64,000 bases of DNA, from positions 124,001 through 188,000 of the forward strand of contig CANMAW010000004.1 in NCBI GenBank assembly GCA_947495915.1. Reading direction: 5' to 3'. Numbering within the stretch: position 1 is the first letter of the stretch; every line of letters begins with the position of its first letter. Both the position numbers and the translations under genes were made by a program. Source of the DNA: Maribacter algarum (ex Lu et al. 2025) (nom. illeg.). GTDB taxonomy: Bacteria > Bacteroidota > Bacteroidia > Flavobacteriales > Flavobacteriaceae. The notes under the pieces are model-generated. The model ran no database searches. It saw only the letters and a program-made list of their open reading frames with translations, and was not told the DNA's origin. Below are positions 1 to 64,000 of this stretch, in pieces.

Positions 1-360
1 GATGATCGTGTAAATCATGATTTAGTTACTGAAGATTATTACAGGCAAGAATTAAGCTATCAACAGGAAATTGATGCTGAGAACATAGCTCAAAAGAATT
101 CTATGCAATTACTAATTTCGAAAACAAACGACGGGTTAGCCTTGCAATTTCCAAATCAAATAGATCATCATAAAATAAAGGGAACAGTATCCTTATACAG
201 ACCATCTAATAAACAATTAGACTTTGACTTTGACTTAAGTCTGTCTGATGCACATTTGCTCATACCTGACAAACGTTTGTTGGATGGTCGTTGGGATATT
301 AAAGTGTTATGGATTTATAATGCTGAACAATATTTACATAAAGAAAGTATAACCTACTAA
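1..360 (+). CDS. FixH-like cbb3 oxidase assembly protein, 5' partial
   Basis: The reading frame is open from base 1, so the gene starts upstream of the window; the first in-frame ATG (103) is internal. The visible 119 residues begin DDRVNHDLVTEDYYRQELSY, a pattern typical of the periplasmic part of FixH, where a membrane anchor is followed by a short beta-sandwich. The anchor itself must lie outside the window. FixH is a membrane protein needed to assemble or supply copper to cbb3-type cytochrome c oxidase, the high-affinity terminal oxidase used at low oxygen. The next gene starts 2 bp after the stop, so the two are one operon, probably the tail of ccoNOP-fixG-fixH. The family call rests on this motif and on the neighbour. 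Confidence 0.8.
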   Translation, partial: DDRVNHDLVTEDYYRQELSYQQEIDAENIAQKNSMQLLISKTNDGLALQFPNQIDHHKIKGTVSLYRPSNKQLDFDFDLSLSDAHLLIPDKRLLDGRWDIKVLWIYNAEQYLHKESITY

Positions 361-362
361 AG

Positions 363-1067
363 ATGATTCTATCAGCAATTGCCTTGGGTTTATTGGGAAG
401 TTTACACTGCATGGGCATGTGTGGCCCCATTGCCTTTATGCTACCTGTTGATAGAACCAATAATTTAAAAAAGGCCACACAAATTGGTATTTATCATTTA
501 GGTAGACTTTTAGCTTACGCACTAATAGGGTTAGTATTTGGCTTATTAGGAAAAGGCCTTTATGTTTTTGGTTTGCAGCAAAAGCTATCAATAATCATCG
601 GTAGTCTAATGATATTAGTGGTCATACTTCCTTATAAAACATTCCATAAATATAATTTTTCAAAACCCATATATAAGATAATTTCTAAAGTAAAAAATAA
701 GCTAGGAAAAGAGCTTACCAAAAAAACTTCAGATACTTTTTTAACCATAGGTTTTTTAAATGGTTTGCTACCCTGCGGATTGGTTTATATGGCATTATTC
801 GGTGCCATTGCAATGGGTGATGCATTGAAAGGAAGCTTATATATGATGTTGTTCGGTATTGGTACCGTGCCTTTAATGACTAGCGTAATTTACTTTAGCG
901 GAATACTAAAGGGTACTGCCCGACAAAAAGTTCAAAAATTAATTCCGGTTTTTGTAGTGCTAATAGGTTTGTTTTTTATCATTAGAGGCCTTGGGTTAGG
1001 AATTCCTTATGTGTCTCCTAAACCAATAGTTGAAGTAGTATCAAGCGAAATAGATTGTCATCAATAA
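363..1067 (+). CDS. SafE/DsbD-like membrane protein linked to cbb3 oxidase
   Basis: A 234-residue polytopic membrane protein of about six hydrophobic segments. It has two inverted-repeat halves, each marked by a conserved Cys/Pro motif: GSLHCMGMCGPIAF near residue 12 and NGLLPCGLVYMALFGA near residue 134. This is the DsbD_2/TauE-SafE type often annotated sulfite exporter, but members located next to fixH or ccoS genes are thought to serve copper or thiol handling in cytochrome oxidase maturation. The start lies 2 bp after the fixH stop. The C-terminus ends in a short Cys/His tail (EIDCHQ) that could bind metal. The exact substrate is not established by the sequence. Confidence 0.8.
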   Translation: MILSAIALGLLGSLHCMGMCGPIAFMLPVDRTNNLKKATQIGIYHLGRLLAYALIGLVFGLLGKGLYVFGLQQKLSIIIGSLMILVVILPYKTFHKYNFSKPIYKIISKVKNKLGKELTKKTSDTFLTIGFLNGLLPCGLVYMALFGAIAMGDALKGSLYMMLFGIGTVPLMTSVIYFSGILKGTARQKVQKLIPVFVVLIGLFFIIRGLGLGIPYVSPKPIVEVVSSEIDCHQ

Positions 1068-1078
1068 TGTAGCAACTT

Positions 1079-1582
1079 ATGAGCACCTTATCTAATGACG
1101 TTATGTTAAGACCACGATTTCAAATAGAAATTTCTAAGAGAAAAGAAGCGGTCTTAAAGTCGTTCGAAACTTGCGAAAACCCTTCGTTTGTAATCAAAAG
1201 GTCTGAAGACCATATTTTCATAAAATTCGATCATAAAGACCATCACTTCTGGTCGCCTCAATTGCATTTAGAAATTGATGAAATAGATCACTCAAATTGT
1301 AAACTCTTTGGTGTTTTTGGACCAAACCCCACCTTATGGACATTTTTTATGTTTCTACATTTTGCCGTGGCCTGCATTTTTATAATACTGAGTATATGGT
1401 GCTATTCAAGTATCTCTTTAGATAAAGATTATAGTATTCCTTTAACTCTTATGATATTTACAATTATCTGTTGGTTTGTACTATATTTTTTTGGCCGCCT
1501 CGGCAAACGCAAAGGAACCCCGCAGATGAACATGTTATACCAATTTATGAAAGATAAATTGACCGTACAGTCAATAATCTAG
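1079..1582 (+). CDS. small two-TM membrane protein, unknown function
   Basis: This 167-residue protein is not assigned to a named family. Residues 1-80 form a soluble, His-rich region (for example FDHKDHHFWSPQLHLEIDE) that looks like a beta-rich cytoplasmic domain. Two hydrophobic helices follow at roughly 86-110 and 120-139, then a basic tail (GRLGKRKG). The ATG is 11 bp after the preceding stop, so it is probably the last gene of the fixH operon; a bidirectional terminator follows at about 1.69 kb. A role in respiratory-complex assembly is possible by position only. Confidence 0.6.
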   Translation: MSTLSNDVMLRPRFQIEISKRKEAVLKSFETCENPSFVIKRSEDHIFIKFDHKDHHFWSPQLHLEIDEIDHSNCKLFGVFGPNPTLWTFFMFLHFAVACIFIILSIWCYSSISLDKDYSIPLTLMIFTIICWFVLYFFGRLGKRKGTPQMNMLYQFMKDKLTVQSII

Positions 1583-1690
1583 ATTGAATAGTTTAAGTAA
1601 CCCGTCAGTAGTTGTTACTTTGAATCTGATTAATTTTAAAGAACCTTTTGTAAAAGAGGCTCACACTTTTTTCTGGAATAATTACTATAA

Positions 1691-1728
1691 AAAAAAGGGA
1701 ATATCGTTTAAGATTATTCCCTTTCTTT
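1691..1728. terminator. bidirectional intrinsic terminator between convergent genes
   Basis: AAAGGGAATA (1694-1703) pairs with TATTCCCTTT (1715-1724) around an 11-nt loop, with an A-run before and a T-rich stretch after. It can therefore end transcripts from both the fixH operon on the plus strand and the hemN-USP operon on the minus strand. Confidence 0.8.
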
Positions 1729-1744
1729 AGTTAATTGAGTTAAT

Positions 1745-2569
1745 TTAATCTATTTTAAAAGTGACTACTGGTAATTTAGAATGATTTGCAACATCTTCAC
1801 CTATACTTCCCATAAAAAAATGTGATAACCCTTTGCGCCCATGCGTAGGTATGGCAATCATATCTGCCAAAATACTGTTACTATAATTTAGAATACCCTG
1901 CTCTACCGTGTAATCGTTAAATATTTCGACCTGCTGCCCAACATTGGCTTTAGATAAAAAATCGTTGATTATTTCATAAGCATCATGATTACTTAAAAAA
2001 TTATCACCAGGTGTATTAATATAAACTAGTTCTATCTCTGCTGATAACATTTTTGCAAAGTTTTGCGCCTTTTTAAAAGCAACTAAATTATCCTCTTTAA
2101 AATCACAGGCAAAAACAAGCCGATCAACTTTGAAATCTTTTAATTCCTCTTTTACAACTATCACGGGAATATCAGCGTTGCGCACTACCCTTTCTGCATT
2201 CGAACCTATAAATATTTCTTTCAATCCGTCGGTACCATGCGACCCCATTACAATTAAATCAACTTCATGTTGCTTAGCGATTTCATTAACCTCACTAAAT
2301 ACTTTATAGTGTTTTATAATGGGCACCACAACTATGTCATTTAAATACGGTTTATCTAAGAATTCTTTTATCCTTTTCTCAGCCAACTTTAGAAAAAATA
2401 CCGTTTGCTCTGGATGCAAACCTTCCGTTGAACTAATAACGGCATAATTTAGTTCAAGCATGTGTAAAGCTAAAATTTCTGAACCGTGTTTTTTAGCTAA
2501 AGATGCCGCCACTTTCAAAGCATATTCAGATTGTTCTGAAAAATCGATGGGTACTATTATTTTTCTCAT
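1745..2569 (-). CDS. universal stress protein, two intact UspA domains
   Basis: A 274-residue tandem UspA protein. Domain 1 starts MRKIIVPIDFSEQSEYALK and carries the nucleotide-binding signature GSHGTDGLKEIFIGSNAERV (G-x2-G-x9-G-S/N). Domain 2 starts at about residue 148 and keeps its own signature, THGRKGLSHFFMGSIGEDVA. Both sites therefore look able to bind ATP, unlike the three tandem paralogues at 6.8-9.4 kb. It lies 11 bp downstream of hemN on the same strand and is probably cotranscribed from the hemN promoter. In Bacteroidota and proteobacteria such USPs accompany low-oxygen respiration genes. The specific role is unknown. Confidence 0.9.
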   Translation of the reverse strand: MRKIIVPIDFSEQSEYALKVAASLAKKHGSEILALHMLELNYAVISSTEGLHPEQTVFFLKLAEKRIKEFLDKPYLNDIVVVPIIKHYKVFSEVNEIAKQHEVDLIVMGSHGTDGLKEIFIGSNAERVVRNADIPVIVVKEELKDFKVDRLVFACDFKEDNLVAFKKAQNFAKMLSAEIELVYINTPGDNFLSNHDAYEIINDFLSKANVGQQVEIFNDYTVEQGILNYSNSILADMIAIPTHGRKGLSHFFMGSIGEDVANHSKLPVVTFKID

Positions 2570-2580
2570 AATAAATGTTT

Positions 2581-3942
2581 TTAAATAGTCATTGAGAATA
2601 ATTTTGTTTCCGGTTTTTTCTGTTGTAAATGCAAATCAAAAGCCATGCATATGTTACGTACAAAGGGTCTACCCTTTTTTGTAATTTTTAATTCTCCGTC
2701 ATTTATGATAACTAATTGATCAGATTCCATCTCTGACAAACGTTCTAAAACAGCATCTAATGCTGAAAAATGTAATTTATTGCTACCCCAATGAGTTTCA
2801 AATTGACACATTAGGTTAAGAATATGTCTTCGTATTATTTGATCTTCTTCCGTCAAAAGATGGCCTTTAAAAATGGGGATTATACCATTCTCTATTAAAT
2901 GCAAGTATTCTTCAATACTCTTTACATTTTGCGCAAAACCATACCAACTATCACTAATACTTGAAGCTCCTAGCCCTACCATTAAATGTGTCTTAGAAGC
3001 GGTATACCCCATAAAATTTCTATGGAGTTTTCCTGTTTTCAAAGAACCATATAAGGCATCACTTTGTAGTGCAAAATGATCCATTCCTATTTCAGCATAC
3101 CCAACTTTTGCGAGTAATTTTTTTCCCGTTTCATATTGATTTTTTTTATCATTTGCAGAGGGTAAATCTTCATCTTTAAAACCACGTTGTCCGTTGCCTT
3201 TTAACCAGGGTACATGGGCATAGCTGTAAAAAGCTAGTCGATCTGGCATTAATTCTTTGGTTTTTAAAATAGTTTCTTCGACATGTTTAAGTGTTTGAAA
3301 AGGCAAACCAAAAATAATATCATGCCCTACCGAGGTGTAACCAATTTCACGGGCCCAGTCGGTAACTCTTTTTACATTTTCAAATGGTTGTACTCTATGA
3401 ATTGCCTTTTGTACCGTGTGATTATAATCTTGCACTCCGTAACTTACTCTTCTAAACCCAAGGTCATAAAGGGTTTGTAAGTGTGATTTGGTTGTATTAT
3501 TAGGGTGCCCCTCAAAACTAAATTCATGAATTGGTGATATATGAGCACTTTTTATAATTCCTTCTATTAAAAACCTTAAGTTATCCGGAGAAAAAAACGT
3601 AGGTGTTCCACCGCCTAGATGTAACTCTTTTATTGTAGGCCTTTTCATAAACAAGCCACAGTATAATTTCCACTCTTTAAGAATTGCTTTTAGATAGGGT
3701 AACTCTACATCATGGCGTTTGGTAATACGCTTATGACAACCACAAAAAGTACACAAACTTTCACAAAAAGGTAGATGAATGTATAGGCTAATACCTTCAA
3801 TATCATTACTAATATCAAAACTTCTTTTTACTGAGGCCTCCCATTTTTTTCCAGAGAAATTTTTTAAATTCCAATAAGGAACGGTCGGATAACTCGTATA
3901 TCGCGGCCCTGGTACATTATATTTTTGAACTATACTACACAT
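2581..3942 (-). CDS. hemN: oxygen-independent coproporphyrinogen III oxidase
   Basis: A 453-residue radical-SAM enzyme that decarboxylates coproporphyrinogen III to protoporphyrinogen IX without oxygen, for haem synthesis under anoxia or microaerobiosis. The HemN-type cluster motif CxxxCxxCxC is present as C60, C64, C67 and C69 (PFCESLCTFCGCHKR). It is preceded by the typical N-terminus VPGPRYTSYPT and followed by LHLGGGTPTFF and ISFGVQD-like (VSYGVQDYN) segments. Length and the C-terminal HemN domain fit true HemN rather than the shorter HemW. It has its own promoter region, with an FNR-type palindrome at 3991-4002, and runs into a USP gene. Haem supply fits the cbb3 oxidase genes nearby. 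Confidence 0.93.
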   Translation of the reverse strand: MCSIVQKYNVPGPRYTSYPTVPYWNLKNFSGKKWEASVKRSFDISNDIEGISLYIHLPFCESLCTFCGCHKRITKRHDVELPYLKAILKEWKLYCGLFMKRPTIKELHLGGGTPTFFSPDNLRFLIEGIIKSAHISPIHEFSFEGHPNNTTKSHLQTLYDLGFRRVSYGVQDYNHTVQKAIHRVQPFENVKRVTDWAREIGYTSVGHDIIFGLPFQTLKHVEETILKTKELMPDRLAFYSYAHVPWLKGNGQRGFKDEDLPSANDKKNQYETGKKLLAKVGYAEIGMDHFALQSDALYGSLKTGKLHRNFMGYTASKTHLMVGLGASSISDSWYGFAQNVKSIEEYLHLIENGIIPIFKGHLLTEEDQIIRRHILNLMCQFETHWGSNKLHFSALDAVLERLSEMESDQLVIINDGELKITKKGRPFVRNICMAFDLHLQQKKPETKLFSMTI

Positions 3943-3990
3943 AAAAAATCTATTTCATACAAAACTAGAATTAATGCTTTTTATAGAATA

Positions 3991-4002
3991 TGATTTTAAT
4001 CA
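3991..4002. promoter_or_regulatory. CRP/FNR-type palindrome upstream of hemN
   Basis: TGATTTTAATCA matches TGAYnnnnRTCA, the half-site spacing of FNR/CRP operators. It lies about 50 bp upstream of the hemN start in the divergent hemN/histidine-kinase interval. A second, larger inverted repeat (AGAATATGA at 3985-3993, TCATATTCT at 4007-4015) overlaps it. Confidence 0.6.
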
Positions 4003-4151
4003 TACTTCATATTCTAAAAGATTTTTTATTTGGCACCGAAATAATAAAACGCGTTAGATTATAGTGTACAAAGCCATTATAAAATATTTTTTAAAAAATA
4101 GTTTAGAGCATTTTAATGAAAATAATCATCGGATAAGCTTAAATTTATAAC

Positions 4152-5663
4152 ATGCAAATTTTTGAAAAAGACAGCAATATTTTCAAACTATTATCTGAAG
4201 CTATTTCTGAAGGGATTGTGGTTGTTAATGACAAACAAAAAATTGTAGCTTCTAACGGCGCTGCGAGTGAAATGTTTGGTTATGATGAAAATGAACTCGT
4301 AGGCTTGTCTTTAAATTTGTTGATACCACGAGAATATCATGGTTCACATGGTCATCATTTCAACACCTTTATTGAAGGAAGCGAAAAAAGACAAATGGGT
4401 CATGGCAGAAACTTATACGGGCTCAAGAAAAATGGCAAAAAGTTTCCGGTAGAGGCAGGTTTAAATCCATTTCATCTATATGGAAATACTTATGTGATGG
4501 CTTTAGTTATCGATATCACAGAGCGAAAAAAATCACAAGAACAATTAAGCCATTGGTTTCAGATTTTCAATGAGTCTTTAAACGAAATATATGTGTTTGA
4601 TGCTCAAACACTTAAATTTATTAATGTTAATTATGGTGCTCAATCTAATATTGGTTATAATTTACAGGAACTTAAAACAATTACCCCATTAGATATAAAA
4701 CCAACGTTTACTGAAACTAGTTTTAGAAAAATGCTAGAACCTTTAATAAACGGTAAACTGAAAAAACTAGATTTAGAGTCCATTCATCAAAGAAAAGACG
4801 GCACTACCTACCCTGTTGAAATACATTTACAGCTGTCAAGCATTGGAGATCATCAAGTTTTTGTAGCAATCATTTTAGATATTACCGAACGTAAATCATA
4901 CACTGCTAACCTTGAAAAAACAGTGGCTGAACGAACCTTGCAATTAGAGGAAGCCTTAGCGAAAGAAAAAGAATTGAGTGAATTGAAAACTAAGTTTCTA
5001 TCGTTGGTTTCACATGAATTTAAAACACCATTAAGTAGCATTCTAACTTCAACAACGCTATTAGGAAAATATACCACCAGCGAACAACAAGAAAAGCGAG
5101 ACAAACACCTTACAACAATTAAAAGCAAAGTAAAGTATTTAGATAATATATTAAATGATTTTTTATCTGTTGAACGCTTAGAGTCTGGCAAGGTAAATTA
5201 TAGAAAATCGGTTTTTCCGTTGAGCAAAGTAGTTAATGAAGTCGTATACGATTCAAACATGTTGCTCAAGGAAGGACAAACAATACTTTACCCCCATGAC
5301 ATTGATGATATTAACTTAAATTTTGATGAAAAAATATTGGAATTAGTACTATCTAACCTTGTGCATAATGCCATTAAATACTCCCCAGAAGGTACACAGA
5401 TTGATATTCAAGTAAGCGCTAATAACAACAACCTCGTTTTAAAAATAGTTGATCAAGGCATAGGAATACCTAAGGAAGAACAAAAACATATTTTTGACCG
5501 CTACTTTAGAGCTGGCAACGCATTATTAACCCAAGGCACCGGAATAGGACTTAATATTGCTAAACGCCATTTGGAAAATTTAGGAGGCAATATTACTTTT
5601 AAAAGCCTTCAAGACAAAGGAACAACCTTTGAGGTTATTTTACCATTAGAACAGCACAATTAA
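4152..5663 (+). CDS. soluble two-PAS sensor histidine kinase
   Basis: A 503-residue protein with no signal peptide or membrane segment, hence a cytoplasmic sensor. PAS 1 spans about residues 10-122 and PAS 2 about 135-246; both end in the DITER element. A coiled linker (about 250-280) leads to the HisKA domain with the phospho-acceptor box LVSHEFKTPLSSI (H288). An HATPase domain follows with N box (LVHNAIKYSP), G1 (DQGIGIP) and G2 (GTGIGLNIAKRH). PAS 1 contains SHGHHFNTFIEG, which by eye lines up with the region around the proximal haem histidine of FixL, so haem-based oxygen sensing is possible but unproven. Many non-haem PAS domains share this His. The response regulator begins 4 bp downstream, forming one operon. 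Confidence 0.93.
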   Translation: MQIFEKDSNIFKLLSEAISEGIVVVNDKQKIVASNGAASEMFGYDENELVGLSLNLLIPREYHGSHGHHFNTFIEGSEKRQMGHGRNLYGLKKNGKKFPVEAGLNPFHLYGNTYVMALVIDITERKKSQEQLSHWFQIFNESLNEIYVFDAQTLKFINVNYGAQSNIGYNLQELKTITPLDIKPTFTETSFRKMLEPLINGKLKKLDLESIHQRKDGTTYPVEIHLQLSSIGDHQVFVAIILDITERKSYTANLEKTVAERTLQLEEALAKEKELSELKTKFLSLVSHEFKTPLSSILTSTTLLGKYTTSEQQEKRDKHLTTIKSKVKYLDNILNDFLSVERLESGKVNYRKSVFPLSKVVNEVVYDSNMLLKEGQTILYPHDIDDINLNFDEKILELVLSNLVHNAIKYSPEGTQIDIQVSANNNNLVLKIVDQGIGIPKEEQKHIFDRYFRAGNALLTQGTGIGLNIAKRHLENLGGNITFKSLQDKGTTFEVILPLEQHN

Positions 5664-5667
5664 ACGA

Positions 5668-6717
5668 ATGAAGAAAATACTATTAATCGAAGACGATGTG
5701 TCACTTCGAGAGAATACCGCAGAAATATTAGAGTTTTCAAATTACGAAGTGATTACTGCGCCAAATGGCAAAATTGGAGTAGAACTAGCTAAAGAAAACA
5801 ACCCTGATATCATTGTATGCGATATTATGATGCCTGAAATGGATGGTTACGGAGTACTACAAGAATTATCAACAAATATTAGCACAAAACACATTCCTTT
5901 TATATTTCTATCTGCAAAGACCGAACGTTCTGAAATTAGAAAGGGAATGAATTTAGGGGCAGATGATTATCTCACAAAACCTTTTGAAGAAGAAGAACTT
6001 TTAAGTGCTATTGAAAGCCGCTTAGCGAAGGCACAGCTAATAACTCAAATAACCAACTCATCAACCCCGGTTAATGATACGAACGATGAGTTGCAAACCC
6101 TTAATGAATTAAAGAATTTCTTTGATGACAATGGCTCTATACATAGGTATAACGCTGGTGAAGAAGTGTTTCGAGAAGGAATGCACTCTAACACGATATA
6201 TCTTTTGCTAAAAGGAGTGGTTAAATGTCATAAAATGGATGAAGACGGAAAAGAACTTATCACTGCTTTATATCGTGCTGATGATTTCTTAGGGTTCACT
6301 TCATTAATGGATAATATTGTTCACCAAGAAACAGCTACTGCCGTAGAAAACACTGAGGTTACGGGTATCTCAAAATCAGAACTTAAATCTATTTTAAAAA
6401 ACAATCGCAATATTTCATTGGAATTAATGGAGTTGTTAACGACTAACATTTCAAACATTAAAGACCAATTGCTACAAATGGCATATAGTTCAGTTCGAAA
6501 AAAAACTGCACAAACGCTATTACAATTTTGTGAAATCTTGAATAAAAAACCAGATGAAGCTATTCGTATTTCAAGAAGTGATCTTGCTAGTGTCGCCGGT
6601 ATTGCTACAGAAAGTCTCATTCGAACACTTTCCGGTTTCAAAAAAGAGGGATTAATTGCAATTGAAGGTAGAAATATTCGAATCTTAAAAATAAACGACC
6701 TACAACAGGTCATTTAA
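5668..6717 (+). CDS. receiver-CRP/FNR fusion response regulator
   Basis: A 349-residue regulator that joins a receiver domain to a complete CRP/FNR protein. The receiver (residues 1-120) has the acidic pair D9/D10, phospho-acceptor D52 (IIVCDIMMPEMDGYG) and K104 (LTKPF). A cyclic-nucleotide-type beta-barrel covers about 130-245 (YNAGEEVFREG, LLLKGVVKCHKM). The C-terminal Crp helix-turn-helix lies at about 285-345 (SRSDLASVAGIATESLIRTL). The N-terminal cysteine cluster of Fe-S FNR is absent, so signal input is probably phosphorylation by the adjacent kinase. Operators of TGAYnnnnRTCA type occur in flanking promoters and are the likely targets. Kinase and regulator together resemble a condensed FixL-FixJ-FixK cascade; that is inference. 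Confidence 0.92.
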   Translation: MKKILLIEDDVSLRENTAEILEFSNYEVITAPNGKIGVELAKENNPDIIVCDIMMPEMDGYGVLQELSTNISTKHIPFIFLSAKTERSEIRKGMNLGADDYLTKPFEEEELLSAIESRLAKAQLITQITNSSTPVNDTNDELQTLNELKNFFDDNGSIHRYNAGEEVFREGMHSNTIYLLLKGVVKCHKMDEDGKELITALYRADDFLGFTSLMDNIVHQETATAVENTEVTGISKSELKSILKNNRNISLELMELLTTNISNIKDQLLQMAYSSVRKKTAQTLLQFCEILNKKPDEAIRISRSDLASVAGIATESLIRTLSGFKKEGLIAIEGRNIRILKINDLQQVI

Positions 6718-6743
6718 TATTTCTTTCATAAAATTTCATATCC

Positions 6744-6755
6744 TGATAATTATCA
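6744..6755. promoter_or_regulatory. perfect CRP/FNR-type palindrome upstream of tandem USPs
   Basis: TGATAATTATCA is a perfect 12-bp palindrome of TGAYnnnnRTCA form. It lies 48 bp before the first USP start and immediately after the fusion regulator gene. Confidence 0.65.
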
Positions 6756-6766
6756 TATTATACCGT

Positions 6767-6797
6767 TTCTATACCTATTAGATTTGTAGGTATAGAG
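6767..6797 (+). promoter_or_regulatory. 5'-leader hairpin before USP
   Basis: TCTATACCTA (6768-6777) pairs with TAGGTATAGA (6787-6796) around a 9-nt loop, extendable by one G-U pair. The stem ends 7 bp before the ATG at 6804. It lacks a T-tract, so it is not a terminator. It could modulate translation or mRNA stability, or act as a DNA operator. Confidence 0.45.
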
Positions 6798-6803
6798 TAT
6801 ACA

Positions 6804-7652
6804 ATGAAGAATATCTTAATTCCGACAGACTTCTCTTCGAATGCCTGGAATGCTGTTAAATATGCTAAACGGCTCTACCAATCTACCGCATGCAATTTTC
6901 ACCTTTTGCATGTTTCTGACTACACGGTTGAATCGTCTGCATCCTCTTTTTCGTCAAATGCAGGACTCGGCATCGAAGAACAGTTAGTACTATCTTCTAA
7001 AAAACAGCTTAGAAAATTAATACAACAAATTGAAGCTACTAATACTAATAACCAGCATTGTTTTTTTGGTATTCAAGAAGATGGCTTATTTATAAATGCT
7101 ATCAAGAAACATATACTTGAAAACAAAATTGACCTAATCGTTATGGGCACGAAGGGGGCTTCAGGTTTAAGAGAGCATATTATTGGAAGTAACACTGGTA
7201 ATGTCATTACAAAAGTAAAGTGCAATACCTTAATTATTCCAAAAGGTGTAAAGTTTAAAGAACCGAAAGAAATCGCTTTCCCTACAGACTACAACATCTT
7301 CTATTCGCACCAAATACTCAACGCGCTCACTGAATTATTACACCTTAGTAAGGGTAATTTAAGAATAATGAATGTTTCAAAAATGAATAGAAGCCTCACT
7401 AATCTTCAACAAAATAATAAAGCCTATCTCAGTGACTACCTTCAAGAAACCCATTCTGAACACAGCTCTTTTCATACGATAACCAATAAAAATGTAAAAT
7501 CTGCTATTCAGTGTTTCGTAGAAAGTAGAGACGTTGATATGATCGTTATGGTTGCAAAAAATTTAAACTTTATACAACAAATATTGTTTGACTCAATTGT
7601 TGAAAAGATAAGTTTTCATACTACAGTACCATTTTACGTGCTGCATCAATAA
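6804..7652 (+). CDS. universal stress protein (tandem USP 1)
   Basis: A 282-residue double UspA-fold protein. Domain 1 starts MKNILIPTDFSSNAWNAVKY and has a clear nucleotide-binding motif (GTKGASGLREHIIGSNTGNV, about residues 116-135). Domain 2, from about residue 150 (PKEIAFPTDYN), lacks the G-x2-G-x9-G signature at the equivalent place near its C-terminus (MVAKNLNFIQQILFDSIVEK) and is probably structural or for dimerisation. It heads a row of three related genes and has its own promoter region containing an FNR-type palindrome and a leader hairpin. The role is inferred as survival under low oxygen or growth arrest. Confidence 0.9.
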   Translation: MKNILIPTDFSSNAWNAVKYAKRLYQSTACNFHLLHVSDYTVESSASSFSSNAGLGIEEQLVLSSKKQLRKLIQQIEATNTNNQHCFFGIQEDGLFINAIKKHILENKIDLIVMGTKGASGLREHIIGSNTGNVITKVKCNTLIIPKGVKFKEPKEIAFPTDYNIFYSHQILNALTELLHLSKGNLRIMNVSKMNRSLTNLQQNNKAYLSDYLQETHSEHSSFHTITNKNVKSAIQCFVESRDVDMIVMVAKNLNFIQQILFDSIVEKISFHTTVPFYVLHQ

Positions 7653-7678
7653 AACATATTGATTTCTAGACTTTTAAC

Positions 7679-7690
7679 TGACAAAAGTCA
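7679..7690. promoter_or_regulatory. CRP/FNR-type palindrome upstream of second tandem USP
   Basis: TGACAAAAGTCA has perfect TGAC/GTCA arms spaced by 4 bp, lying 45 bp before the ATG at 7736. Its spacing from the start resembles the site before USP 1. Confidence 0.6.
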
Positions 7691-7735
7691 TGGTTTTTTG
7701 GGGCGATTCCTTGTAGTTTTAATGAAATTTAAATT

Positions 7736-8581
7736 ATGAAAACAATACTGATTCCTATCGATTTTTCGGAAAATGCGCTTCATGCAGTCAATTATGCTTT
7801 AGCACTTTTTAGATGTATTAGATGTGATATATATTTTCTTCATGCTTATGCCGATGCGTTGTATCATCATGTTCATAAAATGGAGCTTAAAGAATTTGAA
7901 TTTGAAAAAGAGAAATTCAATAATGATACGGAAAGAAAACTTCAAAATTTAATTCATATAATTACTGAGCTACCTCCAAACCCAAGACATCGTTTTAAAA
8001 CAGTAAGCGCATGTGAATCATTAGTTGATGCTATTAATGAATTTGTTAACGAAATCAATATTGATATTGTGATAATGGGCACCAAAGGCCAATCAAATGA
8101 CAATAAAGTGCTTTTCGGCAGTAAAACAATTCAAGTATTCAAATATGTGAAGTGCCCTGTATTGGCTGTACCCGATAAAGCTGTAATTCAACAACCTAAA
8201 AGAATACTTTTTGCAACTGATTATATGTTACCCTATAAACGAAGAGAGTTGAAACTTTTAAATGGCCTAAGTCATGAATTTAAATCGACAATTACCTGTT
8301 TATACATATCAGACTTCGAAGATTTAAGTATTAGACAAATTGACAACAAACGATTTCTAACAGAATCATTACCAGATTCATATTTGTATTTCGAACGAAC
8401 AGGTGTAAAAAATAAAGCAACTGCCATTAAAGAACATATGCAATCAAAAGAGATCAATTTATTGGTCATGGTAAATTCAAGACATTCATTTTTAGAAGAC
8501 CTGCTTTATCATTCTACCATAGATAAAATTGGTTTAACTACTAAAATTCCATTTTTAGTAATGCAAAATTTACCGCGTTAA
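7736..8581 (+). CDS. universal stress protein (tandem USP 2)
   Basis: A 281-residue double UspA-fold protein, starting MKTILIPIDFSENALHAVNY. The domain 1 nucleotide motif is altered: GTKGQSNDNKVLFGSKTIQV keeps the flanking glycines but loses the usual S-G-L core. Domain 2 (from about residue 150, PKRILFATDYM) has no ATP signature. It has its own promoter region with a TGACAAAAGTCA palindrome, while USP 3 follows after 16 bp and is probably cotranscribed. It is a divergent paralogue of the flanking USPs. Biochemical function is unknown; the weakened motif suggests poor or no nucleotide binding. Confidence 0.88.
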   Translation: MKTILIPIDFSENALHAVNYALALFRCIRCDIYFLHAYADALYHHVHKMELKEFEFEKEKFNNDTERKLQNLIHIITELPPNPRHRFKTVSACESLVDAINEFVNEINIDIVIMGTKGQSNDNKVLFGSKTIQVFKYVKCPVLAVPDKAVIQQPKRILFATDYMLPYKRRELKLLNGLSHEFKSTITCLYISDFEDLSIRQIDNKRFLTESLPDSYLYFERTGVKNKATAIKEHMQSKEINLLVMVNSRHSFLEDLLYHSTIDKIGLTTKIPFLVMQNLPR

Positions 8582-8597
8582 TTCAATTCGTATACTT

Positions 8598-9449
8598 ATG
8601 AAACATATTTTGGTTCCAACTGATTTTTCAATAAATGCAAATCATGCATTACAATATGCTATTTTTCTTTTTAATAAAGAATCATGTACGTTTTATTTGT
8701 TGAATGCCTACCAATCAACTAGTTCTAATTTAGAAAGTCAAAGAAACAAAATACGAAAAACACGATTGTTTGAGGTTACTAAAGCCGAGGCTGAAAATAG
8801 AATGCATCAACTTTACAGAAAAGTTGAAAAAGAAAACAAAAATCCTAAACATACTTTTAAGAGTTTATCAGTTGCAAATTCACTCTTAAATGTAATAGGT
8901 AAATCTGTACTAAATTTTTCTATAGACTATATCGTTATGGGTACACAAGGCGCTAGTGGATTGCAAAGTGTATTTTTGGGTAGTAACACAGTTAAAGTTA
9001 TTAGTAAAATTGATTTTTGCCCAATTATTGCTGTGCCGGCAAATTGTGAATTTAATGAGGTTAGCGAAATTTTGTTTGCTTCAGGTTTTGAACATATTTG
9101 CAATAAATATGAGTTATTACCTTTAATAAACATTGCCCAGGCCTGGAAGTCAAAAATCAGTATTCTTCATTGGACAACTAAAAACTCTAATGAAAGCTAT
9201 AAAATAAATGCAAGAGAAGTAATTTTTAAACGTTTAAAAAATGTTTCTCATGAACTTATTGAGTTGGAAAAAAAACACAAAATCTCCTCTGAAATTGAAC
9301 ACTTTGTAGCGCAGAATAAACAAATAGCAATGATTACTATGATCAACTATTGGCATAGTTTTTTACAAAAAATTACCAGTGAAAATGTGGTTCAAAAAGT
9401 AGCATTTCGTACCAGAGTGCCATTTCTGGTAATGCATTTACCCGAATAA
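8598..9449 (+). CDS. universal stress protein (tandem USP 3)
   Basis: A 283-residue double UspA-fold protein, starting MKHILVPTDFSINANHALQY. Domain 1 has an intact nucleotide motif (GTQGASGLQSVFLGSNTVKV). Domain 2 (from about residue 155, VSEILFASGFE) is highly diverged and without a glycine signature. It lies 16 bp after USP 2 with no promoter room and so is in the same transcript. It is convergent with the small minus-strand gene that follows after 14 bp, and no clear terminator is visible between them. Three such USPs in a row indicate local duplication followed by divergence. Confidence 0.88.
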   Translation: MKHILVPTDFSINANHALQYAIFLFNKESCTFYLLNAYQSTSSNLESQRNKIRKTRLFEVTKAEAENRMHQLYRKVEKENKNPKHTFKSLSVANSLLNVIGKSVLNFSIDYIVMGTQGASGLQSVFLGSNTVKVISKIDFCPIIAVPANCEFNEVSEILFASGFEHICNKYELLPLINIAQAWKSKISILHWTTKNSNESYKINAREVIFKRLKNVSHELIELEKKHKISSEIEHFVAQNKQIAMITMINYWHSFLQKITSENVVQKVAFRTRVPFLVMHLPE

Positions 9450-9463
9450 AATTCGATAGAGGT

Positions 9464-9721
9464 TTAAGCCAAATTAGGTACGGTCATCGCATCAGACTTA
9501 CTCCATTTTTGAATCTGTAGTTGCCGAATTGGAAACCCTAAACAATTTAATTCTCTTTTAGCATTTTCTAAGCCCATCTTGGTGGCATGCAAAAAGGTAA
9601 TCGAACTATTTTCAATATCTAATTCTAAAACAACAATATCCATAATTCGATTAAGGTTGCGAACTATAATGTTCTTTTCCTTTGCGGTAGATAGATTTTC
9701 TAAGGTTGCAAATGTTCTCAT
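9464..9721 (-). CDS. small HMA-fold-like protein without metal cysteines
   Basis: An 85-residue protein. The pattern of a hydrophobic strand (KNIIVRNLNRIMDIVVLELD), a second strand (NSSITFLHA), a helix (MGLENAKRELNCLGFP) and a final strand matches the beta-alpha-beta-beta-alpha-beta order of heavy-metal-associated domains. The metal-binding CxxC is missing; the only Cys is at about residue 63. It is transcribed away from an FNR-type palindrome (9768-9779), 46 bp upstream of its ATG. It is likely part of the same low-oxygen regulon as the USPs. The fold assignment is tentative and the function unknown. Confidence 0.55.
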   Translation of the reverse strand: MRTFATLENLSTAKEKNIIVRNLNRIMDIVVLELDIENSSITFLHATKMGLENAKRELNCLGFPIRQLQIQKWSKSDAMTVPNLA

Positions 9722-9767
9722 AGCTTTATAAATATTTAAAATTAAAATGTTCGATTAATTTAAAAAA

Positions 9768-9779
9768 TGACATATATCA
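9768..9779. promoter_or_regulatory. CRP/FNR-type palindrome upstream of HMA-like gene
   Basis: TGACATATATCA fits TGAYnnnnRTCA and lies 46 bp upstream of the minus-strand start at 9721. The 9722-10104 interval (383 bp) is otherwise AT-rich, with one more such site at 10009-10020. Confidence 0.55.
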
Positions 9780-10008
9780 CTTACGAGAAAAAACGAATTT
9801 TATTGCATTTTAAAGTATCAAAAAAAAGATTTATTTATAAAAGTGAAAATTAAGTTGAAAAATCATACTACCATTTAATCTTACAACCAAATCTTAACTT
9901 GTCTAATCATTATTTCAAATTGTAAAATTATCAAAATCAATTATTAGCCCGATATATGACTGCTCATAAGACTATTTAATTGACCACCAATGATAAACCT
10001 TTGTAAAG

Positions 10009-10020
10009 TGATAAATATCA
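10009..10020. promoter_or_regulatory. CRP/FNR-type palindrome upstream of 10105 gene
   Basis: TGATAAATATCA fits TGAYnnnnRTCA and lies 84 bp before the ATG at 10105, on the other side of the same divergent interval as the 9768 site. Confidence 0.55.
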
Positions 10021-10104
10021 TTTCATGAAAAGTGGTAATGTACTAAGTTCACAGTCTAAAACATTTAGAATAAGCTTTAGTTCTAGAAAATAAACTATTT
10101 CAAA

Positions 10105-10527
10105 ATGAAAACATCAGAAATTAAGAGCCCAAATAGTCTTACCCTTGAAGCAATGCGAATTCAAGTACATAATTGGGAGAGCGATCTTGAATTTATTCAT
10201 GATGAGTTAGTTTTTATCGAGAGATTATTAAATTCTTATGTATTTGAACCCACTACTCTAAATTCATTTCAAAAGATTGACAATTTTTTGTTACGACTTC
10301 AAAAAGTGAAACATTGTAAAAACAAAATCAAAACTCAAATCTCAAAACACCTAAACCAGTTGGGAGGAATATTAGAAAGTAGTGATGCGTTTTGCGATGA
10401 TAATAGTATTCAAAAACACGATTCAATTCAAAGACAGGTACAAATTTGTGTTACTGATTTTAAAACGGTAAAATCAGAGATATTTAAATATGCATCCGGT
10501 ATATTAAAATTAAGAAAACCATCATAG
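10105..10527 (+). CDS. small helical cytoplasmic protein, unknown
   Basis: A 140-residue soluble protein with no signal peptide and no recognised motif. Long stretches of heptad-like hydrophobic spacing (for example WESDLEFIHDELVFIERLLN and FLLRLQKVKHCKNKIKTQIS) predict a mostly alpha-helical, possibly coiled-coil bundle. It is transcribed from the promoter region that carries an FNR-type palindrome and is followed after 38 bp by a lipoprotein gene. Helical proteins of this size beside USP genes are common in marine Flavobacteriia, but no function is assigned here. Confidence 0.55.
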   Translation: MKTSEIKSPNSLTLEAMRIQVHNWESDLEFIHDELVFIERLLNSYVFEPTTLNSFQKIDNFLLRLQKVKHCKNKIKTQISKHLNQLGGILESSDAFCDDNSIQKHDSIQRQVQICVTDFKTVKSEIFKYASGILKLRKPS

Positions 10528-10565
10528 CAGACCTACTTATTCTAAAAGACCTAAACCCTACTTCA

Positions 10566-11225
10566 ATGAATTTAATTACAAAGTTAATACTATTATGTTT
10601 TAGTGTCTTCTTAACAGGATGCTCTTCTACGCAATTAGTTAGTAACTGGAAAAATCCGGAAATTATTTTATTTGATGCAAACAAAGTACTAGTAGTAGGT
10701 ATGACAGAGAACCAAGAAGTGCGAACGGACTTTGAAAGTAAATTGCAAAAAGTTTTTGAAAGTAGAAATGTTGAAGCAGTAAGAAGCATAGATTTATTTG
10801 ATGTAAAATTTACCGCTAACAAACAAACAGAGGAAGAATTGTCTGCGGTTGAAGATCTACTATTACAACGTGATTTTGACGCCATTCTTTTTACAAAAAT
10901 TGTGGGTTCAGAAGACATTCAAACCATGCGAACTACACTTAATAATACACATAAGTATTTAAGTACATTTAAAGATGACTATTTAAAACATCAAGGCATT
11001 TACTATGAAGATGATTATTATGAAACCTTTACGGTTTTTCATGCAGAAACATCACTGTACTGTATTTGTGTTGGAAAAGAAAGACAAACCATTTGGAATG
11101 CGAGTGTTGATATAACTGATCCTAAAAACTTTGAAAAATCAGTTGATGACTATATTAAACTATTAGAAAATAATATGGAAGAGCAAAACCTGATCTTTAG
11201 AAAAAATGAATTAACTAACTTATAA
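10566..11225 (+). CDS. DUF4136-like outer-membrane lipoprotein
   Basis: A 219-residue lipoprotein: an N-terminal hydrophobic stretch ends in the lipobox LTGC (Cys at residue 19), followed by SSTQLVSNWKNP. The ST.(L/V)...W pattern followed by a VLVVGMTEN strand is typical of DUF4136-like periplasmic lipoproteins, which share a fold with penicillin-binding-protein activator proteins. The body contains no catalytic motif visible to me. It is probably cotranscribed with the preceding helical protein gene. The function is unknown; envelope stress is a reasonable guess from the USP context. Confidence 0.65.
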   Translation: MNLITKLILLCFSVFLTGCSSTQLVSNWKNPEIILFDANKVLVVGMTENQEVRTDFESKLQKVFESRNVEAVRSIDLFDVKFTANKQTEEELSAVEDLLLQRDFDAILFTKIVGSEDIQTMRTTLNNTHKYLSTFKDDYLKHQGIYYEDDYYETFTVFHAETSLYCICVGKERQTIWNASVDITDPKNFEKSVDDYIKLLENNMEEQNLIFRKNELTNL

Positions 11226-11581
11226 TGCAAGTTATCATATTCAAACACTTTTCATTCTCTACAAAACCTTAAAGAATTGGGGTTAATAGTAGACAATACT
11301 TACATTTCAGCAATTTCAATTAACTATTTATATTGTGCAACCTTCTTTTTGTTTAGTAAATTAAATATTTGCTTGTTGAAAACATCCTTGCTAGTTTACC
11401 CATATAAATCTTGAATTGATATGAATAAACGAATTTTATTGGTTTCTAAGGAAGGGTTTATGTAGAGCGCTTGTACGACCAGATCAAACCCCTAAAAACA
11501 ACTGTTAAATTGAAGACAATCACTAATTCCTTTTTGACCTAGATTACTTTCACAAACAAAATTTAGGATGTTTTTAAAACA
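11226..11581. other. non-coding interval before tRNA-Pro
   Basis: About 355 bp with no convincing gene. A 14-codon ORF at 11421-11465 (MNKRILLVSKEGFM) resembles the first strand of a receiver or LuxR-type regulator and then stops. It may be a gene remnant or chance. No FNR-type site was seen here. Confidence 0.4.
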
Positions 11582-11613
11582 AAAAAAGAACTGTAAAAAA
11601 CAGTTCTTTTTTC
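11580..11613. terminator. intrinsic terminator downstream of tRNA-Pro
   Basis: AAAAAGAACTG pairs with CAGTTCTTTTT around an A-rich loop. It lies just past the tRNA 3' end on the minus strand and is symmetrical enough to stop transcripts from the left as well. Confidence 0.85.
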
Positions 11614-11619
11614 TATCAG

Positions 11620-11693
11620 TCGGGATGACAGGATTTGAACCTGCGACCACTCGACCCCCAGCCGAGTGCGCTACCGGACTGCGCTACATCCCG
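11620..11693 (-). tRNA. tRNA-Pro, anticodon GGG
   Basis: On the minus strand the acceptor arm CGGGATG (11693-11687) pairs with CATCCCG (11627-11621), with discriminator A at 11620. The T arm has GGTTCAAATCC. The anticodon arm CTCGG-CTGGGGG-TCGAG gives anticodon GGG (proline, reading CCC/CCU). Length is 74 nt, with no encoded CCA, as is common in Bacteroidota. The 3' end faces the low-oxygen gene cluster and the 5' end faces the accessory region. Confidence 0.95.
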
Positions 11694-11720
11694 AAATTTT
11701 CGATTGCAAAAATAAAGAAG

Positions 11721-12647
11721 TTATTCGATTTCTAAACTATTAATCCATTCTAAAACATTGATAGGCCATTTTCTTAGAACTTGGTCATCTTGAGCTAAAC
11801 CAAATCCATGTCCACCTGTTTCGTATAAATACAAAGCGCCTTTACTATTTCCTTCCCTCTCAACGCTGCTTGAACCCCAATAATATTCACTATTGTTTCT
11901 AGGAACTACGGTGTCATCCATAGCATGCACCAAATAAGCCGGTGGGGTATCTTTAGAAATGTGTAATTCACTAGAAAACTCAACTATTCGTTGTTTAGAA
12001 GCATTTTTACCCAGTAAATTATCTCTAGAACCTGCATGTGTATATTCGGCCATTGTAATCACTGGATACATTAATACCATAAAATCTGGGCGAGCGCTGA
12101 CTTGATCGATAGTATCTATAGGCTCGTAAACCTTTTTGTCAAATTTAGTTCCCAAAGTAGAAGCCAAATGCCCCCCAGCTGAAAAACCAATGACACCAAT
12201 TTTATTTTCTGCAACACCCCATTCTTCCGCTCTACTTCTCACCATTCTAATGGCTCTTTGCGCATCAATCAGAGGTACATAATGCTTATTCGTTTGGGTT
12301 TCATCAGAGGGTAAACGGTATTTAACTACAAAACAGGCTATTCCTTTTTTATTAAAATATTCAGCTATGTCTGTACCCTCCCAATCATAGGCTAAAATAC
12401 TATATCCACCGCCAGGGAAGATTAACATGGCTTGCCCCGTAGCAATCTCTTTTGGTGGTAAAAAAACGGCTAAGGTTGGGGTTTGAACTTTACTAATTCT
12501 TAGTATATCAGTTCGGTGATGAACTTCTTCCACTTCAGATGGAATCTGATTCGGAATTTTTCCTTCTGGCCAAAGCGCTATGGCCTTCTCTTGTGAAGCA
12601 CAACTCATAAAAACCATTGCCATACATAAAAATAGACTATTCTTCAT
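11721..12647 (-). CDS. secreted alpha/beta-hydrolase, acetyl-esterase type lipoprotein
   Basis: A 308-residue lipoprotein: MKNSLFLCMAMVFMSC ends in a lipobox with Cys16. The start chosen is the second ATG of an ATGATG pair, because earlier starts extend further into the upstream gene. The alpha/beta-hydrolase fold shows an oxyanion loop LIFPGGGYS (about 75-83), nucleophile S156 in GFSAGG, acid D244 or D245 in HAMDDTVVP, and H280 in TGGHGFG. This arrangement is typical of the Bacteroidota family annotated acetylxylan esterase or BD-FAE-like, which removes acetyl or other acyl groups from glycans. It overlaps the upstream VanX-like gene by 11 bp, so they are translationally coupled. The substrate is not determined; an algal glycan ester is the natural guess. 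Confidence 0.85.
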   Translation of the reverse strand: MKNSLFLCMAMVFMSCASQEKAIALWPEGKIPNQIPSEVEEVHHRTDILRISKVQTPTLAVFLPPKEIATGQAMLIFPGGGYSILAYDWEGTDIAEYFNKKGIACFVVKYRLPSDETQTNKHYVPLIDAQRAIRMVRSRAEEWGVAENKIGVIGFSAGGHLASTLGTKFDKKVYEPIDTIDQVSARPDFMVLMYPVITMAEYTHAGSRDNLLGKNASKQRIVEFSSELHISKDTPPAYLVHAMDDTVVPRNNSEYYWGSSSVEREGNSKGALYLYETGGHGFGLAQDDQVLRKWPINVLEWINSLEIE

Positions 12648-13365
12648 CATTACATTCCCATTTAAAATTAGCAATAGGGTCTTTATGAGCTCCTGATAAA
12701 TTGTAATGCCACCATTCAGTTCTTGTAGACCAAAATCCGAATGCTTCCATCGTTTCTTTCAATAGTTTTCTGTTTGCTAAAACTGTTTCAGGCAAATCAA
12801 AATTATCGAGGTAAGCGCGCTTTCCAAAAAAATCAAAATCAGTACCCATGTCTAACTCCTCTCCTTCTAATGTTTCTAAAGTGATATCAACTGCCCCACC
12901 TTTATTATGAATTGATCCCTTTACAGGGTTTGCAACATACTGAGGGTTCGGAACAATTTTCCACATTTTATATTGTACTGAATTTGGCCGATAACAATCA
13001 AAAAATTTGATCCGCACCCCTTTCTTTTCAAAGGCTTTATTCACTTCTATAAGCGCCTTGGCAGTTTTAACACGAGTATAGCATTCTGCACAATCATAAA
13101 CCTTTGCTTTTAAGAAATTGTTCGTGGTTGCATAACGCATATCAAAAGCAAATCTATCGCTAAAATCGGCTAAACGAATAAATGTAGTATCACCTAAACC
13201 TTCAAACGTTTTAAAAACCCTTTTTGGCTTTTCATTTTTTATAACAACAGGGTCATTTAATTCAATGTCGGCTGTATTAGCTTTTTCGATACTAATTTGA
13301 TTGGGCCTTTCTTTACAAGAATAAATGTATGTTATTACAATTAATACGAGTATCGATTTTTTCAT
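12637..13365 (-). CDS. VanX/DdpX-like D-Ala-D-Ala dipeptidase lipoprotein
   Basis: A 242-residue M15D zinc peptidase, starting MKKSILVLIVITYIYSC (lipobox, Cys17); a longer frame to 13440 lacks a plausible signal peptide. Zinc ligands are H153 and D160 in SIHNKGGAVDIT (SxHxxGxAxD) and H220 in EWWHY, with catalytic base E217. R126 in DCYRPNSVQ matches the conserved substrate arginine of VanX. Members hydrolyse D-Ala-D-Ala in the periplasm or cytoplasm for peptidoglycan recycling or resistance. There are no VanHA-type neighbours, so a recycling role is more likely than glycopeptide resistance. It is divergent from the sulfatase gene and overlaps the esterase. Confidence 0.88.
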   Translation of the reverse strand: MKKSILVLIVITYIYSCKERPNQISIEKANTADIELNDPVVIKNEKPKRVFKTFEGLGDTTFIRLADFSDRFAFDMRYATTNNFLKAKVYDCAECYTRVKTAKALIEVNKAFEKKGVRIKFFDCYRPNSVQYKMWKIVPNPQYVANPVKGSIHNKGGAVDITLETLEGEELDMGTDFDFFGKRAYLDNFDLPETVLANRKLLKETMEAFGFWSTRTEWWHYNLSGAHKDPIANFKWECNDEE

Positions 13366-13572
13366 TATAGATAGCGAGTTAAGTTGTTGATAGTAATATC
13401 CGTTATTAAGGTTCACCCTTTTTTTCAAAAAAATCTTCAAACTATTTCAACAGGTGAAAGTTACTGTGTTTTTAATCCGTTTCAAAATGTATATGACTTG
13501 ACAAACACTACTTTTTGTACTACTATTACTATGCATTTTTATATGGTGCAAATTATAAGACTATAATTCTTC

Positions 13573-15375
13573 ATGACTATTTTCAAGATGACAAAACAAG
13601 CGATGACACTATATGTAACTATGGTAAGTAGTATAGTTTTGATCTTTGGATGCAAAAGAGAACCCAATCAAACAACTTCTATAAAAAAGAAACCGAATAT
13701 CGTTTTAATTTTAACTGATGATCAAGGATGGGGAGACCTCAGCTTTAATGGCAATGAAAATCTCAACACGCCTCATATTGATCGTATTGCCAAAAACGGA
13801 GTCTCCTTTGAAAACTTCTATGTGCAGCCCGTATGCTCCCCTACTCGAGCCGAATTATTGACGGGGCGTCATTATACCAGGCTTGGTGTTTATAGCACTT
13901 CTGAAGGCGGCGAACGTATTAATTTAGAAGAAACTACTCTTGCTGATATACTTAAAAAAGAAGGATATCAAACAGCAGCTTATGGCAAATGGCATAATGG
14001 CATGCAGGCTCCATATCACCCTAATGCACGAGGTTTTGATGATTTTTACGGTTTTGCATCAGGTCATTGGGGTAACTATTTTAGTCCCATGCTAGAGCAT
14101 AATGGCAAAATAGTAGAAGGCCAAGGTTTTTTGGTAGATGATTTAACGAATAAGGGATTAGATTTTATTTCTAAAAATCGTGACCAGCCTTTTTTTCTAT
14201 ACCTGCCTTACAACACGCCACATAGTCCCATGCAGGTCCCCGACCAGTATTGGAATAAATTCGAAAATAAAACACTGCCAACTTCTTTCCGAAGTTCGAA
14301 AGAAGAAGATGTAAACTTCACAAAAGCAGCATTAGCGATGGTTGAAAATATTGACCATAATGTTGGTAGAGTACTGCAACAATTAAAAAATTTACAACTA
14401 GAAGAAAATACGATTGTTATTTTTTTGTCAGACAACGGCCCCAATAACTGGCGGTGGAACGGCGGTATGAAAGGTAAAAAAGGAGCAGTTGATGAAGGCG
14501 GAGTAAGAACTCCATTTTTTATGCAATGGAAGAATACATTACCAGCTGGTAAAATTGTAAATGAGATCGCTAGTGCCATAGACATATTACCCACAGTTAC
14601 TGATTTAATAGCAAGTAAAAACACAACCGCAAAACCTGTTGATGGTAAAAGTTTAAAACCTTTGTTACTAGAAACAGATGCCGAATGGACATTACGATTA
14701 ATATACAATCACTGGTCTGGTAAAACCTCAGTTCGATCTCAAAAGTATCGTTTAGACCCCGACGATCAACTATTTAATATTGAGAAGGATAGAGCACAGA
14801 CGAAAGACATTTCATCAAGCTTTCCAAACATAAGAGATTCGCTTATTCTGCTTAAAAAACAATGGCTAAAAGAAACAAATGCCAATCAAGAAATAACTGA
14901 TAACCGCTATTTCACATTAGGTGATCCGGAATTCGAATATACTCATATTCCTGCGCGCGATGGCACTCCACATGGAAACATTAGACGTAGTAATCGATGG
15001 CCAAACGACAGCTATTTCACCAATTGGACCAGCGAAAAAGATTCTATTTCATGGGATGTGAACGTAATCGCCGACGGAGAGTTTGAAGTTGATTTGTATT
15101 ACACCTTAGCCTCCGAAAATGTTGGTGTATCTATTACACTCCAAAATGGACAAAACAAGCTAGATGCTGAACTCACAAAAGCACATAACCCAGCACCTTT
15201 TGGTATGGAAAATGATCGAATTGAACGAGCTGAGTCTTATGTAAAAGATTTTAAAAAAACTACTCTTGGCGAAATATCACTTAAAGAAGGAAAAAGAAGC
15301 CTCATATTAAAAGCATCTCATATTCGTGGTACTGCCGCTATGGATGTGCGGCTATTAGTATTTCGAAGACTATAA
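13573..15375 (+). CDS. formylglycine (S1) sulfatase lipoprotein with C-terminal extension
   Basis: A 600-residue lipoprotein with lipobox IFGC (Cys27). The sulfatase domain begins KPNIVLILTDDQGWGD (metal-binding D49/D50). It contains the formylglycine signature C88-SPTRAELLTGR, to be converted by a radical-SAM or FGE maturase, and closes metal binding with FLSDNGPN at about 278-285. After the catalytic and S-subdomains (to about residue 450), a beta-rich extension of about 120 residues (WTSEKDSISWDVNVIADGEF onward) resembles a carbohydrate-binding module; that domain call is inference. Substrate class cannot be assigned by eye. It stands alone on the plus strand, divergent from the VanX-like gene. 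Confidence 0.9.
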   Translation: MTIFKMTKQAMTLYVTMVSSIVLIFGCKREPNQTTSIKKKPNIVLILTDDQGWGDLSFNGNENLNTPHIDRIAKNGVSFENFYVQPVCSPTRAELLTGRHYTRLGVYSTSEGGERINLEETTLADILKKEGYQTAAYGKWHNGMQAPYHPNARGFDDFYGFASGHWGNYFSPMLEHNGKIVEGQGFLVDDLTNKGLDFISKNRDQPFFLYLPYNTPHSPMQVPDQYWNKFENKTLPTSFRSSKEEDVNFTKAALAMVENIDHNVGRVLQQLKNLQLEENTIVIFLSDNGPNNWRWNGGMKGKKGAVDEGGVRTPFFMQWKNTLPAGKIVNEIASAIDILPTVTDLIASKNTTAKPVDGKSLKPLLLETDAEWTLRLIYNHWSGKTSVRSQKYRLDPDDQLFNIEKDRAQTKDISSSFPNIRDSLILLKKQWLKETNANQEITDNRYFTLGDPEFEYTHIPARDGTPHGNIRRSNRWPNDSYFTNWTSEKDSISWDVNVIADGEFEVDLYYTLASENVGVSITLQNGQNKLDAELTKAHNPAPFGMENDRIERAESYVKDFKKTTLGEISLKEGKRSLILKASHIRGTAAMDVRLLVFRRL

Positions 15376-15610
15376 TATGGCAGATGATATCAAACAAGTT
15401 TTGACTATTTTTTACCCTCATTTTAAATAGAAGAAGAGTACATTATAGCTACTGATTTTTGGCAACCAACCAAATGTTGTTTAGGCGTTTTAGTCTTTAA
15501 CCAAACGGTAGTATTTGACTTTTACCACAGTGCTTTTAAAGTTTTTGGGCAAAAGTAAGAAGTGATAAGATAGTATGACCTAAAGTCATAGCAGCAAAAG
15601 TTATTTAAAA

Positions 15611-16429
15611 TTAATTGATAGTTTTGATAAAGTTTAAACTTTGAGGTACCTGTTCTACTACTCTTGAAGATTCATCTTCTATAAACATATATTCAATCCC
15701 TAATTTTTGAGCTTCTTTTATGACGCCTACCATATCGATTTGCCCAGAACCTAAAACTACATTAGTCTCTACATCTTCATGACCCGTATTATTCCCTTTC
15801 ACTCCTTTTTCCATATCCTTCAAATGCAGTAAAGTAAATTTATTTGGAAATTTTTTCATTAATGCCAAAGGGTCTGCACCACCATGTTGTGCCCAAAAAA
15901 CATCAAGTTCAAAGGTGAAATCGGTTGCATTTTCAGCCATGTAGTCAAATAAAGTTCCATCTTTATATGGTCTAAACTCATAGCCATGAGCGTGATATGC
16001 TAAAACTAAACCATTCTCTTTTAGTATTTTACCCGCTTTGTTAAATACCTCAGTAGCATGTTGGGTTTCTTCTAAATCCCATTTATTATTATCGTGTGGT
16101 ACCCAGGCGCACATAACATATTTAGCTCCAAATGCCTTTGCAGTTTCGATAACCTTCTCAGGGTTCTTTTCAAGATCTGCAAAGCTAGCCCCTATACTTA
16201 CCATATTTAGATCATAAGTTTTCAACATGGCTTTGTACTCAGACATCGTGAGACCATATGTGTCACCACCTTCAATTTTGTTTATTCCCCAATCTTGAAC
16301 TAGTTGAAGGGTAGATGAAACATCTTCTTTAAACTGATTTCTTAAACTGTACAGTTGCAAACCAACTTCTTGAGCACCAATGGGCGTTAACATTAAAAGT
16401 AATAAAGCAAAAGCGAATATTTTTTTCAT
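15611..16429 (-). CDS. exported TIM-barrel sugar isomerase/epimerase-like protein
   Basis: A 272-residue AP-endonuclease-2/xylose-isomerase-type TIM barrel. The start at MKKIFAFALLLLMLTPIGAQ gives a clean signal peptide; the frame extends 14 codons further but through a terminator hairpin. Metal-ligand segments are visible: INKIEGGDTYG, LAYHAHGYEF, FELDVFWAQHGG, LLHLKDMEKG and YMFIEDES. It is called sugar phosphate isomerase/epimerase by habit, but an exported protein would not see sugar phosphates. It lies downstream of a GMC oxidoreductase pair, and related proteins in such loci act on 3-keto sugars or glycosides (lyase or epimerase). That role is inferred. Confidence 0.85.
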   Translation of the reverse strand: MKKIFAFALLLLMLTPIGAQEVGLQLYSLRNQFKEDVSSTLQLVQDWGINKIEGGDTYGLTMSEYKAMLKTYDLNMVSIGASFADLEKNPEKVIETAKAFGAKYVMCAWVPHDNNKWDLEETQHATEVFNKAGKILKENGLVLAYHAHGYEFRPYKDGTLFDYMAENATDFTFELDVFWAQHGGADPLALMKKFPNKFTLLHLKDMEKGVKGNNTGHEDVETNVVLGSGQIDMVGVIKEAQKLGIEYMFIEDESSRVVEQVPQSLNFIKTIN

Positions 16430-16449
16430 AATCTCGAATATACAAAAGA

Positions 16450-16473
16450 AAATGCCCGATTCTACGGGCATTT
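16450..16473 (-). terminator. intrinsic terminator after GMC/subunit-3 operon
   Basis: A 9-bp perfect stem (AAATGCCCG / CGGGCATTT) with a 6-nt loop, followed on the minus strand by TTTTCTTTTG. It ends the GMC-subunit-3 transcript before the isomerase gene, which therefore needs read-through or its own promoter. Confidence 0.75.
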
Positions 16474-16481
16474 AAAAATTT

Positions 16482-17204
16482 TTAGGTAAGTAAATTGCCC
16501 TCATCATCCCAGGTGGCTATGGTGCCTCGTGTACTTTGGTCGATGCATTTTGCTATCCACTCCGGATCGTAGGCGACACCGTGTTGATCAAGAACATCTT
16601 GCGGCACTCCATCCCAAACATTAGGTTGATTTCCTTTATATCCTAATTCGGCAATACCCACCTTAGATGTATAATACCCAGTAACGGTTAAACCTCGCAT
16701 GGTATAAAAAAACTGGATTTCTAAAGGCTGCTTTTCCAAAGGAATTTCTGTATCGTGCCAGCATATTTCATCGCAAATTTGTTTTTTTTGCGCTAAGGTA
16801 GCCGACTTAAACTCTGTTCCAAATTCCGTGTTGCTTTTATGATCTAACCACATCAAGCCTCCTAAAAGTGTAGGTGCCATCGACGGAATGTCTTTCCCCA
16901 TAAACTCAACCAATGCCGGAACCTCTGCTTCAATCGGACCACCATGTGGTTCTTTCGGCGGAAGTATGACAACACTTAAGGCCGCAATAGTCTCCATTTC
17001 ATGCTCATTGAACAATTGTTCTGCATTTAGTTTTTCTATACGCTCTAACTCTGCAGGAGTTCGACCAAAATATTTTTCTGTACTTTGAGAAATTGCTTCA
17101 TCAACACTTTCTCCGTTTTCCGTTTTACATGAATTGAACACTAAGCCTGATCCTGCTGCGGCACCTCCAAGTATTAGGGTCTGTAAACTTTTTCTTCTAT
17201 CCAT
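16482..17204 (-). CDS. gluconate 2-dehydrogenase subunit 3-like protein (GMC partner)
   Basis: A 240-residue protein with a Tat-like leader MDRRKSLQTLILGGAAAGSG and a following lipoprotein-like Cys (FNSC). The remainder fits the small gamma-type subunit family (gluconate_2-dh3): an EHEMETIAALSVVILPP segment, then a helical body with TMRGLTVTGYYTS and AYDPEWI. Known members form a complex with a GMC flavoprotein and help its export and cofactor insertion through the Tat pathway. The GMC gene ends 3 bp upstream, so the two form an operon and probably a periplasmic complex. A shorter paralogue occurs at 60.6 kb with the second GMC gene. Confidence 0.88.
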   Translation of the reverse strand: MDRRKSLQTLILGGAAAGSGLVFNSCKTENGESVDEAISQSTEKYFGRTPAELERIEKLNAEQLFNEHEMETIAALSVVILPPKEPHGGPIEAEVPALVEFMGKDIPSMAPTLLGGLMWLDHKSNTEFGTEFKSATLAQKKQICDEICWHDTEIPLEKQPLEIQFFYTMRGLTVTGYYTSKVGIAELGYKGNQPNVWDGVPQDVLDQHGVAYDPEWIAKCIDQSTRGTIATWDDEGNLLT

Positions 17205-17207
17205 TTC

Positions 17208-18929
17208 CTAAATATTTTGTGCTTTTAATTGTTCTATAATATAATCTGATGCTCTCCACGATAGTGCCATAATTGTCCATGTACAGTTTTTATCGGCTTG
17301 AGATACAAACACACCTGCATCCACTACAAATACATTATCAACATCATGCAGTTGTTGAAATTTATTGGTCACCGATGTTTTAGGGTCATCACCCATTCTG
17401 GTGGTGCCAACTTCATGAATTATTTCACCCGGCGCATGTAGGCCATAGTCTTTATCTTTTCCTGGTTTTTCAGCTAAAGGAATTCCTCCCATATTATGAA
17501 TTAGCTCCTCAAAGGTTTCATGCATATGCTTGGCTTGAGCTCTCTCGTAATCAGACCATTGGTAATTAAATTTCAACACAGGAATTCCGTATTCATCAAC
17601 CGTAGTCGGGTCTATTTCACAATAGTTTTCTTTTCGGGCTAAGCCTTCCCCTCTTCCTCCAAATCCTATGACTGCGCCATAGTACTTTTTAACATCATCA
17701 CGAAGGCTATCTCCATAACCTCCAACTTTTAAGCCCAAGTACTTGTTCATTCCATTTGGATCCCAACCAAATCCATAATTCGGTTGGCCCATTCCACCCC
17801 ATACTTCAATATGATATCCTCTGGGAAAATCTAGTTTGGAATTATCACCCCACCACGGTGAATAAACATGCATACCTCCTACTCCATCTTCATTATAGGA
17901 TGTTTTTCGATTCATTAAACCAGGAATTAACCCTGCTGCACTTGCACCAGTAGAATCATGTAAATATTTACCAACTAAGTCACTGCTGTTTCCTAATCCG
18001 TTAGGGTGTTGTTTACTTTTAGAATTCAATAGTATTCGGGCAGAGCTACATGCTGAGGCCGCAAGAACCACTACTTTTGCCCGTAGTTTGTATTCTTTAC
18101 GATCTTCTTTGTTGATATAAGATACCCCTGTGGCTTTCCCTTCTTCATTTACCAAAACTTCTCGAACCATACTGTTTACATACAGCTTCACACGACCTCC
18201 GCTTTTTTGTGCTGGAAAGATCAAACAACTACCTGCTGAAAAATCAGCATATACAGAGCAAGATCTTCCACATTGTCCACAATAAAAACAAACTCCTCTA
18301 TCATTGTTTATTTTTTTTGTAAGCATTGATAATCTACCAGGAATAACCGGAATGTTAGTTTTTTTTGCGCCATTTATATAAAATAACTCATGTAATCTGG
18401 GTTTTGGTGGAGGAAGAAAAAAACCATCAGGGTCATTTTCTCTGCCTTCATTAGTACCAAAAACACCAATCAATTTATCTAATTTATCATAATAAGGTTT
18501 AACATCTTCATAGCCGATTGGCCAATCATCACCATGACCATCACGTGTTTTACCTTTAAAATCTTTAGGTCCGAAACGTAGTGATATACGACCCCAGTGA
18601 TTGGTACGACCGCCAAGCATTCTAGCTCTCCACCATCGAAACGTAGATCCTTCGGCATGGGTATATGGTTCCCCTTCAACTTCCCAATCACCCCAAGACA
18701 TATCCCACTCACCAAATGCTCTATCGGTACCAGCCCCTCTTCTCGGCGATTCATAAGGCCATTTTAGTTGAGTTCTTGTTACCGGATCAGCTGGGTCGAA
18801 AAAAGGACCTGCCTCGACCACAGCTACATTTAAACCTGCATCTGCTAATTGCTTCGTAGCCATACCTCCTCCTGCACCTGAACCTACTATTATGACATCA
18901 TATACCTCTGATGATTCCTTAATCTGCAT
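17208..18929 (-). CDS. GMC-family FAD oxidoreductase, sugar 3-dehydrogenase-like
   Basis: A 573-residue flavoprotein. The Rossmann FAD site is at residues 10-40 (YDVIIVGSGAGGGMATKQLA ending in VVEAG). The GMC signature region includes RMLGGRTNHWGRISLRFG. The C-terminal catalytic block includes HEVGTTRMGDDPKTSV and NVFVVDAGVFVSQ. A cysteine cluster C214-x2-C217-x2-C220-x3-C224 (CFYCGQCGRSC) sits where bacterial FAD-glucose and fructose dehydrogenases carry an Fe-S cluster, so an Fe-S relay is likely. It has no signal peptide of its own; the Tat leader on the partner subunit would carry it by piggy-back. It probably oxidises a sugar or glycoside, perhaps at C3; substrate unproven. Confidence 0.88.
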   Translation of the reverse strand: MQIKESSEVYDVIIVGSGAGGGMATKQLADAGLNVAVVEAGPFFDPADPVTRTQLKWPYESPRRGAGTDRAFGEWDMSWGDWEVEGEPYTHAEGSTFRWWRARMLGGRTNHWGRISLRFGPKDFKGKTRDGHGDDWPIGYEDVKPYYDKLDKLIGVFGTNEGRENDPDGFFLPPPKPRLHELFYINGAKKTNIPVIPGRLSMLTKKINNDRGVCFYCGQCGRSCSVYADFSAGSCLIFPAQKSGGRVKLYVNSMVREVLVNEEGKATGVSYINKEDRKEYKLRAKVVVLAASACSSARILLNSKSKQHPNGLGNSSDLVGKYLHDSTGASAAGLIPGLMNRKTSYNEDGVGGMHVYSPWWGDNSKLDFPRGYHIEVWGGMGQPNYGFGWDPNGMNKYLGLKVGGYGDSLRDDVKKYYGAVIGFGGRGEGLARKENYCEIDPTTVDEYGIPVLKFNYQWSDYERAQAKHMHETFEELIHNMGGIPLAEKPGKDKDYGLHAPGEIIHEVGTTRMGDDPKTSVTNKFQQLHDVDNVFVVDAGVFVSQADKNCTWTIMALSWRASDYIIEQLKAQNI

Positions 18930-19501
18930 ATTTAAAAAATTTAGTTGTGGTAATTTAAGATAATTTTAAAACACCTTGCAGAAATTTATACCAACAGCAA
19001 AGGAATTGACATGAATCAACACAAAATTTAGTATTAACCTTAAATTATCTACTATAATAGAAAGTTCATTTCTTATCATTCAAGGTCATTAAAAGTTGAA
19101 TAAGCTGGTTTAAAACTAATCATAATTGGCAATTAATAAGTTTTAAAAAATTGAACACAAAAAACCGTAAAATACAATCTTAGGTTATAGTATTAAATAA
19201 AGTTATATTTCAACGTCCTCAGATATATTAGCAATTATTTCAATGACTAATATAGTATGATCTTAATTCTAAAGGCTTCCTAGAAGCTATTGAAGCTAAA
19301 GCGCTGCTGCAAAGAACGCATCTTAGCGGTTTAAATAGCTACCTATTTGACAACAACATTTATCAAGGCTAATTTATAATTATTTGATACTATTATTTAA
19401 ACGGTAAACAGTAGGTTTCAAATATGAATTCACTTAACTAGTTACAAGGAATTCAGTTTTTTTCTTCGATTGATTTCTCTATGATGTTAAAGACTTAGTT
19501 T
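18930..19501. other. intergenic region between GMC operon and efflux operon
   Basis: About 570 bp, AT-rich, serving as upstream DNA for both the minus-strand GMC operon and the plus-strand efflux operon. It contains a possible gene remnant (19256-19372). No repeat or IS end was recognised. Confidence 0.5.
19256..19372 (+). pseudogene. possible coding remnant of about 38 codons
   Basis: An open frame without a start codon that reads like protein: GFLEAIEAKALLQRTHLSGL continuing to NSYLFDNNIYQG and a stop. Local base use is richer in G and C (GCGCTGCTG) than the flanking DNA. The parent family is not recognised. It may be the 3' end of a decayed gene, or chance. Confidence 0.3.
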
Positions 19502-19564
19502 ATGAAACTTTTAACTTTAGTTGCACATACAACAGTTTCGATTTTGATTAGTTTCGCAAAATGA
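19502..19564 (+). CDS. possible 20-residue leader peptide overlapping MarR start
   Basis: MKLLTLVAHTTVSILISFAK is an in-frame small ORF whose TGA overlaps the marR ATG as ATGA, the arrangement used for translational coupling. It is hydrophobic and has a plausible start. However, the marR promoter -7 element may lie inside it (TAACTTTA at 19512-19519), in which case it is not transcribed. Confidence 0.3.
   Translation: MKLLTLVAHTTVSILISFAK
19520..19533. promoter_or_regulatory. candidate MarR operator
   Basis: GTTGCACATACAAC is a short dyad (GTTG/CAAC arms, 6-bp spacer) 27 bp before the marR start. It overlaps a possible promoter element, as expected for an autoregulated MarR gene. It is a weak, single-copy match. 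Confidence 0.35.
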
Positions 19565-20037
19565 AATCGGAACAACCAACCGTCGATTTTGAAAAATCTT
19601 TAGGCCCTTGGATCGGTAGAACTTCTAAGATTACCGATTACCATTTACAGGAGGCAATGCAACGCCATGGCCTAGATTTATCTAAAGAACAAATGATTGT
19701 TTTAAAAAAACTTCAAGTTCAAGATGGCATGAATCAAAATGAATTGGCGCAGCTCATTTATCGTGACAAATCTTCTTTAGCACGATTGTTATCTAAAATG
19801 GAGAAGAAAGACTTTATTCTCAGAAAACAAAGTAAACATGATAAAAGAATAAATGCAGTCTATTTAACAGAAAAAGGAAGGCTGACATTTGAGAATAGCC
19901 TTGCTGCTATTGAAGAGGTTATTGCTATTATGGAAAAGAATATTTCTAAGAAAGAGAAGCAAATAGTCATTGAAATTCTAAAAAAAGTTCAAAATAATTT
20001 TACCAACCACAATCTAGCACAATTACCAATAAAATGA
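19561..20037 (+). CDS. MarR-family regulator of the efflux operon
   Basis: A 158-residue winged-helix protein. The DNA-binding core is at about 55-100: MNQNELAQLIYRDKSSLARL followed by the wing SKHDKRINAVYLTEKG. Dimerisation helices flank it. Its stop overlaps the start of the adaptor gene by 4 bp (ATGA), making it the first gene of a MarR-adaptor-RND-TolC operon. By analogy with other MarR/efflux operons it probably represses this operon until a small phenolic or lipophilic ligand binds. Confidence 0.92.
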   Translation: MKSEQPTVDFEKSLGPWIGRTSKITDYHLQEAMQRHGLDLSKEQMIVLKKLQVQDGMNQNELAQLIYRDKSSLARLLSKMEKKDFILRKQSKHDKRINAVYLTEKGRLTFENSLAAIEEVIAIMEKNISKKEKQIVIEILKKVQNNFTNHNLAQLPIK

Positions 20038-21161
20038 GAAAAATAATACTTTCAATTTTAGGCGTTTTACTAATCATCGGTGGCTTTTTCGGTGCAAAAG
20101 CCATAGTTGACAATAAAAAGAGTTTTAAACCAAAAGCTCAAAAAGTAGTCAAAACCGTGATTACTGAAGTTGTTCAGAACGGAACGGTACCTATTGTTGT
20201 ACCTGCTAACGGAAATTTGGTAGCTAAAAACAGGGTAGAACTTTATTCTGAGGTTCAAGGTGTATTTAGAAAAGGTAGTAAGTTGTTTAAAACTGGTGAG
20301 AGATATAACAAAGGAGAGTCGATTATACGAATTGATGCCTCAGAATATGCTGCAAGTGTTCAATCTGCAAAAAGTAATCTCTACAATCAATTAACTTCAA
20401 TTATGCCTGATTTGAGGTTAGATTACCCAGAGTTTTTCCCTAAATGGCAAACTTATCTGTCTAGTTTTGATATGGCTCGACCAACACCAGAATTGCCAGA
20501 AATGAATTCTGAAAAAGAAAAATTTTTTATCAGTGGGCGCGGCATACTAACCAGTTTTTACAATGTTAAAAACTTAGAACAACGACTTTCTAAATATCGA
20601 ATTTCAGCTCCGTTTAATGGGGTACTTACTGAAACTTTAGTTACTGAAGGCACTTTAGTTCGTGCGGGACAGAAACTCGGAGAATTTATAAATACCGACG
20701 TATATGAATTAGAAGTAGCAGTCAGTAAAACATTCAGTGATTTGCTGCAGGTTGGAGAAAAAGTAGCACTTTCAGCTATGAATGATGCTAAAACATATAC
20801 CGGAACAGTTGCAAGAATTAATGGTCGGGTTGATCAAGCCTCGCAAACCATAAAAGCGTTTATTGAGGTTAATGATGGTACATTACGCGAAGGCATGTAC
20901 CTTGAAGCTAATTTAGATGCGAAACAAGAAATAGACGCCATAGAAGTGGATAGAAATTTACTTTTAGAAGGCGACAAGATATTTGTAGTTCGTGATACTA
21001 TTTTAGACATTATTGACGTAAAACCAGTTTATTTTACGGATAAAAAAGTGGTATTAAAAGAAGTTCCTGATGGTACCGTAATAATGTCTAAACCACTGTT
21101 AGGCGCCTATACAGGAATGGCCGTAAAAGTATATCAAGAAAAAGCAAATACTGAAGGATAA
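20034..21161 (+). CDS. RND efflux periplasmic adaptor (HlyD/AcrA type)
   Basis: A 375-residue membrane-fusion protein. It has an N-terminal membrane anchor (about residues 1-24: IILSILGVLLIIGGFFGAKA), a lipoyl/barrel-sandwich region in two halves (VPANGNLVAKNRVELYSEV and YRISAPFNGVLTETLVTEGT) and a beta-barrel (VGEKVALSAMNDAKTYTGTV). The alpha-hairpin is short (about residues 105-175). It links the inner-membrane pump to the TolC channel. It overlaps marR by 4 bp and the pump gene by 1 bp, so the three are translationally coupled. Confidence 0.92.
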   Translation: MRKIILSILGVLLIIGGFFGAKAIVDNKKSFKPKAQKVVKTVITEVVQNGTVPIVVPANGNLVAKNRVELYSEVQGVFRKGSKLFKTGERYNKGESIIRIDASEYAASVQSAKSNLYNQLTSIMPDLRLDYPEFFPKWQTYLSSFDMARPTPELPEMNSEKEKFFISGRGILTSFYNVKNLEQRLSKYRISAPFNGVLTETLVTEGTLVRAGQKLGEFINTDVYELEVAVSKTFSDLLQVGEKVALSAMNDAKTYTGTVARINGRVDQASQTIKAFIEVNDGTLREGMYLEANLDAKQEIDAIEVDRNLLLEGDKIFVVRDTILDIIDVKPVYFTDKKVVLKEVPDGTVIMSKPLLGAYTGMAVKVYQEKANTEG

Positions 21162-24100
21162 TGCGAAAAGTAATAGAGTATTTTATTCGGTATCACGTTG
21201 CTGTAAATGTCATTATCATTGCCTTTGCGGTTTTTGGAATATTTGGAGCTAAGTCTTTAAACTCTTCTTTTTTTCCCTTAACTGAATCAAAAAACATACT
21301 AATTACCATCACTTATCCTGGGGCATCTCCTCAAGAAGTTGAAGAGGGTATCGTTTTGAAAATTGAAGACAACTTAAAAGGTTTACAAGGTGTTGATCGT
21401 GTTACCTCTACCTCTAGAGAAAATAGTGGTAGCATAAATGTTGAAATAGAAAAAGGCCAAGATATTGACTTTATGCTACTTGAAGTCAAGAATGCCGTTG
21501 ATCGGGTACCTACATTTCCAACGGGTATGGAGCCACTAATTGTTGCTAAACTCGAAGTGGTACGTCAAACCATCAGCTTTGCAATTAGTGGGGAGAATAT
21601 TCCACTTAAAACCTTGAAGCAAATTGGCCGGCAAATTGAAAATGATATCCGCGGCATTGACGGAATTTCACAAATTGAATTATCGGGGTTTCCTCTTGAA
21701 GAAATTGAAATAGCTGTTAATGAAAACAGTTTACTAGCCTATAATATGTCTTTTGCTGAAGTTGCTACTGCTGTTGGAAACGCCAATATTTTAGTAACTG
21801 GGGGAAACATTAAAACAAGCGCAGAAGAATATCTGATTCGAGCTAATAATCGCTCATACTACGGTGATGAATTATCAAACATAATTATAAGGGCGAATTC
21901 ATCTGGTCAAACTGTTCGATTAAAAGATGTTGCTGTAATTCGTGATCGCTTCTCTGAAACTCCAAATACTTCCTATTTTAATGGTCAAGTTGCTGTAAAT
22001 ACCACCATTACGAGCACCAATACTGAAGATTTAATTGACTCCGCTGATAAAGTAAATGCCTACGTTGTAGATTTCAATCAAAAATATGACAACGTTAAAC
22101 TTAGTGTTGTAAGTGACCAATCAGAAACTTTAAAGGGTAGAACGCAGTTATTGGTAACCAATGCATGGCAAGGTATGCTATTGGTACTCATTTTTCTATC
22201 ACTTTTCTTGAATACGCGACTTGCGTTTTGGGTTGCATTTGGATTACCGGTTGCATTTTTAGGCATGTTCGTTTTTGCTGGTTTCTTTGATGTTACGATC
22301 AATGTACTTTCATTGTTTGGTATGATAATCGTAATTGGAATTTTAGTTGATGACGGAATTGTTATTGCCGAAAACATTTACCAGCATTATGAAAAAGGAA
22401 AGAGTCCTGCTCAGGCTGCTATCGATGGTACATTAGAGGTATTACCTCCTATTATTTCTGCGATAATCACCACTATTTTAGCCTTTTCAATCTTTCTGTT
22501 TTTAGATAGTAGAATTGGAGAGTTTTTTAGTGAAGTTGCCGTAATTGTAATTTTAACTCTAGTTGTTTCTTTGGTTGAAGCTTTAATAATACTACCTGCC
22601 CATTTAGCGCACTCAAAAGCATTACAACCTGTTGAAAAAAAGCCAAAAACCGCTATAGGAAGAGCATTTGCTGAATTACGAATTATCAATGAAATGGGTG
22701 ATCGATTTATGGCTTGGATGAGGGATAACCTTTACAGTCCGATATTTAGGTTTGCTCTTAAATACAAACTGCTAACCTTTGGTATATTCGCTATGGCTTT
22801 GCTACTATCATTTGGCTCTGTAGGAGGAGGAATTGTTCGAACTTCCTTTTTCCCAAGAATCGCTAGTGATCGAGTACAAATTGAGTTGTCGATGCCTAAC
22901 GGAACCAATGAAAAGGTTACCGACTCTATTATTACTTTAATTGAAGAAAAAGCAAAAATTGTAAACGAAGAACTTACTGAAAAATACTTGAAGGGTTCTG
23001 ATAAAATTCTTTTTGAAAATATCATTAAAACCGTAGGTCCTGGTTCTTCAACTGCGACGCTTCGAATAAATCTTTTACCAGGTGAAGAAAGACCTAATGA
23101 AATACGAGCAGACTTAATTACCAATAGATTAGATGAGCTCGTTGGACCTGTAATTGGCGTAGAGAGTTTGATTTACGGATCAGGAGGAAACTTTGGAGGT
23201 TCACCCGTTTCTGTTTCTATTTTAGGAAACAATATTAACGAGCTAAAAGCCGCCAAAGCCGAACTAAAAGCATATCTACTAAATAATTCAGCCCTTAAAG
23301 ACGTGTCGGATAACGACCCTGCCGGCATTAAAGAAATACGGCTTCAATTAAAAGAGAATGCCTATCTCTTAGGGCTTGATTTAAGAACTATCATGAATCA
23401 AGTCAGAGCTGGATTTTTTGGTTCTCAGGCTCAACGTTTTCAACGTGGTCAAGATGAAATTAGGGTATGGGTTCGCTATGACCGTGAGAACAGGTCTTCA
23501 ATTTCTGATTTAGATGAAATGCGTATAGTAACCCCTAGTGGTGATCGGGTACCTCTAAAAGAGATTGCTGAATATACAATTGAAAGAGGCGATGTTGCCA
23601 TAAATCGGCTTGAAGGAAGACGAGAAATTCAGGTTTCTGCAGATATGAAAAACCCCAAAGATAGTCCGACAGAAATTATGACCGAAATTCAAACTTTGGT
23701 TATGCCAGAAATTCAATCTAAGTATCCGACCGTAACCGCATCTTATGAAGGACAAAATAGAGAATTAGGTAAATTAACGGGGTCCTTAAATGTGGTTGGA
23801 TTATCAGTATTGGCTTTGATCTATATAACAATTGCTTTTACCTTCAGAAGTTTCAGCCAACCATTATTATTAATATTACTAATTCCATTTAGTATGACCG
23901 CTGTAATTTGGGGTCATTGGCTACATGATTTTCCGTTAAATATTTTATCATTACTAGGAATCATTGCCTTAGTAGGAATTATGGTGAATGATGGACTTGT
24001 ACTTATAGGTAAATTCAATTCTAATCTAAGAATGGGAATGACCTTTGATGATGCCATCTATGAAGCTGGGCGATCAAGATTCAGAGCCATCTTTTTAACT

Positions 24101-24412
24101 TCGATAACTACAATTGCTGGTTTAACACCTTTGATATTTGAAACTTCAAGGCAAGCTCAATTTCTAATTCCAATGGCAATTTCAATTGCTTACGGTATTG
24201 GTTTTGCTACGGTGCTAACTCTTGTAATGCTTCCACTTTTTCTCTCTTTTAGCAATAAATTCAAAGTAGGCACAAAATGGTTATATACTGGCTCTAACGT
24301 TACTAAAGAAGAAGTAGAAAGAGCTATTAAAGAGCAAAAGGATGACGAACATCTTCAGTTACAGACTGCAGATGCAAACAATTATAAAGAACCTAAATCT
24401 CAAAGCATTTAG
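21161..24412 (+). CDS. RND-family inner-membrane efflux pump
   Basis: A 1083-residue AcrB/MdtB-type transporter with the usual duplicated plan: TM1, a large periplasmic porter/docking loop, TM2-7, a second loop and TM8-12. Diagnostic pieces are TITYPGASPQEVEEGIVLKI in the first loop, the proton-relay region VIGILVDDGIVIAENIYQHY in TM4 (two consecutive Asp) and VGIMVNDGLVLIGKFN in the second half. The length is typical for the hydrophobic/amphiphilic efflux group. Its start overlaps the adaptor stop by 1 bp. Substrate unknown; algal phenolics or bromophenols are a plausible ecological guess only. Confidence 0.94.
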   Translation: MRKVIEYFIRYHVAVNVIIIAFAVFGIFGAKSLNSSFFPLTESKNILITITYPGASPQEVEEGIVLKIEDNLKGLQGVDRVTSTSRENSGSINVEIEKGQDIDFMLLEVKNAVDRVPTFPTGMEPLIVAKLEVVRQTISFAISGENIPLKTLKQIGRQIENDIRGIDGISQIELSGFPLEEIEIAVNENSLLAYNMSFAEVATAVGNANILVTGGNIKTSAEEYLIRANNRSYYGDELSNIIIRANSSGQTVRLKDVAVIRDRFSETPNTSYFNGQVAVNTTITSTNTEDLIDSADKVNAYVVDFNQKYDNVKLSVVSDQSETLKGRTQLLVTNAWQGMLLVLIFLSLFLNTRLAFWVAFGLPVAFLGMFVFAGFFDVTINVLSLFGMIIVIGILVDDGIVIAENIYQHYEKGKSPAQAAIDGTLEVLPPIISAIITTILAFSIFLFLDSRIGEFFSEVAVIVILTLVVSLVEALIILPAHLAHSKALQPVEKKPKTAIGRAFAELRIINEMGDRFMAWMRDNLYSPIFRFALKYKLLTFGIFAMALLLSFGSVGGGIVRTSFFPRIASDRVQIELSMPNGTNEKVTDSIITLIEEKAKIVNEELTEKYLKGSDKILFENIIKTVGPGSSTATLRINLLPGEERPNEIRADLITNRLDELVGPVIGVESLIYGSGGNFGGSPVSVSILGNNINELKAAKAELKAYLLNNSALKDVSDNDPAGIKEIRLQLKENAYLLGLDLRTIMNQVRAGFFGSQAQRFQRGQDEIRVWVRYDRENRSSISDLDEMRIVTPSGDRVPLKEIAEYTIERGDVAINRLEGRREIQVSADMKNPKDSPTEIMTEIQTLVMPEIQSKYPTVTASYEGQNRELGKLTGSLNVVGLSVLALIYITIAFTFRSFSQPLLLILLIPFSMTAVIWGHWLHDFPLNILSLLGIIALVGIMVNDGLVLIGKFNSNLRMGMTFDDAIYEAGRSRFRAIFLTSITTIAGLTPLIFETSRQAQFLIPMAISIAYGIGFATVLTLVMLPLFLSFSNKFKVGTKWLYTGSNVTKEEVERAIKEQKDDEHLQLQTADANNYKEPKSQSI

Positions 24413-24454
24413 ATCACCCAAACGATTCTTCCATATAAAAGAAGGTTTTAAAGA

Positions 24455-25807
24455 ATGAAACGAAATATTCAAATACTAACAGCTTGTTTATTAATTTTTT
24501 GCAACATTTTAAATGCTCAAGAAAACCTTTTATCTAAAGAAGAGGCCGTTAACATTGCCTTAGATCAAAACTTTGGAATAAAGGTGGCAAATAATAATGT
24601 AAAGATTGCGGAAAATAACAAGAGTATATTAAATAGTGGATACCTACCGACCCTTTCTAATACCACAAATGCCAATTATAATAGAGATGATTCTGTTATT
24701 GAATTTCCAGGTGTTTTCTCAGAAGATGGCACTCCGAGACCTGATACCGATATTTACAAAGCAGAAGCTCAGCGTTATAATTCTACCCTTAATGCAGATT
24801 TTATTTTATTTGACGGACTTGGAAGACACTACAACTATAAACGGCTAAAGGAGCAATACCAACTGAGCGAACTACAAGCTCGTGAAACGATTGAAAATAC
24901 AATTATACAGTTGTTCAGTGTTTATTTTGAAGTAGCCAGACTTACCGAAAACCAAAACGTTTTAGAACAAGCATTAGCAATTTCTACTCAAAGAATTAAA
25001 CGTGCAGAATATGCCTTTGAATATGGTCAAAACACGAAATTAGATATTTTAAACGCCCAAGTCGACGTTACCAATGACAGCATTAATTTACTAAACACTA
25101 AGCAACAACTTGCGAATACTAAAAGAGATTTAAACGTTGTTTTAAATCAAAATCTAAATACAAATTTTCAAGTAGACACCCTAGTTCAGTTTATACCTAA
25201 GTTGCAACTTGAAGAGCATATTGCCTCTGCTAACACGAACAATGTTGCCGTACTTCAAACTGAAAAAAACCTGTTAATTAATGAGTATGATATTAAAGTA
25301 AATACTTCTGGTTACCTACCAACTATTGGCTTAAATGGAACTTATGGTTGGAATTTGAATCAAAGTGCAGCCTCTGCATTTTTTCCTGGTTCTAACAATA
25401 CTACTTGGAATTTTGGTGTAGGCGCTCGATTAACATGGAATCTCTTTGATGGTGGAAGTACTACGGTACGTGTAAAAAACTCAAAAATCGCTTATGCCAA
25501 TCAAGAATTACTTCAACAACAGGTAAAACTTGAAGTTAACCGCGATTTAGAAAATGCCCTGGCGATTTATGAGAACCGATTAAACATATTTAAAATTCAA
25601 GAGCAGAATGTAATGACGAATCAAAATAACTTTGAAAGGTCAAAAGAACAGTTTCAATTGGGGCGAATAACCTCTATTGAATTTCGTCAAGCTCAAATCA
25701 ATCTTTTAAATGCTCAGACCAACAAAAACTTGGCAAAATACGATGCAAAACTTGCTGAACTCCAATTGCTGCAACTTACTGGTCAACTATTAAATATTAC
25801 ATTTTAA
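24455..25807 (+). CDS. TolC-family outer-membrane efflux channel
   Basis: A 450-residue protein with signal peptide MKRNIQILTACLLIFCNILNAQ (cleaved before ENLLSKEEAV). Two OEP repeats follow, with long periodic helices (for example AISTQRIKRAEYAFEYGQNT and ERSKEQFQLGRITSIEFRQA) and short beta segments (YNSTLNADFILFDG, GVGARLTWNLFDGG). These are the classic features of TolC trimers, which form a 12-strand barrel and a periplasmic tunnel. It lies 42 bp after the pump gene and completes the tripartite system. Confidence 0.93.
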   Translation: MKRNIQILTACLLIFCNILNAQENLLSKEEAVNIALDQNFGIKVANNNVKIAENNKSILNSGYLPTLSNTTNANYNRDDSVIEFPGVFSEDGTPRPDTDIYKAEAQRYNSTLNADFILFDGLGRHYNYKRLKEQYQLSELQARETIENTIIQLFSVYFEVARLTENQNVLEQALAISTQRIKRAEYAFEYGQNTKLDILNAQVDVTNDSINLLNTKQQLANTKRDLNVVLNQNLNTNFQVDTLVQFIPKLQLEEHIASANTNNVAVLQTEKNLLINEYDIKVNTSGYLPTIGLNGTYGWNLNQSAASAFFPGSNNTTWNFGVGARLTWNLFDGGSTTVRVKNSKIAYANQELLQQQVKLEVNRDLENALAIYENRLNIFKIQEQNVMTNQNNFERSKEQFQLGRITSIEFRQAQINLLNAQTNKNLAKYDAKLAELQLLQLTGQLLNITF

Positions 25808-25866
25808 ATGGGGCTTTTACTTTTGGTTAAAATATGGTTGTTTATAGTTAAATATTGAGTCGGTCA

Positions 25867-25904
25867 AGAATAGTCTTATTCTAACTTTATTGTCATCAAT
25901 AAAG
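25867..25904 (+). promoter_or_regulatory. two adjacent hairpins upstream of DUF5107 gene
   Basis: AGAATA-GTCT-TATTCT (25867-25882) is followed by CTTTATTG-TCAT-CAATAAAG (25885-25904), both perfect inverted repeats with 4-nt loops. No T-run follows, so these are not typical terminators. They may be operators for the 26002 gene or read-through barriers after tolC. Confidence 0.4.
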
Positions 25905-26001
25905 ATTCAAACGTGTAAATCATTCGTAGTAACAATCTAGCCATTTGTACTTTGGTTTAGGTCTTCATGTTTGTAACTTGTTGCTAATCAAAAACAACAT
26001 T

Positions 26002-29000
26002 ATGAAAACCTATTTACTATTAGCTATATGCTTTAATATCGCCGTAACGATGGTTGCACAGGTAAAAGTGTATGAGGGCAAAGAGACCATACCAACCTAT
26101 CAAAAAGGGGCCGATGAAATAAGCCCTATATTTTACACAGGTAGAGGAGTGCAAGGTGCGCAGGGAAAAGTGTACCCTTACCCATCTCAAACCAACCTTG
26201 GTGATTCACTTGTCGACGTCACTTATGAAATGGTATATTTAGAAAATGAATATATTAAAGTAAAAGTTTTACCTGCTTTTGGAGGGCGTCTATTTTCAGC
26301 AATTGACAAAACAAATGGTCACGAGTTATTTCACACTAACAGCGTGATTAAACCCGATTTAATAGGTACCCTAGGGGCTTGGGTTTCAGGAGGTATTGAA
26401 TGGTGTTTTCCACACCATCATCGCACTACAACAATGTTAAAAAGTGATTATCGACTAATTAACAACAGTGATGGAAGCGCTACAGTTTGGATAGGTGAAA
26501 CGGAAAAAACAATGGATATGCGTGGCGTAATTGGTATGACCTTGCACCCAGGTAAATCTTATATTGAAGTTGACTATCGAATAAATAACACCAGTACACT
26601 TACCAAAACATTTCTGTTTTGGGCCAATGTAGCAATTACTTCTAATGATAATTTTAGAACCTTTTGGCCACCAAGCCAAGAAATTGGTGTTTTTCACAAC
26701 AACAACAGTTTTATTAAATGGCCTTTATCTAATGCAACTAATGACTATGGGCGAACTAGTTATAAAGAGGGTGTAGATTTGACCTGGTGGAAAAACCATC
26801 CAAATCCTGTTTCTTTTTTTATGTGGGATATTAAGGAAGGTTTCATAGGAGGTTATGATTATGGGGTTCATGCGGGAACAGTACATGTTGGAGATCCTCA
26901 TGAAAATAATGCTTCAAAACTATGGCAATTTGGGCCAGGTTTACAAGGGCAAAATGCACGAAGAAAGCTTACCGATGATGGTAAAGCATATGTAGAATTA
27001 ATGACAGGTACCTTTTCAAACAATCAACCTGATTATAGCTGGATTTTACCACACTCTGTCAAAGACGCCAAAAATTATTGGTATCCGCTACGAGATTTAG
27101 AAGTGGTAAAAAACTCAAACACTGAAGCCTCAGTAACCTTGCAAATGAGAAATTCAAAAACTGTGTTTTATGGTTATAACACAACAGCTATTCATAAAAA
27201 GGCTAGATCGATCTTAAAATACGGGACTGAAATTTTAGAAGAAAAAACTTTTGATATAGATCCGGCAAATCCGTTTACACATACCTTTAAAAATAGAAAG
27301 GCACTTGATGAATATCAACTTCAGGCCACTTTGTATGATACTAATGGTAAAGTACTTATAACTTATCAACCCGTAAAGGCGTTAAACCCTGAACTACCAG
27401 CTACTCAAGAAGAAATAAAACCAGTTTCAGAATATACGACAGTTGAAGACCTCTATTTAACGGGTAGATTCGTAGAACAATTTAATAGACCTCGAAAAAA
27501 TCCTGATGACTACTACTTAGCGGCTTTAAAATTAGCCCCGAATGACTACCGAACCAATATTGCTTTAGGACAAAGACGTCTAAACCAAATGAAATATGCG
27601 GAAGCCTTGAAATATTTTCAAACGGCAGCTGATAAATTACATGTAAAATACTACCAGCCTAAAGAAGGTGAATTATTTTATTATCGCGGTTTAACACATA
27701 AGGCACTTGGAAATTTCTATGAAGCATACGAAGATTTAGCACGTTCTACTTGGTACTATCAATGGCACTCAGCTGGTAATTATCAATTAGCTCAAATTGA
27801 AAGTCAAAAGGGTAATCTTACCAAAGCTATAGCGTTTATAAAAGAAGCACATTCTACAAATACTAGAGATGGTAGAATTTCAGTGTTATATGCAGCCCTA
27901 CTACGTCAACAAGGTAAAACAGAAAAAGCAAAAAAACTTCTTGAAGATTTATTAGGTTACGACCCGTTAAACTTTAATGCCCTTTATGAATTACAGTTAC
28001 TATCAGGTTCTTATGATATGAGCCAATGGCAAAAAAATATGCAAGATGTTGAAAACAACTATTTAGAAATTGCAACATTGTATATGAATGCGGGGTTATT
28101 TGAAGATGGCATTCAACTATTTTCAAATCTAAAGGAGCCTAAAAACCCACTAGTTCATTATTACTTGGCTTACTTTCACCATAACCTAGAAAATTATGAA
28201 GAACGTAATGCATATTTAGAAAACGCTAAAAAATGCTCTTTAAATTACACTTTTCCATATAGAACTGAAACCGAAACCATTTTACTTTTCGCAATCAATC
28301 AAAATGCTGACAATTCACAGGCTAACTATTTGTTGGGCAATTTACTATATGACCATCGCCCTGATGATGCTATCGAAGCATGGAAAAAAGCAAGCATAGC
28401 AGCTGACGCAGACGCAATGGTATGGAGAAACTTAGCGTTCAGCTCTTTTTATCATCATAAAAACCCTAAAGAGGCTATTTCCAATATGACCAAAGCTATT
28501 CAGCTAAATGGTACGCATCCGCTATGGTTTGCTGAACTTTCAAAGTACTATGACGAATCTGATGAGAATTTCAAAGACAATTTAAAAATCTTACAAGATA
28601 ACTTAAGGGTAGTTAAAGAAGATGTAGCTGCGCCTAAAACCCTTGTAAAACTACTTAACCTTAATGGAGATTATGACGAAGCAATTTCCTTCTTAGAAAA
28701 GCATCATTTTAGAACTTGGGAGGGTGGTCGTGAAACATATTGGCATTATGTTGATGCCCATACCTTAAAAGCGAAAGAGCTTATTAAAAACAGAGCTTAT
28801 GGCGAAGCTCTTAATCATTTAAAAAAGGCTCTTGAATACCCAGAAAATTTGGAAGTAGGTAAACCAACCCATGATGAAAAAAATGCGTTAATATATTATT
28901 TAATGGGTGAGGCATACAGCGCTAATGGAAATAGCGGCAAGGCTAAAGAGAGTTATCAAAAAAGTGCGACTTCCGAAAACGGAAGAGGCATGTACGATCT

Positions 29001-29295
29001 TATTTATTATCAAGCTATGTCAAATAAAAAATTGGGTAATAACAAATTTGCAACAACATTGTTTAATCAGCTTATTGAACGTGGCAAACAACAAAGGGCC
29101 GGTGATAATAGCAACACTTTGGTGGCTGTTGAAGAAGCTTCAACCACAAACAAAAAATCTATTTCACAATCGTATTTATTAGAAGCATTAGGTAACATAG
29201 GCCTCGAAAATGACGAGAAAGCAATGCAACTACTTGACCTTGCCTTAACTACTTACCCAAACAATCTTTGGGCAAAAACTTTAATCAATAAGTAA
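26002..29295 (+). CDS. secreted DUF5107-TPR protein
   Basis: A 1097-residue exported protein. The start at MKTYLLLAICFNIAVTMVAQ gives a signal peptide; the frame extends 19 codons upstream without one. Residues of about 40-340 form a DUF5107 domain, a galactose-mutarotase-like beta-sandwich, with VLPAFGGRLFSAIDKTNGHE, GGIEWCFPHHHRT and the clustered His and Glu residues typical of the family. From about residue 480 to the end lie many TPR units (for example YYYRGLTHKALGNFYEAYED and YYLMGEAYSANGNSGKAKES). Such proteins recur in Bacteroidota glycan loci, with a presumed sugar-binding or sugar-processing head on a TPR scaffold. The function is not known to me. A CBM9-like gene starts 4 bp later. 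Confidence 0.85.
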   Translation: MKTYLLLAICFNIAVTMVAQVKVYEGKETIPTYQKGADEISPIFYTGRGVQGAQGKVYPYPSQTNLGDSLVDVTYEMVYLENEYIKVKVLPAFGGRLFSAIDKTNGHELFHTNSVIKPDLIGTLGAWVSGGIEWCFPHHHRTTTMLKSDYRLINNSDGSATVWIGETEKTMDMRGVIGMTLHPGKSYIEVDYRINNTSTLTKTFLFWANVAITSNDNFRTFWPPSQEIGVFHNNNSFIKWPLSNATNDYGRTSYKEGVDLTWWKNHPNPVSFFMWDIKEGFIGGYDYGVHAGTVHVGDPHENNASKLWQFGPGLQGQNARRKLTDDGKAYVELMTGTFSNNQPDYSWILPHSVKDAKNYWYPLRDLEVVKNSNTEASVTLQMRNSKTVFYGYNTTAIHKKARSILKYGTEILEEKTFDIDPANPFTHTFKNRKALDEYQLQATLYDTNGKVLITYQPVKALNPELPATQEEIKPVSEYTTVEDLYLTGRFVEQFNRPRKNPDDYYLAALKLAPNDYRTNIALGQRRLNQMKYAEALKYFQTAADKLHVKYYQPKEGELFYYRGLTHKALGNFYEAYEDLARSTWYYQWHSAGNYQLAQIESQKGNLTKAIAFIKEAHSTNTRDGRISVLYAALLRQQGKTEKAKKLLEDLLGYDPLNFNALYELQLLSGSYDMSQWQKNMQDVENNYLEIATLYMNAGLFEDGIQLFSNLKEPKNPLVHYYLAYFHHNLENYEERNAYLENAKKCSLNYTFPYRTETETILLFAINQNADNSQANYLLGNLLYDHRPDDAIEAWKKASIAADADAMVWRNLAFSSFYHHKNPKEAISNMTKAIQLNGTHPLWFAELSKYYDESDENFKDNLKILQDNLRVVKEDVAAPKTLVKLLNLNGDYDEAISFLEKHHFRTWEGGRETYWHYVDAHTLKAKELIKNRAYGEALNHLKKALEYPENLEVGKPTHDEKNALIYYLMGEAYSANGNSGKAKESYQKSATSENGRGMYDLIYYQAMSNKKLGNNKFATTLFNQLIERGKQQRAGDNSNTLVAVEEASTTNKKSISQSYLLEALGNIGLENDEKAMQLLDLALTTYPNNLWAKTLINK

Positions 29296-29299
29296 AAAT

Positions 29300-30064
29300 A
29301 TGCATAAAAACTTCACTTATTTTTTCTTTGGATTTGTTTTATGGAGTTCAGCTCAAAGTGAAAAAAAACTTGCTCTAGGAGAACAGCCAGTTTACGAAGC
29401 TCATAAAACAGAAACCCCTATGACGATAGACGGGAAAATACTCGAAAGGGAATGGCACAAAACTGAAGCTCGAAACTTTGACCATTTTTATAGGGTTGAA
29501 CAGGCAGATGACCAGCAAATAACCACATTTCGAATGCTCTGGGATGAGCGCAACATCTATGTTTTTTATGAAATGCAAGATAAATACCTCACAGCACGCG
29601 AAACTATGCGTGACGGTCAACCCTATTTTGACGATTGTGCTGAAATTTTTTTTATTACTGCACCAGATAGTCTTGATACACATTTTGGTTACGAATTAAA
29701 CCTCAACAAGGCATCTAATGATTTTATATACTTTAATGATTTTTACAACGAAGAAAGTATTGCTTTTAAGGCGTACAATCCTGAGTTTAAAGTTGAAGTA
29801 AGCTATAATGGCACTATCAATGACAATTCAGATATTGATGAAGGTTGGCGCATTGAAATGGCTATTCCCATTAAAAATTTCGGAGCGCTAGGCCGTGTAG
29901 TACCCGTAGCGGCAGGTAACCGTTGGGCATTCTTAGCCATTCGCCAAGACCGTAATGATGCCGAAGGTAATCGAAGATCTACTTCAACTATATTTCCGAT
30001 TTATGATATTTCAAAAAATGTACATCAAGCTAACCGCTTTGGTTTGGTAGAATTCGTCAATTAA
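29300..30064 (+). CDS. secreted CBM9-like carbohydrate-binding protein
   Basis: A 254-residue protein with an N-terminal hydrophobic signal (NFTYFFFGFVLWSSAQS). The body matches the carbohydrate family 9-like domain: MTIDGKILEREWHKTEARNF, a calcium/sugar-site block (RMLWDERNIYVFYEMQDKYL), FDDCAEIFFI and EMAIPIKNFGA. It is a single domain without a catalytic module. It begins 4 bp after the DUF5107-TPR gene, so the two are coupled and likely act together at the outer surface or in the periplasm. It is convergent with the minus-strand catabolic operon (9 bp between stops). Confidence 0.85.
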   Translation: MHKNFTYFFFGFVLWSSAQSEKKLALGEQPVYEAHKTETPMTIDGKILEREWHKTEARNFDHFYRVEQADDQQITTFRMLWDERNIYVFYEMQDKYLTARETMRDGQPYFDDCAEIFFITAPDSLDTHFGYELNLNKASNDFIYFNDFYNEESIAFKAYNPEFKVEVSYNGTINDNSDIDEGWRIEMAIPIKNFGALGRVVPVAAGNRWAFLAIRQDRNDAEGNRRSTSTIFPIYDISKNVHQANRFGLVEFVN

Positions 30065-30073
30065 GTTCTGGAC

Positions 30074-31237
30074 CTACCAATTTGTTAAAGAACCATCATC
30101 TCTATATAAACGTGGTATGTCGACCAATGAAAATTCTTGTGATATCGCCAACTCTTCATTGAATTCAACACCCAGACCAGGGGCATCAGATATGCGATAT
30201 TTATTTCCTTCTAATATCGGTTGTTCTGGGTAAAATTCTGGAGCATTTGTACCCATATATTGTGCAGGTGTATTTACTTCTTCTAAATAGCTGAAATTGG
30301 GGCAGGCAGCTGCTACATGAATAGAAGCAGCAGTACAAATAGGCCCTAAAGGATTATGCGGCATTAAATCAATGTAATGGGTTTCTGCCATAGCTGCAAC
30401 CTTCATCGATTCTGTAATTCCGCCAACATTGCAAACATCAATACGTGCAAATTGTGTTATATCATTTTCTAAAAAAGGTCGAAATTGCCATTTACTTGAA
30501 AATTCTTCTCCAATAGCAAAAGGTACATCTATCATTGCTCGAAGGGCTTTATACGCCCCTGGGGTTTCATCTCGAATAGGTTCTTCTAAAAAATCAATTG
30601 TACCTTCAGGCATTCGTTTCATGAAAGAATACGTCTCTGCTGCACTCAACCGCGTGTGATAATCGACACCAATGGTAATCGTAGAACCAACTTCTTTACG
30701 CAATTCTGTAATCCATTTTGAAAGTTTCGCTATTGACTCTCTCGGTTCAAACCTACTCTTATTATCTTGGTCTTCAAATTCTGCCGGGGCAAGGCGTAAT
30801 ACCTTCCATCCCGCTTTTACACAGGTTTTCGAGTAATCAAGTAATTCTTCCCTTGTAGTAAATCTAACAGAAGCAAAACACTCTACAAAATCACGTTGTT
30901 TTCCTCCTAGCAACTCATAAACGGGTACCCCAAGTGCTTTACCTTTAATATCATAAAGGGCGATATCAATCGCTGAAATAGCTGCGGTAAAAACACGTCC
31001 CCCTTCAAAATATTGACCTCTATATAATTTTTGCCAAATGGCTCCAATTTGTCTTGGGTCATGCCCGATCAATATCGGTCTAAAATGCTTTATTAATCCT
31101 ACAACTGCTAACTCTCTACCTGAAAGACCAGAACAACCCCAACCATAGATACCTGAATCTGTTTCTATTTTCACAACCAATTGAACTCCACCTCCTTTGA
31201 TGTTGATAGGATACGTTTTTACTGCTGTTATTTTCAT
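30074..31237 (-). CDS. enolase-superfamily dehydratase, galactonate-dehydratase-like
   Basis: A 387-residue mandelate-racemase/enolase-superfamily enzyme. The start at MKITAVKTYPINIKGGG was chosen because the longer frame overlaps the upstream gene and adds no homology. Metal ligands are D192, E218 or E219 (FLEEP) and E244 (AIGEEF). The general acid/base pair resembles D-galactonate dehydratase, H194 in GVDYHTR and H294 in MPHNPLGPI. The KxK lysine motif of cycloisomerases is absent (KVLRLAP instead), which separates it from the paralogue at 37.4 kb. The expected reaction is dehydration of a galactonate-type aldonate to a 2-keto-3-deoxy acid in the cytoplasm. It lies downstream of an MFS acid-sugar transporter. 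Substrate stereochemistry is undetermined. Confidence 0.87.
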   Translation of the reverse strand: MKITAVKTYPINIKGGGVQLVVKIETDSGIYGWGCSGLSGRELAVVGLIKHFRPILIGHDPRQIGAIWQKLYRGQYFEGGRVFTAAISAIDIALYDIKGKALGVPVYELLGGKQRDFVECFASVRFTTREELLDYSKTCVKAGWKVLRLAPAEFEDQDNKSRFEPRESIAKLSKWITELRKEVGSTITIGVDYHTRLSAAETYSFMKRMPEGTIDFLEEPIRDETPGAYKALRAMIDVPFAIGEEFSSKWQFRPFLENDITQFARIDVCNVGGITESMKVAAMAETHYIDLMPHNPLGPICTAASIHVAAACPNFSYLEEVNTPAQYMGTNAPEFYPEQPILEGNKYRISDAPGLGVEFNEELAISQEFSLVDIPRLYRDDGSLTNW

Positions 31238-31250
31238 AATTACTGTTTTT

Positions 31251-32537
31251 CTAAGATGCTTTGGGTACAATACGTTCTACTTTTCCAACGATAAAGGTGT
31301 AGGAGAAAAATCCTAAAAATGCAATTCCACCAATAAAAAATAGCGCCGGACTAAAATCTCCATCTTGTACCAAGTAACCTATTACAATTGGCACAATAAC
31401 GTTGGCTAAACCACCTATGAAGTTAAATGCACCTCCTATTAATCCTATATTATTCTTTGGTGCTATAAGCGAGATAAATATCCATGCTATACTTGCCAAG
31501 CCGTTTCCGAAAAAGGCTAATGACAAGAAAAATATTATCAAGGTTGTATTGTCGGTATAATTTGCACCAATAATAGCTATAGACAATAACATTCCTATGA
31601 TAATCGGTGCTTTTCTAGCAATTTCGGGTGTGTACCCCTTTTTGATCAAAAAATCAGATGAAAATCCAGCTAATAAAACACCCAAGAACGCAGCTAAATA
31701 GGGTATTGATGCATAAAACCCCGATTTGATAAAGTCTAAACCTCTAAATTCTACCAAATAGGTTGGAAACCATGTTAAAAAGAAAACAGTGGTTGCACCT
31801 AAACAAAATTGCCCTATATAAAGACCCCATAATTTTCGGTACTTGAAAGCATTAACCAAATCTTGTTTTTCAAATTTTTTGACCGCTGTCTTTTCTTTAT
31901 TTGCCACTAGCCCTCCTCCTTCTTTGATTAAGTTCAATTCGGACTCGCTAATTTTTTTATGATTTTGAGGATCTCGATAAAAAATATACCACACCGCAGC
32001 CCATACTAATCCTATTAGTCCGGAAACTATAAATAATCCGCGCCATCCTAGAGCGTTTTGTATCACTGTTAGAATAGGCAATAAAGCCGCCATACCCAGA
32101 AATTGACCTGAGGTATAAGTAGCAATAGCTGAGGCACGTTCATTTTCAGGAAACCACCGTGTTACCACCAAATTGTTTGTTGGATATGATGGGGCCTCGA
32201 AAACCCCAATACTTGCACGCAAACCAATTAAAGCAGCGAATGAGCTTACAATTCCTTGAAGTAAAGTTGCAATTGACCATAAGGCCATGATAACCGGATA
32301 CAGTATTCTAGATTTCACCTTATCAGCTACAATTCCACCAGGTATTTGAAGTAAAGAATAGGTCCAACCAAAAGCTGAGAAAATATATCCCATTTGAATA
32401 GCACTAATTCCTAATTCTTCTTTGAGCGCCGATGCTGCAATTGACATATTTGTACGGTCTAAGTAATTGATTACCACCGTTACAAATATCATTGCCAGTA
32501 TATTATATCTTTTTCTAGTTTTTGATTTTACTGTCAT
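31251..32537 (-). CDS. MFS transporter, anion:cation symporter type (hexuronate/galactonate-like)
   Basis: A 428-residue 12-TM permease. The first helices contain YNILAMIFVTVVINYLDRTN and the loop-2 motif GGIVADKVKSR, as in ExuT, GudP and DgoT of the ACS family. These proteins import aldonates, aldarates or uronates with protons. The gap to the dehydratase gene downstream is 13 bp and to the DUF5060 gene upstream 32 bp, so it is in the same operon. It presumably imports the acid sugar used by the dehydratase; the specific substrate is inferred. Confidence 0.9.
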   Translation of the reverse strand: MTVKSKTRKRYNILAMIFVTVVINYLDRTNMSIAASALKEELGISAIQMGYIFSAFGWTYSLLQIPGGIVADKVKSRILYPVIMALWSIATLLQGIVSSFAALIGLRASIGVFEAPSYPTNNLVVTRWFPENERASAIATYTSGQFLGMAALLPILTVIQNALGWRGLFIVSGLIGLVWAAVWYIFYRDPQNHKKISESELNLIKEGGGLVANKEKTAVKKFEKQDLVNAFKYRKLWGLYIGQFCLGATTVFFLTWFPTYLVEFRGLDFIKSGFYASIPYLAAFLGVLLAGFSSDFLIKKGYTPEIARKAPIIIGMLLSIAIIGANYTDNTTLIIFFLSLAFFGNGLASIAWIFISLIAPKNNIGLIGGAFNFIGGLANVIVPIVIGYLVQDGDFSPALFFIGGIAFLGFFSYTFIVGKVERIVPKAS

Positions 32538-32569
32538 AAGTTCTTGAGAAATTCAACTATTATTTGATT

Positions 32570-34378
32570 TTATATTTTTTTTACTAAACAAACCCAATCT
32601 TGGTTTCTTTCACGTTTCACAGGTGGCAATCCCAAAGACTGTTTTGCCCCCCCGGTGATAGAGTTAACTTTTGAAATAATTAAGTCTCCCCCTTGTCTTG
32701 GGTTATACCAGAATACCTCAAAATTCCCTGATATGCTCTCCAAATTTAGATAAGATTCTCCTCCATTTTTTAAGAATATTACATAAACTTTTCCTTCATC
32801 TGCTAAAACGTAATCTCCACTAGAAGAGATTAGTTCGTCTTTTGATTCCATATTCCAAACGGGAATCTTATTGGTATTAAAAAAGTCAAGACAAATTTTA
32901 CCTTGCTCCCAAAATAGGTCACGAGAACGGTAGTCTTGACAGCTCAAATCAGAGTGAGGATGTTTATAACCAAAATACCATTCTGTTCCCCATGCACCAG
33001 CCATCATAGCACCCCAAAGGCCATTTTTACGTGCATCATCGTGGTTTGGGTCTTCAGCATCGGTAATTAATGAATGTTGTGCATCACCAGGCTCATCGAC
33101 CGCTACCGCCCAAACTTTACCTGCTTTTTTAGCATCATTTATTACTTTTAGGGTTTGTGAGTGTACCCGACTAAAATCAGCTTTATTTGTTTGTAAAGAG
33201 GCCCCTGTAAATTTTTTATTTTGACCATATAGAGGGTCAAACCAAGCGCCATTATGAATTACTATATGATGATTATAAGGGTCAATTTCAGCGACATATT
33301 CGGCCAATCTAATTCGCTCGGCTGCATCTATTGGAAATGTTGGTGGTGTTTCTGTCCAATCGCCAGTTTCTTCAGCTAAATTCCAGTTTAAGGCAAGATG
33401 ATGCCCGAATCTAGCGATTAGTTCTCTATAGTATAACTTAGTATATAACCCGGTACCACCATTGTCTAAAAGCCCTTGATTTTCATGCTCTAAAGTTTTG
33501 AAATGCAAGAACATACCCAGATGATCTGCATGTTCAAAAACAATTTCCCATTGATCTAATTTAGAAATGTCAAAACGATCCCAGGTATCATAATCTATAT
33601 ACGGAAAAACATTTTGATCATCTCCAGAAATATTCATAGTCAAAAATGAAAAAGCATTCATTCCTTTAGATGCCAAGTAATTAATCGCTCCAATGATTTC
33701 CTTTCCTTTATCACCTTTCCATACCGGATCTCCTTCTTGCCAGTCTTGTAGATGAGCACTCCAGGTCTTTACCAAATCATCTTTATGACCATCATTTTGA
33801 AAATTGCCATCAAATTTATCATAGGCTAAAAAGTTTTCTGGTGCATCAGATCCACATTTTAAAAAATACTCCCCATTCTGAAATTTGAGATAGCGTTGAC
33901 CGGTATATTGCAAACGCCCTTTTGATCGAAAATCTCTACCTGACTTATCGGTATCTTCGACTTTAAAGCTACCGCTTTTACCATCCATAAAACTTCCACT
34001 TTTCAGTTTACTTGAGGTTCGAATTGCTGCCCATTTTCCTTTTTTAAAAGAAACTGTATAGGTCCATTCACCAATTTGATCAGGGGTAAAATGTACTTTC
34101 CACACGTGGCCAGATTCAGCACTAGAATTTGCTGCATTTCCATCTGCAGCAAAGTAACCAGGAATAACAGTTCGTTTATTTGTTTGGCTGTGTGTAAAGG
34201 TTACATTTAATTGATACTCCAAAAAAGGGTTTTCTTCAGCAGATTCTGAAGTTTGTGGTCCTTCAAAAGCTAAAGTAACCTTGTGCCACTTTTTAAGTTC
34301 ACCTTGTATTTCTTGTGCATTACTGATTTTTAACGAGACCAATAGTAACCCAATACACACTAAAATATTTTGGTTCAT
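32570..34378 (-). CDS. secreted DUF5060 putative glycoside hydrolase
   Basis: A 602-residue exported protein with signal peptide MNQNILVCIGLLLVSLKISN. Three parts are visible. The first is a DUF5060 immunoglobulin-like N-domain (about 25-140: LKKWHKVTLAFEGP, GHVWKVHFTPDQIGEWTYTV). The second is a TIM-barrel-like central domain (about 165-500). The third is a small beta domain at the C-terminus resembling the collagen-binding-like module (DYVLADEGKVYVIFLKNGG). Two Glu residues at barrel positions typical of clan GH-A enzymes are E around 336 (LNWNLAEETGDW) and E around 429 (VAVDEPGDA), a candidate catalytic pair. Within this galactan operon it may be an exo-acting galactosidase or a related enzyme. 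No activity is assigned. Confidence 0.8.
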   Translation of the reverse strand: MNQNILVCIGLLLVSLKISNAQEIQGELKKWHKVTLAFEGPQTSESAEENPFLEYQLNVTFTHSQTNKRTVIPGYFAADGNAANSSAESGHVWKVHFTPDQIGEWTYTVSFKKGKWAAIRTSSKLKSGSFMDGKSGSFKVEDTDKSGRDFRSKGRLQYTGQRYLKFQNGEYFLKCGSDAPENFLAYDKFDGNFQNDGHKDDLVKTWSAHLQDWQEGDPVWKGDKGKEIIGAINYLASKGMNAFSFLTMNISGDDQNVFPYIDYDTWDRFDISKLDQWEIVFEHADHLGMFLHFKTLEHENQGLLDNGGTGLYTKLYYRELIARFGHHLALNWNLAEETGDWTETPPTFPIDAAERIRLAEYVAEIDPYNHHIVIHNGAWFDPLYGQNKKFTGASLQTNKADFSRVHSQTLKVINDAKKAGKVWAVAVDEPGDAQHSLITDAEDPNHDDARKNGLWGAMMAGAWGTEWYFGYKHPHSDLSCQDYRSRDLFWEQGKICLDFFNTNKIPVWNMESKDELISSSGDYVLADEGKVYVIFLKNGGESYLNLESISGNFEVFWYNPRQGGDLIISKVNSITGGAKQSLGLPPVKRERNQDWVCLVKKI

Positions 34379-34495
34379 TTTTTGTTTATTTTAAGCCCAG
34401 AAAGTACAACTAATCTCGGAAAGCTCGTTTGTTTATATAAGCATCAAATGTTTAACAGTGTAAAACAAATAACGAATTATAGCTTGTTTCTTAGA

Positions 34496-35209
34496 TCACC
34501 ATGGAAGTATATCTCCTTTTTCAGAAACAAAACTACCCGTTTGCTCTAAGGTCAATTTTCGAATTACTGCTGTTATGTTTGTAATTGCTTCATTGATAGA
34601 ATAGGTTGCATTCTCTCCACCCATTTCAGTTTTCACCCAACCAGGATTAATTAAAAAGAGACCGATAGCTTTTGGTTTTAATTTCTCGGCTAATCGAACA
34701 GTTATACTATGCAATGCATTCTTACTAGCTGCATAGGCATCAAAACCGTTGGTGGGATTAATATTCCATTCTAAAGAAGCCATACCTGAGGTTATTTGTA
34801 TAATTTTTGCTCCTCGATTTAAGACGGGTAATACCGCTTGAATAAGCAATGATGGACCTATAACGTTAACTTCAAAATGATTGACAAAGTTGGTTTTAGT
34901 CCAATCTTCAAAATGTTCTTCTAGCGAAATACCTGCATTATTAATAACCAATGACATTTCAATTTTGTTTAATAGCAACCATCTTTTGAAATTAGAAATA
35001 GACGCTTCATTCGTTACATCGAGCCGTACAATTTTTAGCGTTTCTTGAAAATCATTTTTAAGCAACTGTAAAGATTGACTATGTTGAATATCTCTTGCTG
35101 TTGCAATTACCGTAATCTCTCTTTTCAAATAATGTTTTACGTAGCCTAGGCCCATTCCTCTATTTGCCCCAGTTATTAATACTGTTTCTTTAGAAGAATT
35201 GTTGCGCAT
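34496..35209 (-). CDS. short-chain dehydrogenase/reductase
   Basis: A 237-residue SDR. The cofactor motif is TGANRGMGLGY near residue 13, the structural NNAG occurs at about residue 89 (VINNAGISLEEH), and the catalytic Ser (ITSGMASLEW) and Y-x3-K (YAASKNALHS) are present. It belongs to the C-factor/sniffer-like group. The substrate is unknown. It sits between the RhaT-like permease and the DUF5060 gene, with 72-bp and 117-bp gaps that could contain promoters. It might reduce a keto-sugar in the same pathway, but membership in the operon is less certain than for its neighbours. Confidence 0.85.
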   Translation of the reverse strand: MRNNSSKETVLITGANRGMGLGYVKHYLKREITVIATARDIQHSQSLQLLKNDFQETLKIVRLDVTNEASISNFKRWLLLNKIEMSLVINNAGISLEEHFEDWTKTNFVNHFEVNVIGPSLLIQAVLPVLNRGAKIIQITSGMASLEWNINPTNGFDAYAASKNALHSITVRLAEKLKPKAIGLFLINPGWVKTEMGGENATYSINEAITNITAVIRKLTLEQTGSFVSEKGDILPW

Positions 35210-35281
35210 ATGAAACGTTTAATAAATTAGATGAAGTCAAACACCTATTACAAGTTAATTGTGCTTATAAATTGATATCTA

Positions 35282-36298
35282 TTAACTAATACTTTTACTA
35301 TAAGCAATAATTACAATTCCGATAATCATACATGCCAACCCCCCATAAAGAGCTGTACGAGCTTTTGGTGAAGCTTTTACCCATTCTTTGGTAATTAATC
35401 CGCTGACTATGGCTGTTGCAACTGCAGAAGTATTAAAAATAGCGTAACCTACTGTATTACCAGAAGCACCAAGTTTAGATGCAGCGTAACCAAAAAGTGC
35501 TGAAGCCGCGTAATGAAAAATTGCCATTATCAAAATCAAGAAAAAGTTTTTGGAAAAAGAAGGAGTACTAAAATCTCCCCAAGCCTTCTTAGCACTCAAC
35601 TGCCATATAAAGTAAGCAGTCATAACAATACCTCCACTAAGAAAAATAGGAAACATCACAGCAACCCCAGTAACCCAATCAGGGTTATTATATGCTTTCA
35701 AAGCTTCTTGTAAATACGGTGCACCAGCAGCATTGGCGTAACTAAAACCTGTTGCTAACAAACCACCAATAACGGCAATTAAAATACCTGTAGTCATTGA
35801 GCCTTTAGATTTTTCACCATCTTGAGTCAAGGCCGCCTCATCTTTTTCTCTAATGAGACCTGCCTTTCCATTAAGAATAACCCCAATTAAGACAATTAAA
35901 ATACCAATCAAAATATAGGTTAAAACACCATTTGGCGGTAAGCCGTCTACCATAAATGGAAGTAATGAACCTACTAAAATTACGGTACCAATAAATAACG
36001 AAAAACCTAATGATAAACCAATATGGTTAATCGCTTTAGACCACATCATTACACCTATTCCCCAGAGGAAACTTGTTAAACCCATTTTGACCCAAATATC
36101 AAATGGCATATTGCCAAACACATCGGCAAAACCATTGATAAAAAGCAACGATGATATAATTGGAACCACAAACATGGTTAATAGAAAAAACAGGCTCCAA
36201 GTGTTTTCATATTTAAAATCTTTTGTGAATTTTTCAGGCAAGGCATAAAGACCTAACATTAATCCTGCAAAAATGGCTAACAAAACTCCTATTATCAT
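35282..36298 (-). CDS. RhaT-like sugar:proton symporter
   Basis: A 338-residue membrane protein with about ten hydrophobic helices. The N-terminus GVLLAIFAGLMLGLYALPEK and central GLSLGFSLFIGTVILVGSLL fit the L-rhamnose-proton symporter/DMT-related family. Some members in algal-degrading bacteria are found with galactose, fucose or anhydrogalactose genes instead of rhamnose genes. No rhamnose isomerase or kinase is near, so the substrate is more probably a neutral galactan-derived sugar such as L-AHG or galactose (inference). The gap to galM upstream is 30 bp, placing it in the same operon. Confidence 0.87.
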   Translation of the reverse strand: MIIGVLLAIFAGLMLGLYALPEKFTKDFKYENTWSLFFLLTMFVVPIISSLLFINGFADVFGNMPFDIWVKMGLTSFLWGIGVMMWSKAINHIGLSLGFSLFIGTVILVGSLLPFMVDGLPPNGVLTYILIGILIVLIGVILNGKAGLIREKDEAALTQDGEKSKGSMTTGILIAVIGGLLATGFSYANAAGAPYLQEALKAYNNPDWVTGVAVMFPIFLSGGIVMTAYFIWQLSAKKAWGDFSTPSFSKNFFLILIMAIFHYAASALFGYAASKLGASGNTVGYAIFNTSAVATAIVSGLITKEWVKASPKARTALYGGLACMIIGIVIIAYSKSIS

Positions 36299-36328
36299 GG
36301 CTTTTAATTTAAGTTGGTGGGTTAATAT

Positions 36329-37372
36329 TTACCATTTAAATTTAAAAATGGTGGTACTGTTATAAGTTTCTTCTTTTTGTAAAATGCTCTTAGGTGCATT
36401 GGGAAGATTGGGCCCGTTAGGATAACGATGTGTTTCACAACAAAACCCTCTGTATTTTCCATATTGCTGACCCGATTCACGCTTTAATTCATCAGAAGTA
36501 TATTTGCCGGTATAAAACAACATGCCGGGTTCAGTTGTTGAAATCTCTAAACTTCTACCTGAAATTGGTTCAGATATTTCAGCAACTTTATCAAGGTCAA
36601 AACCTTTTTCTTCAAAGAGATAAAAATGTTCAAATCCATCATTCATGGCCTCGTGAACTTCTTTAATACTTTTGGCGGTTCGTAAATCATCAACTTTGCC
36701 TTCAATTGACAGATTCTTTCCTGTAGCAGCACCAGTTTCATCCCATTCTTGTTTCTTATCAGAGTGTATTTGCACCTGATGAGCTTCTACGTTTTGATCA
36801 AATCCTGAAAGATTAAAATAGGAATGATTTGTTATTGTAAAAGGGGTATCTGAATCTGTAGTAGCATGGTAATCTATTGCAAGTTCATTCTCATTAGATA
36901 AGCTAAAAGTAACTGTGACATTTACCGTGCCAGGAAACCCCTCTTCTAGTGCTTTACTAGTTAGAGTCATACGCACTGACGATTGATCATTTTTTAACGG
37001 ATCGGCTTTCCATGTTTTTTTGTCAAAACCTACTTTGCCGCCATGTAGGTTATTGTCGCCTACAATCTTGGCCAGTTCATATTTCTTACCGTTCAGTTCA
37101 AATTGAGCATCTTTAATTTGAGAGCAATAGCGACCAACTGTACCTCCAAAATAAGGTGCATTATTCGTATATGGTTCTGAAAAATAGCCCTCAAAGGTAT
37201 CAAAGCCACAAACAACTTCTTGTGCAACTCCGTTTTTTTGAGGCACTATAACTGATGTAATGGTTGCGCCGTAATTTGACACTTTGACTACCATACCATT
37301 TTCATTTTCAAGGGTATACAATTGAACTTCTTCACCATTAAAAGAACCAAAAGGTTGTGCTATTGCTTTCAT
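36329..37372 (-). CDS. galM: aldose 1-epimerase
   Basis: A 347-residue cytoplasmic mutarotase of the GalM family; no signal peptide is present. Typical motifs are ENGMVVKVSNYGATITSVIV, GGTVGRYCSQI, NLHGG, the catalytic histidine region TITNHSYFNLSG and the base glutamate in GFCCETHRYPN. It interconverts the anomers of galactose or other aldoses. The upstream cycloisomerase gene ends 2 bp away, so they are tightly linked. It would channel sugar released by GH2/GH117 enzymes into forms usable by the aldehyde dehydrogenase or the galactose pathway. Confidence 0.92.
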   Translation of the reverse strand: MKAIAQPFGSFNGEEVQLYTLENENGMVVKVSNYGATITSVIVPQKNGVAQEVVCGFDTFEGYFSEPYTNNAPYFGGTVGRYCSQIKDAQFELNGKKYELAKIVGDNNLHGGKVGFDKKTWKADPLKNDQSSVRMTLTSKALEEGFPGTVNVTVTFSLSNENELAIDYHATTDSDTPFTITNHSYFNLSGFDQNVEAHQVQIHSDKKQEWDETGAATGKNLSIEGKVDDLRTAKSIKEVHEAMNDGFEHFYLFEEKGFDLDKVAEISEPISGRSLEISTTEPGMLFYTGKYTSDELKRESGQQYGKYRGFCCETHRYPNGPNLPNAPKSILQKEETYNSTTIFKFKW

Positions 37373-37374
37373 TT

Positions 37375-38466
37375 TTATTGTTTGTACGGTTTTAATTTCT
37401 CCCAGTTAAATTCTACTCCAATACCAGGAGTATCAGGCGCCACAGCTCGATGGTTTTCTACCACCAATGGTCTTGTAGTATATTGGTCAATAGGAAAACT
37501 ATGCACTTCTAACCACCCTGAATTCGGTTGTGCTGATACCAAGCTTACATGCAACTCTTGCATACCATGCGAACATGCTGGCACATTATATTCATTTGCC
37601 AATCGAGCAGCTTTTAACCAACCTGTTATACCTCCACAATTAGAGGCATCTGGTTGAACGAAGGAAAGTTTAGCTTGCTCCATTGCATACTCAAATTCAT
37701 GAATTGTATGCAAGTTTTCTCCCATGGCCAAGGGAAAATCAGTTGCATCTGAAATCGATGCAAAACCCTTATAATCATCAGGAATTATTGGTTCTTCAAA
37801 CCATGTAATATCATATTGTCTGAATTTCTCAATGGCTTCAATCGCTTTTTCAACAGTCATTGAATAATTCGCATCAACCATAAAAGTAACGTCAGGACCA
37901 ATGAACTCACGTACAGCTTTGATACGTTCTATGTCTTCATCTAAATTTTCACGCCCAATTTTAATCTTTACAGCATTGAATCCAGCTGCTAAATAACCTT
38001 GCATGTTCTTTAACAATTTCGGAATTGGAAATTGCAAATCAATACCTCCACAATACGCTTTACATGTATTTCCTACTCCACCAGCCATTTTCCAAAGTGG
38101 TTGATTGGCCTTTTTGCATTTAATATCCCATAAAGCAATATCAATAGTAGAAACAGCAAATGATACAATACCACCTCGACCAACATAATGCATGTGCCAC
38201 TCCATAAAATCATAAAGTGCATCTATATCTGAAGCATCTTTACCTATTAAAGCTGGGGCGATATCATGTTCAACCATGGCCTTTATGGCATGCCCACCTT
38301 TACCCCCAGTATATGTATAGCCTGTTCCGTGGGTGCCATCATCTAAAAAAATGGTTGTTGTCACTAATTCAAAATGTGTATGATCACCATGTTTGGCATC
38401 ATTCATCACTTCAGGTAATGGCACCCTGAACAAGGTACAGTTAATGGTCTTAATCTGTGCTTTCAT
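37375..38466 (-). CDS. 3,6-anhydro-L-galactonate cycloisomerase
   Basis: A 363-residue enolase-superfamily enzyme. It would open the 3,6-anhydro ring of L-anhydrogalactonate to 2-keto-3-deoxy-L-galactonate (EC 5.5.1.25). Catalytic K167-I-K169 lies in [11 protein letters not shown]; metal ligands are D198 (MVDANYS), E224 or E225 (WFEEP) and E250 (AMGENLHT); H300 is in CSHGMQE. N-terminal features such as [15 protein letters not shown] and [14 protein letters not shown] resemble, as I recall it, the characterised Vibrio sp. EJY3 enzyme. The start codon directly abuts the stop of the upstream aldehyde dehydrogenase gene. GH117 and dehydrogenase neighbours support L-AHG rather than D-AHG as the substrate. 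Confidence 0.9.
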
Positions 38467-39921
38467 TTATGCTTTGTGTCTAATATAAAATGTTTTCTTC
38501 TCCATATACTGTTCAAAACCGTACTTACCATCTTCTCCACCACTACCTGATAATTTGTAGCCGTTGTGAAAACCCTGGTGTTGTTCGCCATGACCCCGAT
38601 TTACATAAATTTCACCATATTCTAATTCATCGTTACACTTCATAATGGTGTTCATGTCATTGGTAAAAACCATGGCTGCCAAACCATATTCACAGTCATT
38701 AGCATATGCTATTACCTCTTCAAAGGTTTTGAATTTCAATACAGGTAAAATAGGACCAAAAGACTCTTCATGTACGATGGTCATTTCTTGAGTGACATCA
38801 GTTAATACCGTTGGTTCAAACCAATAACCTTTTTCAAATTCTGTGCCTTCAGGTCTTTTACCTCCTGCCGCCAAAGTAGCGCCTTCTTTTAAACTAACCT
38901 CAACCAAATGCTCCATATGCTTTAACTCAGATGCATTCACCTTTGGCCCCATATCTGTTCCTTCAAGCATTGGATCACCAACTTTTATATCAGCAACTTT
39001 TGCTAAGAACTTTTTCATGAAGGCATCATAAATACTCTCGTGAATATACATACGTTCATTACAGGTACACACTTGACCGCAATTATCAAAACGGGAATGT
39101 AAGGCCGCGTCTACTGCAGCATCTATATCGGCATCTTCAAAAACAATAAACGGTGCTTTACCTCCTAATTCTAATTGAACATGTGTTAAATTTTGAGCTG
39201 CATTTCGAGCAATTTGCTGTCCTACAGGTGTAGATCCAGTCATGGTTACCATTTTACAAATTGGACTTTCAACCAAAGCATTACCCATGGCTCTACCTGG
39301 GCCAGTAAGAATATTTATGACCCCAGCAGGTATACCTACTTTTTGAGCAAGATTACCCAATTCTAAAGTTGCTAAAGGAGTTTCTGAGGTAGGTTTAATG
39401 ATGATTGTATTACCAGCTACTAATGCAGGCCCTAGCTTACGACCTGCTAATGCGAATGGGAAATTCCATGCTGTAATTGCAACAACTACACCACGAGGAA
39501 TTTTTTGAATCCATATTTGTTCGTTTGGATTATCTGAAGGAATAATATCACCTTCAATTCTTCTCGCACCTTCACATGCGTATCTTATAAATGATGCCCC
39601 AACAGCAACTTCAAAACGAGCAACTTTTAATAATTTTCCTTGTTCTCGTACTAAAAGCTGTGCAAGTTCTTCGGTGTTCGCATCAATTTCATCGGCCAAT
39701 TTATAGAGTAAATCAGCACGTGATCTTGCTGGCATTTTTTTCCATTCTTTCTGTGCTTTATCCGCTGCTTCTAAAGTTTCCAAAGCTTCTTCTGCTGTTC
39801 CGTTTTGAACTCTTGCAACGATCTCTTCCGTAGAAGGACTAATAATATCAATGGTTTCACCTGAAGTAGATTTTACCCATTCACCATTGATAAACAATTT
39901 GTATTCTTTAATTTCTGCCAT
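38467..39921 (-). CDS. 3,6-anhydro-L-galactose dehydrogenase (aldehyde dehydrogenase)
   Basis: A 484-residue NAD(P)-dependent aldehyde dehydrogenase that would oxidise 3,6-anhydro-L-galactose to anhydrogalactonate (EC 1.2.1.92). Catalytic residues are N153 (AWNFPF), E251 (QLELGGKAPF) and C285 (NCGQVCT). The C-terminal stretch with NRGHGEQHQGFHNGYKLSGS is a distinctive feature that I recall from characterised L-AHG dehydrogenases, and it separates this protein from generic lactaldehyde or betaine dehydrogenases. The start at MAEIKEYKLFINGEWV was chosen over the frame start 39 bp upstream because the family begins here. It is coupled to the cycloisomerase gene with no gap. Confidence 0.9.
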   Translation of the reverse strand: MAEIKEYKLFINGEWVKSTSGETIDIISPSTEEIVARVQNGTAEEALETLEAADKAQKEWKKMPARSRADLLYKLADEIDANTEELAQLLVREQGKLLKVARFEVAVGASFIRYACEGARRIEGDIIPSDNPNEQIWIQKIPRGVVVAITAWNFPFALAGRKLGPALVAGNTIIIKPTSETPLATLELGNLAQKVGIPAGVINILTGPGRAMGNALVESPICKMVTMTGSTPVGQQIARNAAQNLTHVQLELGGKAPFIVFEDADIDAAVDAALHSRFDNCGQVCTCNERMYIHESIYDAFMKKFLAKVADIKVGDPMLEGTDMGPKVNASELKHMEHLVEVSLKEGATLAAGGKRPEGTEFEKGYWFEPTVLTDVTQEMTIVHEESFGPILPVLKFKTFEEVIAYANDCEYGLAAMVFTNDMNTIMKCNDELEYGEIYVNRGHGEQHQGFHNGYKLSGSGGEDGKYGFEQYMEKKTFYIRHKA

Positions 39922-39997
39922 GATATTCTTAATAAAATTTTTCCTCGAATTAGTTACCATTGATCACAATGGTTAAAAGATGTTTTTCTTGACCGGG

Positions 39998-40768
39998 TTA
40001 TCTTCCCATCCAACCACCATCGACCAACATCGTTCCTCCATGCATATAATTAGATGCCTTAGAACTTAGAAATACGATTGGACCTTTAAAATCTTCGGGT
40101 TGCCCCCACCGACCTGCAGGAATTCTACCCAGTATTGCATCATTTCTCTCAGGATTATTTCGTAGGGCTTCTGTATTATCTGTACTAATATATCCCGGTG
40201 CAATTGCATTTACATTAACACCTTTTCCAGCCCATTCATTAGCAAAAGCCATAGTCATTTGACCAATCGCCCCCTTACTAGCTGCATAACCTGGCACTGT
40301 AATTCCTCCTTGAAACGTTAAAAGTGAGGCTGTAAAAACAACCTTACCTTCACCTCTTGCCACCATTTCTTTACCAATTTCTCTAGTTAGAACGAATTGA
40401 GCTGTTTGATTTACTTCAATTACCTTATCCCAATATTCGTCAGAATGCTCTACTGCTGGAGCTCTTAAAATTGTTCCCGCATTGTTTACTAAAATGTCGA
40501 TTTTAGGAAAATCATTTTTCACTTGTTTAATAAATTCGTAAAGCGAATCTCTATTGCTAAAATCACAGGTATAGGCTTTAAATTTTCTACCCAATGCTAC
40601 AACCTCTTGCTCAACCATACTACCATGGTTTTCTAGAGAAGCACTAACACCAATAATATCAGCACCAGCCTCTGCAAGACCAATTGCCATGGCCTTACCT
40701 ATTCCTCTTTTACAACCGGTTACTAAAGCTGTTTTTCCTTTTAAACTAAAATTGTTTAATACGCTCAT
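39998..40768 (-). CDS. kduD: KduD-like SDR, 2,5-diketo-3-deoxygalactonate reductase candidate
   Basis: A 256-residue SDR with TGCKRGIGKAM (cofactor), NNAG at 95-98, S148 and Y161/K165 (YAASKGA). The C-terminal block (ISTDNTEALRNNPERNDAIL, then GRIPAGRWGQPEDFKG) is diagnostic of the KduD family. KduD interconverts 2-keto-3-deoxy-D-gluconate and 2,5-diketo-3-deoxygluconate (EC 1.1.1.127). In agar degraders a KduD-like enzyme reduces the 2,5-diketo acid formed from 2-keto-3-deoxy-L-galactonate to KDG. Its place between the L-AHG dehydrogenase and GH117/Zn-dehydrogenase genes fits that step. The direction of catalysis is inferred. Confidence 0.88.
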   Translation of the reverse strand: MSVLNNFSLKGKTALVTGCKRGIGKAMAIGLAEAGADIIGVSASLENHGSMVEQEVVALGRKFKAYTCDFSNRDSLYEFIKQVKNDFPKIDILVNNAGTILRAPAVEHSDEYWDKVIEVNQTAQFVLTREIGKEMVARGEGKVVFTASLLTFQGGITVPGYAASKGAIGQMTMAFANEWAGKGVNVNAIAPGYISTDNTEALRNNPERNDAILGRIPAGRWGQPEDFKGPIVFLSSKASNYMHGGTMLVDGGWMGR

Positions 40769-40794
40769 AACTCTATTTTTTTTCTAATTATACT

Positions 40795-41982
40795 TTACTC
40801 TGCATTCTTCACATAGGTTCTATACCCAGTGATATAATTCCAGCCGGCTTTTGCATCAAAACAAATACCCCATTCTAATGCTGACAACGGACCTTTTTCT
40901 GTATCTAAAGAGCGGACAATGCCTGCTGCATGGGGCGGTTTTGTACGGCCCCCGATGTGAGACTTAATTTCAAAATTAATACCGTCTGGTGACCATTGAA
41001 TGGTATTATTTTCAGGGCCGTCAGAGGTAAGCATTGCCGCCATACCACCATTATACGGCCAAACGCAAATTTCATGACCACTGTTACTAATTGGGTTGTA
41101 AGGCGATTTCTTATACGGACCTTCGATTTTGTCTGCAATTGCAACGCCCCATTTGATTTCGCGACCACCTAAAAAGTGCTCCTCACCCATTCGCTCACCT
41201 TTATAATACAGATAGAATTTATTTTTATAAACCATTAAACAAGGATCGTGAACCTTATGGCTATCAAAATCTCCTTTTTCGATTACTTGAAAACGATTAT
41301 CTTCATCTCCTCGCCAAACTCCGTTATCTGCTGGTGACAAAATAGGCGCTTCTAATTTCACCCAAGGACCCAAAGGTGATTCTGCAATTGCCATACCTAC
41401 CTGATTCTTAACCCGGTTTACGTATGGGGCTTTCACTGTTTGATAAACCAAGTAGTATTTACCTTTGTACGCTAGTACTTCAGGAGTGAATACTGATCGA
41501 TCGTCATAGGCCCCTTTAGGTCCACGACCTACTGCTAAGCCCTCGTCTTTCCATGTTAATCCGTCTTTAGAACTAGCGCACCAAACTTCAGATTTATCCC
41601 ATGGAAACACCTTTTTCTCTGGATCTCCTGTATGAAAACCATGTGATTTTCCTTCGCTCTTCGAATAATACACATAATAGGTATCATCAACCGAAATTAC
41701 GGCACTTGGATCTCGACGGTACACCCCTTCTTCAAATTCAAAAACACCTTTTAAATCGTGCTGGCTAAATGAAGTCCACCATTCAGGCCCCACATCATAC
41801 CCCATTTCTAAGGCACGTTTTGAAGCCGCACTTAGACTGTCTTTATTGGTAATTCCCAACTTTTTAACTAGAGTTTCAGAAACTAACTCTTCATTTTTAA
41901 TAGCGCTTTTGTTTTCACCAGAATCGCCACAAGAACTATTAAGAATAAAAACTGTCAAAAAAATGATCACAAGGTTTTTCAT
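40795..41982 (-). CDS. GH117 alpha-1,3-(3,6-anhydro)-L-galactosidase paralogue A
   Basis: A 395-residue lipoprotein (signal [18 protein letters not shown], Cys18) of the GH117 five-bladed beta-propeller family. Members cleave the non-reducing 3,6-anhydro-L-galactose from neoagaro-oligosaccharides. Diagnostic segments are [31 protein letters not shown] (D91), [21 protein letters not shown] (D246) and [16 protein letters not shown] (H303, E304). It is clearly paralogous to the GH117 at 44.1 kb, but differs in the C-terminal 70 residues and has Tyr in place of Val before the RRDPSA motif. It may therefore have a different preference; in Zobellia one of two such paralogues was reported inactive on neoagarobiose. 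It lies 15 bp after the Zn-dehydrogenase gene. Confidence 0.92.
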
Positions 41983-41997
41983 TCGTGTTTTTCATAT

Positions 41998-43014
41998 TTA
42001 GGATTGACAATCCATCAGCACCTTCATGCCATCAGGGTTATTGTCAATATCTTCAAAAACTTTTTGAATATTACTCAAAGGCTGTACATCTGTGATCATC
42101 TTTTCAAATGGAAGCTCATTTTTAGTAATTAGATCAATCGCTTTCTCGTAGTCTTCTTTTTCATAAACTCGGGCCCCGATAAGTTTCAATTCCTTCCAAA
42201 AGAATTTAAATAAATCTATTTCTTTTTTCTGCCCATGTATGGCAACCATTAATATTCTACCTCTAATTCCTGCTACTTCAGTCATTACATCTAAAGCCGG
42301 TTGTACACCTGCAACCTCAAAAACAACATCGGCACGTCTGCCTTCGGTTTGTTCTTTGACATAATCTACCAAATCTAATTTAGTCGGATTTACTGCATTC
42401 AAACCTAACTCTTTGGCTTTGGCAATACGATTTTCGTTTACCTCAGAAACGATAACATTGGCACCAGTTTCTTTAGCTACCATTGCTACCAAAAGCCCTA
42501 TTGGGCCACCACCCAAAACTACAGCCGTTTCGCCAGCTTTTAATTCACTTAATCGCACATCATGAACCGCTACAGAAAGTGGTTCAATAAGTGCTGCTAA
42601 TTTTAAATCGGTTTCTTCTTTTAATTTATGCAACGTAAAGGCTGGTACATTCCAATATTGCTGCATTGAACCTGGGCTATCTATTCCAATGAATTTCAAA
42701 TCTTCACAAATGTGATTAAAACCTTTGTCAGAAGGTTTAACACCTCTATCATCAAGAGGCCGCACAACCACCTTTTCGCCCAAATCAAAGCCAGACACAT
42801 CTTCACCTATTGCGTCAATAGTACCTGACATTTCATGGCCAATTGTAACAGGAATACTTACACGCTTATCCATCATTCCATGATAAATATGCACATCTGT
42901 ACCACAAACACCAGAATAGGCTACCTTAATTCGCACTTCGCCTGCAGCTGGGTTTATAATTTCCTTCTCTATAACTGAAAAAGTTTTGTTGCCTTCGTAT
43001 ACTGTTGCTTTCAT
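41998..43014 (-). CDS. zinc-type alcohol dehydrogenase, 2-keto-3-deoxy-L-galactonate 5-dehydrogenase candidate
   Basis: A 338-residue medium-chain dehydrogenase starting MKATVYEGNKTFSVIEKEII; an ATG 5 codons upstream is possible. Catalytic-zinc residues are C37 (SGVCGTDVHIYHG), H60/E61 (GHEMSG) and E144 (LIEPL); the NAD site is VVLGGGPIGLL. The structural-zinc lobe (about 86-104) keeps only one cysteine (C103), so that zinc is probably absent. In the L-AHG route of Lee and co-workers a Zn-dehydrogenase oxidises 2-keto-3-deoxy-L-galactonate at C5 (EC 1.1.1.389), and the KduD-type reductase then yields KDG. Its position as first gene of this operon supports that assignment, but sorbitol- or threonine-type activity cannot be excluded. 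Confidence 0.82.
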   Translation of the reverse strand: MKATVYEGNKTFSVIEKEIINPAAGEVRIKVAYSGVCGTDVHIYHGMMDKRVSIPVTIGHEMSGTIDAIGEDVSGFDLGEKVVVRPLDDRGVKPSDKGFNHICEDLKFIGIDSPGSMQQYWNVPAFTLHKLKEETDLKLAALIEPLSVAVHDVRLSELKAGETAVVLGGGPIGLLVAMVAKETGANVIVSEVNENRIAKAKELGLNAVNPTKLDLVDYVKEQTEGRRADVVFEVAGVQPALDVMTEVAGIRGRILMVAIHGQKKEIDLFKFFWKELKLIGARVYEKEDYEKAIDLITKNELPFEKMITDVQPLSNIQKVFEDIDNNPDGMKVLMDCQS

Positions 43015-43022
43015 TATATTAA

Positions 43023-43063
43023 GTTTCAAATAATAAACTAGTTTCTCATTTGAAACAAATATA
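43023..43063 (-). promoter_or_regulatory. promoter and candidate IclR operator of the L-AHG operon
   Basis: On the minus strand TATATTTG (43063-43056) matches the Bacteroidota -7 element TAnnTTTG, 42 bp before the Zn-dehydrogenase start; no clear -33 TTG was found. It touches inverted repeats GTTTCAAA (43023-43030)/TTTGAAAC (43049-43056) and, inside these, GTTTC-N6-GAAAC (43041-43056). An operator there could block the promoter. The IclR gene lies just upstream. Confidence 0.45.
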
Positions 43064-43172
43064 CATTTTTTATTAATTACTATTTGTTAAAATAGCAGTA
43101 GTACATATCAAAGATGTAACACCTACAACAAAAAGCGTATTGATAATAATAAAATAGGATAATAATACTTTA

Positions 43173-43967
43173 CTAATTCGCTTGTAAATAGCCCAATTTA
43201 GCGGAAATTTCAAAGGCATATTTTGCTATAGTTTTACCTTTTTCATGAAACTGATCGTGAGGAAGTCGACCATGAGGTGCTGTAATCCAGAGCGCGGCAA
43301 CTGGTCTGCCATATTCATTAAAAATTGGAGCACCAACACAATGAATACCTTGAATATCTTCACCATTATCTATAGCATAGCCATTCTTTTTTATTTCTTT
43401 CAGCTGAGCTTTAAATTCTTTTTTTGAAGTGATGGTGTTTTTTGTGTACTTGGTTAAGGTCATCTTCTTTAAAATATCATTAGCCTCATCTGTCGGTAAA
43501 AATGCTAATATACTTTTACCCCCTACAGAACTATGCAAGCTAAATTGTGTACCCTGTTCAACAAATAGCTTTACGGGGTATGAGGAAGCTACTTGTTCTA
43601 AAATAGAACCTTTAGTACCTAATAAAACACCGAGCATTACAGATTCTTTAATTTCATCACGCAGTGCTCTCATTACATCAATTGACATTTCTACAATACT
43701 TTGCTCATTCATTGATGAAATACCTAAGGTTAACATTTTTCGCGACAAGGTTATTTTTTTGGTAGTCTCGTTCTTCTGCAGGTAATTTTTAAATATTAAG
43801 GTGCTTACCACCCTGAACGCTGTAGTCTTAGTCAACGATAAGCTTTCTGTTATTTCTGAAAGTGTAAGTCCACTCTTCTTTGTCGCCAGCAACTCTATAA
43901 CCATTAAACCTCGTTCTAAATTAGGTACATTATAAGCTGTTTTTAAATCGGGTTGCTGTTTACTCAT
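43173..43967 (-). CDS. IclR-family transcriptional regulator
   Basis: A 264-residue protein. The N-terminal winged helix (about 14-75) includes LTLSEITESLSLTKTTAFRV. The C-terminal GAF-like effector domain includes LFVEQGTQFSLHSSVGGKSI and the conserved YAIDNGEDIQGIHCVGAPIF. IclR proteins such as KdgR sense keto-deoxy sugar acids; here 2-keto-3-deoxy-galactonate or KDG is the natural candidate ligand (inference). It lies between GH117 B and the L-AHG operon on the same strand. A terminator separates it from GH117 B, and about 160 bp with a promoter separates it from the operon it may regulate. Confidence 0.92.
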   Translation of the reverse strand: MSKQQPDLKTAYNVPNLERGLMVIELLATKKSGLTLSEITESLSLTKTTAFRVVSTLIFKNYLQKNETTKKITLSRKMLTLGISSMNEQSIVEMSIDVMRALRDEIKESVMLGVLLGTKGSILEQVASSYPVKLFVEQGTQFSLHSSVGGKSILAFLPTDEANDILKKMTLTKYTKNTITSKKEFKAQLKEIKKNGYAIDNGEDIQGIHCVGAPIFNEYGRPVAALWITAPHGRLPHDQFHEKGKTIAKYAFEISAKLGYLQAN

Positions 43968-44014
43968 AAAAATGTATTATAGTTCTAATTTCTAATAATT
44001 ATAGCAATTTATTA

Positions 44015-44046
44015 AAAAAGGCGACAATTTAAATTGTCGCCTTTTT
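44015..44046. terminator. perfect 32-bp palindromic terminator after GH117 B
   Basis: AAAAAGGCGACAATTT and AAATTGTCGCCTTTTT form a loopless perfect palindrome with a GC-rich core and T-run. It ends the GH2-GH117 transcript 25 bp after its last stop codon. Confidence 0.85.
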
Positions 44047-44070
44047 CGGTTTTACTTCAGAAAACCATTT

Positions 44071-45297
44071 TTACTTCTTTTTAACGCCCTTAGCAACGTG
44101 TCTTGTTTTTCGTTTAGATGAGAAACGCATTATACTTTGGTAATCGCCTGAATTGTATACGTGAGTTAAGCCCCATCGAAGAATTTCAGTTGGTTCTTTT
44201 TCATTATCAGCGGTTCTGTTTAACCCAATAGCGTGGGCGTTTACACCAGGTATGACTGACATTATCTCAAAATTAATTCCATCAGGCGCCCATTGAATAG
44301 TATTTTTTTCAGGGCCATCGGTCGTGATTAAAGAAGCAATACCACCATTATATGGCCATACACAAATTTCATGACCACTATTACTTATTGGGTTGTAGGG
44401 TGACTTTACATAAGGCCCTTTAGGGTTATCAGCTATAGCTACACCGTGGCGAATTTGTCGTCCACCAAAAGTAATCGCCTCACCCATTTGCTCCCCCTTA
44501 TAATACAAATAGAACTTGCCGTTATATGGAAGAATACAAGGGTCGTGCACTTTATGACTATCAAAATCACCTTTCTTTTCAACTTGAAAACGATCTTGTT
44601 CTTCTCCTTTCCAAACACCATTGTCAGCAGGACGCAAAATGGGTTCCTCACTTTTGGTCCATGGGCCATTCGGAGAATCAGACCATGCTAAACCAATGGT
44701 ATTTTTTACGCGAACGTTATAAGGTGATTTTACCGCCTGATAACTTAAATAGTATTTATCTTCCCATTTCATAATTTCAACGGTAAATACAGAGCGATCA
44801 TCATAAGCTCCTTTTTCGCCTCTAGCTACGGCTAACCCTTCTTCTTTCCATGTCCATCCATCATCAGAAGTTGCGTACCAAATATCACATCGATCCCACG
44901 GAAAAACTTTTTCAGTTTCAATGTCTCCACCAAATCCTTGTGTAGGGCCCGTACTTTTTGTATACCATACATAATACTTACCATTTTCTTTAATAATTGC
45001 ACTAGGATCTCTACGAACTACACCTTCTTCGTATGCTAAATCACCCTTTAATGGCTGTAATTGCCCAAATTGTATAAACCAATCATTACCCAAATCCATA
45101 GGCCATTCTAATGCCCTTTTTGAAGCTGCACTTAAATATTCAGGATTCGTAATACCCAGGTGATCGATTTGGGCTTCGGTTGGTACTATTGTTTTCTTAG
45201 CCATTTCTGTTGGTTTATTTTCTTGTTGCGATGAACTAGTGCAACTAATTATAAAGCACGATGCAACAAATGATACTACTACTTTAATTTTATTCAT
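44071..45297 (-). CDS. GH117 alpha-1,3-(3,6-anhydro)-L-galactosidase paralogue B
   Basis: A 408-residue lipoprotein (MNKIKVVVSFVASCFIISC, Cys19). GH117 markers are [32 protein letters not shown] (D97), [33 protein letters not shown] (D252) and [15 protein letters not shown] (H309, E310). The C-terminus ends in a basic tail (SSKRKTRHVAKGVKKK) not present in paralogue A. It follows the GH2 gene by 15 bp and ends at a terminator, so GH2 and GH117 B form a two-gene unit. That pairing fits alternating exo-attack on agaro-oligosaccharides: GH117 removes L-AHG and GH2 removes galactose. Confidence 0.93.
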   Translation of the reverse strand: MNKIKVVVSFVASCFIISCTSSSQQENKPTEMAKKTIVPTEAQIDHLGITNPEYLSAASKRALEWPMDLGNDWFIQFGQLQPLKGDLAYEEGVVRRDPSAIIKENGKYYVWYTKSTGPTQGFGGDIETEKVFPWDRCDIWYATSDDGWTWKEEGLAVARGEKGAYDDRSVFTVEIMKWEDKYYLSYQAVKSPYNVRVKNTIGLAWSDSPNGPWTKSEEPILRPADNGVWKGEEQDRFQVEKKGDFDSHKVHDPCILPYNGKFYLYYKGEQMGEAITFGGRQIRHGVAIADNPKGPYVKSPYNPISNSGHEICVWPYNGGIASLITTDGPEKNTIQWAPDGINFEIMSVIPGVNAHAIGLNRTADNEKEPTEILRWGLTHVYNSGDYQSIMRFSSKRKTRHVAKGVKKK

Positions 45298-45312
45298 GTG
45301 TAAGGGTTATTA

Positions 45313-47844
45313 TTAATTAATTTCTATAAAGATTGGTTTACTGACAATTTCATTTGATAGGGCATATACCTTAATTTTTGAACTTTTATTTGTTGCTTGC
45401 AGAATCATTAAGGCTCGCCCTTTATCTGTTATTAAATTATCTGATTTATAAGGTTGGACATTATTGACGGCGCCGTTATCTACGCCCAAAATTTCAACTT
45501 CACCTTCTACCTTAAATTCTATTTTATGATTATAAGTTTTAACAGGATTACCATTATCGTCAATAAACTGAGCAATAACATGAGCCACATCATACCCATC
45601 ATTCTGCATTTTTAGTTTATCAGCAGTAATTTTAATTGCTACCGCTTTATCTGAAGTCTTTAGTTCCGTTTGTGCAGCTTTCCCATTTTTTTCACCCACA
45701 GCTCTTAAGGAACCTGATTTAAAAGGAACAGCCCATTTATATATATGATCTTCAAAACTACTAAGTTTCTTTTTACCTAACGACAAATCATTTAAAAACA
45801 ATTCTACGGACTCGCAATTGGAATACACTTCTACTATTGTTTTGTCTTCATCAGAATAATTCCAATGCTCATTAACATTATGCCAAGACCAGAGTGCCTT
45901 TTCCCATGCTCCTTCATTTCGCTCTATTGGATTATCAAGTATATCAGTTTTATATATTGATTTTTCTTCCAATTGCGTAGCTATTGCCACATAGGGCTCT
46001 TCGGTCCATAGCGACTTGAACATATGATAAGAAGGCTTTTCAAAACCTGCTAAATCTAATAATCCACTATTAGTTGCTTTTTTTGGCCAAGATCCGTTTG
46101 ACTCTCCTAAGTAATCGATACCTGTCCATAAAAATGTACCTGCAATAAATGGCCTCTCCATAACTGCTTTCCATTCATGATACTGTGCTAAATTCTCAGT
46201 TCCCATTACCGGAATTTCAGGATAATTTTCATGACCGTAATCATACATTACCCGTCGATAACTATAGCCAATCATATCAAGGGCATCGGCATAGCCAGAT
46301 TCATGACTAGAACTTGGTAGAATACTATTTGCAATAATATATCTTGTGGTATCGAGTTCTCTGGTCCAGTTTGCTAATTTTAAAGCTGTCTCGCCGATAT
46401 CATAGTTACCTTTCGGCAACTCTTCTAACTTTTTCTTTATTTCCTTTGGTGTATGAGGAGGTTGTGACCAAAAGTAATTTCCGCTCCAGTCCATATTATT
46501 GAAAAATCCGGTCGCATCTCCATTTCTAGGGTATGTCCATTCAATTTCATTACCAATACTCCATTGAATAATTGAAGGATGATTTCTATGCGCCAAAACC
46601 GTATTTTTCAAGTCAGTTTCTGCCCATTCTTGAAAATGTTCAGTATACCCTCTTGTGATATGATCGACGCTTTGTTCATTCATATTCAATCTCTTATCTT
46701 TCGGATTATCCCATTCATCAAAAAACTCATCTTGCACTAAAAATCCCAATTCATCACATAAATCAAGAAACTCTTGAGATGCAGGGTTATGAGAAACTCG
46801 AATTGCGTTACAGCCCGCCGCTTTCAATTTTTTCAACCTTCTCCGCCAAACTCCTTTAGGTACAGCAGCACCAACTAATCCTGCATCATGATGTAGGCAA
46901 ACTCCTTTAATTTTACGATTAATATCATTTAAAAAGAATCCCTCATTAACATCAAAACGAATACTTCGAATACCGAAATTTGTTTCAACCTTTTCCATAA
47001 TGTTTTCATTCTCCTTAACTATGGTAATTGCCTTGTATTGATATGGAGAATTAATATCCCATAATTTGGGCGCATTAATTGTTATGGTTTGTTTTAAAGT
47101 TTGCAATGCACCACTTTCTATTTGAATATCAGATTTTAAAGTGTGAATTAGTACGCCTTCTGCATCTTCAATTCGAGTAACTACTTTAACCATTTTATTG
47201 GTGTCAAAGTCGTTTTGCAATTTAGTTTCTATTACTACATTGGCCTGCTCATCAGTACTAGAAGGGGTAGTTATAAAAGTACCCCAAACAGGAACATGCA
47301 ACTTGTTTTTAACAAGTAACTTGACGTTTCTATAAATACCAGAACCCGTATACCAGCGACTGTCAGCATATCTTGTACGATCGACCTTTACATTGATTGT
47401 ATTTGTAGAACCATCGGTATGTATAACATCTGATATATCTAAAAAGAAAGGTGCATACCCATATGGATGCGATTCTAAGAGTTTACCATTGATATCTATT
47501 TCAGAATTATTGTAAATACCATCGAAAACTAGAAATGCCTTTTGATCTTTTTTAAGTTTTAAGTCAAAATCTTTCTTATAATAGCCAGTTCCTCCTGGAA
47601 GGTAAGCAGTACAGCCTTCTAAATTTTTATTTGCTATTTGTTGAATACTCCAATCATGTGGTAAATTTATAGTTTGCCATTGCATTTCGTCTTCCTGAGT
47701 CACACCATTTTGAGGCTTTAGCTGAAATTGCCAATCAAAGTTAAAATCAATGGTATTGGAAATAGTTTTTGAATTACTCGATTGTTGACAACTTAAAAAG
47801 CTTAAAAAAAAGAAGGTATAGCATATTTTTTTTAACATATTCAA
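45313..47844 (-). CDS. GH2 family beta-galactosidase lipoprotein
   Basis: An 843-residue enzyme with a lipoprotein signal (FLSC). The true start may be the second Met ([17 protein letters not shown]), two codons in. The GH2 plan is clear: sugar-binding N-domain ([19 protein letters not shown]), Ig-like domain, and a TIM barrel with acid/base Glu in SIGNEIEW (about residue 430) and nucleophile Glu in [14 protein letters not shown] (about 546). A C-terminal Ig-like tail follows ([12 protein letters not shown]). The fold resembles the DUF4982-containing Bacteroidota subset. In a galactan locus with GH117 it probably releases beta-galactose from the non-reducing end of agaro- or porphyran oligosaccharides. 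It is cotranscribed with GH117 B. Confidence 0.92.
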
Positions 47845-48685
47845 CTACATAAGAATTTGGTGCTGCTAAGCTTACAATTATTATCTACTATATTATTTTA
47901 CTGCGCCAACTTCTAATTAAATAGTTGAAAATTAAATCAAATTTTAAAGTGACACCATGTGACAAACGCTTAGACCATTTGTCGATACTGTGCTTGCCTT
48001 TGTTTATTGAACTTTAACTTTTTTAAAAAAATCAAAGATTCGTTTTGGCAATTTGTTCTTACGAAAAATTCTTTAGGGCAAATGCATTAAACGTATAAAA
48101 CACAAGATTTTTTCAAATCAATTGGTAAAAGGTAAATATGCATATTTTAACTTTTGAAACTATTTAAAATAACTCGACAAAAACTGAACATGTTGTATTT
48201 TCAGCATATACCTATTCATAATAGCAAATGATTACAGACCTCTAACTTTACAATGAGATTTTATGATGCCGTAAATACTGTACCTAAACGATGTAAACAA
48301 CAGGTCTATAAATGTTAATTCGAAATATTACATTTTTGTTACCTACGATATTCTTTATGATTTTATCTGATACTTCTTGCAGCTGACTATTGGCTATGAA
48401 AACATAGATTTCAAAATAGTTACAGTAGTAATTATTTAATAAAAAAAGTATCAATCACTTTAAGAAAGAAATAAAACAATTACTTCACTGAATAGCCCTT
48501 TAACTCGTCTTTTTAAAATGTAAATCAGTTAAAAAATCGAAAACTTATATAATAAACTCAATAGTCTCACTCTCGTCTTCGCAATGATAATAAATATCTA
48601 ATTTGCTATCATTGATTATTTAACTAGCTACGAATTTTCACCGCAGTAAATCAATGAGCAAGCGTATATTTCTTTGAGTTTTTAT
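47845..48685. other. 841-bp non-coding interval upstream of GH2
   Basis: AT-rich DNA between the GH2 unit and the TPR-LuxR gene, with no substantial ORF. It holds the GH2 promoter, which I could not place with confidence. A direct repeat of GTGACA occurs near 47.95 kb, and there is a small plus-strand ORF (48312-48386). It is unusually long for this gene-dense locus. Confidence 0.5.
48312..48386 (+). pseudogene. 24-codon ORF resembling a lipoprotein signal peptide
   Basis: The ORF encodes MLIRNITFLLPTIFFMILSD followed by TSCS and a stop, which looks like a lipoprotein leader ending near its cysteine. It could be a remnant of a deleted lipoprotein gene, or chance in AT-rich DNA. Confidence 0.25.
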
Positions 48686-50338
48686 TTAAAGAGAAGCTAT
48701 AAAATCTTCTAGATTGACACTACGGTCAAGTTTCATTTTCTTTCTTAAACGGTATCGTGTAGTATGCACTGATTCTACCGAAATGCCTAATAGCCTAGCC
48801 ATTTCTTTACTTGAAAAATTCAGTTTAATTAAAGCACATATTTTCTGATCTGATTGACTTAGATTAGGATATTTTGTTGTCACCTTTTTATAAAAATCTT
48901 CGTTAACAGCTGTAAAACGCAATTTGAATTCTTCCCAATTACTTTGATTACTAGTAGAGATTGATTTTAATACTTTATGTATTTCGGTAGTCTTTATATT
49001 ACCATTATCACCTTTTAGCTTACTTTTTATATCTTTCAAAAACTCATCTTTCTCTACTAGTTGCAGTGCAGATGTCGCTAGTTCTTTGTTTTTTAGCTCT
49101 AAGAGTTCACGAGCTTTTTGAATTTCAAGTTCCTTATTTCTACGAATTAGTTCTTTCTCAATTTTATGCTTAGCCCTTATTTGCATTACATACACGGCTG
49201 CAATAATCAGTGTGAATACTAGCGCACCTAACAAGATAATTCGTTGTAATAATGAAATTTCATCTTCTTGTTCAAGTCTTGCTAAACGCTGTTTCTGAAT
49301 AAGACGTTCTTGCCGTTCTTTTTCTAATCGAAACTCATCTTTTATTTCAAGTAGGGGTTTATTTACCGGACTACGACTATCAAAAAACTGTGCATCTAAC
49401 TCTCTTGCAAGTTTTTGACTATTAAATGCCTTATTAAACGCACCCTCTTCAATATATTGATTTACAAGTCTTTCATGAATTAATACAGAAAAGTCTAAAT
49501 GACTTTTATATTTATCTGCGATGGCTAAGGCTTTCTTATAATACGTTTCACTTTCTAACAAATTATCAAGTTGTTGATATACATCTCCCCAGTAGGTATA
49601 CACTAATACCAAATAAGACGGTCTATTTTTTAAAAACCAAGGTTCTATTTCTTTAAAAAGGTTAATTGCTTTTTCATGTTCAAACTCACGTGTTAGTATA
49701 AAGGCTCTTTCAAATTTGAGATATGTTTTACTCAATTCATTTTTACTTGCATCATAATATTGATTGCAACTATCAAGGTAAATTTTACCAATTTCGGGTT
49801 GACCTAATTCTCTATATGTAGCACAATAAAAATAATAGTTTTGTGCAAGATGTGATCTATCTAATTCACCTTTTGCCACCAAATCTTTATTGATGTTTAA
49901 TGAGGTGTTTAAATACTCAAAAGCTTTGTCTTCCTTTTTATAAAAGCTGTATAATCGTCCTAGCTTATTGTAAATTAACGCCTTGGGTGCTTCACCCTGT
50001 AAATCATCTGCTAAAAAAAGCGCTAACCAAAGTGCATCATAGGTTTTAGCGTAATCAACTTTTTGCCCATGATGGTACGGCATTTCTAAAAGAGAGGTAA
50101 TTGCTTGTAGTGTATCTCCTTTTGCCAAAAAACCCCTATAAGCTTTTTCAAACAGTATTGTTGCTTGATCTGAATTTTTAAAACGAATAGCTCTAGCTTT
50201 ATCTAAAAGCTCTTCTGAATCTAATGATTGTGCTGTATTTAAAACTTCTTGACCACGTAAGCCTAGCCCACATAAAACCACAACTAAGCTAATACCCAAT
50301 TGAATTAAACGCACATAAAAACTATGGGTAAAAATCAT
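48686..50338 (-). CDS. membrane-anchored TPR regulator with LuxR-type HTH
   Basis: A 550-residue protein. It has an N-terminal signal or anchor (LIQLGISLVVVLCGLGLRGQ), then a periplasmic TPR array (about 40-340; for example GDVYQQLDNLLESETYYKKA). A transmembrane helix follows at about 365-388 (IILLGALVFTLIIAAVYVMQ), then a cytoplasmic coiled coil (about 390-450). The C-terminus is a LuxR/GerE-type HTH (LSQSDQKICALIKLNFSSKE, GISVESVHTTRYRLRKKM). The topology suits direct signal passage from periplasm to DNA without a kinase. Its ATG overlaps the stop of the FG-GAP gene (TAATG), so the two are translationally coupled and may form one sensing system. It probably regulates the SusC/SusD operon. 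Confidence 0.9.
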   Translation of the reverse strand: MIFTHSFYVRLIQLGISLVVVLCGLGLRGQEVLNTAQSLDSEELLDKARAIRFKNSDQATILFEKAYRGFLAKGDTLQAITSLLEMPYHHGQKVDYAKTYDALWLALFLADDLQGEAPKALIYNKLGRLYSFYKKEDKAFEYLNTSLNINKDLVAKGELDRSHLAQNYYFYCATYRELGQPEIGKIYLDSCNQYYDASKNELSKTYLKFERAFILTREFEHEKAINLFKEIEPWFLKNRPSYLVLVYTYWGDVYQQLDNLLESETYYKKALAIADKYKSHLDFSVLIHERLVNQYIEEGAFNKAFNSQKLARELDAQFFDSRSPVNKPLLEIKDEFRLEKERQERLIQKQRLARLEQEDEISLLQRIILLGALVFTLIIAAVYVMQIRAKHKIEKELIRRNKELEIQKARELLELKNKELATSALQLVEKDEFLKDIKSKLKGDNGNIKTTEIHKVLKSISTSNQSNWEEFKLRFTAVNEDFYKKVTTKYPNLSQSDQKICALIKLNFSSKEMARLLGISVESVHTTRYRLRKKMKLDRSVNLEDFIASL

Positions 50339-53300
50339 TAAAAAGCGGTATTAATCTGAAACAAATCAAAATTATCATTATTGTTTGCAACACCAACGTA
50401 TTTTTTTTGACCGGTTGTTATAAGAATCATATTTCGAACATCTTTATCGGCAAAAAAACCTGACTCTGTATTTGATATAAATCTAAAATTGCCATTGTTA
50501 TCTCCCTTAAGAAAAGTCCCAATTCCGGCATCTGCTCGAGTCGTCTCTACTTCTGACTGATAGTTATTACCTGCTAATAGAAGATCTTTATTTCCATCAT
50601 CATCAAAGTCAAAATACAGAATGCTATTTATGGGTGATTGTTGCGAATGAATTTTAAAAGGCTCAAATTTAAAACCTTCCGTTCCATGATTCACGAAGAT
50701 TCCAGAGCGAAATTCATTGGCCTTATAGTGCAGTGCTTCATCTAAATTATTGCCTACAATTCCTTTTAAATCCTTATTTGCAAAATCAGTATATGTCGGT
50801 ATGGTTTGAGCTAAATGAGGTAGTTGTTGCGTCATACAACCTTTACCTCTAATTGGTACTTGCTTGCCATTATAATCTTTAGCTAGAATTACGTCTTCAG
50901 AACCATTAAGATCAAAATCTGAAGAGTAAATTTCAAAAGGTTTATCTTCTGAAGCGTGAAACTTATAATTCAATCCCAAATTTCCGGCAACAATATCTAA
51001 ATCACCATCGCTATCGACATCTTCAATTAAAAGCCTGTTCCACCACCCTACTGCATTTGACAAACTTGGATAGTCATCACTTCGTACCAGAACATTATTT
51101 TTATTTAAAAAAACTTGAACCCCCATCCATTCACCTGTCAACACTAGATCTGTTTTTTTGTCATTATTGATATCTACCCAAACTGCATCTGTAATTAAAC
51201 CTATTTTCATTAATTGAGGAGCCAATTTGTCATTTTCTATGGAAAATTCACCGTTGTCATTTATTAATAAAAGACTACTTGCAGGATGCGGGTATTTACC
51301 TGTAATTAAACGCCCACCAACAAACAAATCGATATCACCATCATTATCGTAATCTGATGGCACGACTACTGAACCTGCTATACCTACTTGCGGCAAAGCC
51401 TTACTAGATCTTTTAAAATTACCATTGCCATCATTCAAATAAAGACGATCTATCAACATTTTCGGAATGCTAAAAAACTCATAGCTACCACTGACCACAT
51501 ATACATCTTCATCTCCGTCATTATCTGCATCAAAAAATGCAGCACCTACATCTTCGAACGATTTATCATTTTCAAAAGCTATATTCTTCTTTTTTATAAA
51601 TTTCCCCCTAGTATTACCCAGCCATAATTGGGCTGGTTGACTATGCCCACCGCCAAGAAACAGATCTTCAATACCATCATTATTTACATCAGCTTTAGCT
51701 ATTGCAGGGCCGGTTTGGGATAATTTATGTGGTAATAAAACTTGTATATCATAATCATTAAAATATGGGTCAATATGCTTTATATCAACAGCAGTTTTTG
51801 TAAATATTGTTTCTTTAATTTGTCTTTCTTTTCTCGAATTTGCTGAGGCATAATTAATGGCCAATACTTGATTAGCTTTCACATTTGTCAATTCTTGAAT
51901 TTTACCATCGGGCCAGATCACTTCTAGTTTTTCAACATTTTTATGCTCGCCTAAACCAAAGTTTAAAACATTTGGGACAGATGACAAGAAACCTCTGGTG
52001 TTAATTAATTGTCTTGTTTGTGTAGAATGATCATTAAAATAGAGATTAACTGTTGCCCCAATGCCAAAGGGGTTCTTATTGGGGCCCTCAAACGATAGCT
52101 TCAAAAAATTTACAGATGTTTGGTCTGTGGCATTATTTCGCAACAATGTTACACTTTCATTGATGTTATTGGTAACAATATCTAAATCACCATCATTATC
52201 TAAATCTGCATAAACAGCTCCATTTGAAAAAGTAGGTGAGGAAGTACACCAAGATGAAGTTTTGTCTATAAAGGTTCGATTTCCAGTATTTTGAAAGATA
52301 TAATTGTTCAACTTTTGCTGCGGAAGCATTTTAGAAAAACGTAGAAAGTCTTCTGCGGTTGGTTTGCGTTGATTTTCTTTTAATATTTTAAGTATTTCAT
52401 TGTTTTTATCTCTGTCAATCACATCTCTATAAACTCCGTTAGTAACATAAATATCATTAAAACCATCTAAATCAAAATCAGCAGATAACAATGACCAACT
52501 CCAATCAGTATTAGCCATACCTGACATATTACCTATTTCACTAAAGGTTCCATTACCATTGTTCATTTGTAACATGTTGTGCATGTATTGGTGATGATAA
52601 CCACTTTCGACCATTTGTTCAAATTGATCAATAGAAGTCATACCCATTGTAGTTTTCGATCGAATATAATCTTCTGGGTTCATATCTAGTGTCATCAAAT
52701 CTTGCAGCCCATCATTATCAATATCGGCTAAATCACTACCCATACTATTGAATGACATGTGTTTAAATACCTTGTCTCGTGATTCGGTAAACGTACCATC
52801 TTGGTTGTTAATATATGCCAAGTCAGGACTATTAAAGTCATTACTAACGTAGACATCCGACCAACCATCATTATTCAAATCACCTACTTGCGGATTCAAT
52901 CCAAAACCAATATCAAACTGTAGGCCTGCTTTGGTTGAAACATCTGTAAAATGACCTGTTCCATCATTGTTATACAACCGATCACTCCCCTTTAATTCAA
53001 GAGTTTTAGGGTCATTATGAATTTTGCTTAGATCAAGTACTTGCGTACGACTTGTAATATCAGGAGTATTAGAAACATAAACGTCTAAATCATTATCTTG
53101 ATCATAATCAAAAAAAGTAGCCTGTATTGATCTATTGGCGTCAGCCAACCCCATTTCGGCTGCCCGTTCAGTAAAAGTTAAATCACCATTATTTATGTAC
53201 AGTAGGTTAGAAAATTTATTGTCTTCATCTTTCCATCCACCACGAGAAACGTAAATATCTAAGTACTTATCGTTATTAACATCTACCATGGTTACTCCGG

Positions 53301-53703
53301 TATTAAAGCCATCATTTATGGTTGTACCCGCACTACTGGTTATATCTTTAAACTTAAAATCTCCAAGATTTAAATACAATTTATCATCAGATGAATTTGA
53401 AGTAAAATACAAATCAACCAAGCCATCATTATTAAGGTCGCCTACAGCTACTCCGCCACCAATATAGGTGTACATATATTGATAGTAATTTGACTCCAGT
53501 GTTTCTTCCAAAGTATTCACAAAATCAATTTTAGATTCTTCAGAAGAAATTGTGGTAAATAACTTATCAATTTCTTGAGTTACTTCGTTTTTTTGAGCTG
53601 TATTATCATCACAAGAAGAGTTTATAAAAAGTAACAAAAACAGAAACGGTTTGATACTTTTATATAGATAAATACTACTAAATCTTAAATTAGTATTGTT
53701 CAC
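50338..53703 (-). CDS. giant FG-GAP/ASPIC (CRTAC1-type) lipoprotein
   Basis: A 1121-residue lipoprotein (lipobox near NSSC, residue 31). It carries at least fourteen calcium-loop repeats of D-x-D/N-x-D/N-G type, for example DLNNDGLVDLYF, DVNNDKYLDIYV, DFDLDGFNDIYV and DFDDDGNKDLLL, arranged as two beta-propeller halves. An UnbV/ASPIC domain lies between them at about 600-675 (GIGATVNLYFN, VIWPDGKIQELTNV). It is likely exposed on the outer membrane or in the periplasm and calcium-stabilised. It lies downstream of susD but behind a terminator, and is coupled to the TPR-LuxR regulator. A glycan-binding sensor or surface accessory to the SusCD pair is a reasonable hypothesis; the function of this family is poorly known. 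Confidence 0.9.
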   Translation of the reverse strand: MNNTNLRFSSIYLYKSIKPFLFLLLFINSSCDDNTAQKNEVTQEIDKLFTTISSEESKIDFVNTLEETLESNYYQYMYTYIGGGVAVGDLNNDGLVDLYFTSNSSDDKLYLNLGDFKFKDITSSAGTTINDGFNTGVTMVDVNNDKYLDIYVSRGGWKDEDNKFSNLLYINNGDLTFTERAAEMGLADANRSIQATFFDYDQDNDLDVYVSNTPDITSRTQVLDLSKIHNDPKTLELKGSDRLYNNDGTGHFTDVSTKAGLQFDIGFGLNPQVGDLNNDGWSDVYVSNDFNSPDLAYINNQDGTFTESRDKVFKHMSFNSMGSDLADIDNDGLQDLMTLDMNPEDYIRSKTTMGMTSIDQFEQMVESGYHHQYMHNMLQMNNGNGTFSEIGNMSGMANTDWSWSLLSADFDLDGFNDIYVTNGVYRDVIDRDKNNEILKILKENQRKPTAEDFLRFSKMLPQQKLNNYIFQNTGNRTFIDKTSSWCTSSPTFSNGAVYADLDNDGDLDIVTNNINESVTLLRNNATDQTSVNFLKLSFEGPNKNPFGIGATVNLYFNDHSTQTRQLINTRGFLSSVPNVLNFGLGEHKNVEKLEVIWPDGKIQELTNVKANQVLAINYASANSRKERQIKETIFTKTAVDIKHIDPYFNDYDIQVLLPHKLSQTGPAIAKADVNNDGIEDLFLGGGHSQPAQLWLGNTRGKFIKKKNIAFENDKSFEDVGAAFFDADNDGDEDVYVVSGSYEFFSIPKMLIDRLYLNDGNGNFKRSSKALPQVGIAGSVVVPSDYDNDGDIDLFVGGRLITGKYPHPASSLLLINDNGEFSIENDKLAPQLMKIGLITDAVWVDINNDKKTDLVLTGEWMGVQVFLNKNNVLVRSDDYPSLSNAVGWWNRLLIEDVDSDGDLDIVAGNLGLNYKFHASEDKPFEIYSSDFDLNGSEDVILAKDYNGKQVPIRGKGCMTQQLPHLAQTIPTYTDFANKDLKGIVGNNLDEALHYKANEFRSGIFVNHGTEGFKFEPFKIHSQQSPINSILYFDFDDDGNKDLLLAGNNYQSEVETTRADAGIGTFLKGDNNGNFRFISNTESGFFADKDVRNMILITTGQKKYVGVANNNDNFDLFQINTAF

Positions 53704-53787
53704 AATATGCCATGATTTTGGTTACCTGTAAAATACGTAGTTTTCTATAAATTGCCTAAAAATATAGCAGTGAAAAATTTCAAAAAA

Positions 53788-53819
53788 AAGCGGTAAAACT
53801 ATGAAGAATTTTACCGCCT
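53788..53819 (-). terminator. intrinsic terminator between susD and FG-GAP gene
   Basis: GCGGTAAAA (53790-53798) pairs with TTTTACCGC (53809-53817). On the minus strand the stem is followed at once by an eight-T run. It should limit read-through from the highly expressed susCD genes into the sensor genes, or act as an attenuator. Confidence 0.85.
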
Positions 53820-53851
53820 AACTTAAAACTAAAAAAACTAACTCAATAATA

Positions 53852-55372
53852 TTAATTTGCCAAATTCGGATTTAAAACAATTTCATTTGCAGGTATGGGC
53901 GCAAAATAATTATCAGTACCAAGTGACCCAAGAATAGGGTTGGCTACTTGCAACAATTCACCCGCTGCATTCATAGTTGTTTGTGGGTCACGATTGCCTA
54001 ATGCTTGCTCAACACGCTCCATACGAACCAGGTCATTCCATCGTAGCCATTCACCAGCTAATTCCCATTTTCTTTCTGTAAAAGCCAGTTCAGCTAAATC
54101 ACCACTAGTTACATCAACACTAGCATCGGGTGTATCGAAAGGTAAGCCTTCAGCTCTTCTACGAATTTGATTTAAAGCTTCCCAAGCATCTGCATTTTCA
54201 GAACCTGCTCTACCTGATGCTTCAGCATAAATTAATAAGACTTCAGCATAACGCATATACAAATCGTTTCGGTTGGTATTAAAAGCTGACAATGGAATAT
54301 CTCCTTCTGGACCAACTATTTTCTTAAACACGGGGTTTTGTTGATCAGTAAAATTTGCAAAATCATGCTCGGTTCTATAGGTTGCTTCTTTTCTTGGCCC
54401 TTCAGGAAAATCTTCGTAAAATCTGATTTCAGCAAATGTTTCTTGCCATCCTTGCAAATCAGATGGATTACCTAATTTGCCATACTTACGGTTATGAAGG
54501 TTTTCATCTGTATTGTAAGGAATTGTCCAAACACCTTCATCATTAAATCGATTTTCTAACTTCCATAGATCTTCTAAATCACCTAATAATGCAAAACCAT
54601 GTGAGCTTGCATTATCAATAACCTGCTTCGCTTTAGACGCTGCAGCCCCGTACTTAGAATTGTCTTTTACCGGAAAACCTGCCCAGTCCATATACAACCT
54701 TGCTAACAAAGCAGCTGCAGAACCAGAATTGGGTCTTGGAGCACCGGCCTGAGCACCAGGATAAATCGCAGGTAAAAGAGATTCAGCTTGCAGCAAATCT
54801 CCTTCAATTTGAGCATATACATCTTCTTGACTCGCTCTAGAAATATCTAATTCAGGTTCGGAGGTTAGTGGTAAAGGAATTCTACCATGAACACGAGCAA
54901 GGTGAAAAAACATGGCTCCTCTTAAAAAGTATACCTCACCTAACAATCTATTTTGAGCATCAGTATCTGTTAATTCTAAACCTTCAGCACTCTCTAAAAC
55001 GCTATTAGCAGCGCGAATCATTCTGTAAATATCTCTCCAGTTACCCACAGTACGTGCATTTTCAGGAGATATTGAACGTTGATCAAACTCTCTAAAATCG
55101 GCCTTATTACTCACTTTGTGTGTTGTAATATCATCACCACCCCAACCATGTACAAAGAAAGTTGACCATTGCGAAGCGTTTCTTAATTGCGAATAAATAC
55201 CTGTTACGCCTAATTCTAGTTCAACCTGATTGCTATAGGCACCTGGCGCTAGTAAAGATAAACCAGGATCTTCTTCTAAATCTGCACAGCCGTTAAAAAC
55301 TAACGCACTTACAAACATCACAGTAGCATAAAACCGAGGTTTTAGCATTTTTTTTATGTTTATATTTTTCAT
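53852..55372 (-). CDS. susD: SusD/RagB-family outer-membrane glycan-binding lipoprotein
   Basis: A protein of 506 residues from MKNINIKKMLKPRFYATVMF with lipobox FNGC. An ATG 9 codons earlier (55399) is also possible and would almost touch the susC stop. SusD features are the N-terminal NYSQLRNA-type helical start (ELGVTGIYSQLRNASQWSTF), TPR-like helices (NRLLGEVYFLRGAMFFHLAR) and the conserved C-terminal block (LYMRYAEVLLIYAEASGRAG, AFTERKWELAGEWLRWNDLV). It caps the SusC barrel and delivers oligosaccharide to it. The substrate is presumably an agar- or porphyran-type galactan, from the neighbours. A strong terminator follows. Confidence 0.95.
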   Translation of the reverse strand: MKNINIKKMLKPRFYATVMFVSALVFNGCADLEEDPGLSLLAPGAYSNQVELELGVTGIYSQLRNASQWSTFFVHGWGGDDITTHKVSNKADFREFDQRSISPENARTVGNWRDIYRMIRAANSVLESAEGLELTDTDAQNRLLGEVYFLRGAMFFHLARVHGRIPLPLTSEPELDISRASQEDVYAQIEGDLLQAESLLPAIYPGAQAGAPRPNSGSAAALLARLYMDWAGFPVKDNSKYGAAASKAKQVIDNASSHGFALLGDLEDLWKLENRFNDEGVWTIPYNTDENLHNRKYGKLGNPSDLQGWQETFAEIRFYEDFPEGPRKEATYRTEHDFANFTDQQNPVFKKIVGPEGDIPLSAFNTNRNDLYMRYAEVLLIYAEASGRAGSENADAWEALNQIRRRAEGLPFDTPDASVDVTSGDLAELAFTERKWELAGEWLRWNDLVRMERVEQALGNRDPQTTMNAAGELLQVANPILGSLGTDNYFAPIPANEIVLNPNLAN

Positions 55373-55401
55373 TTTTTTTATTAATTTTTTATGAAACATT
55401 T

Positions 55402-58400
55402 TTAGAAATCTAATTTTACCCCAATTGATAAAGTTCTAGGATTTGGATATGATCCGGTATTTATACCTGCAGCAACATCAACGTTACCTGCGTTATCAGC
55501 TGGTGTTGAAGTATGCTCTGGGTCATATCCTGAATAATCGGTAATCAGAAACAGGTTTTGACCAGAAACATAAATTTTTGCATTGGTATTTGTCTTACCT
55601 ATATCTCTTATAGTATAACCTAAAGAAAGGTTACTCAATCGAATAAAATCTCCTTTTTCAACATATCGTGTTGAACCAGCGTCATTTAATCCACCCGCAG
55701 GAACGTCGGTTTCATTGGTTGGAGTCCACTGATTTATTTGCTCTGCTGCTAAGAAACTTCTTTGATTACCTGTAGCACCCACAATTACACCTTGAACAGC
55801 ATTAAGAACTTCAAAATCATGCACTCCTTGAATAAACACATTTAAATCCCAATTTTTGTAGCTTAATGTGTTATTAAAACCCCAAAAAGTTGTTGGTGTT
55901 CCATTCCCGATAGCACCTATTACACGGTTTCCATCTGCATCTCTTAAATATCTTGCATCACCGGGTTCTGCAATTGGTGTACCTGCATCATTTAGAGGAA
56001 TATTATCTGTTGACTTCCAAGTGCCTAAAAACGTAGAACCATTAAACTGACCCAAAGGTTGGCCTACTTGTATTACATTCCAAATTCTACTTTGGCCGTC
56101 GATACTTTGAAAAGTACCTTGAATTTCATCAACCCCTCCTAAATCAACCACTTCATTTTTTGAGTATGAAAAACTTAAATTAGAATCCCATGAGAAATTA
56201 TCTGTAGCATAAACAGATCCAGAAAGTGAAACATCAATACCAGTATTTTCTACTTCACCAACATTTCTAGTAATTGCACCACCTCCATTAGTTGTCGGCA
56301 CAGGAATATCTAATAACAAATCAGTAGTGTTTTTCTTATAACCGTCTAATGCGAGATTTAAACGACCATTAAAAAATCCAAAATCAAGACCAACATTCGT
56401 TTGAGTTGTTGTTTCCCAAGTTAAATCTTCATTTCCGTATCCATCAGGAGATGAACCTGGCGAAACCGAAGAACCATCGAATGAAAAAGTACTATTTGCA
56501 TTAACACTTGGAAATGTGGTGTAAGGTGCAATATTTTCGTTACCTACTTGACCCCAACCTGCTCTAATACCAAAATTACTTAGCACCTTACTATTTTCGA
56601 TAAACTCAGTATTCGCGAAGCTATATTTAGCAGAAACAGACGGAAAAGTACCTGTTCTATTACCCTCTCTAAATTTTGAAGATGAATCAACACGCACCGT
56701 ACCTGTTAAGAAAAAACTGCTGCCTAAATTGTATTCAGCACGCCCCATCACTGATTCAATTGCTGATTTGCTATACGAATTACTAAAATTCTTACCCGCA
56801 GCAAATTCACCGAAATAGAAGCCCGCGGGCACCGCTAAATTATTACCCGTATATCCATTAAATTTTCCTTCAAAACCAGAAAACTCATAAACACCTGTCA
56901 TCTTGAAATTATGATCTCCAAAAGCTTTCTGCCACGTAAGAACATTACTTATTTGATGCGAAGTGTTTTTAGCGTTTCCGTAAGACACATCATTATCAGG
57001 CTCATCTGTTCTATAGGTTTGATTGTTGTTATTAAAAGTAGAGACACCTGCAATTAATGAATAACTAAAATTGTTAGTGAACGCGTAGTTCAAATTCAGA
57101 TTAGCATTGATTCGATCATTAACCTGATCAATTTGAGTTGTATTTAAATCTTCAATAGGGTTAATATTTAAAGACCCTAAAGCTCTTTCTGAAAAACGAT
57201 TGAATTCACCATTGCTATTATAAATTGGTGTAGTAGGGTCCCACGTAAGTGCCTTTATAACCACACTACCTTGAAATCTATTTAAAGCCGTAATATCATT
57301 TAATGTTGTAGCTCTTGTACCAAAGATATTTAATCCTACTTTCAATTTTTCAGTTACATCAACATTTAGATTTGCTCTAAGAGAAGCTCTTTCGTATCCA
57401 GTATTAATGATAGTACCCTCTTGGTCAACATAATTACCAGATAAAAAGTAACTAGTTTTACCTTCAGAACCACTTACAGACAACTGTACGTTTTTAGAAA
57501 TACCTGTTTGAAACAACTCATCTTGGTAGTTTGTTCCACCTGAAGCGTACAGGTTGGTAATTTCAGCATCAGTAAAAATTGCTTGCCCACCTTGTCTTAA
57601 TCTCCTAGAGTTTTCTATGGTTGCAAAATCACCCGCTCCTAAGGTAGGTAATTGGTTAGGTATTGTTGCAATAGTCGTAAATACATCTAAAGATACCTTA
57701 GCATCACCTCTACCCTTTTTGGTTGAAACCAAAATAACACCATTCGAAGCTCTTGAACCATAAATAGCAGAAGCAGAAGCATCTTTAAGTACTTCCATTG
57801 AAGCAATATCATTAGGGTTTAAAGTACTAAGGTCGCCACCAATTACACCATCAATAACAACCAAGGGACTGTTATCTCCGTTGATAGAATTCACACCACG
57901 AATACGTACTTTAATAGCTGAACCTGGTCCGCCACCAGCTCGCGAAACAGCAACACCAGAAGCTCGCCCTTGTAAGGCGTCTTCAACACGTGTTAAAGGT
58001 TGTTTTTCAAATGACTCGGAAGATACTTGTGAAATTGCACCCGTTAAATCACTCTTTTTAGAGGTACCATACCCAATTACTACAACTTCATCTAACTGAC
58101 TAGCATCTTCTGCTAGTTGAACAGTTATACTTGTTTGACTTCCAACGGTTACTGTTTGAGTAGCATAACCTAAATAAGAGATCACAAGTACATCTTCAGA
58201 AGATGCTTCAATAGAAAAGTTACCATCAAAATCGGTTTGTGTTCCATTGGTGGTACCTTGAACAAGAATATTCGCGCCCGGTACCGGACCACCAGTTTCA
58301 TCTGTTACCGTACCTGAAATTGTTTGTTGTGCAAAAGCATACTGCGTACCCAAAAACACAAAAAACAGCCCGGTAAGGAAGCATTTTTTTAAAAGTTTAA

Positions 58401-58422
58401 AGAATTGTTTTTCCATAATCAT
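55402..58422 (-). CDS. susC: SusC-family TonB-dependent glycan transporter
   Basis: A 1006-residue outer-membrane protein; the start may be the third residue (MEKQFFKLLKKCFLTG). Order of domains: signal peptide ending QYAFA; a carboxypeptidase-D-regulatory-like domain (about 33-110: ISGTVTDETGGPVPGANILV); a TonB box/plug beginning DEVVVIGYGTSKKSDLTGAI with the conserved RVEDALQGRASGV and SASAIYGSRASNGVI segments; and the 22-strand barrel ending in GVKLDF. No N-terminal secretin/STN anti-sigma domain is present, so it is a transporter and not a FecA-type transducer. It forms the import pair with the downstream susD. It is preceded by a 584-bp interval with several palindromes. Confidence 0.95.
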   Translation of the reverse strand: MIMEKQFFKLLKKCFLTGLFFVFLGTQYAFAQQTISGTVTDETGGPVPGANILVQGTTNGTQTDFDGNFSIEASSEDVLVISYLGYATQTVTVGSQTSITVQLAEDASQLDEVVVIGYGTSKKSDLTGAISQVSSESFEKQPLTRVEDALQGRASGVAVSRAGGGPGSAIKVRIRGVNSINGDNSPLVVIDGVIGGDLSTLNPNDIASMEVLKDASASAIYGSRASNGVILVSTKKGRGDAKVSLDVFTTIATIPNQLPTLGAGDFATIENSRRLRQGGQAIFTDAEITNLYASGGTNYQDELFQTGISKNVQLSVSGSEGKTSYFLSGNYVDQEGTIINTGYERASLRANLNVDVTEKLKVGLNIFGTRATTLNDITALNRFQGSVVIKALTWDPTTPIYNSNGEFNRFSERALGSLNINPIEDLNTTQIDQVNDRINANLNLNYAFTNNFSYSLIAGVSTFNNNNQTYRTDEPDNDVSYGNAKNTSHQISNVLTWQKAFGDHNFKMTGVYEFSGFEGKFNGYTGNNLAVPAGFYFGEFAAGKNFSNSYSKSAIESVMGRAEYNLGSSFFLTGTVRVDSSSKFREGNRTGTFPSVSAKYSFANTEFIENSKVLSNFGIRAGWGQVGNENIAPYTTFPSVNANSTFSFDGSSVSPGSSPDGYGNEDLTWETTTQTNVGLDFGFFNGRLNLALDGYKKNTTDLLLDIPVPTTNGGGAITRNVGEVENTGIDVSLSGSVYATDNFSWDSNLSFSYSKNEVVDLGGVDEIQGTFQSIDGQSRIWNVIQVGQPLGQFNGSTFLGTWKSTDNIPLNDAGTPIAEPGDARYLRDADGNRVIGAIGNGTPTTFWGFNNTLSYKNWDLNVFIQGVHDFEVLNAVQGVIVGATGNQRSFLAAEQINQWTPTNETDVPAGGLNDAGSTRYVEKGDFIRLSNLSLGYTIRDIGKTNTNAKIYVSGQNLFLITDYSGYDPEHTSTPADNAGNVDVAAGINTGSYPNPRTLSIGVKLDF

Positions 58423-59006
58423 TGGTTTAAATTGAAAAAGTTGAGTTTTGAATTAATTATTAGAATTCTAAATAGTTAATCGTCCTCTCAATACTGAGGC
58501 ATTGCTAAATAATCATAACAAGCATTAACATATCAGTAATTAAGATAACCTAAAACTAATAATTACGTAATTTGGTTGTAGAGAATTTCACTAGACTTAA
58601 ACTAGACAGTTTAATTTCTTTTGGTTGAATACTCATTCAACCACCTGATTCAATAATCCCTATTTCAGCGGCCTACTGCATCTTTAGCTGTGCTAAACGA
58701 ATATTTTATATAAATAGAAGCTGAGAAAAAATCTGCACAGTTCAATGACAAAAAGTTAAAACTGTAAATGCCAGACAGGTAGTTCAAAAAACTAATTCAT
58801 ATGACAGATGGTTTAATTATACTGACGGTATATTTAAACCTCTACCAAATAATTTAAAACCATAACTACATCTTAATAATGGCCCTTTTGGCAACACATT
58901 GGTTTAAAGTTTATTTTTATACTACGGCATATCTAAAACAATAGCTATTTGCTATATAAAGGATAATAAAAGTTCAGCAACTATTTTCTTCATTGCGAAC
59001 CACTTT
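58423..59006. other. susC upstream region with repeats
   Basis: A 584-bp non-coding interval between the sulfatase stop and the susC start. It contains the palindrome AATTACGTAATT (58561-58572), a direct repeat ACTAGAC (58590-58596 and 58601-58607, 11-bp period) and an 8-bp-stem hairpin (58623-58642). No ORF of note was seen. Confidence 0.6.
58561..58642 (-). promoter_or_regulatory. candidate operator region of the susCD operon
   Basis: Within 82 bp, about 140-220 bp upstream of susC, lie a perfect 12-bp palindrome, two ACTAGAC copies one helical turn apart, and GGTTGAAT-ACTC-ATTCAACC. The phased direct repeat suits an activator such as the TPR-LuxR protein. This is a prediction only. Confidence 0.4.
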
Positions 59007-60488
59007 TTATTGTGTCAGTGGAAATAATTCTGAATCAACATGCGCCTCTTTCATTATACTTTGAAGTTCTGCAACAATTTGAGGATGGTCTTTGGCAACA
59101 TTATGTTCTTCTTTAACATCCTTTGCTAAATCATATAATTCTAAATTATTCGGATTAGAACTAACATCATAAATTACGCCTTTCCAATTACCTTTTCGAA
59201 CTGCCTGTCGACCACCTTTTAAATGAAATTCCCAATACAGATATTCGTGTTGGTTCTGCCTACCTTGATTCAGTAAAGTCGGTAAAAAAGATACGCCATC
59301 GGTTTCAGAAGGAATTTCTTTTTGAACGATTTCTGCGAAAGTTGGCATCATATCCCAAAAGGTTGAAACATGATCTGAAGTTGTATTTTCGGCAATTTTG
59401 TTCGGCCATACGGCAATAAAAGGCGCTCGTATTCCACCTTCATACAAATCACGCTTAACTCCACGAAGGCCGCCAGAACCATTAAAAAACTCCGGATCAG
59501 CCCCCCCCTCTATCGCAGGCCCATTGTCACTGGTAAATATAATCAAAGTGTTTTCTGACAGCCCAAGTTTTTCAACATGATCTACAATTTGCCCAACATA
59601 AGCATCTACCCTAGTGACCATAGTTGCATATACAGCATGAGGCTCTGCTTGTGACGTATATTTTTGAGGCACCATGGCAGGCCCATAATCAGAAAGGTAA
59701 TCATGTGGTGGCTGAAAAGGTTTATCTTCTTCAAATTTTCCTCTATAGATATCGTAAATAGAATCATTAGGCGTAATTAATTCAGCATGTGGCAATACTA
59801 ATGGTACAAAAGCAAAAAATGGTTGGTCTTTGTTTGTTGTAATAAAATCTAAAGTTGCCTCTTGTATCTTATCTGGTGCGTACGTAACCGTATTCACCCA
59901 ATCATTACCTTCTAGCAGAACTGAATCTTGGTTATGCCAAAGGTATGGTGGGTAATAGCGATGGGCCATACGTTGACAATTGTAACCATAAAATTCATCA
60001 AAGCCCTGATTATTTGGATCTCCTTCGCTTCCGACAAACCCCAATCCCCATTTGCCAAAAGCACCTGTTTTATACCCTACATCCTTTAAAAGTTCAGCTA
60101 TAGTTAATGCATTGGCAGGTAACGGATTCTGCCCTTCTTTTGGCAACTCTCTATTACCTCGAATCGGGGTATGGCCTGTATGCAGACCAGTCATTAAAGA
60201 AGAGCGAGAAGGCGCACAAACTGTAGAACCGGCATAATGCTGAGTAAATCGAATTCCTCTAGAGGCTAATTCATCAATAAACGGTGTTTGAATTTTTTGT
60301 TGCCCGTAAACACCTAAATCGCCATAACCCATATCATCTGCTAGAATGTAAATAATGTTAGGTTTCTGATTGGCCTCTTGAGCTGCTGTAGAAGTGTTTT
60401 CTTTTTGCTCTCCTTTGCATGCCATTAGAAAGATTACCAAAAGACCAAGTTGAAAGCTACCCATCACTATTTTTTTCATCACACCCAT
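59007..60488 (-). CDS. formylglycine (S1) sulfatase lipoprotein
   Basis: A 493-residue sulfatase lipoprotein with lipobox LMAC (Cys24); MKKIVMG, three codons in, is an alternative start. The catalytic core starts KPNIIYILADDMGYGDLGVY with metal-binding D51/D52. The modification site is C91-APSRSSLMTG, and IFTSDNGPA supplies later metal ligands. The C-terminal region has the usual LYDLAKDVKEEHNVA motif. It probably removes sulfate from galactan oligosaccharides (for example L-galactose-6-sulfate or a sulfated D-galactose residue), but the subfamily cannot be told by eye. The upstream flank has CTAGACAG, shared with the susC upstream region. Confidence 0.92.
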   Translation of the reverse strand: MGVMKKIVMGSFQLGLLVIFLMACKGEQKENTSTAAQEANQKPNIIYILADDMGYGDLGVYGQQKIQTPFIDELASRGIRFTQHYAGSTVCAPSRSSLMTGLHTGHTPIRGNRELPKEGQNPLPANALTIAELLKDVGYKTGAFGKWGLGFVGSEGDPNNQGFDEFYGYNCQRMAHRYYPPYLWHNQDSVLLEGNDWVNTVTYAPDKIQEATLDFITTNKDQPFFAFVPLVLPHAELITPNDSIYDIYRGKFEEDKPFQPPHDYLSDYGPAMVPQKYTSQAEPHAVYATMVTRVDAYVGQIVDHVEKLGLSENTLIIFTSDNGPAIEGGADPEFFNGSGGLRGVKRDLYEGGIRAPFIAVWPNKIAENTTSDHVSTFWDMMPTFAEIVQKEIPSETDGVSFLPTLLNQGRQNQHEYLYWEFHLKGGRQAVRKGNWKGVIYDVSSNPNNLELYDLAKDVKEEHNVAKDHPQIVAELQSIMKEAHVDSELFPLTQ

Positions 60489-60588
60489 GTTTAAATAAAA
60501 ATCACATTAAATTACTGATTTTATTAAATTTAAGTAACTATTTCTAGACAGATTTTACGAAAGGTTTTTCTAGTCGCCTGTTTTAATT

Positions 60589-61155
60589 TTAACCAACCGA
60601 CCAAGCTTTACCTTTGGATATTTCATTTAAACTTTCGCATGAATAATAAGCTCCAGGTATTGGGTCATAAGCTAAAACCTCTTCTCCAACATATTCATTG
60701 CATTTATAGGCCCAAATTATTAAACCACGAAGCTTCATTATAAAAGGTATTCTATCTTCTGATGTTGACATCACTGCATTTTGAATTACAGGTGTTAAAT
60801 CGGAAATACTGACTTTTTTTAATTCTGAACTATCAGAATTTTTTAAAGCTATACTAGCCAGCTCATTAATAGTTTTTTTGAAAGTTTCTTGCTCCTCTTT
60901 TTTAAAACAAGCAGCAGCAAAATTATCTAAAAAAATATGTACGTTTACTTCTGAAGCTGAAGGTGTATCTGTTTTAGGAAGCACTACATCTACTATATTT
61001 CGGAATATAACACCTTCCGATTGCGACAATAATTTAGGAATCCATACACTGTTTTCATTATTCGCACAACCTTGCAATAGTCCTGTAAATGTTGGAGCTG
61101 CCACTATATACCCCAATGACAAAGCCATTTTCTCTAGCGCTTTTCTTCTTTCCAT
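60589..61155 (-). CDS. gluconate 2-dehydrogenase subunit 3-like protein, second copy
   Basis: A 188-residue protein with a twin-arginine-type start MERRKALEKMALSLGYIVAA and a lipoprotein-like Cys (LLQGC). The body includes EGVIFRNIVDVVLPKTDTPS and MKLRGLIIWAYKCNEYV, fitting the small-subunit family of GMC dehydrogenases. Its start overlaps the stop of the GMC gene by 1 bp (TAATG), so the subunits are made together. It is only distantly similar to the copy at 16.5 kb. It probably supports export and electron transfer of its GMC partner. Confidence 0.85.
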   Translation of the reverse strand: MERRKALEKMALSLGYIVAAPTFTGLLQGCANNENSVWIPKLLSQSEGVIFRNIVDVVLPKTDTPSASEVNVHIFLDNFAAACFKKEEQETFKKTINELASIALKNSDSSELKKVSISDLTPVIQNAVMSTSEDRIPFIMKLRGLIIWAYKCNEYVGEEVLAYDPIPGAYYSCESLNEISKGKAWSVG

Positions 61156-62867
61156 TATATGTTTCCGTTTTTAAGCTCCTTTACTGCGTGATTAGCAGCT
61201 CGTGCCGTAAAAGCCATGTAGGTTAATGAAGGATTTACACAACTTGATGAAGTCATGAACGCTCCGTCAGTCACATAAACGTTTTTAACAGCATGAATTT
61301 GATTATTTCCATTTAATACTGATGTTTTAGGGTCTCTACCCATTCGGGCGGTTCCCATTTCATGAATACCATGCCCAATATTATATTTACTATTATACAT
61401 GTTTACATCTCTAAAGCCAGCTTTTTCAAGCATTTCTGCTGCCGATGTTGCAATATCTTTTCGCATGTTTATCTCATTCTCTCGTATTTCGGCATCAAAA
61501 GTTACAACTGGTAAACCCCATTGATCTAGCTGATTATAATCTAAAGTCATTTTATTCTCTTGATATGGTAAGATTTCACCGAACCCTCCCATACCCATAG
61601 TCCATCCCCCTGGTTTTAAGATTGCTTCTTTTAATTGAACCCCAACACCAAATTCTGCGATAGATTCTTGCCAGTTTTTTCTACTAGCACCACCCTGATA
61701 TCCAAAACCACGAATATAGTTTTTGCTTTTAGATGATTTGCTTAAATTTTCAAATCGTGGAATATAAATTCCGTTTGGCCTCCGTCCTTTATAATACTTA
61801 TCTCCAAATCCATCAAATTTTCCATTGGCTCCAGATCCTAAATGGTGGTCCATAATATTTCTACCGAGCTGATCTGAATCATTTCCTAATCCGTTTGGAA
61901 AACGTTCTGACTTCGACTGCATTAAGATAGAGGCAGATGCAATGGCAGAGGCACATAAAAAAAAAACCTTAGCATTAAAAATCATTTCTTCTTTTGATTC
62001 TTTATCAATAACCTTAACCCCAGAAGCCTTTTTGGTATTCGGGTCATAGATTACTTCTGCAACAATTGAATCGGGCCTTAAAGTTAAGTTACCGGTTCGT
62101 TCAGCTGCTGGAAGCGTTGAAGAATTACTACTAAAATAACCTCCAAATGGGCAACCGCGGGCGCATCTGTTTCTAAACTGACATTTTGTTCTTCCTTCAA
62201 ATGGCTTATCTCCTGTAATATGAGCTACCCGACCCGAAGTTACAACGCGACCATCAAAATTTTTAGCCACTTCATTTTTGAAATGCTCTTCTACACAATT
62301 TAAATCCATTTTAGGCAAAAATTGACCGTCAGGTAATTGTGATAATCCAAGTTTTTCACCAGAAACACCGATATAAGTTTCAACTTTGTCATACCATGGG
62401 GCAATATCTTTATAGCGTACTGGCCAATCAACTCCATGGCCGTCAAGTTTATTTGCCTCAAAATCAAGCTGACTCCAACGATAACTTTGTCGTCCCCATG
62501 TAATTGAGCGTCCACCAACATGATAACCACGCATCCAATTGAAGGGTTTGGTTTCATTATACGGATGTTCTAAATCATTAACAAACCACTTATACGAATC
62601 GGCAGATCGCCCTTTTCTGGTACGACTCTGTTTTGGCCTTTTAGCTTTTTCTTTTAATGAAATTTCGGTACCATGAGGAAAATCCCAATCATCCATATGG
62701 GCCGTTTTATAATCCTTTATATGTTCAACCATTGGCCCCCTTTCTAGAACCAAAGTTTTAAGTCCATTTTCGCAAAGCTCTTTGGCCGCCCAGCCACCAG
62801 TTATTCCCGTACCAACAACTATCGCATCATAGGTGTCTTGTTCTTCATTAAAATAAAATTTACTCAT
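61155..62867 (-). CDS. GMC-family FAD oxidoreductase, second copy
   Basis: A 570-residue flavoprotein. Its FAD site is DAIVVGTGITGGWAAKEL ending in VLERG; GMC core elements are GYHVGGRSITWGRQSYRWSQ and the C-terminal GIHEMGTARMGRDPKTSV and NVYVTDGAFMTSS. Cysteines C229, C235 and C239 (TKCQFRNRCARGCPFGG) form a cluster that differs in spacing from the four-Cys cluster of the 17-kb paralogue, and may bind Fe-S. It was probably exported by the Tat leader of its partner subunit. Located between two sulfatases, it may oxidise a galactan-derived sugar in the periplasm; the substrate is unknown. Confidence 0.88.
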   Translation of the reverse strand: MSKFYFNEEQDTYDAIVVGTGITGGWAAKELCENGLKTLVLERGPMVEHIKDYKTAHMDDWDFPHGTEISLKEKAKRPKQSRTRKGRSADSYKWFVNDLEHPYNETKPFNWMRGYHVGGRSITWGRQSYRWSQLDFEANKLDGHGVDWPVRYKDIAPWYDKVETYIGVSGEKLGLSQLPDGQFLPKMDLNCVEEHFKNEVAKNFDGRVVTSGRVAHITGDKPFEGRTKCQFRNRCARGCPFGGYFSSNSSTLPAAERTGNLTLRPDSIVAEVIYDPNTKKASGVKVIDKESKEEMIFNAKVFFLCASAIASASILMQSKSERFPNGLGNDSDQLGRNIMDHHLGSGANGKFDGFGDKYYKGRRPNGIYIPRFENLSKSSKSKNYIRGFGYQGGASRKNWQESIAEFGVGVQLKEAILKPGGWTMGMGGFGEILPYQENKMTLDYNQLDQWGLPVVTFDAEIRENEINMRKDIATSAAEMLEKAGFRDVNMYNSKYNIGHGIHEMGTARMGRDPKTSVLNGNNQIHAVKNVYVTDGAFMTSSSCVNPSLTYMAFTARAANHAVKELKNGNI

Positions 62868-62930
62868 GTATTGTTCGTATTATATGAAACGCTAACATTT
62901 TAATGTTTTTGTATAGAATTACTTTCACCT

Positions 62931-64000
62931 TTACTTTAATTCTAGTTGTTGCACTTCAAAAGTTTCAGTACCTCGTATAGCTTCATACGCTGCAATTAAT
63001 TCTTTCAGCTTATCTGGATTCGTTTTAGCAACATTATGCTGCTGTTCAATATCATCTTTCAAATTATACAATTGATATTCTGAATCATTCGCCAGTTCTA
63101 TATTTACTTGATTATTGATAGCAGGCCCCTTGTATGGAGGAATCATAGCCCAATCACCTTTTCTAAATGCTGTTCTAGAGGTTGCCTCAATTACCATTTC
63201 CTTTCTGCCTGCTACGGTTTTACCTAAGAACAAATCTAAAAGCTCTTGGCTATCAATGGTACTTTCATCACTACCAGTTAATGCAGCTAGTGAAGCAAAT
63301 AAATCAATCTGCGATACCATCTCATCAGAAACACCCGGATTGATTTTGCCTTTCCAGTAAGTAAAAAATGGTACTCTTGTACCTGCTTCGAACAAGCTAT
63401 ACTTACCACCTCGTAAGGCACCTGCCGGTTTGTGATTTCCTAACTTTTCTTCAGAATCATCATAATAACCGTCATTAACAACCGGACCATTATCACTTGA
63501 GAATACAATGAGTGTATTTTCTAGTAATCCTTCTGACTCTAGAGTTTCAATAAATTCACCGATGACCCAATCAGCTTCGACAATAACATCTCCTCTGGGG
63601 CCCATACCTGAAGTACCTACAAAACGGGCGTGTGGTGTACGCGGAACATGGGGTTGCTGCAACGCATAATACAAGAAAAATGGTTCATTTTTATGTTGCT
63701 TTACATAGTTCTGAGCATCTGCTAAAAAGTAGTCTGCCATATCTTCATCAACCCATTTAGCAGCTTTACCGCCTTTCATAAAACCAATTCGCGGTATTCC
63801 GTTGACAATACTATTGTTATGACCATGATGCCATTTCATTTTTAAAAGCTCTGGGTTTTCTAAACCTGTTGGTTCGCCTTCAAAATTCTCTTTATAATTT
63901 ACCTCAATCGGATCATTTGGATCTAAATTTACCACATGCCCATCTTCAATATAAACTGTAGGAACTCTATCTTGAGTTGCTGCCAAAATATGACTATAGT
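62931..64000 (-). CDS. sulfatase, N-terminus outside the window
   Basis: The frame is open to the window edge, so the first part of the gene is missing, including the Cys formylglycine motif. The visible 356 residues begin YSHILAATQDRVPTVYIEDG and continue with FFLYYALQQPHVPRTPHARF, LIVFSSDNGPVVNDG (metal-binding Asp and Asn), GGKYSLFEAGTRVPFFTYWK and LYNLKDDIEQQHNVAKTNPD. All are typical of family S1 sulfatases. It is a third sulfatase near the susCD locus, transcribed in the same direction as the GMC pair 63 bp downstream, so likely the same operon. Confidence 0.9.
   Translation of the reverse strand, partial: YSHILAATQDRVPTVYIEDGHVVNLDPNDPIEVNYKENFEGEPTGLENPELLKMKWHHGHNNSIVNGIPRIGFMKGGKAAKWVDEDMADYFLADAQNYVKQHKNEPFFLYYALQQPHVPRTPHARFVGTSGMGPRGDVIVEADWVIGEFIETLESEGLLENTLIVFSSDNGPVVNDGYYDDSEEKLGNHKPAGALRGGKYSLFEAGTRVPFFTYWKGKINPGVSDEMVSQIDLFASLAALTGSDESTIDSQELLDLFLGKTVAGRKEMVIEATSRTAFRKGDWAMIPPYKGPAINNQVNIELANDSEYQLYNLKDDIEQQHNVAKTNPDKLKELIAAYEAIRGTETFEVQQLELK

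Follow-up and report, generated by a model that had tools for sequence, protein, structure and literature searches.

Which protein controls the susCD operon of this locus, and does the lipoprotein encoded behind susD take part in the signalling? To our knowledge, the sensing of algal polysaccharides in marine Bacteroidota has been worked out at few loci only. The window, i.e. the whole stretch of 64,000 nucleotides that was analysed, carries two adjoining genes named here TPRL (a protein with TPR, one TM helix and a C-terminal HTH) and PROP (an FG-GAP/ASPIC lipoprotein). The reading that we favour, with good though not full confidence, is that TPRL acts as a SusR-like one-component activator with an operator upstream of susC, PROP being an interchangeable lipoprotein, in a polysaccharide-utilization locus (PUL) for red-algal galactan.

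The locus and its two proteins

The features relevant to the argument are as follows.

37375..38466, minus strand: 3,6-anhydro-L-galactonate cycloisomerase (5xd7, E 3.4e-189)
38467..39960, minus strand: aldehyde dehydrogenase, anhydrogalactose cluster
39998..40768, minus strand: short-chain dehydrogenase, anhydrogalactose cluster
41998..43029, minus strand: zinc-dependent dehydrogenase, anhydrogalactose cluster
43173..43967, minus strand: IclR-family regulator (profile search)
44071..45297, minus strand: GH117 3,6-anhydro-alpha-L-galactosidase (3p2n, E 9.9e-246)
45313..47844, minus strand: GH2 enzyme, beta-galactosidase-like (profile search)
48686..50338, minus strand: TPRL; signal/anchor segment, TPR ~41–318, TM ~361–387, a long helix and an HTH at the C-terminus; proposed as a one-component activator
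50338..53703, minus strand: PROP; putative surface lipoprotein, FG-GAP/UnbV-ASPIC, 1121 aa; proposed SusCD accessory
53788..53819, minus strand: hairpin of 13 pairs with T-run, between susD and PROP
53852..55399, minus strand: SusD-like lipoprotein (profile search)
55402..58422, minus strand: SusC-like TonB-dependent transporter (TIGR04056, 800.6 bits)

The locus is best explained as a PUL for red-algal galactan sugars of the agar/porphyran type. The sequence-only reading had placed the gene pair, overlapping as TAATG, behind susCD, and this was borne out: both genes lie on the minus strand and overlap by one base at the PROP/TPRL junction. A gap of 148 bp, which holds the hairpin and T-run, lies between susD and PROP; six other four-gene operons were inspected by eye, and 5 of them have a similar hairpin.

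PROP matched FG-GAP_3 in nine stretches (E 3.5e-71) and UnbV_ASPIC at residues 547–614 (E 5.5e-23). The earlier count of at least fourteen calcium loops also held: 14 motifs were found with a loose pattern (shuffled sequences: mean 1.5, largest 5) and 11 with a strict one (mean 0.4, largest 3). Cartilage acidic protein 1 (9etn) was matched with an E of 1.5e-16. Lipidation is predicted from a weak lipobox, NSSC, called by eye. The AlphaFold2 model of PROP (pLDDT 31) was set aside.

TPRL matched TPR_12 (E 7e-9) with 36.2 bits, above the Pfam cut-off of 30.1, and has hydrophobic segments at ~7–27 and ~361–387. AlphaFold2, run on a four-sequence input (mean pLDDT 73, pTM 0.51), modelled helical repeats at 41–318, a single long helix at 327–422 and an HTH-like C-terminus. 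Sequence and model together predict a periplasmic TPR domain and a cytoplasmic HTH, i.e. a periplasmic sensor, a single TM segment and a C-terminal DNA-binding domain on one chain. The description of TPRL as a membrane TPR-LuxR protein thus stands for the TPR, the TM segment and the HTH, with the topology predicted; 'LuxR' is a loose label, since the HTH scored 21.7 bits against Sigma70_r4_2 (Pfam cut-off 25.7) and 17.1 bits against GerE, the LuxR/GerE family profile (curated cut-off 23.5). Among the 50 Foldseek matches listed for the model were TPR proteins such as LGN and Rap (best E 1.2e-5), and none of those listed spanned the whole layout (TM-score by query length 0.18–0.40). The scan of named genomes yielded only 3 relatives. 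A BT3442_fam lead was rejected: it points to BT_3442, described in PMC2954219 as a multi-domain TPR protein clustered with MACPF genes, and PULs do not figure in the passages of that paper used here.

PROP as a proposed SusCD accessory

The host genome has 11 FG-GAP/ASPIC genes, 7 of which lie directly behind susD. PROP itself is encoded straight after susD, as a SusCD accessory lipoprotein would be, judging by gene order and the weak lipobox called by eye. The corresponding slot of TPRL loci is also filled by other proteins, PKD-type in 3 of the 5 scanned (above the Pfam cut-off). From this context, PROP appears to be a recurrent SusCD accessory that is interchangeable between operons, presumably at the cell surface, where it would be added to SusCD and capture or hand over substrate. 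It would thereby fill the slot held by PKD-type or SusE-like proteins in other loci.

Alternatively, PROP could be an enzyme or adhesin that sits in the operon for the sake of expression and handles no glycan for SusCD. Two ASPIC genes of the host genome lie several genes away from the closest susCD, as this alternative would allow; we nevertheless hold it to be unlikely, given the 7 of 11 genes directly behind susD and the replacement of PROP by other proteins in the same slot.

If PROP is indeed an accessory, its likeness to SusE/F and BtuG is that all are encoded with a TonB-dependent transporter; in the parts of PMC10404256 used here, BtuG is a seven-bladed beta-propeller lipoprotein forming a lid on its transporter. 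PROP differs from them in its ASPIC domain and FG-GAP repeats over 1121 aa. Titles and the opening lines of abstracts, as listed in our search of the open-access literature, gave no link between FG-GAP/ASPIC lipoproteins and SusCD. These lipoproteins are a common, seemingly little studied neighbour of SusCD.

A candidate operator upstream of susC

The DNA upstream of susC contains a tandem GTCTAGT repeat, put forward here as a new candidate operator on the evidence of sequence comparison.

58591..58607, minus strand: candidate operator GTCTAGTTTAAGTCTAG, a direct repeat of 11 bp lying 169 bp upstream of susC
58551..58558, minus strand: candidate -7 box TAGTTTTA, 32 nt downstream of the operator (coordinates derived)
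48173..48189, minus strand: weak candidate operator GTTCAGTTTTTGTCGAG upstream of the GH2 gene, followed by CATATTTA at 32 nt; as a pattern match no better than chance in the window

The repeat GTCTAGTN4GTCTAG was exact upstream of susC in all seven four-gene operons read. At no more than one mismatch it occurs once in the 4.17 Mb of the host genome, and non-coding DNA yielded 17 sites, spread over 14 of the 38 TPRL loci, and none in 18 control loci; the reversed pattern gave no site, and twelve permuted repeats gave at most one each. With two mismatches allowed, the strict pattern gave 40 sites in 23 of the 38 TPRL loci and one in the 18 controls (permuted repeats, up to 5). The spacing of the repeats showed a sharp peak at 11 bp. 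Four operator sites within genes or with no gene start near by were left out as targets.

When a relaxed operator was combined with a -7 box at 31–33 nt, 23 sites were found in 15 of the 38 TPRL loci and none in 29 control loci, the count on TPRL loci being partly fitted because the pattern was written after some of the same loci had been viewed. Placing the box at 16 other distances gave 0–4 sites. The composite site was absent from 23 TPRL loci, of which the TPRL tree places 12 in its distant part and 11 in the half that contains the window; the susC sites of three of the seven four-gene operons (L023, L071 and L072) have no full -7 box at 31–33 nt, and 2 of the 23 composite sites have no same-strand gene start within 450 bp. 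The eleven-base repeats of promoters of the L009 type, at a paralogue locus of the host genome, were missed by the exact-repeat scan and are visible from alignment and the distance to the box. A scan for E. coli-type sigma-70 promoters was uninformative (60 found, 71.2 expected).

TPRL and the marker of the anhydrogalactose pathway co-occur in 11 of 149 genomes; one genome (G368) has TPRL without the marker, and three (G317, G339 and G415) have the marker without TPRL. TPRL thus tracks 3,6-anhydro-L-galactose catabolism. Because of the operator evidence and this co-occurrence with the sugar pathway, both strong for sequence evidence, TPRL is very probably the regulator of this susCD operon.

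The repeat could be bound by a protein other than TPRL, which is common to the compared loci by survey design. It might be the operator of another regulator encoded near by, such as the IclR protein at 43173, with TPRL acting elsewhere. An IclR gene does lie within the window, and within 8.5 kb of TPRL at two further loci (L072 and L074). Against this, a site at one mismatch or fewer is present in 15 TPRL loci, 13 of which show no IclR gene within 8.5 kb, and no intergenic site at up to two mismatches was found in the loci with pathway and IclR but no TPRL (L103–L106, and L107 next to L102). The latter holds for the anhydrogalactose loci without TPRL, one site inside a gene of L105 being excluded from the intergenic count. 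We regard control by such a regulator as distinctly improbable.

With TPRL as the regulator, the following scheme may be proposed. TPRL would reside in the inner membrane, its periplasmic TPR domain most likely responding to an imported oligosaccharide or a product of it. The cytoplasmic HTH would bind the tandem GTCTAGT repeat upstream of the susC promoter, at about -61 to -45, and activate susC-susD-PROP-TPRL, its own gene included, and probably the GH2 and GH117 genes too.

PROP, TPRL and known PUL regulators

Coupling of PROP to TPRL was examined by the adjacency of TPRL to PROP, by that of ASPIC matches to TPRL, and by the association of the operator with either gene; it was supported by none of the three. 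Full-length PROP adjoins 8 of the 38 TPRL genes. SusC or SusD lies within 8.5 kb of 21 of them, and in 12 of these 21 no full-length PROP was seen. Conversely, only 7 of 113 ASPIC matches in the 15 TPRL-bearing genomes, and one of the 11 ASPIC genes of the host genome, lie beside TPRL. A looser listing gave the operator for 7 TPRL loci that have a full-length PROP and for 8 in which none was seen; one of the 8, L073, is truncated by the contig edge immediately after TPRL (contig ends cut L064 and L079 as well). Elsewhere TPRL is accompanied by SusCD and a PKD-type protein, or has no SusCD in the surveyed range, and PROP lies beside other regulators.

The order susC-susD-PROP-TPRL does recur in 5 of the 14 genomes searched from the host genus, in a single genome from a different genus (L072) and on a Maribacter contig (L023); L052 has it with two PROP genes. 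The sequence-only reading had named rarity of adjacency in other genomes among the grounds for giving up the coupling, which largely fails by that measure because the pair is seldom adjacent, even though the four-gene order recurs. A surface protein must cross the outer membrane to contact the periplasmic domain of an inner-membrane regulator. The proposed route in which PROP senses glycan at the surface and signals to the TPR domain, with TPRL then acting on DNA, agrees with the TAATG overlap and the recurrent four-gene order, but is scarcely credible in view of the rare adjacency, the operator at TPRL loci that showed no PROP, the closest PROP paralogue of the genome (60%) in an ECF/FecR locus, and the outer membrane between TPRL and a PROP that is presumably at the surface. 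PROP and TPRL are best read as members of a common operon, with a signalling step between them not supported.

Was TPRL rightly called distinct from hybrid two-component, ECF/anti-sigma and SusR systems? For the first two the scans agree: TPRL has no histidine kinase, receiver or AraC-type HTH domain (Pfam, E<=0.01), and no ECF sigma or FecR-like protein was found beside susC among the ten window proteins scanned, such proteins being present instead at locus L007. 'Distinct from SusR' is too strong, because SusR too, as described in the part of PMC3878776 used here, sits in the membrane, with its sensor in the periplasm and its DNA-binding domain in the cytoplasm.

The SusR systems considered were BT3705 of B. 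thetaiotaomicron and the SusR homolog encoded in the dextran locus of F. johnsoniae. A search for starch SusR via the NCBIfam SusD model found none in 296 genomes, so five dextran-type proteins, picked by gene order near GH66 genes, stood in for BT3705 itself. They have 540–573 aa and one TM segment each (~326–344, same scan as for TPRL), and are encoded in or beside the SusCD cluster. TPRL aligned with them by hhalign at 99.9% probability over 480 columns with 19% identity; hmmsearch scores were weak (11–30 bits, with a large composition bias of 37–57). PF19904 (DUF6377), found in two dextran-locus proteins (E 1.8e-66 and 1.4e-68), is absent from TPRL at E<=0.01 and from its homologues at L009 (E<=0.1), L071, L074 and L081 (E<=0.05), which sets TPRL outside the dextran family. 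For SusR, that part of PMC3878776 predicts sites made of direct repeats whose centres are separated by 67 or 77 bp, as against 11 bp for the TPRL candidate site.

It is in our judgement an evenly balanced matter whether the TPR-HTH membrane proteins of marine Flavobacteriaceae are a lineage of PUL activators in their own right, as yet unnamed, that uses one promoter code (the 11-bp tandem GTCTAGT-type repeat, 31–33 nt, and the -7 box) and has FG-GAP/ASPIC or PKD-type SusCD accessory lipoproteins as exchangeable cassettes. If so, their regulons, foremost that for 3,6-anhydro-L-galactose catabolism, could be read from sequence. If the favoured reading of TPRL is right, agar/porphyran loci gain a lineage of regulators together with a defined DNA site and promoter layout, so that their regulons would be predictable and directly testable.

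Two further regulators may be set beside TPRL. In the laminarin PULs of Muricauda (PMC13188888), a regulator annotated as LuxR comes first and a PKD protein is present, somewhat as at L009; the comparison is by description, the regulator being known by annotation, the substrate being laminarin and not galactan, and section 5 of that paper giving no operator or domain analysis. The second is a Y_Y_Y-domain HTH regulator of 954 aa in the host genome (L010:6314–9178), which, unlike TPRL, has no TPR match at E<=0.001; its C-terminal part is 39% identical to residues 386–549 of TPRL.

The two genes and their locus

Both open reading frames were found on the minus strand, joined at TAATG in a susCD context, as the sequence-only reading had stated.

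48686-50338 (-): TPRL, a 550-residue TPR/one-TM/HTH protein
50338-53703 (-): PROP, a 1121-residue FG-GAP/ASPIC lipoprotein

Pfam matched nine FG-GAP_3 stretches and one UnbV_ASPIC domain in PROP. A loose pattern counted 14 calcium-loop motifs (shuffle mean 1.5), in agreement with the earlier figure of at least fourteen. A sequence search at E≤0.1 yielded one relative of solved structure: Cartilage acidic protein 1 (9etn, E 1.5e-16). In TPRL a TPR domain is followed by one internal TM segment and, at the C-terminus, an HTH; the AlphaFold2 model (four-sequence input) is consistent with this layout. The HTH fell under the Pfam cut-off for both Sigma70_r4_2 and GerE. Elsewhere in this genome, the C-terminal part of a Y_Y_Y-domain regulator (L010:6314-9178) is 39% identical to that of TPRL, which suggests one HTH lineage with swapped sensor domains.

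The product of 44071-45297 resembles 3,6-anhydro-alpha-L-galactosidase (3p2n, E 9.9e-246) and that of 37375-38466 resembles 3,6-anhydro-L-galactonate cycloisomerase (5xd7, E 3.4e-189); an aldehyde dehydrogenase, a GH2 enzyme and two more dehydrogenases are also encoded in the neighbourhood. Because its neighbouring genes encode anhydrogalactose enzymes, the locus is, by predicted gene content, of agar/porphyran type, and the earlier guess to that effect fits. A second GH43-like gene lies within the anhydrogalactose cluster (40795-41982, minus strand), with Pfam matches resembling those of GH117. Upstream of susC, 59007-62867 (minus strand) encodes a sulfatase, a gluconate-2-dehydrogenase subunit 3-like protein and a GMC oxidoreductase, possibly of the same locus.

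Distribution of PROP and TPRL

At E≤1e-40, with at most nine candidates scored per genome, TPRL was found in 12 of 149 family genomes, spanning 11 genera, as at least 34 genes. The cycloisomerase occurred in 14/149 and both in 11 (Fisher one-sided p = 3.1e-13, which is overstated because the genomes are not independent draws). The two counts came from two 149-genome draws with the same settings, whose visible members agree. By co-occurrence, TPRL tracks the 3,6-anhydro-L-galactose pathway.

A one-step glycan-sensing route, from surface PROP through the TPR domain to DNA, had been proposed for the pair, with a survey of the pair next to susCD as a check. The survey did not support it. In 38 TPRL neighbourhoods (the family survey genes, three more congeners and one Maribacter contig), a full-length PROP lay within 8.5 kb in nine and directly adjacent in eight, while 7 of 113 ASPIC matches from 15 TPRL-bearing genomes adjoined TPRL (places matched by hand). 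SusC or SusD stood within 8.5 kb in 21/38, with no PROP seen in 12 of those 21. The full-length count leaves out the shorter FG-GAP proteins (628 and 616 residues) near distant TPRL genes in L063 and L068. Five third genes were scanned; PKD was above the Pfam cut-off in three and below it in two. The nine PROP-linked rows of the TPRL tree do not make one clade. Seven of them, the window included, form one (100/98), and its sister group of five includes L052, which has PROP, and L074, where SusCD is accompanied by a PKD protein rather than by PROP.

The window's genome has 11 ASPIC genes, seven directly preceded by a SusD-like gene and one, the window copy, adjoining TPRL. Two full-length TPRL homologues were found in it, along with a further match confined to the C-terminal part. 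The second full-length one (L009:6883-8499) is beside SusCD, and the third gene there, unlike the window's, is weakly PKD-like. The nearest own-genome relative of PROP (60% identity) belongs to a PROP/SusCD locus (L007:8394-18725) adjoining an ECF sigma factor and FecR; its SusCD pair shares only 33% and 25% identity with that of the window. Among the loci fetched, the nearest own-genome SusCD is in L011 (52% and 55%), with neither PROP nor TPRL in that 20-kb stretch. All nine congeners lacking a TPRL match have ASPIC genes (52 matches; several genomes are incomplete). ASPIC genes also occur in tandem (L003:3662-10274; L052:10943-17750), and one of them (L002:12019-13710) is a short version with 563 residues.

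Judged from gene order and family distribution, PROP and TPRL are separate modules, and PROP would have its part in uptake. The proposed coupling is unsupported; the regulator half of the proposal is strengthened by a conserved DNA site at a preferred promoter distance.

Comparison with known regulators

PMC3878776 describes SusR as a membrane protein whose sensor is periplasmic and whose DNA-binding domain is cytoplasmic, and in PMC10316084 the dextran locus of F. johnsoniae has its regulator directly before susC. Five regulators were picked by gene order at dextran-type (GH66) loci, and four match that described layout. They are similar to TPRL in size, with the TM near the same place, and profile alignment with TPRL gave 99.9% probability at 19% identity. 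The two that were scanned match PF19904, and TPRL does not. TPRL is therefore likened to the SusR type, in its predicted mode of action, and family membership is withheld, since layout and profile agree but the PF19904 match is absent. Different regulators have been published for red-algal galactan loci: the Zobellia carrageenan system has one of AraC type (PMC5698469), and a Bacteroides agarose locus has a putative regulator of the hybrid two-component kind (PMC5849685). Many Muricauda laminarin clusters are headed by a LuxR-annotated gene (PMC13188888). Among the matches listed in the open-access library searched, we found nothing on PROP together with SusCD and nothing on a TPR-HTH PUL regulator of TPRL's kind.

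A candidate operator and its promoter

The DNA upstream of susC was aligned for the seven operons of order susC-susD-PROP-TPRL. A single block was identical throughout the set: TGTCTAGTT and GTCTAG separated by three bases, an 11-bp direct repeat in which 9 and 6 columns are marked as invariant. At ≤1 mismatch, GTCTAGTNNNNGTCTAG has one match in this genome (4.17 Mb), and it lies upstream of the window susC. In non-coding DNA at the same mismatch limit, 14/38 TPRL loci held 17 sites, and the 18 control loci (five GH66 loci plus 13 stretches of the window's genome) had no site. The reversed pattern gave zero sites in non-coding DNA of the loci at ≤1 mismatch, and none of 12 permuted repeats built to the same form had more than one. 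A half-site spacing scan gave 19 sites at the 11-bp period versus 0-2 at other spacings. At two mismatches there were 40 sites in 23/38 TPRL loci and hits in 1/18 controls, with up to 5 for permuted repeats. Looser masking (≤1 mismatch) gave 18 sites, in seven loci with PROP and eight with none seen. By gene position and length, the genes preceded include susC, GH117, GH2 and TPRL itself (L073).

Eleven 20-kb stretches were compared that cover three genomes having the pathway but no match to TPRL and, in TPRL-bearing genomes, two pathway loci lying apart from that gene. They held no intergenic site at ≤2 mismatches (one lay inside a gene); one stretch, L104, carries a full-length PROP. Since these stretches show no intergenic site, the candidate operator appears, on the sample read, to follow TPRL rather than the pathway.

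Many operator sites have a TAnnTTTG match 31-33 nt downstream; according to PMC9723704, the primary sigma factor of Flavobacterium has this motif as its -7 box, at -12 to -5. On this spacing the candidate operator spans roughly -61 to -45, which we infer to be a usual activator position; TPRL would bind there and activate in response to a ligand. L009 (the own-genome paralogue) and the related L055 and L057 have GTCCAGTTTTTATTGAG or GTTTAGTTTTTATTGAG ahead of susC, and in them the box follows at 32 nt. A relaxed composite of operator and box gave 23 sites in 15/38 TPRL loci, a count partly fitted because the pattern was drawn up after some of these sequences were seen, so as to admit L009, L055 and L057. 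The control loci (0 sites in 29; 566,390 bases) and the distance scan (0-4 sites at 16 other three-base windows) were not fitted. The composite precedes susC in four of the seven operons (window, L083, L084, L085); in L023, L071 and L072 susC is preceded by the exact repeat but by no full box at 31-33 nt.

Within the operon, one further element was located.

53788-53819 (-): hairpin followed by a T-run, between susD and PROP

Hairpins that look alike by eye occupy this position in L023, L072, L083, L084 and L085; in L071 it is not clear. The hairpin may lower PROP and tprl expression relative to susCD. In L009 the operator-and-box layout found before susC also stands before the gene of a glyoxalase-like protein of 183 residues (L009:996-1606), and relatives of this protein in L056 and L057 have the layout too.
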